NCBI RefSeq assembly: GCF_036711975.1 | Contig: NC_091976.1 | Span: 32,860,001 to 32,924,000, forward strand | DNA from: Onthophagus taurus | Lineage: Eukaryota; Arthropoda; Insecta; Coleoptera; Scarabaeidae | Reading direction: 5' to 3' | Length of the DNA: 64,000 bases | Shown here: positions 1-64,000 of the stretch, in pieces | Layout: the number at the start of each line of letters is the position of its first letter | How positions within the stretch are numbered: the stretch's first letter is position 1 | The notes under the pieces: model-generated | Databases searched by the model: none | Told to the model about the DNA's origin: nothing | Seen by the model: only the letters and a program-made list of their open reading frames with translations | Program-made: the position numbers and the translations under genes

Positions 1-890
1 GATTATATTTATGGAAATTAAGTAATGACTTATATATCAAATTAAAGCTTAAAGTATGTATTTTGAGATGATATATAATAATTTGTATGTTAACTATATG
101 AAATTTTGAGATATCTGGAGATAACGATGCTCGCTTTCGCTTATTTTTATTAAGAAAATGATGTAATTCAAAAAATCGTACCGATTATATTTATGGAAAT
201 TAAGTAATGATTTATATATCAAATTAAAGCTAAAACTATCTATTTTGAGATTATTCATAATAATTTGTGTGTTAACTATATGAAATTTTGAGATATCCGG
301 AGATAACGATGCCCGTTTTAGCGTCTTTTCATATAAAAAAAACGATGTAATTCAAAAAATCGTACAGACTATATTTATGGAAATTAAGTAATGATTCATA
401 TATCAAATTGAAGCTAAAACTATCTATTTTGAGATGATATATAATAATTTGTATGTTAACTATATGAAATTTTGAGATATCTGGAGATAACGATGTTCGC
501 TTTAGCATATTTTTATAAAAAAAAATGATGTTATTTAAAAAATCGTACCGACTATACTTATGGAAATTAAGTAATGACTTATATATCAAATTAAAGCTTA
601 AAGTATATATTTTGAGATGATACATAATAATTTGTGTATTAACTATATAAAATTTTGAGATATCCGGAGATAACGATACTCGCTTTAGCATATTTTTATA
701 AAAAAAATGATGTAATTCAAAAAATCGTACCGACTATATTTACAGAAATTAAATAATGACTTATATATCAAATTAAAGCTAAATCTATCTATTTTCAGAT
801 GATACATAATACTTTGTGTATTAACTATATGAAATTTTGAGATATCCGGAGATAACGATGCACGCTTTAGCTTATTTTTATAAAAAATGT
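1..890. repeat. Tandem satellite, ~182-bp unit
   Basis: About five head-to-tail copies of a very AT-rich unit; landmarks such as ATTTATGGAAATTAAGTAATG recur near 8, 190, 374, 557 and 737. Each unit ends with a conserved GGAGATAACGATG stretch. The array runs off the left edge, so its full size is unknown. Open frames on the minus strand here are products of the repetition and I do not treat them as genes. Confidence 0.93.
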
Positions 891-1417
891 GTAAAAACTG
901 TAAAAAAGAAACAACCAAATATAACTATAACTGCACAAATAGTTCTTGGAACGATTCTCATTTAAATAAATACGTAACTTATTTTAATATTTGCTTTACC
1001 CAGATATTTCGGTGACACGCTTTGGTAAATTTACAGTTTGTCATTCATATCGCTGCAGTATCCACTTGGAAAATCCATCCCTTTTATTTTAGTTTCTTTA
1101 TTCTCGTATAACTCACCATTCCGATTGTTAACTTTTACGGTGATATTGCGTCATTCTTTGTTTTGTTGTTTTCTAATCTCTTTTTAAAACCACAAGATTA
1201 AATCTTATCGCTTCAGAAATTAATTGAATAAAAACATATTTTCGTATCGTTTCACGTTTTTTTATGTGCAAAACGTGTTAATTATTGAATAGGTTATAGA
1301 TTAAATTAAAAAGAAACATGTGTTTTTATCAAGATTAAATTTAAATAAATTTTTATTCTGATTATCAAGAAATTAATATAAATTTTTATATAAACTTTAA
1401 TTATAACTTAAAAAGTT
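891..1417. other. Intergenic, no feature seen
   Basis: AT-rich sequence between the left satellite and the 3' end of the DUF4806 gene. I see no coding potential or recognisable element. It should contain the 3' UTR of the minus-strand gene. Confidence 0.5.
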
Positions 1418-2235
1418 TTAATTTTTTTTAGATTTGAGTCGTAGACGATCTTGAGCATGGGAAAACCACAACATCGTCGCTCTTTGAATATCGCATTCTT
1501 TCGCGTTAGCATGCGTCATTAAAACAGCGTCTCTAACAGCGTTATTTAGTTTCATATTTCTTAGGCAGTGTTTTCCATTCGCTCCGGTCCAACATATTTT
1601 TGCGGCTAATGTTGTGGTACAAAGTTTGTTCCAAATTTTTCTTGTTGTTGCTTCGACGGTTTTTCCCCCAATTTTTCCCATGATTACTACCTAAATTTAA
1701 AAGATAAAATTTAAAATAATCAACAAATTATTTATTAAGTACTAATTCGTTGTAATTCCATTTGATTTTGATGTATTCCTCGATCGCCAAGAATTCTTTT
1801 AAAGAGTTTGCTGGTTGGGAAAAATCAATCTCTGGGATATGTTCACCACAAGCTACAGAAAGTATAAGATCAACACTTTTTTGAAGTTTTATTAACATCG
1901 CCTTGTTTTCGATCACGTTTTGAATCAAATTTTCAAGGATTATTTCTAAAAAAGACCAATTTATTAACACATTTTAGACCAATTTTGAATTTCTTACTTA
2001 CTTGTACTTTCAGAATAAACTGGATCTATTAAGAATAATCCATCAGTTTTACTAGATCCGGATTCTGGAGATTTTACATTAATGTTTTCTTCCTCGTCTA
2101 CATATTTAAGTAATTTATTTATTAATCACTTAAAATAATCAATTTCTTACCTCTTATTGAGTTATCTATATCCGATTTTAACTCAATGTCCATTGAGGTA
2201 ATTTCCTCGAATACATTTTCAAAATTATGAGACAT
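1418..2235 (-). CDS. DUF4806 domain-containing protein
   Basis: Four-exon gene: 2235-2151, 2097-2002, 1945-1743 and 1690-1418, all with GT/AG introns; the spliced frame is 657 bp (218 aa). The N-terminal ~100 residues are acidic and unstructured-looking. Residues from about 108 to the end match the insect DUF4806 pattern: a leader helix, then MGKIGGKTVEATTRK, then LAAKICWTGANGKHCLRNMKL, then a C-terminal helix. The join between exons 3 and 4 restores the expected 'LVxxMxKIGGK' block, which supports the splice model; exon 3 otherwise reads on only six more codons. The domain is common in insects, often in lineage-specific or transposon-associated proteins, and its function is unknown. It is divergent from IFT43, 340 bp away, so a shared promoter region is likely. 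Confidence 0.78.
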
Positions 2236-2575
2236 ATTTTAAAAATTTTACCCAGAAAACACGTTGAATTGTAAGAGAGTTATAAAATAACACGTTTATT
2301 TTATATTAAAAGGTTTTTTTGGGTGTTTTCGAAAAAACTCGTTTTAAACAGCGCCATCTATTTTTTAAAGAACTTTTCTGAATTTAAAGAAAATAATAAA
2401 TTTCTTTTTATAACATTAAATTTTAAGACATTTTAATAATAATTTATTAACTTATAATATTAATACTAAACAATATAATCATTTTTAAACTAATTTAAAC
2501 AATAACTCAAACAGTTTCCTTTTTTATCACAGTCAACGTCAAATTTGTTTGTCAATAACCTCAAATACAAACATC
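2236..2575. promoter_or_regulatory. Probable bidirectional promoter region
   Basis: The 340 bp between two divergent start codons (DUF4806 gene at 2235, IFT43 at 2576). No TATA box or clear initiator was identified; the call rests on the head-to-head layout only. Confidence 0.4.
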
Positions 2576-3320
2576 ATGAATTTCGACGACGATTTAGATT
2601 TTATTTCGGGAAAAAAGGTAAAATTTATTTAGTTTCAACTAATTTTTCACTTATTAAATAAATTTTAGGTGTCTGCTTTACAAGGTCGAAGATCCGGAGG
2701 TAAAGATAGTAATAAATCGGATTCTTTGGATGATGAACCAAGTAATTCACCACCGGAGGCTTTAATGTACGCTAGAAAAACTGGGAAATGGGCTGAGGAT
2801 AGTGCGAAATCTGGAAAGTACGATTTTAATTTGTTAGTTAATTAAAATTTGTATAAAAATTTTGATTTTAGGCGTAAAAATTCAACAAACATCATTGAAT
2901 TGTATGTAAAAAGATAAAAAATTTTTTTAATCAAACCAAGTTTATTTTAGGGAACGCTTCCAATCGGAAAAACACGAATCAGATGAAGATGATATCCCAA
3001 TAATACCTGATATTGAAGATTTTCAAGATGATAGTAGCAGCCCAATTGATGATCAAAATCTTGTGTATGCCCAAATTAATTGATTTTATAAAAAAATAAT
3101 GGTTACATGTTTTAGTTCCCATGGATTTAAATCAACTTATAAAGAACTTGACTCAGAATTGGTTAAAATAGAGACTCACCAACAATTTGTAAATAAATCA
3201 AAGATTGATTTATCTTTATTAACATCAAAATTAATCCCCGAAAAGGATATTAAAGAAAATGATGAGATTTGGACGATTGAGAGTTTATTTGAGAACGTTA
3301 TGTCATTCGTAAATACTTAA
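2576..3320 (+). CDS. IFT43: Intraflagellar transport protein 43 homolog
   Basis: Five exons: 2576-2617, 2669-2817, 2872-2901, 2951-3064 and 3116-3320; spliced CDS 540 bp, 179 aa, all junctions in phase. Known family role: a small IFT-A subunit for retrograde transport in cilia. Visible family features are a poly-acidic N-terminus, a central DDIPIIPDIEDFQ block, and the C-terminal signature with the pattern IDLSLLTSKLIPEKDIKENDE followed by W and a terminal LFENV helix. Human IFT43 is slightly longer (about 210 aa). Donor 3065 is chosen over 3063 because only it keeps the frame into the last exon. In insects cilia occur in sensory neurons and sperm, so expression is probably restricted; that is inference. 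Confidence 0.9.
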
Positions 3321-3445
3321 TTAGATTAAGAATTATTTATATTTTTTAAAATCGCAAATACGGTTAGAGGTTAAATTCTATCAACCTCTATTTTTATCCA
3401 AAGCACAAACACTTTCAGTTTAATCTTAAACTTCTTTTAAACAAG

Positions 3446-5313
3446 ATGCTTACAATAATTTTTATTTTTCTATTGTTAACATTATTGTTTATAAAAATCG
3501 TTCAAACACAAAAATATTGGAGTAGACGAGGAGTTATCCATGGCTCTTTATTGCAAGATTTCGTTCGAGTTTTTATTAAAAGAGAATCATTTTGCGAAGC
3601 TCTTATTAGAGTTTATACAACATTTCCTAATTCGAGGTAAAAATTTAAATAAATTATAAAATGTCAATTCTAACCTCTCAAACTTGCGAAATGACACATG
3701 TCAATGAAAGTTTAATTATCAAATTTACAATAAATAATTAGTGTTTTCAATTGATTACACTTAATGTTAAACGTTATATATATATATGATAAATATATAT
3801 AAATAAATAAATGTTTATAAATAAATTATATTAAAAAAATTTTTTTTTCAAATTTATGTTGGTAATAAAACTTATTGACGTTTAAAATCGATCATAACCT
3901 CACTTTTTTAAATTTAAATTTTTTTTAAATTCCAGTTTTGTTGGATTATCTCAAACTCTTCTCCCCGATTTAGTTCTTACAAACATAGATTTAATAAAAG
4001 AAATTTGTATAAAAGATTTCGATCATTTCACTGACCACAGATGGTTCATCCCGGATGGTGTTGATGAATTATGGTCAAAAAATTTGTTTGCATTAAAAGG
4101 AATCGAATGGAAACACATGAGAACAACGCTAAGCCCGTGTTTTACATCAAACAAAATGAAAATACTTTATAATTTAATCGCTGAATGTTCTCAAACTCAC
4201 CTCGAATTTTATTCAAATAAAATAAGTAACATAAAAACCGTCGAGTTAAGTGATATCTTTACACGTTATACGACTGATATTATAGCAACGGTCGCTTTTG
4301 GTTTAAAAAGTGATTCAATTACGAATAAAAATAATGATTTTTATGTGATGGGGGAGAAATCGACTTCTTTTGGATTTTCAACAAAAATTTTTATGTTGTT
4401 ATACACGATAATGCCTGCAATTCCGAAAATGTTGGGTTTAACATTTTTGAATAGAAAAGTAAGCGAAATATTTAAAAGGACTGTAAATGATACTATTAAA
4501 CTAAGAGAAGAAAAAGGAATTTTTCGGCCAGATATGATTCATATATTATTAGAAGCTCGAAAACATCGAATTAAAGAAGATGAAAATCAAACGATAAACG
4601 AGAACGAATTCGCTGTTGTTAACGAAATGTTAAAAGGGGGTTACAAAAAGCCTTTTATTACCAATAATGATATTGCATCTCAAGCTGTAATATTTTTCTT
4701 TGCCGGTTTTCACACAGTTTCAGTTTTATTATGTTTCATGGCTTACGAACTCGCTTTAAATCCACAAATACAAAAGAGATTACAGCAAGAAATCGACGAA
4801 ACTTTAAATAAATGTAAAGGAAAAATAAATTACGAATCATTAATCGGAATGAAATACATGGACATGGTTGTAACCGAAACTTTTAGAAAATGGCCTCCAG
4901 TTATCGGTGTTGATAGAGCTTGTACAAAAAAATACACCTTTAAACCTACAAATAATAACGAAAAATCATTAAAAATTTATCCGGGTGAATTAATTTGGAT
5001 TCCGGTTGGTGCTATTCATCGAGATCCAAAATTTTACCCAAATCCCGATGAATTCAACCCCGAGAGATTTAACGAATACAATAAAGACAAAATTAAACCG
5101 TACACTTTTTTACCGTTTGGATTGGGACCAAGAAATTGTATCGGATCTCGATTAGCTTTGTTAGAAATAAAAATGTTTTTCTTTTTTATTTTAACTAAAT
5201 TTGAATTTGTTCCAAATCAAAAAACCGATAGAAATTTAAAATTAAAGAAGTCATCGTTTAATTTGCTGGAAGCGAAAGAAATTTGGGTTGATTTAAAATT
5301 ACGTGATTTATAA
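3446..5313 (+). CDS. Cytochrome P450, clan 3 (CYP9-like)
   Basis: Two exons, 3446-3636 and 3936-5313; spliced frame 1569 bp, 522 aa, normal for a microsomal P450. The N-terminus is a hydrophobic membrane anchor (about residues 1-20). C-helix WxxxR is present (WKHMR), ExxR is E378-x-x-R381, and PERF reads FNPERF. The heme loop is FLPFGLGPRNCIG with ligand C465. The strings MRTTLSPCFTSNKM and FGLGPRNCIG are typical of CYP9/CYP6 proteins; subfamily cannot be fixed by eye. The oddity is the I-helix: AGFHT at 320-324, where the family usually has D or E at position 323. The frame is intact. The family oxidises xenobiotics or endogenous lipophilic compounds in the ER with P450 reductase. Confidence 0.92.
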
Positions 5314-5394
5314 TATATTGTCACATAAAATTTTTTGTAAGCACAAAAGAGTTTTATTCTTTAACTATGCCAAAACATAGGACCTCTCGACTGA

Positions 5395-8300
5395 GAGATC
5401 GATATCATTCATTTGATGTTTTGGAAAATAAATCAAGCATATAAAATTTTAATTTATACTCACTTCGCCGAGGTCGCTTGCGGGCGAGGCGCTAGATATT
5501 TAGTTATATGAACGTAAATCCAATATAAATAATCGTTTTTAGTGCTTCGCCCGCAAGCAACCTCGGCGGTGTTAGACGATATGGTTCATTTGATGTTTTG
5601 GAAACTAAACCAAGCACACAACATTTCAATTTATACTCACTTCGCCGAGGTCGCTTGCGGGCGAGGCGCTAGATATTTAGTTATATGAACGTAAATCTAG
5701 TATAAATAATCGATTCTTGTGCCTCGCCCGCAAGCGACCTCGGCGGTGTTAGACGATATGGTTCATTTGATGTTTTGGAAACTAAACCAAGCACACAACA
5801 TTTCAATTTGTACTCACTTCGCCGAGGTCGCTTGCGGGCGAGGCGCTAGATATTTAGTTATATGAACGTAAATCTAGTATAAATAATCGATTTTTGTGCT
5901 TCGCCCGCAAGCAACCTCGGCGGTGTTAGACGATATGGTTCATTTGATGTTTTGGAAACTAAACCAAGCACACAACACTTCAATTTATACTCACTTCGCC
6001 GAGGTCGCTTGCGGGCGAGGCGCTAGAGTCTTCCAAAACTAACTGATAATGTTGTGTTGATATATTAAGTCTGCCGCCTCGCCCGCAAGCGATCTCGGCG
6101 ATTTGAGATGATACCGTTCATTTGATGTTTTGGAAAGTAAATCAAGCAAACAAAATTTTAATTTATACTCACTTCGCCGAGGTCGCTTGCGGGCGAGGCG
6201 CTAGATATTTAGTTATATGAATGTAAATCTAGTATAAATAATCGATTCTTGCGCCTCGCCTGCAAGCGACCTCGGCGGTGTTGGACGATATGGTTCATTT
6301 GATGTTTTGGAAACTAAACCAAGCACACAACACTTCAATTTATACTCACTTCGCCGAGGTCGCTTGCGGGCGAGGCGCTAGAGTCTTCCAAAACTAACTG
6401 ATAATGTTGTGTTGATATATTAAGTCTGCCGCCTCGCCCGCAAGCGATCTCGGCGATTTGAGATGATACCGTTCATTTGATGTTTTGGAAAGTAAATCAA
6501 GCATACAACATTTTAATTTATACTCACTTCGCCGAGGTCGCTTGCGGGCGAGGCGCTAGATATTTAGTTATATGAACGTAAATCTAGTATAAATAATCGA
6601 TTCTTGTACCTCGCCCGCAAGCGACCTCGGCGATGTTAGACGATATGGTTCATTTGATGTTTTGGAAACTAAACCAAGCACACAACATTTTAATTTATAC
6701 TCACTTCGCCGAGGTCGCTTGCGGGCGAGGCGCTAGATATTTAGTTATATGAACGTAAATTTAGTATAAATAATCGATTCTTGTGCCTCGCCCTCAAGCA
6801 ACTTCGGCGGTGTTAGACGATATGGTTCATTTGATGTTTTTAAAACAAAACCAAGCACACAACATTTTAATTTATACTCACTTCGCCGAGGTCGCTTGCG
6901 GGCGAGGCGCTAGATATTTAGTTATATGAATGTAAATCTAGTATAAATAATCGATTCTTGTGCTTCGCCCGGAAGCAACCTCGGCGGTGTTAGACGATAA
7001 TGATTCATTTGATGTTTTGGAAACTAAACCAAGCACACAACATTTCAATTTATACTCACTTCGCCGAGGTCGCTTGCGGGCGAGGCGCTAGATGTTTAGT
7101 TATATGAATGTAAATCTAGTATAAATAATCGATTCTTGCGCCTCGCTCGCAAGGGACTTCGGCGGTGTTAGACGATATGGTTCATTTGATGTTTTGGAAA
7201 CTAAACCAAGCACACAACTGTCACAAACTAGCTCTCGAGAACTTCTCGTTTCCCGTAGTGGGTTTCCTAGCTAGGTCCACGGAGCGGCTCGCGTACCCAA
7301 CTGTCCACGCACTACCGTTTTCTTGATAGCTAGCAATGACTGAGTTAGGGTTTGGCACACTGCATTCGTTCACTTGAAAGCGAACGGCAGTAATTTGAAA
7401 TTAAGAATAAAAATAGATTGAAAGAAAACGAAATTTCACTGCTAAAGAATAAGTTTGCTTTATTTTTGAACAAGAACGTATTATATTATATATAAAAAAA
7501 ACAACTGACAAAGATTTTAAAAAGTAAAAATTACATGACATAAGCTATTCAACAACATCATTACGAAATTTGCCGAGGTGGTTAGCAGGTTCAATGAGAA
7601 ATCGGAAGTTTAAGATTTTAATAACGCTTACCCGTTTGTTAAAGTAAAATATTCATCGAAGAAAGAGAATCCAATTCAACGAATTTTATAACTAAATTGC
7701 TATAAGTTCAAATCGCACGACTCGAATTTAAAAACACAACAAAAACTTTAATTTCCCGGTTTCGCCCGATGCTTTTCTGTTCCAATCCCGTAACCGACTC
7801 CCCGATTTTTTCTTCATTTCTTCCCTGCTCCATCTACTCTAACTGCCACCTCGGCACATTCCTGCCAGAACCGCCTACGTAGTATTTAGTCTGGACCCTC
7901 GGTTCTCAAGACGCAACTTCGTAATTAAATTACAAAGTTCTGCCTGTATTGCGTTTTATTATTTTTTTTTAATCGCTTTCGAATCCCAAAATGCGGTTTG
8001 TTACACAACATTTCAATTTATACTCACTTCGCCGAGGTCGCTTGCGGGCGAGGCGCTAGATATTTAGTTATATGAACGTAAATCTAGTATAAATAACCGA
8101 TTCTTGTGCCTCGCCCGCAAGCGACCTCGGCGGTGTTAGACGATATGGTTCATTTGATGTTTTGGAAACTAAACCAAGCACACAACATTTCAATTTGTAC
8201 TCACTTCGCCGAGGTCGCTTGCGGGCGAGGCGCTAGATATTTAGTTATATGAATGTAAATCTAGTATAAATAATCGATTCTTGCGCCTCGCCCGCAAGCG

Positions 8301-9185
8301 ACCTCGGCGGTGTTAGACGATATGGTTCATTTGATGTTTTGGAAACTAAACCAAGCACACAACATTTCAGTTTGTACTCACTTCGCCGAGGTCGCTTGCG
8401 GGCGAGGCGCTAGATATTTAGTTATATGAATGTAAATCTAGTATAAATAATCGATTCTTGCGCCTCGCCCGCAAGCGACCTCGGCGGTGTTAGACGATAT
8501 GGTTCATTTGATGTTTTGGAAATAAAACCAAGCACACAACATTTCAATTTATACTCACTTCGCCGAGGTCGCTTGCGGGCGAGGCGCTAGATATTTAGTT
8601 ATATGAACGTAAATCTAGTATAAATAATCGATTTTTGTGCTTCGCCCGCAAGCAACCTCGGCCGTGTTAGACGAGATGGTTCATTTGATGTTTTTGAAAC
8701 AAAACCAAGCACACAACATTTCAATTTATACTCACTTCGCCGAGGTTGCTTGCGGGCGAGGCGCTAGATATTAAGTTATATGAACGTAAATCTAGTATAA
8801 ATAATCGATTCTTGTGCCTCTCCCGCAAGCGACCTCGGCAGTGTTAGACGATATGGTTCATTTGATGTTTTGGAAACTAAAGTAAGCGCACAACATTTCA
8901 ATATATACTCACTTCGCCGAGCTCGCTTGCGGGCGAGGCGCTAGATATTTAGTTATATGAATGTAAATCTAGTATAAATAATCGATTCTTGTGCCTTGCC
9001 CGCAAGCGACCTCGGCCGTGTTAGACGATATGGTTCATTTAATGTTTTGGAAACAAAACCAAGCACACAACATTTTAATTTATACTCACTTCGCCGAGGT
9101 CGCTTGCGGGCGAGGCTCTAGAGTCTTCCAAAACTGATTATGTTGTGTTGATATATTAAGTCTGCCGCTTCGCCCACAAGCGCCC
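5395..9185. repeat. 177-bp palindromic satellite array
   Basis: About 17 tandem copies of a ~177-bp unit. Each has a left arm beginning CGCCGAGGTCGCTTGCGG, a ~54-nt loop, and the reverse-complementary right arm, so each unit could form a hairpin with a 26-bp stem. Two loop types exist: the common one (ATATTTAGTTATATGAACG) and a rarer one (GTCTTCCAAAACTAACTGAT near 6027, 6383 and 9121). The rare type recurs as part of a near-identical two-unit block (5993-6170 and 6347-6525), a higher-order repeat. The array is interrupted at 7219-8005 by a separate insertion. Confidence 0.95.
7219..8005. mobile_element. Probable solo LTR inserted in the 177-bp array
   Basis: A 787-bp non-repeat block interrupts one satellite unit. 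It starts TGTCACAAAC and ends GTTTGTTACA, that is TG...CA ends with a short imperfect inverted repeat, and is flanked by CAAC on both sides (7215-7218 and 8006-8009). Removing the block plus one CAAC restores a normal satellite unit. This fits an LTR left after recombination between two LTRs. No coding sequence is seen. A short-TIR DNA element is the alternative, since up to 7 bp of flank could be assigned to the duplication. Confidence 0.6.
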
Positions 9186-9740
9186 TCAAGACAAGAGTAT
9201 ACCAGTAGAAGAAGTCTTCCAAGTTAATACAGGTAAATTAAAGTCGCCAACTACGAAGATGACATCATCTGGATTACGATCATTAATCCTCTGCAGCTGT
9301 AGAAGAAAGCTGTCGATCTCAACAGTATCATTGGAAGGCAGATAAACAACACGACAAAACAAGCGACATTAGAGACACAGGAATACTCCTTTTGGCCGCC
9401 ACAAGAACACCACCTCCATCGAGCTTGGTAGATAAAGAAGATCTGTCACAACGGTAGGTCACATATCTATCGCGGAGAATCTTCCCACTAAGCACTGAGT
9501 CGTTCAAAAATGTCTCCGTAAGAAGTATAAAATCGTATTAACGCTGTGGAAATTAATAAAACATTTAGTGGTTTTCGTATGTAGACTACGGACGTTTTGG
9601 TAGTAAAAAGACCAGACCATACAAGATTAAGAGAAAATCACCAAAAAAAAATCACATCTTAGAGTCTCAACAAATCAACATGAGACTTTATAATCACCAT
9701 CCTCGATCTGTCATCCTTGCGGGCATGAACAACGCAATTT
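9186..9740 (-). pseudogene. APE-type non-LTR retrotransposon fragment (CR1/Jockey-like)
   Basis: Reverse-strand translation gives the start of an exonuclease-endonuclease-phosphatase domain: YYQNVRSLHTK near 9610-9580, then LLTETFLND, GGGVLVAAK, and the catalytic loop VVGDFNLP near 9250-9230. These carry the expected Asn, Glu and Asp-Asn catalytic positions of retrotransposon endonucleases. The frame is broken at least twice (near 9540 and 9365), so it is dead. A further open piece (NCVVHARKDDRSRM, 9730-9690) may be the end of the upstream ORF. The right end stops where the 177-bp array begins. Confidence 0.75.
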
Positions 9741-11317
9741 TTAGTCCATATATACAGGGTGATTCACATAAGAACCGACACAGAGCAGAGACATGTAGAG
9801 GACAATAAATTAAGATGATTTAACGCAACTTATCTCTATACTAAGTTGTACCCCTGAGGAGTTATAGGCCTTCAAAGTTGGGTCTTACATTTTTAAAATA
9901 TTGAATATCTTCGTAATACATTAAGCTAGAGAAACCAAATTTGGTATACGTTATGAGTGTACCGAGGGTATTAATTGGTAGCAAGTTGAGGCATTCCAAA
10001 GGATTGATTAAGGGTGATGGTCCCCTAAATTTTGACAGATTTTTTTAACCTTTTGGTGGTTTTAATGCATTATTACCTCATTTCATGTGGAATTTAATTC
10101 TAAAACTTTTCTTACTCTTATTGTTTTTTAAAAAACTTTGTCGTTTTCATAAAAAACTTAAATAACTAAAGACACTTATTTCGTAATTTTATTTAAAATA
10201 AGCGGAAATACAGTAGTCGGCTATGAAATTGTACGTCAAACTTGACAAATAGATTATAAAGTTATTTGACAACAAGGTTTTATAACCTATTTGTCAAGTT
10301 TGACATACAATTTCACAGCCGACTACTGAATTTTCGATGATTTTAAGTAGCTTTAACGAAATACGTGTCTTTAGTTATTTCAGTTTTTTATGAAAACGAC
10401 AATGTTTTTTAAAAAATTATAAGAGTAAAAAAAGTTTTAGAATTAAATTCCACATGAAATGAAGTAGTAAATTATTATATCCGCCAACGGGTTAAAAAAA
10501 TATGTTAAAATTTATAGTACCATCACCCTTAATCAACCCTTTGAAATGCCTCAATTGAGATCAATTTGCTACCAATTAATATCCTTGGTACACTCATAAC
10601 GTATACCAAAGTTGGTTCTTCTAGCTTAATTTATTACGAAGATATTGAACTTTTTAAAAATTTAAGAGCCAACTTTGAAGGCCTATAATTCCTCAGGTGT
10701 ACAACTTCGTATAGAGGTAAGTTACTTTAAGGCTCCTTAACCGAGTTTGTCACCGTAGATTTCGAATTACTTCCTTATTTATTAATGGATTGGATTAATT
10801 TATCATTTGTCATGTTTCTACAATAGTTATGAATCCGGGACAAGAACAGAAAATGAAATTTGAAGAAAAATATTGCCTTATTTTTGAAAATAGTAAGATT
10901 TTTACGATTTTTCTTCTTGGCCCGGATGTAAAACAATAAAATAGAAACATTATTCCTGTAGCACTTTTACGAAATATTAATAATAAACCCGTAATTAGTA
11001 ATTTACGGTTTTACATTAAATTTTAATATTTTGGAATATATTTTACTTCCCGGATCTCACGAGCGATGATTGGTTAATGAAAAAAACATGTGGGCTGGCT
11101 ATGTGAATCTCTGGCGAGTGGTTTGTAACGTAAAAAAACCGCAGACATAGATAAAAAACAAGTTTGTAGACATAGTTCTTGTCTACCGACTGCATACTAT
11201 GAAAGGGGAGGAAGCTTACTTTTTCTGATATCGTGCTATACAATGTTCTGATTATCGATTTGCGCGTAAATACGAACCAAAAGTGTATTTTTATATTATT
11301 ATTATTTTATATAAATA

Positions 11318-11835
11318 CAGGGTGATTCTCAACCTATACGCATAAACTTGGAGATTTACTACTCACGACGAATAATGACTAATAGGCAAAAAAATTTTTA
11401 GTAAAAGATTTTTTGTTTCATAGATATCCGTGATATTAACTATCAAGAATACATAGAACATTTTAAAATAACATCACAGCAAGTGTTCGACGTGATTTCC
11501 CATATTTTCTATCAATTGGCCTCCCGGAATCCACGATCTCCCATTAGCGCGGTCTAAACCAGGGTGTTGGCGAATTGTCTGGGCAGCAGCATGTAAATGA
11601 TTTTGCAATATTGGCTCAGTATTAACTTCCGTTACGTACACTTTGCTTTTTAAGTGACCCGACAAGTAAAAATCAAGAGGGTTAAGGCTGGGCGATCACG
11701 GTAGCCAGGTCATTGGACCATCTCGACCTATTCATTTTCCAGGAAACACATTATTTAGATTTAGAGAAACTAAAAAACTTTTACTAATAATGAATAAATC
11801 CTCGAGTTTATGTGTATAGGTTGAGAATCACCCTG
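11318..11835. mobile_element. Nested mariner-like element, 518 bp
   Basis: Ends CAGGGTGATTCTCAACCTAT and its near-exact reverse complement, with TA flanks at 11316-11317 and 11836-11837. It lies inside the TTAA element and contains the C-terminal remnant of a transposase on the minus strand, so it is an internally deleted copy of a once-autonomous element. The first 11 bases of its TIR equal those of the outer foldback element, so the two are probably related families. Confidence 0.85.
11468..11760 (-). pseudogene. Mariner-like transposase, C-terminal remnant
   Basis: Minus-strand reading gives a decayed WIGRDGPMTWLP segment, then SPSLNPLDFYLSGHLKSKVY and a terminal NHVEHLL. This is the 'PRSPDLNPLDFFLWG ... 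GHFEHLL' end of mariner-type DDE transposases, carrying the third catalytic Asp. There are in-frame stops in the W-I-G and W-L-P-R segments, so it is inactive. It supports the Tc1/mariner assignment of the 518-bp element around it. Confidence 0.75.
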
Positions 11836-12573
11836 TATACTTTCAAGTAACACTAGGGAAGTGCCATACGGCGATTTTCTTGAAACTTGACATACAAGTA
11901 GGGTATGGAAAAATATTCGACACGTGTATTGTCATTTCTGCCCGATCGCCGTTTTAAGGGTAGAAATCACCCTTTCCGATTTTAGAGATATGTTCGATTA
12001 TTTTACGAATTATTTTTACGATTGTTGAGAAATTATGTCACTAGGGGTTTTTCTTCTATTTTCTTCTGGTTTACTTCTGTTTCAAAAACTGCAACAACTT
12101 GTGTGTACTCTGCAATAATATTGCAATAATTAAATATGCTTGGTGTTTGACATCAATGTACATGCAGCACTTCTTTGCGGTAACAAACGGCAACCCTTCA
12201 CATTACTGTCTGTACTAATTTTAAAGTATAGGTCAAAAAGCTCCCCGCTTGCAAGCAACTATTTACTAATTTTGGGTTTCACCGATATTTAATTTATTAT
12301 TTTTATTCAATATTCTTAATGTTCTTAATTGTTTCAGGTTGTAAATACATTATTCATAAATCTATTTATTCATTCCTTTATTGATAAAATGCATATTACC
12401 CAATAGGAAAACAGTGGGAATGTCTTGCCAGTACATGCTATCCTTTTTTGAACTTTCGTTTCTCTGTCGTCAAATATATTCTCATCAAGCGGTTAAGGAG
12501 CCTTAAATGATCTTAATTTATTGTCCTCTACATGTCCCTGCTCTGTGTCGGTTCTTATGTGAATCACCCTGTA

Positions 12574-13033
12574 TTTATAATTTTTATCACGATATGATAC
12601 GATACGATATGGATAGAAATAAAAAGGATGAGGGTTACCAGCTTCTAGTGGAAGTTTGAGAACACTGTTTCCGTATTTTCAGACAATTTTTTACCCATTT
12701 TGATCTCTTCCTTTCTTTCTTCTTCTTCACTACTATTGCGGTAGTAGTAGCAATTAAATAATATAAATCATGTTGCCGTATTACATTCATTATAGTTTTT
12801 CATTTCACATTTGCTCTCATGCAAACATGCTTCAGTTTTGCATCACCGTGTATAGGCCTCATCATTTCTCAACTAAGTTATTGGATCTAGCCGTTTTAGT
12901 TTTTAAAATATGACCGAAAAACAAAAAAATGACTTTTTCATTTTTTACCTATAACTTCTTTATTTTTCGTTTTTTCGTGAATCTGAAAAAACATTCTTAA
13001 GCCAACTTTTTATGAAAAATGTCATGACACAAC
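12574..13033. other. Intergenic, no gene seen
   Basis: AT-rich sequence with a short GATACGATACGATATGG simple repeat near 12600. Nothing else recognisable. Confidence 0.5.
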
Positions 13034-13236
13034 TAGAAATTTTCTCTAGTTTCGTCTCCGTGAAACTATCATCAGGTTTTAATTCAATGTTTTTTTAAAT
13101 AAAATACATTATGTGACAATATCATTGAAATTAGAATTAATCCTATTTTTTGGTGTGAAAATGAAATATGGCGTTCATAAGAAAAAAATAACCTGATGAT
13201 AGTTTCATGAGAACGAAACGTCGGAGAAAATTTCTA
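13034..13236. mobile_element. Short MITE-like inverted-repeat element
   Basis: Arms of about 50 bp (TAGAAATTTTCTC … GAAACTATCATCAGG on the left, the imperfect reverse complement on the right) enclose about 100 bp of AT-rich sequence. The left arm has a small deletion relative to the right. No target duplication could be fixed. Confidence 0.6.
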
Positions 13237-14281
13237 AAGTAAACGTTAAATACTCGCGTTGTAGGTAAAAATTTCGGATAATGTCCGAATTCGGGTATAG
13301 CGAGCGACATATATAATATATATAATGAAGTAAATACAACTCCCACCTTCTTTCCTTTTTGTTAATTCCCTCTCATTCTCAAAAATGGAAACGAAACTCA
13401 ATATGTTATAACGATACATAAACAACGAAACAGAAAGAGATGTGGAAATTACAATTTTTGTATTTATATTTATAGTAGGTGTATTACCTAACTTAAACAT
13501 GAAAGGAAATGGATATGAGAAAGAAAGAGACGGAGAGTACGAAGAAAGAAAGGATTAAAGACACCCAACTCAAGTTAAGCCTCAACTTAACACACTTTTT
13601 CTACCCGGTTCGCTCGAAATGTGGGACATTCACTTCTCAGTCTAGATTCAGTAAGCTCACGTTAAAACTCGAAGAAAAAAAGCAGCTTGTTTAAGATTCG
13701 TTTTAATTGAAATATTTAAATTTAAAACTTGATGTTTTGATAACTTTCTATTATCTATATATACAATTTTTAATTTTTTTGGGTGTTATTGTATTTCAAA
13801 GTTAATGCGGTTTACTTTCAAATTGGGTGAGTAATTAAAAAAAAATCTTATCTTTTAATACACGTTTATTAAATGACTCTTATTCTTAACGAGTGATTCA
13901 GACGTTTTTAGTGGAATTCTTAAGAAAAAATTTTTGTTGTTGACCTTGGATGACCAATATGATAAGTTAACAAATCTTATAAGAATTTAGTGGGTTATAA
14001 CTTTTTAATAAAATTTATATTTACTTTATTAATATTTGCGGCTTGTTGTTTGTAACTGAAGAGCAGATCGGTCGTTGACCTAAAAATGATGAACTAAATA
14101 AGAAGAAAGTTATGCTTCAATTTCAACTCGATTCTTATTTAAATTCTTATTTGAAAAACTTAACTTGCATCATTATTTTCTTTTTGTGCCAAAAGAAAAT
14201 ATGTTAATTAAATTATTTCTTCACCCAACCTACTTATTAAATAGATTTAGTTGATTCCTTTTTAGTTTTAGAACCTTATTT
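13237..14281. other. Intergenic region upstream of the LPMO gene
   Basis: No recognisable gene; short open frames here lack family features. It should contain the LPMO promoter and perhaps a 5' UTR exon. Confidence 0.5.
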
Positions 14282-15391
14282 ATGAATATAAACAATTTTA
14301 GGATGTTTTTTACGATTTTCATCGTTTTAATCATCGCATATTTACCAACATCAAACGGACACGGAAGATTAATTGAACCTCCAAGTCGAGCTTCAGCTTG
14401 GAGATATGGATTTAACACACCCCCAGATTACAATGATCACGAATCGTTTTGTGGCGGATTTACCCGGCAATGGGTGAAGAATTCTGGTAAATGTGGGATT
14501 TGTGGAGATGCTTGGGATTCAAGGTAAATTACTAACTCAAAGATACAAATTTTAATAAAAAAATGAATTATTTTTAGTGTTCCACGTCCTCATGAATTCG
14601 GCGGTACTTTTGGTAAAGGTGTTATCGTTAGAAATTATTTTCCAAACAGTGAAGTTCCAATAAAAGTCGAATTAACCGCCTCGCATATGGGATATTTTAC
14701 ATTTTCCCTTTGTCCTGATTACAAGAATCCTACCGAGAAATGTTTAGAAGATAACTTTTTGGATAATTCGCACCCCCAAAACGAAGTCGACCACAAAACG
14801 AAACGTTTTTACCCGAAAGATGGAAACAAAATTTACGAAATGACGTTCAAACTACCGCCACAACTATCATGTAAACACTGCCTATTAATTTGGAGATACA
14901 TTTCCGGAAATAACTGGGGCGATTGCCCAAATGGAACATCTTCCATCGGTTGTGGACCTCAAGAAGAATTTAGAGCATGCGCGGATATCTCAGTTTCAGA
15001 TAAATTCGAGATTACAACAAGAATTCCTTTCCAAACAACTCAAACTACTTTCATAAATACTTCATCTACAACAACACCAATTCAAGAAAACGTTTATTCC
15101 CCATTAAATTCGATTTTAATTATATTAATTACTTTTTTAATAGTATGTTTGGGTATGTTTATGATTTATTTTTATTTCTATCAAGTCGGTAAAAGAATTA
15201 AAGATTGGATTGACAAGATACTTTGTATAAATGATCATCAAAACGAGAAAGATGCCAAAAATGACTCCAATTCAAAAGAATCCAACGAAATCGGGTCATT
15301 TCCGGTTGTACCACCCAGAAATAAAAAGAATAAACCCGTAGGAGACGTTGATATGGAAGAAATAGACTTAAATACCGTTCAAGTACTTTAA
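14282..15391 (+). CDS. AA15 lytic polysaccharide monooxygenase-like protein, membrane anchored
   Basis: Two exons, 14282-14523 and 14578-15391; 351 aa. A signal peptide ends in SNG, exposing H27 as the new N-terminus (HGRLIEPPSRASAWRYGF). A second histidine, H117, lies exactly 90 residues on, the same spacing as His1/His91 in the firebrat enzyme TdAA15A, so the copper histidine brace looks intact. A Phe in GPQEEFRACADI (about 212) probably takes the axial Tyr/Phe place. Many cysteines and the C-terminal CADI end the catalytic part near 218. Then follow a Thr/Ser-rich stalk, a transmembrane helix (about 260-282) and a ~70-residue charged cytoplasmic tail. The family cleaves chitin or cellulose oxidatively. 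Start uncertainty: TTTTAG just before Met8 (14303) looks like a splice acceptor, so Met8 after a 5' UTR exon would give a neater 19-residue signal. Confidence 0.9.
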
Positions 15392-15712
15392 ATAAAGACT
15401 GTAATATAAATAATTAGTTAATAATTATTATTAAGGTTAATTCCCCAAACAATTTTATTTAATTATAAGGTAAATAATTCACTTGAGAATTAGTAGAAAT
15501 AAAAATAATTTATTTTATGTAAATATTGATATAACCTCAATTTTCATCGATTTTGACAAAACGTTTATGAATTAATAAATAAAATTTATGATATGATTAA
15601 TTAATTATTTAAATTGTGTTTTTATTTTTACCCATCATTTTTAAAAACGTTAAGAATTATTGAAACCAGCAAAAAACATAAAATAAAGATTTGCTTGGAA
15701 AGAGATGACATC
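15392..15712. other. 3' flank of the LPMO gene
   Basis: AT-rich; an AATAAA overlaps the stop codon at 15391-15396 and further AATAAA motifs follow at about 15498 and 15575, so polyadenylation probably occurs here. No gene. Confidence 0.5.
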
Positions 15713-18545
15713 GAATGTTCCTAATTCTAGATGTAGTGTTAATTCTAGTTCTAGTGATAGTGCAAAACTAGAACTAACACTAAACCTAGATCTAGAATCA
15801 CTCGGGTTTAGCTGCACGTCTCTCAAGACGGCTAAACCCGAATGATTCTAGTTCTAGGTCTTGTGTTAGTTCTAGTGATAGTGTTAGTGCAAAACTAGAA
15901 CTAACACTAGACCTAGAACTAGAAACATTCGGGTTTAGCCGCACGTCTCTCAAGACGGCTAAACCCGAATGATTCTAGTTCTAGGACTTGTGTTACTTCT
16001 AGTGATAGTGCGTCTGAGGACGCACGGCTAAACCCGAATGTTTCTAGTTCTAGGTCTAGTGTTAGTTCTAGTATTAATTCAATAAGAATATGTAACACAG
16101 TGATGTCTAATGCTAATTAGCGCTACCTAGCATTGTCACTAAAACTAACACAAGACCTAGAACTAGAATCATTCGGGTTTAGCCGTCTTGAGAGACGTGC
16201 GGCTAAACCCGAATGATTCTAGTTCTAGGTCTTGTGTTAGTTCTAGTGATAGTGTTAGTGCAAAACTAGAACTAACACTAGACCTAGAACTAGAAACATT
16301 CGGGTTTAGCCGCACGTCTCTCAAGACGGCTAAACCCGAATGATTCTAGTTTAAGGTCTTGTGATAGTTCTAGTGATAGTGCTACTGCAAAATTAAAACT
16401 AACACAAGACCTAGAACTAGAATCATTCGGATTTAGCCGGACGTCTCTCAAGACGGCTAAACCCGAATGATTCTAGTTCTAGGTCTTGTGTTAGTTCTAG
16501 TGATAGTGTTAGTGCAAAACTAGAACTAATACTAGACCTAGAACTAGAAACATTTGGGTTTAGCCGCACGTCTCTCAAGATGGCTAAACCCGAATGATTC
16601 TAGTTTAAGATCTTGTGTTAGTTCTAGTGATAGTGCTACTGCAAAATTAAACTAACACAAGACCTAGAACTAGAATCATTCGGGTTTAGCCGCACGTCTC
16701 TCAAGACGGCTAAACCCGAATGATTCTAGTTCTAGGTCTTGTGTTAGTTCTAGTGATAGTGTTAGTGCAAAACTAGAACTAACACTAGACCTAGAACTAG
16801 AAACATTTGGGTTTAGCCGCACGTCTCTCAAGACGGCTAAACCCGAATGATTCTAGTTTAAGATCTTGTGTTAGTTCTAGTGATAGTGCTACTGCAAAAT
16901 TAAACTAACACAAGACCTAGAACTAGAATCATTCGGGTTTAGCCGCACGTCTCTCAAGACGGCTAAACCCGAATGATTCTAGTTCTAGGTCTTGTGTTAG
17001 TTCTAGTGATAGTGTTAGTGCAAAACTAGAACTAACACTAGACCTAGAACTAGAAACATTTGGGTTTAGCCGCACGTCTCTCAAGACGGCTAAACCCGAA
17101 TGATTCTAGTTTAAGGTCTTGTATTAGTTCTAGTGATAGTGTTAGTGCAAAACTAGAACTAACACTAGACCTAGAACTAGAAACATTTGGGTTTAGCCGC
17201 ACGTCTCTCAAGACGGCTAAACCCGAATGATTCTAGTTTAAGGTCTTGTATTAGTTCTAGTGATAGTGCTAGTGCAAAATTAACTAACCCGAATGATTCT
17301 AGTTCTAGGTCTTGTGTTAGTTCTAGTGATAGTGTTAGTGCAAAACTAGAACTAACACTAGACCTAGAACTAGAAACATTTGGGTTTAGCCGCACGTCTC
17401 TCAAGACGGCTAAACCCGAATGATTCTAGTTTAAGATCTTGTGTTAGTTCTAGTGATAGTGCTACTGCAAAATTAAACTAACACAAGACCTAGAACTAGA
17501 ATCATTCGGGTTTAGCCGCACGTCTCTCAAGACGGCTAAACCCGAATGATTCTAGTTCTAGGTCTTGTGTTAGTTCTAGTGATAGTGTTAGTGCAAAACT
17601 AGAACTAACACTAGACCTAGAACTAGAAACATTTGGGTTTAGCCGCACGTCTCTCAAGACGGCTAAACCCGAATGATTCTAGTTTAAGATCTTGTGTTAG
17701 TTCTAGTGATAGTGCTACTGCAAAATTAAACTAACACAAGACCTAGAACTAGAATCATTCGGGTTTAGCCGCACGTCTCTCAAGACGGCTAAACCCGAAT
17801 GATTCTAGTTCTAGGTCTTGTGTTAGTTCTAGTGATAGTGTTAGTGCAAAACTAGAAATAACACTAGACCTAGAACTAGAAACATTTGGGTTTAGCCGCA
17901 CGTCTCTCAAGACGGCTAAACCCGAATGATTCTAGTTTAAGGTCTTGTATTAGTTCTAGTGATAGTGTTAGTGCAAAACTAGAACTAACACTAGACCTAG
18001 AACTAGAAACATTTGGGTTTAGCCGCACGTCTCTCAAGACGGCTAAACCCGAATGATTCTAGTTTAAGGTCTTGTATTAGTTCTAGTGATAGTGCTAGTG
18101 CAAAATTAACTAACCCGAATGATTCTAGTTCTAGGTCTTGTGTTAGTTCTAGTGATAGTGTTAGTGCAAAACTAGAACTAACACTAGACCTAGAACTAGA
18201 AACATTTGGGTTTAGCCGCACGTCTCTCAAGACGGCTAAACCCGAATGATTCTAGTTTAAGGTCTTGTATTAGTTCTAGTGATAGTGCTAGTGCAAAATT
18301 AACTAACCCGAATGATTCTAGTTTAAGGTCTTGTATTAGTTCTAGTGATAGTGCTAGTGCAAAATTAACTAACCCGAATGATTCTAGTTTAAGGTCTTGT
18401 GTTAGTTCTAGTGATAGTGCTACTGCAAAATTAAAACTAACACAAGACCTAGAATTAGAATCATTCGGGTTTAGCCGTCTTGAGAGACGTGCGGCTAAAT
18501 AGTAGTTCTAGGACTTGTGTTAGTTCTAGTGATAGTGCAAAACTA
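15713..18545. repeat. 126-bp double-palindrome satellite array
   Basis: More than 20 copies of a ~126-bp unit made of two palindromes. P1 spans CTAGTTCTAGGTCT ... AGACCTAGAACTAG, centred on GCAAAACTA. P2 spans ATTCGGGTTTAGCC ... GGCTAAACCCGAAT, centred on CACGTCTCTCAAGAC. Deleted half-units occur (about 17281 and 18107). A block of about 370 bp at 17036-17440 reappears unchanged 826 bp later, a recent higher-order duplication. Open frames on both strands are products of the repetition. The array lies between the LPMO and guanylate cyclase genes. Confidence 0.94.
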
Positions 18546-18948
18546 ATCTAAAACGTGTAGTAAAAGTGTAGTTCAATAAAAATGTGTAACATATTTAAAA
18601 AAATTTCTCATTCTAGGTCTAGTGTTAGTTCTAGTCCTAGTGTTAGTCTAGTTTTATTTGTTATTCAGCACTAAATTATTGTATATTTTTATTGAGCTAT
18701 AACAAACACCGTATTAATCGAGGTTTTACTATAACGTCAAATTATATTATTAGATTTAATTCTTTATTTAATTTTTGTTAGTTTGCGCATGCGATTCAAA
18801 TATGTATTGATTATTGTTGAAAGCTTGACTTTGAGGAGGTGAGCTTGAAAGCTCACTCGCAGTTGGATGCGAGAATTGAAGGAGAATTGTGGTATGCACA
18901 CAACTTTTCCTACACGTTTGTTGAATTGGTTCAAAACGCGATCATAAA
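18546..18948. other. 5' region of the guanylate cyclase gene
   Basis: After a last satellite scrap (18610-18650) the sequence becomes less repetitive and probably holds the promoter and 5' UTR of the cyclase gene. No TATA box or initiator was assigned. Confidence 0.45.
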
Positions 18949-21900
18949 ATGGTAAGGAAATTGTGTATTTATAATAAAATTTGGTTTGAAAATATTTTTT
19001 TGTAATTTTCAGTACGGTTTTGTAAACTACGCGTTGGAATTGCTCGTAATTAAAACGTTTGGAGAGGAAATTTGGGAGAAAATTAAGTTGGGTTGATGAA
19101 AACGTTATAACGATTCAAATAAATTCGACTGTTCATTTTGTAGGAAAGATGCTGAAGTTCAAATGGAAGGGCAATTTTTGGTTCGGCAAATATACGAAGA
19201 TGAGTTAACTTATAATTTAATTTCTTCGGCTGTTGATATTTTAAGTTGGCACAAATTTTATTTACGTTATACAGAAATAACTAATTTGTGATTTCCAGAT
19301 ATTCCAGCAACTGCAATTTTGGAATTGTTTGGAAAAACATTTTTCGAATTCTGCCAAGACTCCGGTTACGATAAAATTTTACAAGTTTTAGGAGCCACAC
19401 CACGAGATTTCTTACAGGTAATTAATTAAGTTACATAATGAGACGAATAATATTTAATTTCAGCCGCTGAAATGTTTTTCTTGGAACCATTTCATTTTAA
19501 AATAAATATTTAGTTGAAAACGTTTAATTTATATTGCAATTAATCTTAAATAATAGATTTAACTTGTCTTTTCGAGGTAGTATTTACGAACAATCATAAC
19601 AACGTTTGTTTCTAAACAAAGTTTAATAAACGAGCTCTTCATCTGTAGATGTAGGCAACCACTTTAACATCAGATGCAAATTAGTTGTAAATGAATCTAT
19701 AATAGACCAAGTAATGACGTTTAACTATCTGGGGGTGGAAACATCTAGCAATAGGAGTCTAATGGATGAAATTGAGTAAACATTCTGTATAAGGTTATCC
19801 AACTCCATATGAACGCTGTTGTTATGAACGTATCCACCCGCAAAGGCCTTGCTGTGACGTCATTGGAAGAATTGACATTTCTATGTTTTTATTTATACAG
19901 TGTTTTTCAATTAAGAAGCAATACACAAAAATATAAAAATATTAAAAAAAATATTAAAATATAAAGCGAAATATTAAGACTTATAATTTTATTATTGTTA
20001 GGTTATCCAACTTGACTCGGTTACCATGGTGATTAAGATCCAAATATTGCAGGTGCTTGTCAAAATTGAAATTGAATTTAAGTTCTTTTAAGGAAAAAGT
20101 CTTATTTAATTGGTTTAAAAGGCTGTATTTAACTCAAAATTGGTTTATTTAGGGAATTATAAACAAGGTAAGTGGTTTAAATCATAAAAAGATATTTTTA
20201 ATTTATCTCTCGTAATTAGAATCGATTTAAATTAATTACAATTAACGAATTTGTTATGAATGCAAGATAATCGTAAAGAATTCGAATTGTTTTAAAATTA
20301 ATAAAAATTAGGTTAGAATTGATAAAAAAATCGAAATAAAATTTTATTATTTTAAGGTTATCCCACTTAACTCGGTTACCATGGTGATTAAGATACAAAT
20401 ATTGCAGTTGCTTGTCAAAATTGACGTTGAATTTAAGTTTTTTTAATGAAAAACACATAGTTAATTGAAAATATTAAACAACTTTTGTATAAAATGGTTT
20501 TTTATAAAGTTGATACCAAGATATATACTATATTCCATACATAATGGGCCTCCAATGACGTCACGTTTCCTACTTCACCAGTCAATGTCAATTTGTTCGA
20601 GTTGGATAACTTTATAACCAATACTCAACGGACCTTGAGTCTGAATATTATACAAGACCTGTACTCATCTATGCGCATGAGCCATAATAAGGACTAAAAA
20701 AACGGGAACTTTAAGAAATGGAACAATGTTGATAGAATGAGCCCGACACGAATTGCTAAAAGACCCAACCCAATCGAACTGAACCTAACTAAGAGACGAG
20801 TTGGAATTCCGGCCAAACGCTACACAGCTTCATTACAAAAAAGAATGATACAGAATAATCAGAACTTGGCCCAATAGCAAGAAAAGGAGCTTTTATTGAA
20901 ATACAACTCATTTAGTGTGATTCCAAACCTCGTCTTATACTTGAAGTGTAACTTAACACCTAGTAGTAGACTTTGAGCAGTGTAATTCCTCCATGTTGTG
21001 ACATTTAGTTTCTGGGCAGTGTAATTTCAGACATCTAACTAAGTCTAGAACCTGTAATCTATTTGGTGTGATACCAAACTTCTTATACCTGAAATATAAC
21101 TACTTCCTCTTTTGTTGTTGAATTTCTGACTATCTTTTCTGGTCCTACCTATTATTTGCCTTAAGCACCTCATTTCTGCAGCTGTTACTTTGGTTTTGTG
21201 CTTATCCTGCATTGGCCAAGTTTCCGTATTGGTCCTATGCAATAACCAGACAAGTCCATTGGTTTCTTGTTCATATTCTTCGCATTTTGTTTCTTCTGAA
21301 CAGTAATTTCAAAGTCTGGTCTTTCACCAGTATAATTCTTAATTTTTTGCTAAAATATGGATTATGATCATCCATATTTATATATAAAGATATCTTTAAA
21401 GTTGTATTTTTAAATTAATTTCCACAACCATAAAAAATAATTATAATATTAATACGAACTTTTTTTAAGAATTTAGATGCTCTTCACGATCATTTAGGAA
21501 CTTTATACCCTGGAATGAAAGCGCCATCATTTCGATGTACGGAAAGACCAGAAGACGGAGCTTTAGTCCTTCATTATTATTCAGATCGACCAGGTTTAGA
21601 ACATATTGTAATTGGAATTGTAAAGGTAATAAAAAAACATTTTTTTTTAATTTAGTATTAATAATTAAAAACTTAGGCTGTCGCGAGTAAACTTCATAAC
21701 ACCGAAGTTGATGTTCAAATCCTTCTAACGAAACAAGAAGGAGATCACGTCCAATTCGTTATAACGGAAACGTCCGCTCCTAAAAGACAGCAATTACCGG
21801 AAATTGAAGAAATCGAAACATTATCTTTAGGTAAGAATGATCTTTTTTTTTGTAATTTGATTTTAATTTTTAATTTTTGATTTTTAGAACCAAAATTAAG

Positions 21901-24900
21901 CACTGCAACGTTTTGCCACATTTTTCCTTTTCATATAATGTTCGATAGGGATTTGCAAATCGTTCAAACTGGCGATTCCGTAGCGAGAGTTATTCCGCAA
22001 GTTTTATTATCCGGTTGCAAAGTAACCGATGTTTTGGATACGGTAAGAAAATAATCTTATAGAAATTAATTTCTCTTCGCTGTATCTAAATAAATTAAAG
22101 AGACACCATCTGGTACACTCTCGTGTTTTCTCATTTAAACTTTTCGTATCGTTTCTGTAACATACAAAAGAACGAAACCGGCACAGATCCATACGAAACG
22201 AGTCTCTTCTATTACATATTTTCTAGGTCCGTCCCCATTTAGATTTTACATTCGCCAACATCCTTTCGCACATCAACACGATTTACGTTTTAAAAACTCG
22301 ACCAGGAGTGATGTGTGTCGATGATAACACCACCATGGAATATCGCACTTTGCGTTTAAAGGGACAAATGTTGTATGTTCCCGAAACGGATTTAGTTATT
22401 TTTTTGTGTTATCCAAGCGTTATGAATCTCGACGATTTAGTCAGGTAATAAAAACCGAAGAAGAAATTTATCTTTAAGTCATGGTTATTTTTAGACGGGG
22501 TCTTTTTATCAGCGACATTCCTATTCATGACGCGACGAGGGATTTGGTGCTTATGTCCGAACAATTTGAGGCTGATTATAAACTAACTAGGAATTTAGAA
22601 ATATTAACCGATAAACTTCAACAGACGTACAGGGAATTGGATAGTGAGAAGAAAAAAACTGATAGGTGAATTAATTTTATCTTTTAGTGAATTTATTCGA
22701 AAATTATTTTCTTTTAGATTGTTGTATTCGGTTTTACCGATTAGCGTTGCAAACGAATTGCGTCATAAAAGACCGGTTCCAGCGAAACGTTTCGACTGTG
22801 TCACTTTACTGTTCAGTGGGATCGTTGGGTTTGCTAAATATTGCGCGAGCCACTCAGATTCAAAAGGTGCCATGGTTATTGTTAAGATGTTAAATGAATT
22901 GTACACGGAATTCGATGAATTAACCGATCCCAAACAAAATCCTAATGTTTATAAAGTAAGAATAACATATTGGGAAGGAAATAATGTCTTGAACTAAAAC
23001 TAAAAGTAACACTAGAACATATAACATTACACCTAGAACAAGAAATATTAACTTGATGTTACACATTAAGTTAAGAGATTGAAACCGAGGTCGCTTGCGA
23101 CCGAGGCAGTAGTTTGATCATATTTTATGTGTTAGTTTATCGATTGTATACGACTTATGAGACTAAAGCCGAGGTCGCTTGCGGCCGAGGCAGTAGCTCG
23201 ATCATGTTTTATTATTAGTGTTTCGATTGTATACGAGTTATGAGACCAAAGCCGAGGTCGCTTGCGGCCGAGGCAGCAGCTCGATCACGTTTTATTTTTA
23301 GTTTTTCGATTGTATACGAGTTATGAAACTAAAGCCGAGGTCGCTTGCGGCCGAGGCAGTAGCTCGATCACGTTCTCTTTTTAGTTTGTCGATTGTATAT
23401 GAGTTATGAGACTAAAGCTGAGGTCGCTTGCGGCCGAGGCAGTAGCTCGATCACGTTCTCTTTTTAGTTTTTCGATTGTACACGAGTTATGAGAATAAAG
23501 CCAAGGTCGCTTGCGGCCGAGGCAGTAGCTCGATTAACGTTGCTTATACGGTCATTGGTTGAGAATAAATGGAAATGTATCAACGCAAATAAACCAGAGG
23601 GAATTAATTACTAAACAGAAATAGTAATTAAAACATCGTTTTCATTTCCATCTAAAAGTTACGACATGTAATATATATTTATGCTTACTACAGAAAATTA
23701 AATTGTGTATTGTTTCTATTCAATTTACAAAATTTAAGATAAACAAAATCAAACTTTTTACCCCGTGGAAAATAATAATGGTGACCTCCAACCTCGCTAG
23801 GTCGAGAAAATCCTGATTTATCGAAGAATGCGCAGCAGATTTAATATCGAGTATCATTTCTACTAAATTTATTTCGGGTCAACTTCACTTGAATAAAATA
23901 CAGATAAAATGTGATACCACAGTATTTCCCACGAAATTGTAACTTTGCCAGGAATTCAACAGTTTAGTATCCATTATGATGGGAAGCTGATTTATACCTA
24001 TTCACTTAATGAGAACATTGTCACATATATCACACAAAAATGTGTGTTTAACAAGAAAATTGTAATAAATTTCACGAAAATGTTTGTAATTCTTTTTTAA
24101 AAGATGTAAATTCCGACGATTACTGATGTTTTTGTTAAAAATCTATTCTATAAATCATTATAGTCTATTTTTAATGATGACCTTAAGCTGAGGTTAGAAT
24201 GGATACATATACATGTATTATCAATTTCAAGTCTACTCAAGTTTTTATTATAAGTATCCGGTTTTTTAGAAGCAAAATATAGTTTTCTGCAAGCAACATT
24301 TGGTTTTTGTCAAGCATCATACAGTGCTTTGATCTCGTTTAAGCAGTATCTACTTTTTTTTAAACAATATCTAGTCTTTTATAAGCAGTAGCTAGTCTTG
24401 CCCAAATAATATCTTCTCCAAGTAATATAAAGTCTTTTGCAAGCAGTATGTAATCGTTTACAAGCATTATCTAGTCTTCTCCAAGCAATATCTTGTTTTC
24501 TAGCTAGAATCCTGCAAGAGCAACGATTTGGTATTCATCTATTGACTCCGCCGCCTTGCACACAAGCGACTTTGGCGATGCTATATAACATCGTTCATTT
24601 GATGTAATGCAAAGTAAACCAAGCAAACAGCATTTTAATTTACGCTCTCTTCGCCGAAGTTGGTTTTTTTTGAACCTCAATTATAGCGTGAAGGAATGTT
24701 ATAATAGGTCAGTTTTGTTTTGAAACCTCAATTATAGCATGAAGAAACTGCAATTATAGCGTGAAGAAACTGCAATTATAGCGTGAAGGAATGTTAGGAT
24801 AGGTCAGTTTTGTTTTGAACCTCCAATTATAGCGTGAAGGAATGTTAGGATAGGTCAGTTTTGTTTTGAACCTCCAATTATAGCGTGAAGGAATGTCGGT

Positions 24901-27344
24901 TTTCTTTTGAACCTCAATTTTAGCGTGAAGGATAAATTTAAATTCTTAAACCCATCTCAGCGATTTTTCCATAAATTTATTCCGAATTTATCCGTTACTT
25001 TTGGGAAGCCCTGTATAATTATATTGACGTCTCGTGATCTTTAGTTTCGTAACTCATAGTAACATTGAGATTTGCTCTCGGCCGGAATCAACTTCGGCTT
25101 CAGTCTCTTATCTCGTGATAACATCGAGCTAATACCTCGGCCGCAAGCGACCTCGGCTTTGTTTTCTTAACTTGTGACAGCAGGCAGCGAGAATATATCT
25201 ACTGAAACCCAGGTCATACAATCGAAAAAGTAAAAGTAAAACGTGATCGAGGTACTGCCTCGGCCGCAAGCAACCTCGGATTTAGTCTCATAACTCAGGA
25301 TAACATTAATATGAAGCTTCGGCCATAATCGATTTCGAATTCAATCTCTTAACTTATGATAAGGCTATATAATCGATAAACTTACAAATAAAATATGATC
25401 AAATGAGGCCGCAAGCGACCTCGGCTTTAGTGTCCTAACTTATGATAATGTTTCTAGTGATAGTGCTAGTATTAGTTCTAGTTTTAGTTCGATTAACACC
25501 AACCGTGAAAGCTTTCGTACTTACATAAATAAATTCTTATTTAACGGTTGAATATCAATTCATAACGAGGAGATTAGTGAAAGTTATAAAACGTTTCTAG
25601 TTTCTACGTAACAATTTTTTTATGCACTTTGTATTTTCGCGGAAGTCTAAGATTTAAAATCAAATTTTTTATTTATTAATCTTTATCAAGGTAGAAACTG
25701 TTGGTGATAAATACATGGCTGTTAGCGGCCTCCCAGAGCCATGCTCAACCCACGCAAGAGACATGGCGAGATTAGCTTTGGATATGATGGATTTGGGTAA
25801 AAAAGTCATGATCGACGGCGAAACTGTGGTTGGTTATACTTAAATTTAATTAAATTGATTTAATAAATTAATTTTAATTTTTATTGTAGAGAATTACAAT
25901 TGGAATACATTCCGGAGAAGTTGTAACTGGGGTAATCGGTCATCGAATGCCTCGTTATTGCCTCTTTGGAAACACGGTAAATCTAACGAGTCGAACTGAA
26001 ACAACGGGAGAACCAGGAAAAATAAACGTTTCTGAAGACGCTTATAAGTAAATACAATTAATTTTTAATCCTCCATAATATCCAAGTATCTAAACAAAAT
26101 CTTAGGAATAGGAAGTTTTCGAATCCCTCCAGGAAGCTCGTAATTCTCCCACAATCTTTTTCTAATCACACATCGACACAAATGTTTTAATTCCGCCGGA
26201 ATCAATCCACACCTCGTAGGGGGAACAACCCCATGAGTAATTAATTCGGAGTAATCCTCAATTAAATCATCTTTTTGGAAACTCCTCGGTAAAACTCGTA
26301 ATAAAATTTGTAAGCAAGCAACGAAATTATAAGGGTACCTCCCTTTAAATTCACTTAATTTATTAATTAACCACATCAAAACATCATCATCATCGTTTTT
26401 ATTAATCGTGGCACCGTATCGAAGTAAAATTAACATCTTATCCGGTAACCCTAGTTGTATCGAAATTTTTAAAGGTGTCATCTTCCCGCAACTCTCAATT
26501 GGGACATCGATAAACCTTAATTTTTCGATTAAATATTCGTATTCTAACGAAGCGTTCGTGGCGTGATCCAAATAATAAACGACGGCTCTTAAATTTTCTT
26601 CTTGATCGCGAAAATCGCTTTTCCAGCCGGCGATATAAAAGGGGGCCCTGGTTCCAAATAAAGCCCCGATAAAAATTCGTTCAAACGTATGTTCGCAACT
26701 AAAAATCGCGTCTAATAACGTCGCAACCATTTGGGTGTCTTTTAATTCCCAATCGTAACATAATTTAATGGCGATATACAAGATGTCGTGGTACTTTCCC
26801 ATTAAACACACGTTGCCGTTCTCTCTACGTGCTTTTTCGTGGAAACGAAGTATTTCTCGTATCGCTTCTCTAACAACTTTCTCCGATGATACATTTTCAC
26901 CTTAAGAGGAAAAGAAAATAAATGGGATCTGTTTTATTTAATCGTTTGAGTTATTTAAAATTACCTAATCGACAACCTTCTATGAGCGTATTAAAATATT
27001 CCACCATCACCTGTCTCTTGTATCTGGCGTGGAGACTGTTACGCTCTGATTCTGAGAACTTTTCAAAAAAATAACTCAATAATGCTTCCATTTTAGAACA
27101 CACAAAGAGTACATTTAGAACAAAAATCAACTAAAACTACGTGTCATTGAATAATTTGATTATTCGTCGAGGGAAACCTTGTCATGGTTACAAGATTAAA
27201 AGATTAAAGATTTTTTTTTTTAGGTTTTTGTGTAAAGAGGAAAATCACGACGATAGTTTTCATTTCGAATACCGAGGACCGATCGCGATGAAAGGAAAAG
27301 CGGAAGCGATGAATGTTTGGTTTTTAACAAGAGTTAAAGTTTAG
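18949..27344 (+). CDS. Gycbeta100B: Soluble guanylate cyclase beta-1 subunit
   Basis: Thirteen exons: 18949-18951, 19013-19086, 19144-19244, 19299-19417, 21470-21625, 21677-21830, 21888-22042, 22227-22444, 22495-22665, 22718-22955, 25691-25828, 25890-26047 and 27224-27344; spliced 1806 bp, 601 aa (human GUCY1B1 is 619). It makes cGMP from GTP as the NO-sensing heme subunit with an alpha subunit. The H-NOX domain has the proximal heme ligand H105 ([14 protein letters not shown]) and the Y135-x-S137-x-R139 heme-propionate motif. A PAS-like/HNOXA domain (about 205-335) and a signalling coiled coil (about 340-385) follow. The cyclase domain starts near 409 ([14 protein letters not shown]) and ends with the nucleotide-binding segment [14 protein letters not shown] (N540, R544). 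Exon 1 codes only the start Met, as fits the [13 protein letters not shown]-terminus. Introns 4, 10 and 12 are large and carry transposons, a foldback array and a nested gene. Confidence 0.96.
19625..20885 (+). pseudogene. RTE-like retrotransposon remnant in cyclase intron 4, split by an insertion
   Basis: Plus-strand pieces read [17 protein letters not shown] (about 19690-19780), then after the 821-bp insertion [11 protein letters not shown] (about 20670) and [12 protein letters not shown] (about 20725). These are the 'thumb' and C-terminal strings of RTE-like reverse transcriptases. Frames shift and contain stops, so it is dead. The element is interrupted by the TIR element at 19792-20612. 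Confidence 0.65.
19792..20612. mobile_element. TIR element with TATA target duplication, 821 bp
   Basis: Ends AAGGTTATCCAACTC (left) and GAGTTGGATAACTT (right), flanked by TATA at 19788-19791 and 20613-20616. Both subterminal zones contain GTGACGTCATTGG in inverted orientation. Two internal direct copies of ~90 bp (about 20003 and 20354, sharing CGGTTACCATGGTGATTAAG) are present. No transposase seen. Confidence 0.7.
20905..21340 (-). pseudogene. RTE-like reverse transcriptase C-terminal fragment
   Basis: The minus-strand frame contains [20 protein letters not shown] then [10 protein letters not shown], the conserved block after the RT thumb in RTE-like elements ('AEMR.LR.I.G.TR.D'). It is opposite in orientation to the neighbouring RTE piece, so it is a separate insertion or an inversion. 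The 5' part of the RT is missing. Confidence 0.65.
24285..24500. repeat. Degenerate short-period repeat
   Basis: Loose repetition of AAGCAGTATCTAGTCTTTT-like units of about 25-30 bp inside cyclase intron 10. Copies differ a lot, so it is old. Confidence 0.6.
24541..24665. repeat. Single degenerate unit of the 177-bp satellite
   Basis: Contains GTTCATTTGATG, AGTAAACCAAGCAAACA and CTCTTCGCCGAAGT in the same order as the 5.4-9.2 kb array, with about 80% similarity by eye. It lies in the central spacer of the intron-10 foldback structure, about 15 kb from the main array. Confidence 0.7.
24670..24930. repeat. Short tandem repeat, ~25-58-bp units
   Basis: Repeats of AATTATAGCGTGAAGGAATG followed by TTAGGATAGGTCAGTTTTG, with some truncated units. 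It lies in cyclase intron 10. Confidence 0.8.
26065..27091 (-). CDS. Ankyrin repeat and SOCS box protein, ASB17-like
   Basis: Two exons, 27091-26965 and 26900-26065, spliced 963 bp, 320 aa (human ASB17 is 295). It lies wholly inside intron 12 of the guanylate cyclase gene, on the opposite strand. An ankyrin-like repeat is visible at about 183-212 ([20 protein letters not shown], then RYGA), followed by a CLQILLRVL helix that matches the ASB17 pattern. The C-terminal SOCS box occupies about 269-320: a BC-box-like [13 protein letters not shown] segment and a Cul5-type [11 protein letters not shown] segment. Family role: substrate receptor of an elongin-B/C-Cullin-5 ubiquitin ligase; the substrate is unknown. 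ASB17 is testis-enriched in mammals. The stop codon is only 17 bp from the end of cyclase exon 12, so the antisense 3' UTR probably overlaps that exon. Confidence 0.85.
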
Positions 27345-27880
27345 GATTTAAAGTAGAAAGGTAAATATCTGTTTAAACTATTCTTTAAAGCAACTTTCTT
27401 TACGTTTATTTATTTTAAATTTTCTTGCAATTTCACTTAATGTTTTGAATTTGACTCAAGTTAGCATAAAACCGGAGGTGTACAATACTTTTTATCATGA
27501 CGCATAGATAAAGCCTTTCCCAGATATTCTCCTTAATTTTTCATGTCATTTCCGGTTTAATGGCAGTCACGTCCTGCCAAATTTAGCAACGGTGAAATAA
27601 ACTGTTACATAGAGGTTCTAAGTTGTCGTTGGTAAAGTTTCCGAGTTTTTTCTACTGCTCAATAGCGAAAATTAAGTATGGATTGTATATTTAAGGGTTC
27701 TTCTCGCACTCTTATCAAACAATGCGGAAAGCTGCACAATGAGTACTTGATATAGCAGAGTATCGTCTTGCTCCATATAGTCTCTAAAATTTGTCAACCT
27801 CGTTTCTGGCTAACCTCATTAACCTCATTTACTGTCTGATATTCCACGATGTCATTCAAGATAAATCGGGCCACAGTACG
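27345..27880. other. 3' flank of the cyclase gene
   Basis: No gene seen; it probably includes the cyclase 3' UTR. Confidence 0.45.
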
Positions 27881-29580
27881 TTGACAAGTTTGAGGTTGAT
27901 ATATGATAATTACTGAACCTCGGTCACAAACGACCTCGGCTTAATTAGTAAAAGATCTACAACAGTAGCCGATAAAGAAAAGGCCTCTTGTGGCGAGGAG
28001 CCATAGTATGTTGACCAGTTTGAGATTGATATATTGATAATTACGGAGCCTCGGCAACACGCGACCTCGGCTTAATTAATAAAAGATCTGCAACTTTAGC
28101 TTATAAAGCTGAGACGGCTTGCAGCCGAGGCGCATCAATGTGGTGATCAATTTTAGGTTGACATGGCATTAAATGAAGATCCTCGTCCGCAAGCGACCTC
28201 GGCTTAATTAGTAAAAGATCTACAACTTTAGCAGAGAAAGCTGAGACTGCTCGCAGACGATGCCTGCCACTATGTTGACAAGTTTGAGGTTGATATCTTA
28301 TTAATCAATGAGCCTCGGCCGCAAAACCTCCGCAAACTTCTGTTGATAAAGCCCAGACCGCTTGCAGCCGAGGCGCAGCAATGTGGTGATCAACTTTAGG
28401 TTGATATGACATTAATTGACTAGTAAAAGATCTACAACTTCAGCTGATAGAGCCGCAAGCGACCTCGGCTTAATTAGTAAAAGATCTACTAGTTCAGCCA
28501 ATAAAGTCGAGGCTTGCAGCCGAAGCACCACAGTATGTTGACAAGTTTGAGGTTGATATATGATAATTACTGAACCTCGGCCACAAGCGACCTCGGCTTA
28601 GTGGCTAATGGCCGAGGTATTACAGTATGATGCCACCGATGATTAGTTGACCAGATGATCAGGTTGATATTTCCTAGGACGTTTGAGGTTAATATACGAT
28701 AATTAATGAACCTCGGCCACAAGCGACCTCGGCTTAATTAGTAAAAGATCTACAACGGCAGCTCATAAAGCTGAGGCCCCTTGCCGCCGAGGCGCCACAC
28801 TATGTTGACAAGTTTGAGGTTGATATCTTATTAATCACTGAATCTAGGCTGCAAGCGACCTCGGCATAGTGAGCAAAACGTCTACAACTTCAGTTGATAA
28901 AGCCCAGACCGCTTGCGCCGGAGGAACAGCAATATGGTGATCAGTTTTAGGTTGATATGACATTAATTGATGGGCCTCGACCGCAAGCAACCTCGGCTTA
29001 ATTAGTAAAAGTTCTACAACTTCAGCTGAGAAAGCCGATGCCTCTCACTATGTTGACAAGTTTGAGGTTGATATCTTATTAATCACTGAACCTCGGTCGC
29101 AAGCGAGCTCGGCATAGTGAGCAAAAGGTCTACAACTTCAGTTGATGAAGCCCAGACCGCTTGCGGAGTAGGCACAGCAATGTGGTGATTAGTTGTTGGT
29201 TGATATGACATTAATTGATAAGCCTCGTCCGCAAGCGACCTCGGCTTAATTAGTAAAAGATCTATTAGTTCAGCTAATAAAGCCGAGGCTTGCAGCCGAA
29301 GCGCCACAGTATGCTGACAAGTTTGAGGTTAATATATGATAATTAATGAACCTCGGCCACAAGCGACCTCGGCTTAATTAGTAAAAGATCTACAACGGTA
29401 GCTCATAAAGCTGAGGCCCCTTGCAGCCGAGGCGCCACAGTATGTTGACAAGTTTGAGGTTGATGTATGATAATTACTGAACCTTGGCCACAAGCGACCT
29501 CGGCTTAATGGCTAATGGCCGAGGTGCTATAGTATGATGATTAGTTGACCAGATGATCAGGTTGATATTTCCTAGGACGT
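27881..29580. repeat. ~130-bp tandem array with the GC-rich core
   Basis: Thirteen or so degenerate units. Each has a GACAAGTTTGAGGTTGAT segment, then CCTCGGCCACAAGCGACC, then TTAATTAGTAAAAGATCTAC, then an inverted core (AAGCCGAGGC…GCAGCCGAGGC). Units vary in length and contain deletions. The core is shared with the 177-bp and 83-bp arrays, but the spacers are unrelated. An ORF across 29083-29307 is an artefact of the repeat. Confidence 0.88.
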
Positions 29581-29885
29581 TATTTACATTTTGAGATCAT
29601 CAATAAACTTCTCCTAAACTTTCTCAACTTAAATTTTAAGTTCTTAAACATACCAAAAAATTGTTTGCTTTCAACTTGAAGGGAATATTTGTCGAAAAAA
29701 GTGTTCTAGAGTATGTTCAAAGTATGCACTCTGATAATTGTTGATATTCAAATTCGTTTTGCCAAACCATTACCAGGTCATCTTTTATACGATGAAAAAG
29801 TATGCATCTCTTCTTTCTGTTACTACCATAAGAGCTGAGTCAAAGCTGAAATTTTTACAAATAATTTGTATTTATTTCAGTAGTA
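29581..29885. other. Unannotated spacer
   Basis: AT-rich; nothing recognisable. Confidence 0.4.
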
Positions 29886-30237
29886 AATCATAACAATTGA
29901 AAAATAAAATACCAACAATTTATGTCAATAAAATGTTACATCACCACGATTATTTATGCATTGTCTAACTCTACGAGAGATGCTCTGAATGAGATAATCA
30001 ATGGTATCTTATGAAATCTCATCCTAGGCTTGCTGTAGATGACGACGAAGTTCCTGCAAGGTGTTTGCTGATCACAATGCTCGATCGGGTTTAAATCCGG
30101 AGAGTGAGGAGGCCAGGGGTGAATTTCTACTCTTTCTTCATGTAGGAAGTTTTGGCAGATGTGGACGATATGAATTCGGGAGTTATCTTGCTAGAACATG
30201 ATGTCAGGGCGTTCGTGCATGTATCGGCGTGTATTTA
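29886..30237 (-). pseudogene. Tc1-like transposase remnant
   Basis: The minus strand encodes QDNSRIHIVHICQNF … WPPHSPDLNPIEH, the second and third catalytic blocks of a Tc1-type DDE transposase; the Asp-to-Glu spacing is 34 residues (DD34E). A deletion and frameshift follow, then TLQELRRHLQQA and SISRRVRQCINNRG, the normal C-terminus. Stops and the deletion make it inactive. No TIRs were found around it. Confidence 0.8.
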
Positions 30238-32465
30238 AACTTTAAGGAATAACAACAAGAGGAGACTTAATCCTCTAAATTTTAATACTTTCAAGTATAA
30301 CACAAAAAAAGAAAAATACTAATTAAAAGGAACTGGACGTGTTTACCAATATTATAAACAAAGAATTACAAACATCTTCAATAAAATCTTTTATAATTCG
30401 GAGGTTTTGTTCCTGAGAACTACAAACTTGCTCGTAATACGTCGTTCATTATACAAGCAACGCTTAACTAAACATGTCACAATAAGATCGACGATCCTAA
30501 CACCCCACACATCATTGACGTCCCACACATTGTCAACATCCTACACAATTCTCACAACCTCCACTCCCTTAGATAACGAAGATCCAACAATGTGTCATCA
30601 ATGAATATTGTTAATTTAAAAAGTCGAGATGCATTTTGTGCTCTAAATTCTAAATATTGTTTGTTGCTCTCATCTACTTGTCGGTCGTTAACACAAATCG
30701 CAGCTGGATTGCGGACCACATCTTTCTTTAACGACATAAAAAAAACTACCATAATGGACTATTATAACAATAGTTGTGACAAAACTGGGCCGACACGGGA
30801 ATTAGGTCCGGTTCAGATTAAATTGCTAACAAGAAAATGTAAATGTAATTTCCATCTTTTTAGAAATGCGTGTACAATAAATTTCTTGAGCTGATGTTTT
30901 TGGCAACCCAAATCAAAATCTTACGAAATGCGGTCGTTCACCTGTTCAATCGTAAAAGTAAAAGCTGTAACCGTTGTGAAACCGATATCTTATCGACCAC
31001 AGTAACATTATATCAACGTTTCTTAATTAAGACGATCGGATTTCTCAATTATATTAATAGAATCGAGAAGAATCAATTTCTAAATCAATAAAATCTTATT
31101 TTCAGCGAAAATTCTATGAAGAAATTTAAAATCTACTTATTGAAGAAATTTAAAGCTTTTGATGTTTATTAATAAGAAAAAATATTGTGTAGAGATAAAT
31201 TAACTAAAAAAATATAAATAAATAAAATTATTAAAACACGAGTTGTTGTTTATATTGAAATATTCTTTACAAAACGAGTTCCAAGTTCCACCAGACGGTT
31301 ATTAAAGCAGACAAAAAAATATGGAAATGTTAAGTGTGTTGTACGTTTCAAACGAAGTGGTTTACCTTCGAGTTCTTAAGAATAACGCGATGACGACGTC
31401 GAATAATCTTAACACTATCTCCAAAATAAAAAAAAGAATCTTTTTAATCTTAACACAAAAGACATTGTTTCCTCATAATTCCTTATTAATTAATCCTTTT
31501 TTAATTAATTTATTACATCAAAACCGTTATTTACTTTTGGATCATCTAAGATTATTTGAAAACATTAAAAATTATAAAAAATAAGAAAGTGTAACTTATT
31601 TCACTTATTTCATTTTGTTCGCGTGTATGGTTGAAAACGTGGAAGTGCAACAAGTTAAGTCGAGCTAAAAAACACAAATCGATCCATTTACACAATAGCA
31701 AATTACCGTTTTTACTTTTACTCGAACACTTTCACTGATTTCAAACTAACTCGGTTTATTTAATTTATTTAAGCAAATACAATTTTTTTTTTTTGATTAA
31801 ATTGCTAAAGAAAATATTTTGTATTTATAAATTCACTCTTAATAAAACACGTGACCCTGTTTTTATCGAAAACGTTTGCTTCTATCACGTGTCCATAATA
31901 AGACTTCCACTCTTTACCAACACGGTTGATTTTACACTTTACACCTGCGGTTTTTTTTTTTGCGTGAATAAGAAAACGATTGCGTAAAACTTTATGTATC
32001 CACCAAGAAAACATTCTTTGTACAAATTCCTTTTGTTGACTCATAACTTAAAGATCTATAAAATGTTTATTACAAAGGATCTTTTAAAAATGTAAAAGGT
32101 CATTGGTTCAGTAAAAAAAGGAAGGTGTTAAACTGGTTTTTGGGTTCTTTTGAAGGTCGAAACGCCCGAAATAAACCGATCCAACATGGAAAGACAAGAA
32201 ATTTTATTTTCATTGTTCTATTATTATTGATAGTGTTTATCGAAACGAATAGAAATAGCAATAAATTTAATATAATGTTATACAATTAACCGATCTGAAC
32301 GGTCAAGCTTACTTTCTTCGGTTAGAAAGTTAATCAATTGGTTATTTGATTTCTTTTTTTGGGTTATTTTAATTAAGCTGGATCTTATTAAATGTATTTG
32401 TCTTAAAAGTGCTTATAAAATAAGATTATAATGTAACGAAAACATCTAAAAAGAAATTATTTGAC
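30238..32465. other. Long non-repeat AT-rich region, no gene assigned
   Basis: Several short open frames occur (for example 30592-30894 plus, 31321-31584 plus, 31805-32044 minus), but none has a domain, consistent codon use or splice context. I leave them unannotated. The region lies between the Tc1-like remnant and the first 181-bp satellite block. Confidence 0.45.
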
Positions 32466-32469
32466 TTTT

Positions 32470-33335
32470 ATTAAAAGTGAGGTTAAGATAAAAAAGTTTA
32501 TTTTCTTCGAAACGGTTAAGATTTAAACAATGAAATTTTTTGAGGTTATAAAGTAACGTTTGAAATTAGGTTGTACCAAATATTAAGTTTTCATGATAGA
32601 TAGTTCATTAAATATATTTATTTAAAAATTACCTGTTTAATTTGACGTTTGTTAGAAGTGAGGTTAAGGAAAAAAAATATTTTCTCCGAAACAGTTAGGA
32701 TTTAAACAACGAAACTTGTTGAGGTTATAAAGGAAGGGTTGAGGTTGGGTTGTACCAAATTTGAAGTTTTCATAGTGAACAGATTATTTTATATCATTGT
32801 TTAAAAATCACGTATCTAATTTAACGTTTGTTAAAAGTGAGGTTAAGGAAAAAAATTATTTTCTCCGAAACGGTTAGGATTAAAACAATGAAACTTGATG
32901 AGGTTATAAAGGAAGGGTTGAGGTTGGGTTGTGCCAAATTTGAAGTTTTCATAGTGAACAGATTATTATATATCATTGTTTAAAAGTCACGTATCTACTT
33001 TAACGTTTGTTAGAAGTGAGGTTAAGGAAAAAAAATATTTTCTCCGAAACGGTTAGGATTAAAACAATGAAACTTGATGAGGTTATAAAGGAAGGGTTGA
33101 GGTTGGGTTGTGCCAAATTTGAAGTTTTCATAGTGAAGAGATTATTATATATCATTGTTTAAAAATCACGTATCTAATTTAACGTTTGTTAGAAGTGAGG
33201 TTAAGGAAAAAAATTATTTTCTCCGAAACGGTTAGGATTTAAACAATGAAACCTGTTGAGGTTATAATGGAACGTTTGAGGTTGGGTTATACCAAATTTA
33301 AAGTTTTCATGGCGAATAATTCATGATATATAGAT
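32470..33335 (+). repeat. 181-bp satellite, plus orientation
   Basis: Nearly five tandem copies of a ~181-bp unit. Landmarks: GTGAGGTTAAGGAAAAAA, CTCCGAAACGGTTAGGATT, GAGGTTATAAAGGAAGG, GTACCAAATTTGAAGTTTTC, and GATTATTATATATCATTG. This family is dispersed over the right half of the window in both orientations. Confidence 0.93.
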
Positions 33336-33474
33336 GTCTAAAAATCAACTACAGTGATACAATAAAGTAGCTACATACACCCTAGAAAATGATAATATCT
33401 CAGCTCCTAAAATATAATTCAATGACTTTTTTAAACGAAGGATATTAGAAGTATATATTATTTTAATACAAAGT

Positions 33475-34310
33475 CTTGTGTTGGTTCTAGTGATAGTGCT
33501 AGTGCAAAACTAGGTGAACTTGAACTTGCTATAAACTAGTTCCTATTCATTTAGATAAGTTTTTCATGACTATCAACTAATTTTTAGTCATTTTGAGCAA
33601 CATGGATTGTTTAAAAACTAATTATTAATCATTTAAACAAGTATAAAACTATGCTCAACCAGTTCTCAATGATTTTGAACAACATGAGATGGCTATGAAC
33701 TTATTTTTAATCATTTTGAACAATTTTGCTACGCTATAAACCAATTTTGGACAATGTTGGTGCAGTTTTCAGTCGTTCTAAGCAACCTAGTCATTTGCTA
33801 TAAACTAGTTTTTATACATTTAGACAAGTTTTTAATGACTATCAACTAGTTTTCAGTCATTTTGAGCAACATGGATTGTTTAAAAACTAGTTGTTAATCA
33901 TTTAGACAAGTATAAAATTATGGTCAACCAATTTTCAATGATTTTGAATAACATAACATAGCTATGAACCTATTTCGAAACATTTTTCTACCTTATAAAG
34001 CAATTTTGGACAATGTTGGTGCAATTTTAAGTTATTCTGAGCAACCTAAACTTGCTATAAACTAGTTCTTATACATTTAGACAAGTTTTTAATGACTATC
34101 AACTAGTTTTCAGTCATTTTGAGCAACATGCATTGTTTAAAAACTAGTTGTTAATGATTTAGACAAGTATAGAATTATGCTCAACCAATTTGCAATGATT
34201 TTGAATAACATGACATGGCTATGAACCTATTTCGAAACATTTTGCTACCTTATAAAGCAATTTTGCACAATGTTGGTGCAGTTTTTAATCGCTCTGAGCA
34301 ACCTAGAACT
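33475..34310. repeat. ~260-bp tandem repeat
   Basis: Three copies of a unit with GACTATCAACTAGTTTTCAG, then ATTTTGAGCAACATG, TTTAAAAACTAGTTGTTAAT and CAATGTTGGTGCAGTTTT. Starts near 33524, 33797 and 34052. It is preceded and followed by fragments of the 126-bp family (33475-33515; 34310-34545). Confidence 0.85.
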
Positions 34311-34555
34311 TAGATACTTTCTAATTCTAGGTCTGTGTTAGTTCTAGTTTTACACTTGCACTGTCACTAGAACTGATATTAAACCTAGAAACATTTGGGT
34401 TTAGGCGTAGGAATGATTCTAGTTCTTGGTCTAGTGCTGTATAATAATTAAAACTAGAACTAACACTAGACCTAGTTTTACACTAGCACTGTTACTATAT
34501 AGAACTAACACTATACCTAGAACTAGAATCATTTGGGTTTAGCCGCAAGTCTCTA
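34310..34555. repeat. 126-bp-family fragments
   Basis: Degenerate palindromic copies with CTAGGTCTGTGTTAGTTCTAG and AACACTAGACCTAG motifs, the same family as the 15.7-18.5 kb array. Confidence 0.8.
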
Positions 34556-35111
34556 AAATTTAATTTTACATTTGTTAGAAGTGAGGTTAAGAAAAAAATC
34601 ATTTTCTCCGAAACGATTTAAGCAATGAAACTATAGAGATCCAACTCAAGATTTTCAATGTTTTAGCGCCCCCGATGGCCGGGGGCGGCCGATGTCTTCG
34701 AAAACGGCCGTGTTGATACTCGAAAATGATGTTAAGGATTCTGAATCTCACTTTTCCGACACAACCTAACCTCACTTTTTCAAATGACATTTTTTTTGAC
34801 GTTTCATTAAAAAAAATTATTTAACTTACTCAGTTTTTGATTTAAAACTAAAAAGGAATTTGCGTGATAGACGTTTTAGTCACTCGTACACATTTTACAT
34901 TATAAAGAAAGTAATTCGTGTTTAACGTGGTTCTAAATTAGGTTAAAATATTTGACATGATGAGAAGATAGTTACAAACGTATATTTTAAGGCTTTTTGC
35001 GGCAGATGGCGCTATCTCCTATGCGTCTTAAAGTGACATTTTTTGACGTTTCATTAATAGTTCGAAGTATTTATTGTGTAAGTATTAAGTATTTAATTTT
35101 AATTTTCTTAA
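34556..35111. repeat. Composite dispersed repeat, copy 1
   Basis: Starts with an end of the 181-bp satellite, then unique sequence with a GC-rich hairpin (GCGGCCGATG … AACGGCCGTG near 34684-34713) and a conserved tail GGCAGATGGCGCTATCTCC. A second copy lies at 42319-42852 with high identity and the same left-hand neighbour (126-bp family). Confidence 0.85.
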
Positions 35112-35184
35112 GTAAAAAGCATTGGGAGGTCTTGAATTGTTGCTATTTATTTTCGATTGTATATCGACTCCAGTTGTAACATTT

Positions 35185-35310
35185 GCACGTCTTTCAAGAC
35201 GGCTAAAATCGAATGATTCTAGTTCTAAGTCTTGTGTTAGTTCTATGCTGGTGTAAAACTAGAACTAACACAAGACCTAGAACTAGAATCATTCAGGCGA
35301 AATATTATCA
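35185..35310. repeat. 126-bp-family unit
   Basis: One near-complete double-palindrome unit (GCACGTCTTTCAAGACGGCT … CTAGTTCTAAGTC … GACCTAGAACTAG). Confidence 0.85.
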
Positions 35311-35344
35311 TTTTTGGGCTGTATGTAGACTTTATTGTATCACC

Positions 35345-35745
35345 GTATCTAATCTGACGTTTTTTGAAAGTCAAGTTAAGACAAAAAAATTGTTTTCTCC
35401 GAAACGGTTATGATTTCTGAGGTGGTAAAGGAACGTTTCAAGTTAGTTTGTACCAAATTTTCAGGTTTCATCTTCAACAGTTCTCTTTACATAAAATTTT
35501 AAAAATCACCTAATCAAAAATTGACGTTTATCAAAGTGAGGTTAAGTAAAAAAAATTAATTTCTCCTAAACGGTTAGGATTTAAGCAATGAAACTTTCTG
35601 AGGTTATAAAGGAATGTTAGAGGTTGATTTGTACTTAATTTTAAGTTTTCAAATCAAACAGTTCGTTTTGCACAAGTATTTGAAATCACTTGTTAAAATT
35701 GAGGTTAACGAAAAAATTTATTATCAAAAATTTTTTTTCTGTCAA
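35345..35745 (+). repeat. 181-bp satellite, plus orientation
   Basis: About two degenerate copies directly upstream of the GRXCR1-like gene, opposite in orientation to the large array after its first exon. Confidence 0.85.
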
Positions 35746-36153
35746 TTTACATATTTATTTTATTTCAAAATTTTAGTTAATCAATAAGAAGAATGTTAAA
35801 ACGTTAGACGTCCGTGTAGAGGTCGTTTGGTTGTTGTGAGTAAAAGAAGAGAGAGTGTGTGAGAGACTCATTGGCGACGCCTCGCGATGTTCCTCCAACG
35901 TGTGCACGTACGAAGACGGTTGTCATTGAGAAAGCCACTCAGCCACGTTCTTGAGGAGACTGCAACGTTGGCGCAAGTGGCACACCTTCAGTCGTATCGT
36001 AGCCGGTCTACAACGCGGTTTAACAACAGTTAAACGCTAGTAATAAAAAAATTTTAAATAATTTAAAAAAAATTCGTATCGTTATCATAATCGAAAAATT
36101 GATAAAAAACTTATAGTGTGAGATAAGACGCGGGGTCTTATCGGAGTGGAAAA
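35746..36153 (+). promoter_or_regulatory. Promoter and 5' UTR region of the GRXCR1-like gene
   Basis: The 300 bp before the start codon are less AT-rich than their surroundings, as for a 5' UTR. A candidate initiator TTCAGTCG has its A at 35990. At +28 (36017) the sequence GGTTT partly fits the downstream promoter element RGWYV, with the last base off. No TATA box. This is a weak prediction. Confidence 0.35.
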
Positions 36154-39100
36154 ATGAAGCAAATTTCAGTTTCCTCGCCGCCGCCGCCGCTGCCTCCAAA
36201 GACCCGTAGCCGAAGTTCCCCACCAGAAGAAGAAACAACGGTACCTGAAAGATCCGTTGTTGTTACTGGTACTGCTGATGGTATTCCTTCAGATTCCGCG
36301 TTCATCTCGCATCAACCCGACCTCAACTTAAATCGTCATGTTGTTAAAATCCATATTAATCCAGAAGAATCAATATTAAACGAAGACCCAACAGTTAGTA
36401 GCAGCAGTAGTATTCGGATAAGCGTTAATAACGAAGAAATGATCGCCACATCAGGGATATCAGAAATCCATCAGGATAAATCAACGTTTTTTTATTACGG
36501 CAGTGGTTTTAACGGAATGTCCAGCGGGCAAATTTCGCCAAGTGATACCCTCGATTCGGGTACTTGCAGCGACATGGACGGAACACCACCACCGTTACCA
36601 AAGAAAAAATCCTCAAATGGTGTAACCGTAACCTTGATTCAATCAACAACAAATCAAAACAAACGATTATTTCAACAGGAAGATAGCGATAACGATAGCA
36701 ATATAAGTTGCGATTCATTAAACAGTTCCGATTCGAAACAAGCAAGCGCGTATTTACCTCAAGGACTACTTAAAGATATCCGGGAAAGGTCGTCGAAGAT
36801 AACCACGCAATCTCAATCACCAAATATCATCGACGAGGACGAAGAAAACACTAAATTATTAGACAAACCTATCGTTACAAAAGAAATCAATAATTTAATT
36901 ATTACGAAAAAAATTCAAGTTGACGAAAATTCGTATCAATCGAGGAAAGAATTGGAAAAGGAAGATCGACGACTTTCAAAAATGATGATTTACGACACCG
37001 ATAAATACTACAAGTTCCACTTAAACGAGAACGTTATTGATCCGGATGAAGAAATCGGGAAGACGAAAAAAAATCATCCCGACGATGAGTATTTTGCGGG
37101 ATACAAGGATTTTTCGGGGGCCGTTGAAGGCCCAAAAACGATTCGTAGCGCTAAAGGAACGGTGCGAGGTGTTAAGAATCGTGTTCGAGCCGGTATCGCG
37201 ACGTTTTTACAAATTAACTCAACAGAAAAGGTAAGTTATTAATGTTATTGTAAAATCACTTTGGATTAATAATTTTAATACACACAAATTCGACCAGCTA
37301 TATGTACAACAATCTAGTGCTAAATAACAATTAAAACTAGAACTAACACTAGACCTAGAACTAGAACTAGAACCATTCGGGTTTAGCTGTGCATCTTCAG
37401 ACGTACGTTCACCTTGAAATCTTAAAATTAAGTACAAATCAAGCTCCAACATTCCTTTATAACCTCAGAAAGTTTTATTGCTTAAATCCTAACAGTTTTG
37501 GAGAAATTAATTTTTTCCTTAATTTGACTTTCGATAGACGTCAATTTCAATAGGTGGTTTTTAAATATTCCTATATAATGAACTGTTCACCATGAAAACT
37601 TAAAATTTGGTACAACCCAACCTCAAACCTTCCTTTATAACCTCAAAAACTTTCATTGTTTAAATCCTAACAGTTTCGGAGAAAATAATTTTTTTCCTGA
37701 ACCTCACTTCTAGCAAATGTCAGATTAATGAGGTGATTTTTAAACAATGATATATAATGAACTGTTCACTATGAAAACTTAAAATTTGGTACAACCCAAC
37801 CTCAAATCCTCCTTTATAACCTCAAAAAGTTTCATTGTTTAAATCCTAACAGTTTCGGAGAAAATATTTTTTTTCCTGAACCTCACTTCTAGCAAATGTC
37901 AGATTAATGAGGTGATTTTTAAACAATGATATATAATGAACTGTTCACTATGAAAACTTAAAATTTGGTACAACCCAACCTCAAATCCTCCTTTATAACC
38001 TCAAAAAGTTTCATTGTTTAAATCCTAACAGTTTCGGAGAAAATAATTTTTTTCCTGAACCTCACTTCTAGCAAATGTCAGATTAATGAGGTGATTTTTA
38101 AACAATGATATATAATGAACTGTTCACTATGAAAACTTAAAATTTGGTACAACCCAACCTCAAATCCTCCTTGATAACCTCAAAAAGTTTCATTGCTTAA
38201 ATCCTAACCGATTCGGAGAGAACAATTTCTTTATCTTAACCTAACTTTCAATAAACGTCAAATGAGATAGGTGATTTTTAAACGTTTATATATCATGAGT
38301 TACTCGCACTGAAAACTTAAAATTTGGTACAACCCAACCTCAAACCCTCCTTTATAACCTCAAAAAGTTTCATTGTTTAAATCCTAACAGTTTCAGAAAA
38401 AATAATTTTTTTCTTGAACCTCACTTCTAGCAAATGTCATATTAATGAGGTGATTTTTAAACAATGATATATAATGAACTGTTCACTATGAAAACTTAAA
38501 ATTTGGTACAACCCAACCTCATACCTTCCTTTATAACCTCAAAAAGTTTCATTGTTTAAATCCTAACTGTTTCGGAGAAAATTATTTTTTTCTTAACCTC
38601 ACTTCTAACAAACGTCATATGAAATAGGTGATATTTAAACAATGATGTACAGGGTGTGTCATATGTCTGGAATACGTCAATGGCGTTATTTCGGCGCCTA
38701 CTTTGATTGTAATTAGCTGATTTAAAACTTTCAAAAAACGCATTTTTTCTCGATTTTTTCTTATACAACTATATGACTTGATATGTTCATCGCATACAGG
38801 GACTTATCCTCTATAAAAGTATGCAAAAAATATATGCATCCCATTTAAAATAACAATATTGGTTACCATAGCAACGAAACAAAGAACTGTGTAAACAAGC
38901 AAGTATAGTCAAAAAATGCGCCACAATTAATAAAGAATTTTTTATTTGAAACATTTCTCTTTAAAACCACAAATGGCGGAATTATTGGCTAAATTCCAGA
39001 CATTTGATACACCCTGTATAATGAACTGTTCACTATGAAAACTTAAAATTTGGTACAACCCAACCTCAAACCTTCCTTTATAACCTCAAAAAGTTTCATT

Positions 39101-42100
39101 GCTTAAATCCTAACCGTTTCGAAGAAAGCAATTTTTTTTTCTTAACCTAACTTTCAATTAACGTCAAATTAAGTATTTGATTTTTAAACGTTTATATATC
39201 ATGAATTATTCATCGCCAAAATTTTAAAATTAGTACAACCCAACCTCAAACCTTCTTTTATAACCTCAAAAAATTTCATTGCTTAAATCCTAACCGTTTC
39301 GGAGAAAATAATTTTTTTCCTGAACCTCACGTCTAGCAAACGTCAGATTAATGAGGTGATTTTTAAACAATGATATATAATGAACTGTTCACTATGAAAT
39401 CTTAAAATTTAGCACAACCCAACCTCAAACCTTCCTTTATAACCTCAAAAAGTTTCATTGCTTAAATCCTAACCGATTCAGAAAAAACAATTTTTTTATC
39501 TTAATCCAACTTTCAATAAACGTCACATGAAATAGGTGATTTTTATACAATGATATATAACGAACTATTCACTATGAAATCTTAAAATTTGGCATAACCC
39601 AACCTCAAACCTTCCTTTATAACCTCAAAAAGTTTCATTGCTTAAATTCCAACAGTTTCGGAGAAAATAATTTTTTTTCCTCAATCTTACTTAGCCGCGT
39701 CTGAAGACGCACGCCTAAACCCGAAACTTACTAGTTCTAGGTCTAACTTTAGTGCAATGAAAAATTTAAGGTTTTACTGTCTTTTAAAACAATTTAAAAA
39801 AAAACAATTTTGATATAAAACAATCGCGTATAACCAATAATAATAATTAAGATAACAATTTAAATCGTATTAATTGTATAATTGTGATTGACTCGCGATT
39901 AAAAAAAAAAGGTTGAATTGGTTGTTTTTAAAGTTATTATTCCAATTAAAAAAACGAGTTTTGAAAAAATAATTTCTAAATTGTGACGTATTTCATTAAA
40001 ATTCCATTGCGATAACATCCTTCCGAGAATAAAAAGAACCATTTCATTCTACTTACGTTCGTTTTAGCCGTACTTAAACTGTACAACTGTACATTTTCCG
40101 GTTTACAAAATGATTTCTTTATCTAAAATTGAAATAGAAGTTGTTTTTGTAATTTTGTTCTCGTAATGAGCGAAAACAGAAAAAATCCATTTTGATATCT
40201 CCGATATAAATTGAATACAATGCTCAATTAAATAGATTTACGTTTTTGTTTGATATAAGAGTTTATAACACGTAAAGGTAGTTTACAACGAAATTTGTAT
40301 TGAATTTTTATGGGGAATTAAACTTGAAAAACGCCTTGATTTATTTAGGGTTAAAATAGGTTCATTTTTTTTTGTTGTTGTTGCAATTGGAATTCTATTA
40401 TGTGGTAAGGTTCTGCAATAGAAGACTGTTATAGATACTGCCATTGGAATAATATATTTGCTAATAAAAGACTATAGTATTAATAGACGGGTAGATACTG
40501 TTGATAGAAGATTTCTGCTAATGCAAAAGCCTAGGTACTGCGTATTAGAGACCAGTTACTGCTAATAGAAGACCAGATATTGTTGGCAAAGGGCTAGATA
40601 CCACTTAAAATGGACTACTTACTGCTAATATAATTCTAGATACCGCTGGCAGAAAGTTAGATACTGCTAATAGAAGACCACAAATCCTGATATGTTGGCA
40701 GAAGACCAGGTACTTATAATAGAAGACTAAATAGTGCTAGCAGAAGTGTAATGTTGCATGTTGCAAATAAAGATCTGCTTACTGAAGACAAGATACTTAA
40801 TAATGCTGGCAAAAGATTAGGTATTGCCAATTAAAGCCTATATATTGCTAATAGAAGTCTAGCAGGTTCTATTGGTAAAGGACTCATCATTTAATTTTCC
40901 GAATTCATCCATATATTTTTGTTTTAAGTTGACATCCTGCGATACTGAAACACGTAAATAGAAATAATTTCTAAGTTTGCTGTTAGTAACAGCCGATAAG
41001 AGTAGCTAAAAGAAGTAGATACTTCATTTTCTAATTATGCAACAACTTTTTACATATCTATCGATATTTATGCATGTCTATCTTTTAGTAATTTTGTCTC
41101 AAATTTAAGCTTAATCAAATAAATGTCTTTGGTATTGAAATATTTGAAATTCCTTAACGCCATCTAATAGTCGTCGGTTGTAAATGTAAAAGACTGTCGT
41201 TTCTGATTGTATAGGTGAAATTAAATAACTGTAACGCTTTTAAATTCCGATCGATTTTCTTATTTGAATCAAACAAAGAAAATTCCCGCTTAAATCCAAT
41301 TAATTTGAGACATTTCCATAATGTTCTGTTAGAAATAAACCGTTTGAAATTAAAATAAAATCAATTTACAATTATTAGATTAAACAATTAGTATCTAAAA
41401 TATGTTATCAAATAAGCAGTAATTTTAAAGATAAACTAAACGACCTTACATAAAAATGTTAAACGCACCTTTCAAGTTAAGTGCTTAAAAATTCGTATTT
41501 AATTACACTTAGTTTCGAAATATCGCTTCGGGATAGAATAGATATGGTATAATATCAAAGTTCATAACGAAATATGTGAATATATACCATAATATACCAT
41601 TGAGTGGAACGTTGTAATAACTAATAAACGACGTCAATGCTATCGGAATTTATGTGGAAAAATGATCTCCATTATTTTAAGATTTATTATCGGAAAACAA
41701 TAGGAGTCGCAAATGAACGTTTAATTCTAATTCAACTTCAACGACGTTTTGTATTCTTTTTTTGTAAATTTTTACTTTGGGGAAATCGAATTTTTGTTTC
41801 TTTGACCCGCTTTCTCCGGATAATTCGGGCGCACCTGTAAGTTTTTTTTAAAAGAAGAAATCTTTTTAAAACAACCATCAAGTAATTAACCAAATCAATT
41901 TTTTTGTTCATATATTAACAAATTCGTATCATATATACTTAGATATGCTGGAAAGAAGATTTGTCATAAATTTTGATTTCTCCACATCGATTCTTGCACA
42001 CACCTTTTGTAAGTCGATAAGTCAATAAGGACTACCGGGAATTTTATATAAAAGTATATGAAAGCAGTAACCATAGTTACGAAACTACTATGCACTTGCA

Positions 42101-45100
42101 CTGTCACACATAAAATGTAATATAGCTTAATAATACAGGCATTGAGTAGTTTTGTAAAGGAAAAGTTTTGCTTGGAAATGTTTCTGTTTTAAGAGACGCA
42201 CGGCTAAACCCGAATGCTTCTAGTTCTAGGTCTTGTGTTAGTTCTAGTGGTAGTGTTAATGTAAAACTAGAACTAGCACTAGAACTAGAAAGTATCGGGT
42301 TTAGCCTGAAGCCCAAGAAATTAAAATTTAATTTGACATTTGTTAGAAGTGAGGTTAAGAAAAAAAATCATTTTCCTTGAGTTGGATCAAGATTTTCAAT
42401 GTTTTAGCGCCCGCGATGGGTGGGGGCGGCCGATGTCTTCGAAAACGGCCGTGTTAATACTCGAAAATGATGTTAAGAATTCACACTTTTCCAACACAAC
42501 CTAACCTCACTTTTTCAAATGACATTTTTTTTGACGTTTCATTAAAAAAAATTATTTAACTTACTCAGTTTTTGATTTAAAACTAAAAAGAAATTTGCGT
42601 CATAGAAGCTCGTTTTAGTCACTCGTTTTACATTTTACGTTATAAAGAAAGTAATTCGTGTTTATCGTGGTTCTAAATTACGTTAAAATATTTGACATGA
42701 TGAGAAGATAGTTACAAACGTATATTTTAAGGCTTTTTGCGGCAGATGGCGCTATCTCCTATGCGTCTTAAAGTGACATTTTTTGATGTTTCATTAATAG
42801 TTCGAAGTATTAATTGTGTAAGTATTAAGTATTTAATTTTAATTTTCTTAATTGAATAAAATCTAAAACACGCATGCAATACAACGTTTTATCCACAATC
42901 ACACTCATTTAGAATCAGAATCGCCAAAATTTCATCTGATGCACAGAGTAAGGCAGAGAGTTAGCTCACCGGGAAAATGATAGGCCATTCTCTATCTCTT
43001 ATTATCACATCATAATACCGATATTTTCTCTTTGTCATCTTGATAGAAATCCTTAGTAGATGGCGTACATGTCGTTAGTAATATTACAGAAAGCTGTTGA
43101 CTTTGTTTAAGCGGTTTTGACATTTTATGTATGTCACATGTCACACAGTCCAGTGAGGTTAAGGAAAAAATCATTTTCTCCGAAACGGTTAGGATCAAAA
43201 CAATGAAACTTTTTGAGGTTATAAAGGAACGTTTGAGGTAGGGTTGTACCATTTTTCAAGATTCCGCGACAAATAATTCATGATATATAAACGTTTAAAA
43301 ATCACCTATCTAATTTGACGTTTATTGAAAGTTGGGTTAAGATAAAAAAAATTGTTTTCTCCAAAACGGTTAGGATTTAATCGATGAAACTTTTTGAGGT
43401 TATAAAGGAAGGTTTGAAGTTAGATTGTGCCAAATTTTAAGGATCACACTCGAATGGGTAGCCTATAGGAAAGTTAGAGATATCTTCATGAGCGATATTC
43501 CTGTATATTTGAAAAGAAAGGCTTTCATCAATGCGTGCTTCCGTTTATAACATACGGCTCTGAAATTTTAACATTAACGGTGATCACTGCCAGGAGGCTC
43601 AAAGTAACGCAAAGCTAGATGCAGAGATCTATAGATAGATGCGAGAATATTAACTTGATTTATGATAAATCTTTAGGTCTCAGTAAATTTTATCCGAAGG
43701 TTCTCTTAAAGTTCGAACTTTCTAACTCTAAAGGACCCTTGATAAGTTGTTTCAAGGATGACTACTTGACGTAAAAAGGGAAATAGGTTAAAAGATGAGA
43801 GAGGTTCACGTTTTACGAACGAAAATTAAATTTCGACATTGATTATATGTGACGTGTTAATTTCCGATTTTACTTCTCTTCCCTTTTCGTTTTATTAAAT
43901 GAAATCCGTTCTCGGTAGATCCTAGCTATATGATAAAGGACCCCGAAAACAATGGATCCGGTAGCTTTCGAAACAATAAGCTCCGTACAATGAGGAAGTA
44001 TTAAGTTCGTTTCAAACAATTTATTTGTAAAAAATTTCATTAAAATTGACTCGAAATACTTAAAGAGATTTATCCGCCTACGTTAAAGAAAGTGGTGAAA
44101 GAAGCGGAAAGATTATTTATGGGTATGTGAATCCGGTGGCAAAATCTCGTGGCGAAGTCACATTATTACCTTGGAAGACTCCTTGTCACGTTGGTGCGAA
44201 ACGTGCCGTGATTAAATATATATTATCTCTGCTAAATATACGAGATTTTGTGCTACTGACGCACGAAATGTACTCTATTAACAAAACCGGACGCAAAACG
44301 AAGCAACTTTGAATGATTATTATGCAACGAATGATTGTGTTAGTTTCTGAAAATGTTATTTCATTAATAAGACGAATACTTTTTTTTAACCAACTTTCCT
44401 TTCACTTTCAAACCGATTAAGTTGTAAAAAGAAAAATGCAATAAATAAATATATGATTGCACATTCTTGTAGTGATTCCGAGAGCGAAACTTTCGTTTCG
44501 AACAAAAAATTAATAAGAACTTTTAAAAACATCACACGCGATCCTTTTAAAGTGAAGCGAATCGATTCCGAATAGAAACGAATCTATTAATATGATTTAA
44601 AACAAAGAATTTATAAAATTATGAACAAAGAAAAAATTACCTTGACTTTCAAAAGCATGTTTTCAATACGTTCCCAACACGTGTAATTAATCGTTTTCTC
44701 AACACTCACCGTGTGTTAATTCATAATTTTTCAATGTCAAACTTTTAAAATGAAACCTACTTTCTTAGGTTGTGAATTTTAATTGAAACGTGTTTATTAT
44801 AAATCGTGTTTCAATAAAGTTCTTTATCATTTTTTAAAATATTATTTTAAAAACAAAAAAGTTTTATTTATCCTTGTTTTTCTTTTCCATCTACTTTACA
44901 AAGCGGTATATCTTCGTTGTTTTTAGAGATAGCGCAATATTAAATACACCACTAAGTAGAAAACTTGATTTTTTCTTCATCTAACTAAAACATAGAAATA
45001 GAAACATTTTCGTTTAGCCGAATGTCTCTTAAGACTTAAGATTTGTTAAAAATCAACCTCTATTATGAGGTTATAAAAGTTCTATTGTTTAAATTTTAAC

Positions 45101-48100
45101 CGTTTCGGAGAAAATAATTGTTTTTATTTTAAGCTGACTTTCAATAAACGTCAAATTAGATAATCTATTTCGTCCTCATATCAGTATCTTGTTTTTTCTA
45201 CGTTTAAACCTATTTGGCCTTCTTTTGCAGTTCGTTGTAAGTTTCCTTGAGTTGGTTTTCGTTCCTGGCAATAATGACGATGTCATCCGCATAAGCAAGG
45301 ATCATCTTGGACTTGTAGATAATTATCCCACTATCCACGATGTTTGTTAGTGCCAGGTTGAATAATATGGCTGATAGGGCGTCATCTTGTCTTATACCAG
45401 TGGTGTCCATAACGTCGATCGCGATCAACTGGTCGATCGTCAAGAAAATCATGAATCTGAAATATCTATATCTGGGCCTCAGAGCCAGAAAGTAAGGGAA
45501 AAAGTAAGGTTAAACCTTTCAGTCGATCTTGGCAAGACATTTACATATATAAAGAATCGACTTTGATCAAAAATTAGTGGTTTTTGGTAAATTGATTAAA
45601 CGTCAAAATTGTTGATTTTCGAAAATTAACTCAATCATAACTCAAAAACTAAAATCGATGGAGAAATATTTTTTATACATAAAACCTTAGTAATAGACCA
45701 TAAAGACTAGATCCATAAAAAGATTGAACCCAATTATTACCATTTTTTATTTATAAGCTCAAAATCGATTAAACATCAAAATTGTTGATTTTCGAAAATT
45801 AACTCAATCATAACTCATAAACTAAAGGCGATGGGGAAATATTTTTTGTACATAAAACCTTAGTAATGGACCACAAAGACTAGATCCATAACAAGATTGA
45901 ACCCAATTATTACCATTTTTTATTTATAAGCTCTAAATCGATTAAACATCAAAATTGTTGATTTTCGAAAATTAACTCAATCATAACTCAAAAACTAAAA
46001 GCGATGGGGAAATACTTTTTATACATAAAACCTTAATAATGGACCATAAAGACTAGATCCATAACAAGATTGAACCCAATTATTACCATTTTTTATTTAT
46101 AAGCTCTAAATCGATTAAACATCAAAATTGTTGATTTTCGAAAATTAACTCAATCATAACTCATAAAATAAAAGCGATGGGGAAATATTTTTTATACATA
46201 AAACCTTAGTAATAGACTATAGAGACTAGATCCATAAAAAGATTGAACCCAATTATCACCATTTTTTATTTATAAGCTCAAAATCGATTAAACATCAAAA
46301 TTGTTGATTTTCGAAAATTAACTCAATCATAACTCATAAAATAAAAGCGATGGGGAAATATTTTTTATACATAAAACCTTAGTAATAGACTATAAAGATT
46401 AGATCCATAAAAAGATTGAACCCAATTATCACCATTTTTTATTTATAAGCTCAAAATCGATTAAACATCAAAATTGTTGATTTTCGAAAATTAACTCAAT
46501 CATAACTCATAAAATAAAAGCGATGGGGAAATATTTTTTATACATAAAACCTTAGTAATAGACTATAAAGACTAGATCCATAAAAAGATTGAACCCAATT
46601 ATTACCATTTTTTATTTATAAGCTCAAAATCGATTAAACATCAAAATTGTTGATTTTCGAAAATTAACTCAATCATAACTCATAAAATAAAAGCGATGGG
46701 GAAATATTTTTTATACATAAAACCTTGGTAATGGGCTATAAAGACAAGATCCATAACAAGATTGAACCCAATTATTACCATTTTTTATTTATAAGCTCTA
46801 AATCGATTAAACATCAAAATTGTTAATTTTCGAAAATTAACTCAATCATAACTCAAAAACTAAAATCGATGGAGAAATATTTTTTATACATAAAACCTTA
46901 GTAATAGACCATAAAGACTAGATCCATAAAAAGATTGAACCCAATTATTATCATTTGTTATTTATAAGCTCAAAATCGATTAAACATCAAAATTGTTGAT
47001 TTTCGAAAATTAACTCAATCATAACTCATAAACTAAAGGCGATGGGGAAATATTTTTTATACATAAAACCTTAGTAATGGACCATAAAGACTAGATCCAT
47101 AAAAAGATTGAACCCAATTATTACCATTCTTTCTTTATAAGCTCTAAATCGATTAAACATCAAAATTGTTGATTTTCGAAAATTAACTCAATCATAACTC
47201 ATAAACTAAAATCGATGGAGAAATATTTTTTATACATAAAACCTTAGTACTGGACCATAAAGACTAGATCCATAAAAAGATTGAACTTAATTATTACCAT
47301 TTTTTATTTTATAAGCTCTAAATCAGTAGTGGCCATAACGTCGATCGCCAAGAAAATCATGAATCTGAAATATCTATATCTGGGCGTCAGAGCAAAAAAA
47401 AAGGAGGGTTACTTTAAACCCTTCAGTCGATCTTGGCAAGACATTTATATAAAAAGTCGATCTTGATCAAAAATTAGTGGACACCACTGTCTTATACTAA
47501 TATGAACTCTCTGCCACAGCGTCGATTCGCAGAAACTCTTGCCTTAGTATTCTGTAGCGTAGCTCTTGTCATTCTGACAAGTTTTTTTGGTATGCCACTT
47601 CTCTCCATGAAAACATTTTGAGTTTACATCATGAATGACCGTAACATCACTCCAAATTTAGCTAAAATAATCTTTCCACAGTAAAGCTAACGAATTTAAT
47701 CCCAGCATCACTCTGTAAAGTATTTTTCCATAACATTGCCTACCGTAGATTTTATTTTGTATTATTGTATATTTTTATTTGCTCTGTAAATTATAATTCT
47801 TTTTAAGGTGGTAAACTTAGTTACTGATTACCAACGTTAGACTCAAAGGATAATTAAAGGGACAAACGCTTAAATTATTACATTTCAACTCCCAAGCACT
47901 GTTATGCATTTATAATGGCTTAGTTCATCATTAGCAGCTAAACCCGTTCCTGCAGGTAAATTCAAGCCGATAACATATTTCCCAGAGGTACCTAACGTAA
48001 AGGAAAAAAGCGACCTGCGTAACCACAGGAAATAGTAGTTCATAATCCTGTTAGCGTAAGTAAATTCTAGAAATTTTATAGTATATTCTCCTCTTTTGTC

Positions 48101-51100
48101 TGTAATTATTTTGATATAATAATTTTTTTTTAATTGAATTAATTTATAAGTGAGTTTATGAGATGGTGAATATCTTAAAGAAGGAAATACCTTGTATACA
48201 AGAAATTTCTACAGAGAGGGGATTAATAGAAGAGAAGTATTACATGCGGTTATGGTGACTGGTTTCCGACGACCCAGTTAATGGATCAGAAATCCACTTT
48301 TCATCGATGTCGCCGGCTGGCTAAAATTAGAAATCTCGCATTGTCCATTATTGTTTGGTTCGCGGCGACGTTTCAATACGGCACACAATAGAAAATGCAT
48401 CGTCGAGAATGAAAATTGCAACTTTTAGTATTTCCTAGATCACATCTTTCTTCAAATCCCCGATCGCAATTACATTTTATCAACTAACAAAACAAACAAT
48501 TCCAAGCAAACTTATTGAAGGGATCCGTTTTAATTCGCAACGAAACTTATAAATCACGTTTCCAACTTTTAGCACATATTAACTCGGCCATAATTTGATT
48601 CGATTTTCAATGATGAGAATTCTGAGTTTACATTGACTTTACCAATTAATCATCACCTAAATTGCATAAATTCCTTCATGGAAGGTTTAAACTTGAACAG
48701 TTTTGACCAAGTTGTTTCGGATTCCCCGACTCTCAACGGTCGTTATAAGTTAGTTCAAACAACAGTTAATATTCGGTTTTGAAGGTTAAACTTAATAACG
48801 GCGAAAAGATGATTTCGAAATCCACAGGTTTAGTTTTTTCTATTTATAGAAAAACATCTTGATGACGAGTTCTTAAAATTTATCTCGGAATGGGAACGAT
48901 TTTAATCTTGAGGATTTTGAAATCACATTTTGTAACTAAAATTATTTTAATTTTTTCTTTTTTTTTTTTGAGATAACATTGTATTAAAATAAGTATTTCA
49001 TTTCCTTTTTTATATATTTACGTAAAACCAAGTAAAAACTTTCATTCATTTCATATATAACAAAGAGTATGGGCTCAACACTGATTTCTATGGTACTTCT
49101 CATTTTGTGCGCCTATATTCGAAAGAATCTATCTGTGATGTAGGATTATAGTCTTTCTATGAACTGTTTTGGTAGATAAGAGTTAAGTTTGTGTATCAAT
49201 CGTCAAAGAAAAAAACTATTTTCTCCGAAACGGTTAGGATTTAAACAATGATCTTTTTGAGGTTATAAAGGAACGTTTGAGGTTGAGTTGTCCAAATTTT
49301 AAGTTTTCGTGACGAATTAGCTATCCTAAAGAAGGAATGTCCTTTTCCATCAGTTTTAGTACTTACGCTATAGTTGATTTTATTAAAAAAAATCGTCCAA
49401 TTTTGACATATTGTCATTTATGCTATGTCACTAGAAACTGGTGACAGATAAACATGAAATAAGTGCGGATTATATTTTATTGATGCATTAGGAATAGTTT
49501 TTATTCATAACATTTTTCTCCATCAGTTTTAGTACTTAGGTTGTAGTTGGTTTTATTAAGAAAAATTGTCCAATTTTGACATTTTGTGATTTATGCTATA
49601 TCACTAGAAACTGGTGATAGATAAATATGAAATAAGTCTGCATTATGATTTATGGATACATTAGGAATATTTTTTATTCATAATGTCTTTCTCCATCACT
49701 TTTAGTTACTACGTTATAGTTAATTTTATTAAGAAAAATCGTCCAGTTATGACATTTTGAAATTTATGCTATATCACTAGAAACTGGTGATAGATAAATA
49801 TGAAATATGTCTGGAGTATGATTTATTGATGCATAAGAAACATTTTTTATTCATAATGTCTTTGTCTATCAGTTTTAGTAATTAGATTACAAGTGATTTT
49901 ATTAAAAAAATCGTCCAATTTTGACATTTTGGGGATATATACTATATCTCTAGAAACTGGTTATAGATAAATGTAAAATAAGTCTGGATTATAATTTATT
50001 GATGCATTACGAATATTTTATATTCATAACGTCTTTCTCCATCAGTTTTAGTACTTAGGTTGTAGTTGATTTTATTAACAAAATTCGTCCAATTTTGACA
50101 TTTTGTAATTTATCCTATATTACTAGAAATTGGTGATAGATAAATATGAAATAAGTGTGGATTATGATTTATTGATGCATTACGAATATTTTATATTCAT
50201 AACGTCTTTCTTCATCAGTTTTAGTACTTCCGTTATTGTTAATTTTCTTAAGAAAAATCGTCCAATTTTGACACATTGTCATTTATTCTATATCACTAGA
50301 AACTGGTGATAGATAAATATGAAATAAGTGCAGATTGTAACTTATTGATGCATTAGCAATATTTTTTATTCATAACGTCTTTCTCCATCAGTTTTAGTAC
50401 TTCAGTTATCGTTGATTTTATTAAGAAAAATCGTCCAATTTTGACATATTGTCATTTATGCTATATCACTAGAAACTGGTGACAGATAAACATGAAATAA
50501 CTGTGGATCATGATTTATTGATGCATTAGGAATATTTTTTATTCATAACATCTTTCTCCATCAGTTTTAGTACTTAGGTTATCATTGATTTTACTAAAAA
50601 AAATTGTTCAATTTTGACATATTGTAAATTATGCTATATCACTAGAAGCTGGTGATAGATAAATATGAAATAAGTGTGGATCATTATTTCTTGATGCATT
50701 AGGAATATTTTTTACTCATAACATCTTTCTCCATCAGTTCTAGTACTTCAGTTATTGTTGATTTTATTAAGAAAAATCGTCCAATTTTGACATATTGTCA
50801 TTTATGCTATATCACTAAAAACTGGTGACAGATAAACATGAAATAACTGTGGATCATGATTTATTGATGCATTAGGAATATTTTTTATTCATAACGTCTT
50901 TCTCCATCAGTTTTAGTACTTCAGTTATTGTTGATTTTATTAAGAAAAATCGTCCAATTTTGACATATTGTCATTTATGCTATATCACTAGAAACTGGTG
51001 ATAGATAAATATGAAATAAGTGTGGATCATTATTTCTTGATGCATTAGGAATATTTTTTACTCATAACATCTTTCTCCATCAGTTTTAGTACTTAGGTTA

Positions 51101-54100
51101 TCACTGATTTTACTAAAAAAAATTGTTCAATTTTGACATATTGTAAGTTATGCTATATCACTAGAAACTGGTGATAGATAAATATGAAATAAGTGTGGAT
51201 CATTATTTCTTGATGCATTAGGAATATTTTTTATTCATAACGTCTTTCTCCATCAGTTTTAGTACTTCAGTTATTGTTGATTTTATTAAGAAAACTCGTC
51301 CAATTTTGACATATTGTTATTTATGCTATATCACTAGAAACTGGTGACAGATAAACATGAAATAACTGTGGATCATGATTTATTGATGCATTAGGAATAT
51401 TTTTTATTCATAACGTCTTTCTCCATTAGTTTTAGTACTTCAGTTATTGCTGATTTTATTAAGAAAACTCGTCCAATTTTGACATATTGTCATTTATATC
51501 ACTAGAATCTGGTGACAGATAAATATGAAATAAGTGTGGATCATTATTTCTTGATGCATTAGGAATATTTTTTATTCATAACGTTTTTCTCCATCAGTTT
51601 TAGTACTTACGTTATAGTTGGTTTTACTAAAAAAAATTGTTCAATTTTGACATATTGTGATTTATGCTATATCACTAGAAACTGGTGATAGATAAATATG
51701 AAATAAGTACGGATCATGATTTATTAATGCATTAGGAATATTTTTTATTCATAACGTCTTTCTCTATCAGTTTTAGTATTTCCGTTATTGTTGATTTTAT
51801 TAAGAAAAATCGTCCAATTTTGACATATTGTCATTTATGCTATATCACTAGAAACTGGTGATAGATAAATATGAAATAAGTGTGGATCAATATTTCTTGA
51901 TGCATTAGGAATATTTTTCATTTATAACGTCTTTCTCCATCAGTTTTAGTACTTCAGTTATTGTTGATTTTATTAAGAAAAATCGTCCAATTTTGACATA
52001 TTGTCATTTATGCTATATCACTAGAAACTGATGACAGATAAACATGAAATAACTGTATATCATGATTTATTGATGTATTAAGAATATTTTTTATTCATAA
52101 CATCTTTCTCCATCAGTTTTAGTACTTAGGTTATCATTGATTTTACTAAAAAAAATTGTTCAATTTTGACATATTGTAAATTATGCTATATCACTAGGAA
52201 CTGGTGATAGATAAATATGAAATAAGTGTGGATCATTATTTCTTGATGCATTAGGAATCTTTTTTATTCATAACGTCTTTCTCCATTAGTTTTAGTACTT
52301 CAGTTATTGTTGATTTTATTAAGAAAAATCGTCCTTTTTTGACATATTGTCATTTATGCTATATCACTAGAATCTGGTGACAGATAAACATGAAATAACT
52401 GTGGATCATGATTTATTGATGCATTAGGAATATTTTTTATTCATAACATCATTCTCCATCAGTTTTAATACTTAGGTTATCATTGATTTTATTAAGAAAA
52501 CCCATCCTATTTTGACATTTTGGGGATTTATGCTATATCACTAATAATAGAGGAAAAGTTCTAACAGGTATTTAGAGCTATTACTTTTTAGAAACAGGAA
52601 CATATTGTACTAGTTTATAACATCCCTACGCAGAATGACTATGGTGGTTTGCAATATTTGCTTAATCTATCTAGTATGCGCCAATCAATGTATCTGAAAT
52701 TTTAGTAATTTCTTGGTCAATATCTAGAAAAGATTTCCTATCAGAAATGAAGTATTGAAACTCAAATATTTCAGATTAAAGTTAACCCACAGAACTATAC
52801 TATATACTATATATTTCTATAGAAACCAGGGCGTACCTACTTACATTGTATCACATAAAATGCAACATGTCGGAATGTTTCTAGTTCTAGGTCTAATGTT
52901 AGTTCTAGTGACAGTAGTAGGTAGAGCTAGTTAACATAAGATATCACTATGTTGCATACTTTTATTGAATTAAAACTAGAACTAACACTAGAACTAACAT
53001 AAGATCTAGAACTAGAATCATCCAGATTTAGCCGTTTTGAGAAACGTGCGGCTAAACCCGAATGTTTCTAGTTCTCGGTCTAATGTTAGTTCTAGCTTTT
53101 CATTTCCAGTTTGGTCGCACGTCTCTTAAGACGGCTAAACAAGAATGATTCTAGTTCTAAGTCTTCTTTTAGTTCTACTGATAGTGATTCTACTAGACGT
53201 GCGGTTCACCTTTTTCCAAGTAAAACTTTTCCTTTGCAAAACTACCCAATGCCTGTACTATTAGTTATTTTAAGATAAAATGTTATTTATTATCATCTCA
53301 AAGTATTTTTCATGATTAAAAACTTTTAGCATAAATTTTCTTTTCAAACAACTTAATAATTTTTTTGTATAGGTACGATTAATCTGTTGAAATAAAACGA
53401 GTCGTTTAATACCCTTGTCGTCGCGATGTTGCGTGCTTTCCAAGACAAGGTAAAACGTAGCTTGTCTTGTCTACCACATTTTTTGCTTTTCCAAAGAAGG
53501 TGAGTCTTTAAAGAAGCCGCGGTCACGGTCTGTTTAAAATGCGACGTAACTTAAAGTTTTATTTTAAAGTGAAACATGTTATCCATTTCATCGTCGTTTC
53601 TTTTATATAATTTTAACCTGAATTATTCTTTTAATCGAACCATCTGGTGCGTCCCAATTTTTTATTAATTACAAACAAAAAAATTTCCAATTTATTTCTC
53701 TTCGGGTTATTAACTCGATTAAACGATGTGTTGAGTTTTCCCGTTATTTCTAGCAATAAAGATTTATCAGATGACAAATCGATTTGATAATTTTCATAAA
53801 GGACCGAAAATTAATCAGAGAACGCGTTTTAATCGGACAGCAGAAGGTTTCCGCGGTTTATAGTAATGGGTTAACTGTGGACAACTGTCTCGTGTTGACC
53901 TCGTTACAATGCGTTCACCTTGCGAAAGACGTCGAGAGAGAACAAGTTTAGCAATTTTCCTGTTATATCCACGCATATACAACTTACCAGAAATGAAAGA
54001 AGAAAATTTTTATAAATTCTGCATCATAATTTACCATTCTATGCTGAATTAAACAGCCCCTAAGGGGGTTTTAGAAATCATAAATCGAAAATGATAATTT

Positions 54101-55413
54101 TGTGCAAATTATTATTAATAAATTCAGGATATTTCAAATATTTTCATAACAAAAACAAGGTTATTTTTTTATTTATCAAGGTGATACCGCTAACTAGATT
54201 TTTAATTTTGTTACGTTGCGTTTACCTTTTACAAATTATTTATTGATCCGCAATTATAAAAGCTGGAGGAAGACAATTTGTACTCTAACATCTGGGTACG
54301 TTCTATAATGGAAGAGTTCCTATTTCCCATATGGTGTCCACTAAACATTCTTGCATTATACGTAATAACAAGGAAAAAATTCTTTTAATTTTTCCTTTTA
54401 GTTTTGCAACGTCGAGAAACTTTGCAGACCGAGTTATCTTGTAATGAACATCTATTGAGTAGGTTTCGCGGAGAAAATATCCAAAAATATCTAATATTTC
54501 TTATATGGATAGAACATTGGGGGGAAGAGATTTATCTGGAATTAAGGTTTAAATCCCGAACTCCCAACGTGTCCATTCTCCCCGTAAACAGCTTTTACGA
54601 AATCCTCAAGACACCGGTATCAAGTTCAGGCGCGTATTTAGGATCCAACCTAAATCTCCTCCGCAATATTCGCGGCGTACCCAAGGTATTTTATCCACTC
54701 TATTTATTTACCAGCAAAATAGAGACAATTATTTTATTCAAACAAATTTTTGATTTGATGATCTAAATGGGATGATCTGAATCTGATTCTAAATCGTTAA
54801 CTAGTTAAACTAACTAATAGTGTTTCCAATTACTCGGGCTAAAATTACATTCGTATTAACCCGACCTCAACATCAAAGAGGTGATCTTAATTATAAACGT
54901 GCATGTGCCAATATTAAACAGGGAGAATTAGAGGCGATGTCCCAAAAGGTTTAATCCAATTTTAATTTTAATTATTATTAATCAACAAATAAGTTTCGAT
55001 TTAATAAAGAATTTGGTGAAATTCAACCCCGCAGGGACAATCTGCAACGTCCTTGTCCTGAAAAACCTTGCTCCATTTCCACAATTTATGCATTTAATCA
55101 AACTTCACACCGAATTAGGTTAAAACATAAAGTCTCAACATTTAGATCATGAAACTAATAATATCCTTTTTAATTCTAGACCTATAAAGAAAAGGATGGA
55201 GGAAAAGTGGTCGTTTACACGACAACAATGGGAATCGTTCGTGAAACTTATAATTCCTGTGCGAAGGTCAAACAGATTCTGCGGACACTTCTCGTAAAAT
55301 ACGAGGAAAGAGATGTATTTATGAGCAGCGATTACCAGGCGGAGGTGAAAGAGCGCATGCGTTTGGACCACATCTCCGTGCCACAGGTGTTCGTCGACGG
55401 CCAGTACATAGGG
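36154..55413 (+). CDS. GRXCR1: GRXCR1-like glutaredoxin-domain Cys-rich protein, 3' partial
   Basis: Coding exons 36154-37230 (359 codons) and 55180-55413 (78 codons), both phase 0, joined over a 17.9-kb intron. The N-terminal part is disordered with SH3-type proline runs (PPPPLPPK near 10; GTPPPLPKKK near 148), then the conserved block DDEYFAGYKDF (310-320) and TVRGVKNRVRAGIATF (336-351). Exon 2 begins TYKEKDGGKVVVYTTTMG and holds the glutaredoxin fold with SVPQVFVDG as the cis-Pro loop; the classical CPYC site is absent, as is usual in this family. The C-terminal CxxC-rich zinc-binding region is missing and must be encoded beyond 55413; I could not find it before 64000. The vertebrate homologue organises actin-based hair-cell bundles; the insect role is probably in actin-rich cell projections (inference). 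Confidence 0.88.
37315..39765. repeat. Composite element: inverted 126-family ends around a 181-bp satellite array
   Basis: Left end 37315-37400 (AACTAGAACTAACACTAGAC … CATTCGGGTTTAGC … TCTTCAGAC) is the inverse of the right end 39690-39760 (GTCTGAAGACGCAC … TAAACCCGAA … CTAGTTCTAGGTC). Between them lie about 12 minus-orientation copies of the 181-bp satellite, alternating two sub-types (TATAATGAACTGTTCACTATG and TATCATGAATTATTCGCC). A 367-bp MITE has inserted at 38650. It lies at the start of the large GRXCR1-like intron. Confidence 0.85.
38650..39016. mobile_element. Mariner-type MITE inside the satellite
   Basis: Ends CAGGGTGTGTCATATGTCTG and the imperfect inverse (CCAGACATTTGATACACCCTG in two parts), flanked by TA (38648-38649, 39017-39018). 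Length 367 bp. Excision restores a normal satellite unit. No coding potential. Confidence 0.85.
39770..42170. other. Intron sequence with an old degenerate repeat
   Basis: Mostly unremarkable AT-rich intron. From about 40420 to 40880 there are loose repeats of a GCTAATAGAAGACTAGATACTG-like unit (about 20-40 bp, strongly diverged), in two parts of alternating 'GCTAATAGAAG' and 'GCTGGCAGAAG'. An ORF at 41637-41840 ends near a GTAAG but has no recognised domain, so it is not called. Confidence 0.5.
42180..42318. repeat. 126-bp-family unit
   Basis: One double-palindrome unit (GACGCACGGCTAAACCCG … CTAGTTCTAGGTC … CGGGTTTAGCC), directly before the second copy of the composite repeat. Confidence 0.85.
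42319..42852. repeat. Composite dispersed repeat, copy 2
   Basis: Nearly collinear with 34556-35111, including the GGGGGCGGCCGATGTC hairpin and the GGCAGATGGCGCTATCTCC tail. It lacks the CTCCGAAACGATTTAAGC segment present in copy 1. Confidence 0.85.
43145..43450 (+). repeat. 181-bp satellite, plus orientation
   Basis: Nearly two copies, ending abruptly where a retrotransposon fragment begins. Confidence 0.88.
43451..43790 (+). pseudogene. RTE-like reverse transcriptase C-terminal fragment
   Basis: Reads VAYRKVRDIFMSDIPVYLKR, then after a frameshift FITYGSEILTLTVITARRLK and MQRSIDRCENI. This is the post-thumb 'CVLP..TYG.E..TLT.A....L...QRAMER' region of RTE-like elements. Frameshift and stops show it is dead. 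Confidence 0.75.
43791..44985. other. Intron sequence, no element recognised
   Basis: The stretch 43860-44330 is somewhat less AT-rich and has a 61-codon ORF, but no domain. Nothing else to report. Confidence 0.45.
45030..45170 (-). repeat. 181-bp satellite fragment, minus orientation
   Basis: A single partial unit (GAGGTTATAAAAG, CCGTTTCGGAGAAAATAATT, TCAATAAACGTCAAATTAG), preceded by a short 126-family trace (TCGTTTAGCC … ATGTCTCTTAAGAC, 45002-45035). Confidence 0.8.
45171..47625 (-). pseudogene. RTE-like reverse transcriptase split by a satellite array
   Basis: On the minus strand the upstream RT part (MERSGIPKKLVRMTRATLQN, 47605-47530) lies right of the array, and the downstream part (TGIRQDDALSAILFNLAL, then ILAYADDIVIIARNENQLKE; 45450-45215) lies left of it. 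Together they give RT motifs up to the YADD active site. About 180 bp of RT-flanking sequence is present on both sides of the array (45408-45590 and 47327-47490). Array insertion was therefore accompanied by duplication of the junction. Stops occur at the joins. Confidence 0.75.
45590..47330. repeat. 174-bp tandem satellite
   Basis: Ten copies of a unit with TTGATTTTCGAAAATTAACT, TAAAAGCGATGGGGAAATAT, CATAAAACCTTAGTAATGG and GATTGAACCCAATTATTACC. Copies are more than 90% alike by eye. It lies within a dead reverse transcriptase. Confidence 0.95.
47626..49195. other. Intron sequence, no gene assigned
   Basis: The stretch 48225-48420 has higher GC and no repeats; it may be a conserved non-coding element or regulatory site. 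Otherwise nothing recognised. Confidence 0.4.
49200..49320 (+). repeat. 181-bp satellite fragment, plus orientation
   Basis: One partial unit (CTCCGAAACGGTTAGGATT, GAGGTTATAAAGGAACG) directly before the next satellite array. Confidence 0.85.
49325..52550. repeat. 174-bp tandem satellite (second type)
   Basis: About 18 copies of a unit with CATCAGTTTTAGTACTTC, GATTTTATTAAGAAAAATCG, CAATTTTGACATATTGTC, GCTATATCACTAGAAACTGG and GATTTATTGATGCATTAGG. Two alternating variants (ATAACTGTGGATCATGATTT and ATAAGTGTGGATCATTATTT) suggest a dimeric higher-order structure in the middle of the array. The outermost copies are the most diverged. Confidence 0.95.
52868..53215. repeat. 126-bp-family fragments
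   Basis: Three degenerate units with CTAGTTCTAGGTC, CCAGATTTAGCCG, GCGGCTAAACCCG and GTCTCTTAAGACGGC. Confidence 0.85.
53216..54400. other. Intron sequence, no gene assigned
   Basis: Non-repeat; somewhat higher GC near 53400-53560 and 53850-53950. No recognisable element. Confidence 0.4.
54402..55123 (+). other. Exon-like open frames of unknown origin
   Basis: Three consecutive plus-strand stretches read open: 54402-54685 (starts after TTTCCTTTTAG, ends CCCAAG before GTATTT), 54821-54948 (contains TRPQHQRGDLNYKRACANIK, ends CAAAAG before GTTTAA) and 55017-55123 (NPAGTICNVLVLKNL…). They lie 50-780 bp before the glutaredoxin exon but do not fit its phase or its homologues. No domain recognised. 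They could be exons of a nested gene, alternative exons, or chance. Confidence 0.3.
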
Positions 55414-56084
55414 GTAAGTTTCGATCGGAACAAAGGGGCGAAAAGGGGGATGATGACCTTGATCCGGGCGAAAACGGGGAGCGAAGAGAAATCGAACGCA
55501 GCGAGATCGAGCTTTCGTTGCAACAAACCGGCGTAAACACGAACCCCGCACCTTTCTCGGCATGAAAATTGTATTTTAGACAGGGGGAAACCTGTGCTTT
55601 TAATAGTTTCCTTGTAAAATGATTAGTGGTTGTAGTACATCGCAGCAAAAGCAATTTCATTAATTACAGTTAATTTTCCACGAGAAATTGAGCAACAGTG
55701 AACTTTAATTTTAATTAAAATGTCGATATTGACGTTATGAAACGTCAGTTATGTGTCAAATTTGACATTTATACCAAGTTTAATTCTCGTCAAATTCATT
55801 TAATAACTCCTAATGACGATTTAATTGCCGAAATCTTAAAGCTTATAGTAATAATAATAATAATTCCTCATTTTATTTAGTTATGACGTTGTAAATCATC
55901 GTGTAAACATCTTGTATTGTTATATGTTGATGTTAGTCTAAATAGGTTCATATGATTGAATGGGTGAGCTGTTCTATTCAGTTGTGCAGTCATAAATTAT
56001 CGTCTTTGCTTTCGCCCTCTTAACCTTGCAGTCCATTTATTATCAGAAATTTTTGTTTATTTCTTTATATTAACTAAACCAGCA
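55414..56084. other. Intron after the glutaredoxin exon
   Basis: The strong donor GTAAGT begins at 55414; the frame stays open for another 40 codons by chance. The remaining sequence is AT-rich with no feature. Confidence 0.5.
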
Positions 56085-56250
56085 CTAAACCTAGTTCTAA
56101 GTCTTGTGTCTAAGTGTGTTCTAAGTCTAATTAACAAAGAAAAGTAGACCTAGAACTAGAGCGGCTAAACCCGAAACTTTCTAGTTCTAAGTCTAGTGTT
56201 AGTTCTAGTGCTAGTGTTAGCTCTAGTTTTAAAACAACCAAGCAGGCGCG
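56085..56250. repeat. 126-bp-family fragments
   Basis: Degenerate units (ACCTAGTTCTAAGTCTTGTG, GACCTAGAACTAGAGCGG, CTAAACCCGAAACTTTCTAG) just before the satellite array. Confidence 0.82.
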
Positions 56251-56254
56251 GCTA

Positions 56255-57115
56255 AGTGAGATTAAGGAAAAAAAAGTATTTTCTCCGAAACGGTTAGGAT
56301 TTAAACAATGAAACTTTTTGAGGTTATAAAGAAAGGTTTGAGGTTGGGTTGTACCAAATTTTAAGTTTTTACGACGAATAATTCATGATATACAAACGTT
56401 TAAAAATCACCTATCTAATTTGACGTTTGCTAGAAATGAGGTTAAAAAAAAATTATATTTCCGAAACGGTTAAGATTTAAGCAATGAAACTTTTTGAGGT
56501 TATAAAGGAAGGTTTGAGGTTGGGTTGTACCAAATTTTAAGTTTTCACTGCGAATAATTCATGATATATAAACGTTTAAAAATCACCTATCTAATTTGAC
56601 GTTTGCTAGAAGTGAGGTTAAAAAGAAATTATCTTTCCGAAACGGTTAAGATTTAAGCAATGAAACTTTTTGAGGTTATAAAGGAAGGTTTGAGGTTAGA
56701 TTGTGCCAAATTTTAAGTTTTCACGGCGAATAATTCATGATATATAAACGTTTAAAAATCACCTATCTAATTTGACGTTTGCTAGAAGTGAGGTTAAAAA
56801 AAAATTATATTTCCGAAACGGTTAAGATTTAAGCAATGAAACTTTTTGAAGTTATAAAGGAAGGTTTGAGGTTGGATTGTGCCAAATTTTAAGATTTCGT
56901 AATGAACAGTTCACTATATATCATTGTTTAAAAATCGCCTCATTAATCTGACGTTTGTTAAAAGTGAGGTTAAAGCAAAAATAATTTTCTCCGAAACAGT
57001 TAGGATTTAAATAGTGAAACTTTTTGAGGTTATAAAGGAAGGTTTGAGGTTGGGTTATTTTAAGTTTTCACTATCCAATTTGACGTTTATTGAAAGTCAC
57101 GTTAAGATAAAAAAA
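56255..57115 (+). repeat. 181-bp satellite, plus orientation
   Basis: About five units, mostly of the TCATGATATATAAACGTTT sub-type. It forms the left side of an inverted pair with 57975-60215. Confidence 0.92.
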
Positions 57116-57974
57116 CTAAATAAGGTTCACAAACAAAAACTTGTATGTTAGGAATCTCGAGGTTAATTAGGAATTAATTCTCGGTTTTGATGATCTTTTA
57201 TAATCTCTTCTCCACCATATCTGATGAATTCAAGGCGAAACATTTCTTTTTATCCATCTATTGTAGCTAATGTATTTATTGTACAAGCCTTCATGTTCTC
57301 TAAAAGGTATCTTTTGTTGAAAGATTGCTGATTCATCAAGTGTGAATTCTGAGATCTTTCTGTCTCAAATTACATTAATTATCAGCTGTTGGTAAGAATT
57401 TAGGAGTTATGAGATAAATTTTTGAGTTCAAATTTGTTGCTGAAATGTCTAGAAACTTAGCATAAACATAAAAATCTAATACTAAGTCCAGTCACAACTT
57501 TCCAATATTACAATCCAAGCCAAAATTAATGCTTTCTGACAACCCAACCCATCGTCTTCATCTCTCAAATTAATATTACCAACATTCACAACCTAAGTTC
57601 AAGTTTAATCCAATCTGATTCTATCCATCTCAACCTTATTCTCGCCCAAAAGTAATGTATTGAAAACTCAAAGCTATCTCAAACATACTCATCCTAATCC
57701 ATCATCTAACAAATAATTTCCACAACCATAACCTAATCGTCAACTTTAAACTCAAACACGACTCAAATCCAATCACATCTTTTAGAACATCAATACGAAT
57801 CTGAACAGAATTCCAACTCCATCTGAATCTAATGCCAAAAATTACAACCTAACCCATTTCAATGCAACTCATCTCAATTCTTACCTAAATCAACGTTAAA
57901 TCCTCGCATAATGATGACCTTATCGATTATCTTGAGAAAGTGATCCTTTAAAAAGTGATTTGATGTAATGGAAT
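57116..57974. other. Spacer between inverted satellite arrays
   Basis: Non-repeat AT-rich DNA. From about 57500 to 57900 one strand is depleted in G (CAATCCAAxxCAAxxTC-like runs). No gene seen. Confidence 0.5.
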
Positions 57975-60215
57975 GAAATTTTCGAAGAAAAGAATTTTTT
58001 TATCTTAACCTGACTTTCAATAAACGTCAAATTAGATATGTAGGTGATTTTTAAACGTTTATATATCATGAATTATTTGCTGTGAAAACTTAAAATTTGG
58101 TACAACCCAACCTTAAACCTTCCTTTATAACCTCAAAAAGTTTCATTGCTTAAACCCTAACAGTTTCGGAGAAAATAATTTTTTTATCTTAACCTGACTT
58201 TCAATAAACGTCAAATTGGTTAGGTGATTTTTAAACGTTTGTATATCATGAATTATTCGCCGTGAAAACATAAAATGTGGTACAACCCAACCTCAAACCT
58301 TCCTTTATAACCTCAAAAAGTTTCATTGCTTAAATCTTAACCGTTTCGGAAATATAATTTTTTTTTAACCTCACTTCTAGCAAACGTCAAATTAGATAGG
58401 TGATTTTTAAACGTTTATATATCAAGAATTATTCGCCGTGAAAACTTAAAATTTGGCACAATCCAACCTCAAACCTTCCTTTATAACCTCAAAAAATTTC
58501 ATTGCTTAAATCCTAACCGATTCGGAGAAAACAATTTTTTTATCTTAACCCAACTTTCAATAAACGTCAAATTAGATAGGTGATCTTTAAACGTTTATAC
58601 ATTATGAATTATTCGCCCTGAAAACATAAAATTTGGTACAACCCAACCTCAAACCTTCCTTTATAACCTCAAAAAGTTTCATTGCTTAAATCTTAACCGT
58701 TTCGGAAATATAATTTTTTTTTAACCTCACTTCTAGCAAACGTCAAATTAGATAGGTGATTTTTAAACGTTTATATATCAAGAATTATTCGCCGTGAAAA
58801 CTTAAAATTTGGCACAATCCAACCTCAAACCTTCCTTTATAACCTCAAAAAGTTTCATTGCTTAAATCCTAACCGATTCGGAGAAAACAATTTTTTTATC
58901 TTAACCCAACTTTCAATAAACGTCAAATTAGAGGGGTGATTTTTAAACGTTTATACATCATGAATTATTCGTCCTGAAAACTTAAAATTTGGTACAACCC
59001 AACCTCAAACGTTTCTTTATAACCTCAAAAAGTTTCATTGTTTAAATCCTAATGGGGTCATACACACTTATTAAATTTAGAGAAAATTTTTATGTCAAAC
59101 GATATATGCAAGTATATGCATGAACACAAAGTAAAAGAAATATTTTGATCAATTTTATATTTTGCGTAATTTGAAGTGAAAAATAGCAAATATTCAAACG
59201 AAATAATTTCGCGGCTTTTCTGTGACGTAGGAACCGCACTGCCTAAAACAAGTTAAATTGTCCGTTAGATAGCGCTTGCGGTGTGACAGTGTCAAAATAA
59301 AACCATGGATGTAATAGAGTGTCTCTATTACATCCATGAACAAAACATAATAAACATAACCTACAAACACTCTATCTCTTTTCAATACAACCTAAATGAC
59401 GTTCATCTCTTTCTCGCATTTGAGCGGGGAGCAGGGGACGCAAAAGTGAGAATCGTACGTCATCAACGCGGGAATTTTAAAAGCGCAAATGGGTATATAA
59501 ATTTTCAATAATTTTTTTAACAATGACTGTTCGAAAATAAAAAAAAAAAAAATAACGGTAACTATATTTTTATATAAACTTTCAGAAAATATAATAAAAA
59601 AAAAATCGTGTATGACCCCATTGTTTCGGAGAAAATTATTTTTTTCCTAACCTCACTTCTAACAAACGTCAGATTAATGAGGTGATTTTTAAACAATGAT
59701 ATATGGTGAACTGTTTACTATCAAATCTTAAAATTTGGCACAATCCAACCTCAAACCTTCCTTTATAACCTCAAAAAGTTTCATTGCTTAAATCCTAACC
59801 GTTTCGGAGAAAACATTTTTTTTATCTTAACCCAACTTTCAATAAACGTCAAATTACAGAGGTGATTTTTAAACGTTTATACATCATGAATTATTCGTCC
59901 TGAAAACTTAAAATTTGGTACAACCCAACCTCAAACGTTCCTTTATAACCTCAAAAAGTTTCATTGTTTAAATCCTAATTGTTTCGGAGAAAATTATTTT
60001 TTTCTTAACCTCACTTCTAACAAACGTCAGATTAATGAGGTGATTTTTAAACAATGATATATGATGAACTGTTTACTATCAAATCTTAAAATTTGGCACA
60101 ATCCAACCTCAAACCTTCCTTTATAACCTCAAAAAGTTTCATTGTTTAAATCCTAACCGTTTCGAAGAAAACAAGTTTTTATCTTAACCTGACTTTCAAT
60201 AAACGTCAAATTGTT
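57975..60215 (-). repeat. 181-bp satellite, minus orientation
   Basis: About nine units, alternating the two sub-types, interrupted by a 566-bp TIR element at 59054-59619. Opposite in orientation to 56255-57115. Confidence 0.92.
59054..59619. mobile_element. TIR element GGGGTCATACAC, 566 bp
   Basis: Ends GGGGTCATACAC and GTGTATGACCCC, flanked by AT on both sides (59052-59053, 59620-59621). Excision restores CCTAATTGTTTCGGAG, the normal satellite sequence. At 59304-59338 it holds a perfect hairpin (CATGGATGTAATAGAG, TGT, inverse). Superfamily unknown; no transposase. Confidence 0.8.
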
Positions 60216-60284
60216 ACTAGTTTTATTTGTTAATTAGAGCTTTGTTATAAATATATATTGAAGTAAAAGTAAAACTAAGAATTT

Positions 60285-60359
60285 TAGAATTAAATTCCAC
60301 ATGAAATGAGGTAATAACGTATTAAATTCGCCAAAATGTGTATTATGTGAATCACCCTG
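60285..60359. mobile_element. Truncated copy of the CAGGGTGATTCACAT foldback element
   Basis: Contains TTTTAGAATTAAATTCCACA, TGAAATGAGGTAATAA and the end GTGAATCACCCTG, colinear with parts of the 9.8-10.5 kb arms. Only one end and an internally deleted arm remain. Confidence 0.75.
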
Positions 60360-60399
60360 TATATATTCTTTTCAAAAATTTTAACTTTTCATGATCAAA

Positions 60400-60445
60400 T
60401 TTCTAGTTCTAATGCTAGTGTTAGTTCTAGTTTGAATTATTATTC
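60400..60445. repeat. 126-bp-family trace
   Basis: A short TTTCTAGTTCTAATGCTAGTG … TTCTAGTTTG stretch, the last family member in the window. Confidence 0.6.
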
Positions 60446-62830
60446 AGCACCAAGTTGTACATTTTTCTTAACTCGTATTAACTTACACAGATTAATATAA
60501 CCACATAAATCCAGTTTAGAACATTTTGAAACAAAATCGTCTGGTTTTTATGCAACACCACCTATAAAAAAAAAGTGTTCCGTCTCGCTTGAATTTACCC
60601 TCAGTAAATGGAGACGTAAACTTTTTGTTAGTCATTTTTCGCCCTTTGAAGTATTTTTACCCAGTAATAACCGCGCTTTCAATTAGAGTAGAAATATGTA
60701 CTCATTTTAACATCTCTTTTAAAACGACTAAAAAGTAGCGTTGTTTATGTATCAAGGCCGGAAAGCTGTTAATCTTTTTGTTGATACGAACCAAATTACT
60801 TTATTTCTTGAATCTTTAATTTAATAAGATTATTATTATTAGATGTTCGTTAGAGGTGACACTAAAAATAATTATAAAACAAAAATCAAACCTTCAAATT
60901 AAATTAATTTGACGACAGCTAAAGTAATTATCCACCTGGATCGAGTAATTACCCGGAGTTAAGCTCGAAACACGATGAAATCTACACCATTAACTACGTT
61001 CCCTTTAATACTGAGTTTAAGACGACTAATAAAAGCGCATAGCTGTTTAATTAAAAGTTTAAGTCAGGGAGATGGAAAACGTATCGTTATCCAGCTACTA
61101 AAATAGTTGTAGTTTAAATTTCGAATGGATGAGGAGGAGAGGGGATAAAATTGAGGAGGATCTGTGAGGTCGCATTCAGTTCAAGGTCGTGGGTTTCCCA
61201 GGGTCCACCTCGGAAAGCGAAAACGGGACGGGTACAATTTTCCGAGGACCCTTTGGCAGCCGCTGCTTTTACCAAACAAGCCCTTTTACCTGTCCCCTTG
61301 GTGTTTGTTTTCCGGGGAAATCCTTTTGGATTATTTAACGGAAATTGACTCATATCCTTTAATCTCAATTAAGATAATCTCTTTGAAAGGTAGAATTTTT
61401 TTAAAATATAGTTTAAATTGGATTTAAAAATATTTCTCGCGCTACAAAGTAGTGTACATACAGTGTAAAGCAAATGATTGTAAGCAATAAACATCGCGCA
61501 ACGTTCCAGATACTGTGTAATTGTTGCTTAAAATTCTTTTTAAAACATCTGTCTCCGGAGATACCGTTTTCATTAACGGTCTCAGGTGCCGGCCAGCCTG
61601 AGACCGGTCGATATGCCCCGTTTTGCGAACGCGAGGGCCCCCCCGAGTATCGAACCGAGGGCACCAGCCACAGCAACAACACACCAGTTGCTTCCAACGA
61701 CCGTTAATCTCCCGCAAAAGCAACAGAAACCACTTACGGGTGCACTTTTATAAAACATTATTTAACGCAAATTAAAATTTAATTGTCAAAATTTATCGTA
61801 GAAATAAATTTCGTTAAAAATATGTACCAAAAAAAATCTTTTTCGTTGATTAATTCATCCGCCGAGTCGTTCACCTTCTCTTTTCTCTTTATTGTCTCAT
61901 AATAATGGAAATGTCATAATCACGAAAATAATGGAAATATAAACAAAACGAGAAACTCGATGATGAGATGAAAACAAAACGATCGGCTCGGCGTTTAATT
62001 AAATTACAAGTTTCAAACTAATTGTTACTAACTAATTAATGAGTAGATAATAGAGATAACATAGTTGTCCGGTAATTTTATTCACAAATACACATTCAAA
62101 TTTAACCGTGGCATTGTCGTATTGATCCTTGAAACCTAACAAAGGGTGTCGGAACGGAACTAATTACAATCAAATTTTATGATATATGTATTTATATAAT
62201 TGTAATTTAATTGTATAAATCATAATGAGTTATGAAATTTAAAAAATTTTCCCCCGAAAGTATTGTATTTAAAAGATTGCGTGACTCGCATCAAAGATTA
62301 CTTCAAGTAGGATTATTTTATAAAATGGGCTATTTTCTAGTTTATGAAAGCCGTACTTCATTTCGAATGCAAGAACTACAATACAATGCATAAAGTGGCA
62401 GGCAATTATATACGAGCTCACTTGAATGCATTATCCTCCCCTAAGCTTATAGGGAGTACCTAAAACAACCCAATAAAACTGTAATCACAACTCAGTTTAG
62501 ATCGACGATTCGTGTAAAATTTGTTGAAAAAAACTGTTGTAGAGTTTGATTTTGTACTTTTAAATTGGTTTTTATTTTATATAGATTAAAATCTCTCATC
62601 TTATCCATTTTACAATCAAGTTTCTTAATATTTCTTTTTGTTTTGTTAAAAAAGATTACACATCAAAGTCGAAATCAGATTATTAGTTACTAACTTACAA
62701 AATTAACGTTTAAAAAGTTAAAAATCGACGATTCTTCTTATCAATGTGAAATGGCAAACAAAAAACACGTTAAAAATAAAAAGAAAGTGCGGAAAAGTGA
62801 TTAAGACTAGATTAACTTCAGTTATTAAAC
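60446..62830. other. Intron or intergenic DNA with a GC-rich patch
   Basis: Mostly AT-rich and featureless. The stretches 61120-61340 and 61555-61730 are clearly GC-richer and stay open in several frames on both strands without any recognised domain. A 9-bp stem hairpin (GGTCTCAGG … CCTGAGACC, 61578-61605) lies in the second. They may be conserved non-coding or regulatory DNA, or an unrecognised exon. Confidence 0.4.
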
Positions 62831-62834
62831 TTCT

Positions 62835-64000
62835 CTTATATGATAACTAACTTCAGGTTTAAAATGTCAACCTCAATTTTGACATATTTGTAATCTTCAT
62901 TAAAAATTCTTTAAAATGAGTACAAACACGACATATTTATCTTCAATATTAATGAAGTTATGGTCAACATCCGGTTAAGAATGTCAACGTCAATTTTAAC
63001 ATATTTGTAATGAAAAATCCTTTAAAATGAGTCCAAACATGACACGTTTAATTCCAATATTACTGGAGATATAAGCAACTTCCGGTTTGTTATGTCAATG
63101 TCATTTTGACATATTCTTAATTTTTATGAAATGTGTTAAAATTTGTCACAAAAACGGAAGTATAATAAAAAAAATCAAAAATTAAGGTTGGTATTAATAT
63201 TTAAAAATTAAATTGCTATCTTCATTGTTGCTAACTTCGGGTTTAATGTTTTTTATTCTAACTTTTTGTTTTTTTTGTGTTGACACATTTTAAAGGTTTT
63301 TTTTTAATAAAGAATACATCTTGAAAGAACACCATGAAGTTGTCCATTTGTCTATTATATGATAACTAACTTCAGATTTAAAATGTCAACCTCAATTTTG
63401 ACACATTTGTAATCTTCATTCAAAATTCTTTAAAATAAGTACAAACACGACATATTTATCTTCAATATTAATGAAGTTATGGTCAACTTCCGGTTAAGAA
63501 TGTCAACGTCAATTTTAACATATTTGTAATGAAAAATCCTTTAAAATGAGTCCAAACATGACACGTTTAATTCCAATATTACTGAAGATATAAGCAACTT
63601 CCGGTTTGAAATGTCAATGTCATTTTGACATATTCTTAATTTTTATGAAATGTGTTAAAATTTCTCACAAAAACGGAAGTATAATAAAAAAAATCAAAAA
63701 TTAAGGTTGGTATTAATATTTAAAAATTAAATTGCTATCTTCATTGTTGCTAACTTCGGGTTTAATGTTTTTTATTCTAACTTTTTGTTTTTTTTGTGTT
63801 GACACATTTTAAAGGTTTTTTTTAATAAAGAATACATCTTGAAAGAACACCATGAAGTTGTCCATTTGTCTATTATATGATAACTAACTTCAGGTTTAAA
63901 ATGTCAACCTCAATTTTGACACATTTGTAATCTTCATTCAAAATTCTTTAAAATAAGTACAAACACGACATATTTATCTTCAATATTAATGAAGTTATGG
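62835..64000. repeat. ~520-bp tandem repeat, runs off the right edge
   Basis: Copies start at about 62837, 63356 and 63876 (TATATGATAACTAACTTCAG). The first two differ by only a few bases. Inside each unit are ~115-bp sub-repeats with AACTTCCGGTT and GTCAACGTCAATTTTAACAT motifs. Confidence 0.93.

Follow-up and report, generated by a model that had tools for sequence, protein, structure and literature searches.

A satellite array at 37407-39692 of the analysed window, a stretch of 64,000 nucleotides of Onthophagus taurus DNA (C11:32,860,001-32,924,000), is enclosed by mirror-image arms of another repeat, and we lean towards the reading that a piece of locally abundant satellite had each of its ends joined to half of a very common palindromic repeat interrupted just past its symmetry centre. 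The join is real but unique, and the locus is not a dispersed element with terminal inverted repeats (TIRs). On the forward strand, the left arm (37302-37406) runs from its outer end, ATATGTACAACAATCTAG..., through a CTAG-rich stretch, GGGTTTAGC and the centre CTTCAG, and reaches the satellite as ...ATTCGGGTTTAGCTGTGCATCTTCAGACGTACG at a join that lies about 9 bp past the centre by eye and 25 bp past it by automatic extension (score 15). The right arm (39691-39771, reverse strand) is its mirror image and reads CGCGTCTGAAGACGCACGCCTAAACCCGAA...; it retains the centre plus 14 bp of the far side, and its junction with the satellite reads GGCTAAGTAAGATTGAGG at 39679-39696. The inverted pair formed by 37347-37403 and 39698-39754 (57 nt, 81% complementary) is the longest in 36700-40600, with an E value of 4.5e-10 for the window. 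The enclosed layout described in the initial annotation is thus real, and so is the inversion, although the part that can be aligned as a mirror image measures 57 bp instead of about 80. Homology to the repeat family extends outward beyond this pair, to about 37302 on the left, where most family matches start at query position 7, and to about 39771 on the right.

The satellite itself, for which Tandem Repeats Finder (TRF) gave a period of 179-180, lies on the forward strand as a first block of ~180-bp units (37407-38647) and a second block (39019-39692), separated by a nested MITE (38648-39018) that has 26-bp inverted ends, TACAGGGTGTGTCATATGTCTGGAAT, and TA at both ends. With a length of about 370 bp the MITE fills as much space as two satellite units, and the array therefore holds about 10.6 units; a 181-bp satellite had been noted here and is confirmed at a period of about 180, but the count of about 12 units had overlooked this interruption. 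An open frame of 371 codons, counted from stop to stop (36127-37242), lies upstream with GTAAGT at 37231 at its end, and the satellite array begins about 175 bp past this motif. Because the array follows GTAAGT at the end of the open frame, it probably lies within an intron. A Pfam scan of the last 144 codons of the exon preceding the array returned no families.

The arms belong to a palindromic module in which a CTAG-rich arm leads through GGGTTTAGCC to a centre, for example GTCTTCAGAC, beyond which the mirror image follows. They are not a private pair, as the module recurs at many places in the window. In the assembly (290.8 Mb, 33 contigs), a 20-base core of the module gave 2287 + 2374 = 4661 exact matches, a total inflated by arrays such as the one at 15.7-18.4 kb, and its reversed control gave none. 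That array, confirmed by TRF with a 127-bp unit and annotated over 15712-18650, is itself made of the module. It had been described as a 126-bp satellite formed by the head-to-head TIRs of empty copies; it does consist of module halves set head to head, but a role of the module as the TIR of any element, and of these halves as TIRs of empty copies, is conjecture. For a wider sample we extracted 10-kb regions, 20 in all, surrounding the core matches listed first on contig C1; all of them hold module palindromes and arrays. Together with the window they amount to 264 kb, 11% of it covered by the module, in a sample that was selected for the module and whose loci come from one contig end. We also ranked 374 arms by similarity: the right arm came 251st of 373 for the left, and the left arm 24th of 373 for the right. 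Since the halves of 143 intact hairpins were not mutually closer either (a median of 69% of distant arms scored at least as well), we rejected this ranking as a test for matched TIRs, and it is no guide to whether the left and right arms form a pair.

The satellite, in turn, seems to be of local origin. Unit identity averages 0.879 within the array and ranges from 0.826 to 0.882 to six other blocks in the window, whereas matches elsewhere in the genome, among those listed, mostly show 73-79% identity. Given that the window blocks are alike and the listed matches elsewhere more distant, the neighbourhood satellite is a local subfamily, from which the enclosed piece would have come.

Copies of the two junctions bear on whether the locus is mobile. 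The left junction occurred at one place in 290.8 Mb at up to 3 mismatches (control 0). The right junction had two exact copies, both within the window: the one described above and one at 56250-56267, 16.5 kb from the locus, in a second array of the same satellite (56162-57070, reverse strand) and beside module pieces at 56162-56231. Allowing 1 mismatch added one third place, which holds neither module nor satellite, and at this setting the reversed control gave 4 matches. Both right junctions carry GATT; at this position the nine other matched units of the window read GGTT, except for one with AATT. The two junctions also lack the same two palindrome bases, and these common features indicate that one of them was copied locally from the other. 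At the outer arm limits, which are uncertain, the longest direct match was 4 bp, a length that 281 of 300 random pairs reached or exceeded, so that a target duplication such as the initial annotation had looked to is within chance.

The annotation had also looked to paired inward-facing ends within 5 kb. Among consecutive solo arms 200-5000 bp apart in the 264 kb, a strict filter yielded 19 pairs, 5 convergent, 13 in the same direction and 1 divergent, which is no excess of convergent pairs; a loose filter that admits chance matches yielded 30 (12, 14 and 4, respectively), with the 12 convergent pairs at about the edge of p = 0.05. The satellite was absent from all 20 sampled module loci. Conversely, when we inspected 20 edge regions (10 groups) of the satellite's other arrays, taking the limits of the genome sequence matches as array limits, 19 were without the module and the remaining one had it about 1.3 kb from the satellite array. 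A common carrier was not seen in the flanks of these 20 regions, which had few stretches in common: a 111-bp stretch adjoining the arrays in L032 and L038, an inverted match of 257 bp between L045 and L046, and matches of 85-95 bp linking L038 to L039, whose flank is itself a tandem repeat.

Where module copies break was examined for the 347 cores in the 264 kb. Both sides were present in 272, while 68 lacked the inner partner, 4 the outer arm and 3 both; the inner and outer tests used different motifs and distances, and the ratio of 68 to 4 is therefore indicative. Among the 68 cores with a centre-side interruption, 50 extend past the centre by less than 30 bp, 40 of them ending within 8 bp of it, and the other 18 continue as far as intact copies and are probably cases in which the partner was missed. 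For the copies that stop at the centre, the centre could also be a genuine element end.

Module copies are likewise found close to the edges of other tandem arrays. Taking the window together with the 20 loci and merging manually, we listed 23 non-module arrays with a period of no less than 50 and a length of no less than 250, and compared them with an expectation obtained by placing arrays randomly in module-free stretches. Seven array edges lay within 20 bp of a module against 0.65 expected, two of the seven being those of the locus itself. Leaving out the window, 3 edges were found against 0.41 expected (9 arrays, p 0.009), two of these three from the single locus L017, and the same test at 50 and 120 bp gave p 0.025-0.027. 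Two window arrays have a module within 20 bp of both edges, for which 0.008 were expected over all records; besides the locus under study, a different tandem array at 33457-34557 (257-bp unit, 33522-34311) is flanked on its two sides by module pieces at distances of 8 bp and 6 bp. At L017 a 174-bp array joins the module, and a 156-base query across this junction found, besides itself, one weak match among the matches listed (40 scored; 76%, query 1-142). Several unrelated arrays, namely those of the satellite studied here, of a 122-bp repeat and of the 174-bp repeat, are thus fused to a module arm at the palindrome centre or close to it, and others are fused to the module's outer side.

The simplest reading of this anatomy is that breakage at the centre was followed by joining. 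The centre, CTTCAG, is close to both joins, and the two arms together resemble the outer halves of module palindromes. In such a scenario the palindrome centre, as cruciform- or hairpin-prone DNA, would have broken and been repaired with nearby satellite DNA, and a local copy of the right junction may have arisen afterwards. Both arms keep the centre, however, and a single split palindrome would need a duplication of about 24 bp that has since diverged; alternatively, two palindromes may have been involved. Retention of the centre in both arms is also what independent copies would show, and we considered a history in which two unconnected module copies, or fragments of copies, ended up bordering an array already in place, through insertion into it or beside it and subsequent deletion, their mirror orientation being a coincidence. 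The module is extremely common genome-wide and the window is rich in it, and at least three other insertions are found in or beside satellite blocks (the MITE at 38648-39018 and two seen by eye). Yet independent insertion does not lead one to expect that both joins fall close to the centre or that two window arrays have the module at both edges, and we regard this course of events as rather unlikely.

The proposal made in the initial annotation, a foldback or TIR transposon of the FB, Galileo or Tetris type with the arms as terminal inverted repeats and the satellite as cargo, is not supported at this locus, and we consider it improbable. Its inverted terminal arms are there, the outer limits of both match recurrent outer limits of module copies, and some solo arms elsewhere are convergent under the loose filter (12 of 30). 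Against this, a foldback or TIR element should have target-site duplications and dispersed junctions, and neither was found here: the junctions are unique or duplicated only locally, the target duplication does not go beyond chance, convergent pairs are no more frequent than expected when filtered strictly (5 of 19) and the satellite is missing from each of the 20 module loci. An even smaller chance is given to a Helitron-like element. HINE or Helentron elements combine tandem repeats in their centre with subterminal inverted repeats and a hairpin close to one end, a plan that the hairpin-forming GC-rich core, the CTAG-rich stretch and the central tandem repeats of the locus resemble; but its junctions are not dispersed, and a constant pair of termini, judged by the junctions, was not found for it.

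A satellite-carrying mobile system does exist in this genome, with other ends and another satellite than those of the locus. At L010, one of the sampled loci, a module arm broken at GTGTCTTCAGAC is fused to a 122-bp array, whose edge there is one of the seven counted above. Allowing up to 1 mismatch, the exact junction was found at 234 places, and its control at none. A search with the 151-bp junction region gave 381 candidates, and all 40 that were scored (L010 included, and two of them 0.9 kb apart) matched at 99-100% over the full length or all but one base. With a 721-base query around the left side, 24 of 40 scored matches started within query 166-181, 22 of these at 178-181, whereas the other 16 started at query 1. 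A second, nearly complete segment corresponding to 181-595 followed in the same orientation in 16 of the 40 (87-97% identity), and a partial one in 5 more. Twelve matches starting at 178-181 span 1,235-1,580 bp, which puts the composite at about 1.2-1.6 kb, and its plan is a TIR element of about 410 bp, then the broken module arm with the 122-bp array, then the same TIR element again.

All ten copies of the composite that we examined end in TACTCTGTTTTTAAACC... and, as its mirror image, ...GGTTTAAAAACAGAGTA, with TA on both sides. As four copies have one flank in common, the ten represent 7 distinct insertion sites, 5 of which are CTAG, and the CTAG-rich module would offer the composite many such targets. 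The joined flanks of the four-copy site matched all 40 scored places at 92-96% across the joint, with no insert present, which marks these places as empty sites. The composite thus has features of a non-autonomous TA-target (Tc1/mariner-like) element, namely TIRs with a TA duplication as well as empty sites, and its TA-flanked ends at 7 sites together with the empty sites indicate that it has been mobilised as one unit. For the left element, copies agree at 98-100%, whereas left and right elements differ by 3-13%, from which we infer that the composite was assembled once and then spread. Its inverted ends had no match in the window at up to 3 mismatches. Among 16 further module loci, the 122-bp array was present in one, L054, where it begins some 80 bp past the module core. 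The idea that a mobile system spreads satellites here along with the module is supported in part: it applies to the 122-bp array, given the 234 junction copies, the TA-type TIRs and the empty sites, but not to the satellite of the locus, and a broken module arm does travel with a tandem array, but a different one, moved by ends that differ from the module's own.

Taken together, locus and composite could belong to one sequence of events, which we put forward tentatively and hold to be possible but doubtful: broken palindrome centres capture tandem DNA, and one fused arm plus array was bracketed by two copies of a TA-target element and spread to more than 200 places. If this is true, satellites would be dispersed by a two-step route of capture and then hijack. 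The preferred reading of the locus, joining of local satellite to palindrome halves interrupted at their centre, suggests capture at palindrome centres as one route by which short satellite arrays enter gene-rich DNA, and the 122-bp composite represents a palindrome-satellite fusion that became mobile in the same genome. Comparing the two could test whether satellites are limited in their spread by capture or by mobilisation.

Satellite junctions that are abrupt and coincide with palindromes have been described for phBglII400 of molluscs (excerpts of PMC5139131), and palindrome-associated satellite junctions for the Nasonia PSR repeats (Reed et al. 1994, as cited in excerpts of PMC5139131). 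Our locus is like phBglII400 in its abrupt junctions at palindromes; in the mollusc satellite the palindrome lies inside the repeat unit, whereas here it belongs to a separate dispersed repeat (PMC5139131). Tetris of Drosophila virilis likewise associates inverted arms with tandem repeats of about 200 bp, but as outlined in parts of its description these repeats lie inside the TIRs and target duplications measure 8-10 bp (PMC4079207); at our locus the satellite sits between the arms and is unrelated to them, and the target duplication is within chance. The TCAST transposon-like elements of Tribolium castaneum are similar in that a satellite is dispersed together with inverted repeats. According to sections of the account of these elements, the satellite forms part of TIRs of about 269 bp, 34 copies lie near genes and some have ACT duplications (PMC3411249), in contrast to the unique junctions found here. 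Closest to the 122-bp composite is miDNA4, a Xenopus MITE of the Tc1/mariner type that carries a satellite internally, described in extracts of two reports as a TA-type MITE with an internal tandem array of variable copy number (PMC12628747, PMC9659126). Relative to those extracts, the composite differs in its construction, two same-orientation TIR elements of about 410 bp bracketing the array together with the broken module arm fused to it.

The junction between an arm of the module, a very common palindromic repeat with CTAG-rich arms and a GC-rich core, and a 122-bp tandem array was matched, allowing up to one mismatch, at 234 places genome-wide. It belongs to a composite in which the 122-bp array and a broken module arm are enclosed by two TA-target TIR elements of about 410 bp that lie in the same direction, as at 8080-9268 of region L010 (C1:169001-179000). 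TA duplications flank this composite in all ten copies examined, which represent seven distinct sites, and empty sites were found for it. Another dispersed repeat replaces the right side of the array at L010 9269-9900; its first part occurs at 41 other places among the matches listed, with 86-96% identity (40 candidates scored).

Arrays of 174-bp and 190-bp units with adjoining modules occupy local positions 986-5053 and 7155-9985 of a second region of the same contig (C1:1032301-1042300). Module copies lie near both edges of the 174-bp array, in the same direction, and the right edge of the 190-bp array is 1 bp from a module. On contig C3, two arrays of the ~180-bp satellite in opposite orientation (2065530-2067317, minus strand; 2069880-2071697, plus strand) are separated by about 2.6 kb, and a 257-bp stretch adjoining one of them recurs inverted beside the other with 97% identity.

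Within the window, a MITE with ends TACAGGGTGTGTCATATGTCTGGAAT and TA at either side is nested in the ~180-bp satellite at 38648-39018. Inspection by eye indicated that a stretch of about 2 kb, at about 33350-35335 and with inverted ends of about 45 bp (TACAGTGATACAATAAAG...), splits another block of this satellite, and that at about 59051-59621 a satellite block contains inserted DNA whose inverted ends read GGGGTCATACAC...GTGTATGACCCC. Also by eye, 34500-35100 and 42290-42850 appeared to be two diverged copies of a single composite stretch, which runs from module through satellite stub to common non-satellite sequence.
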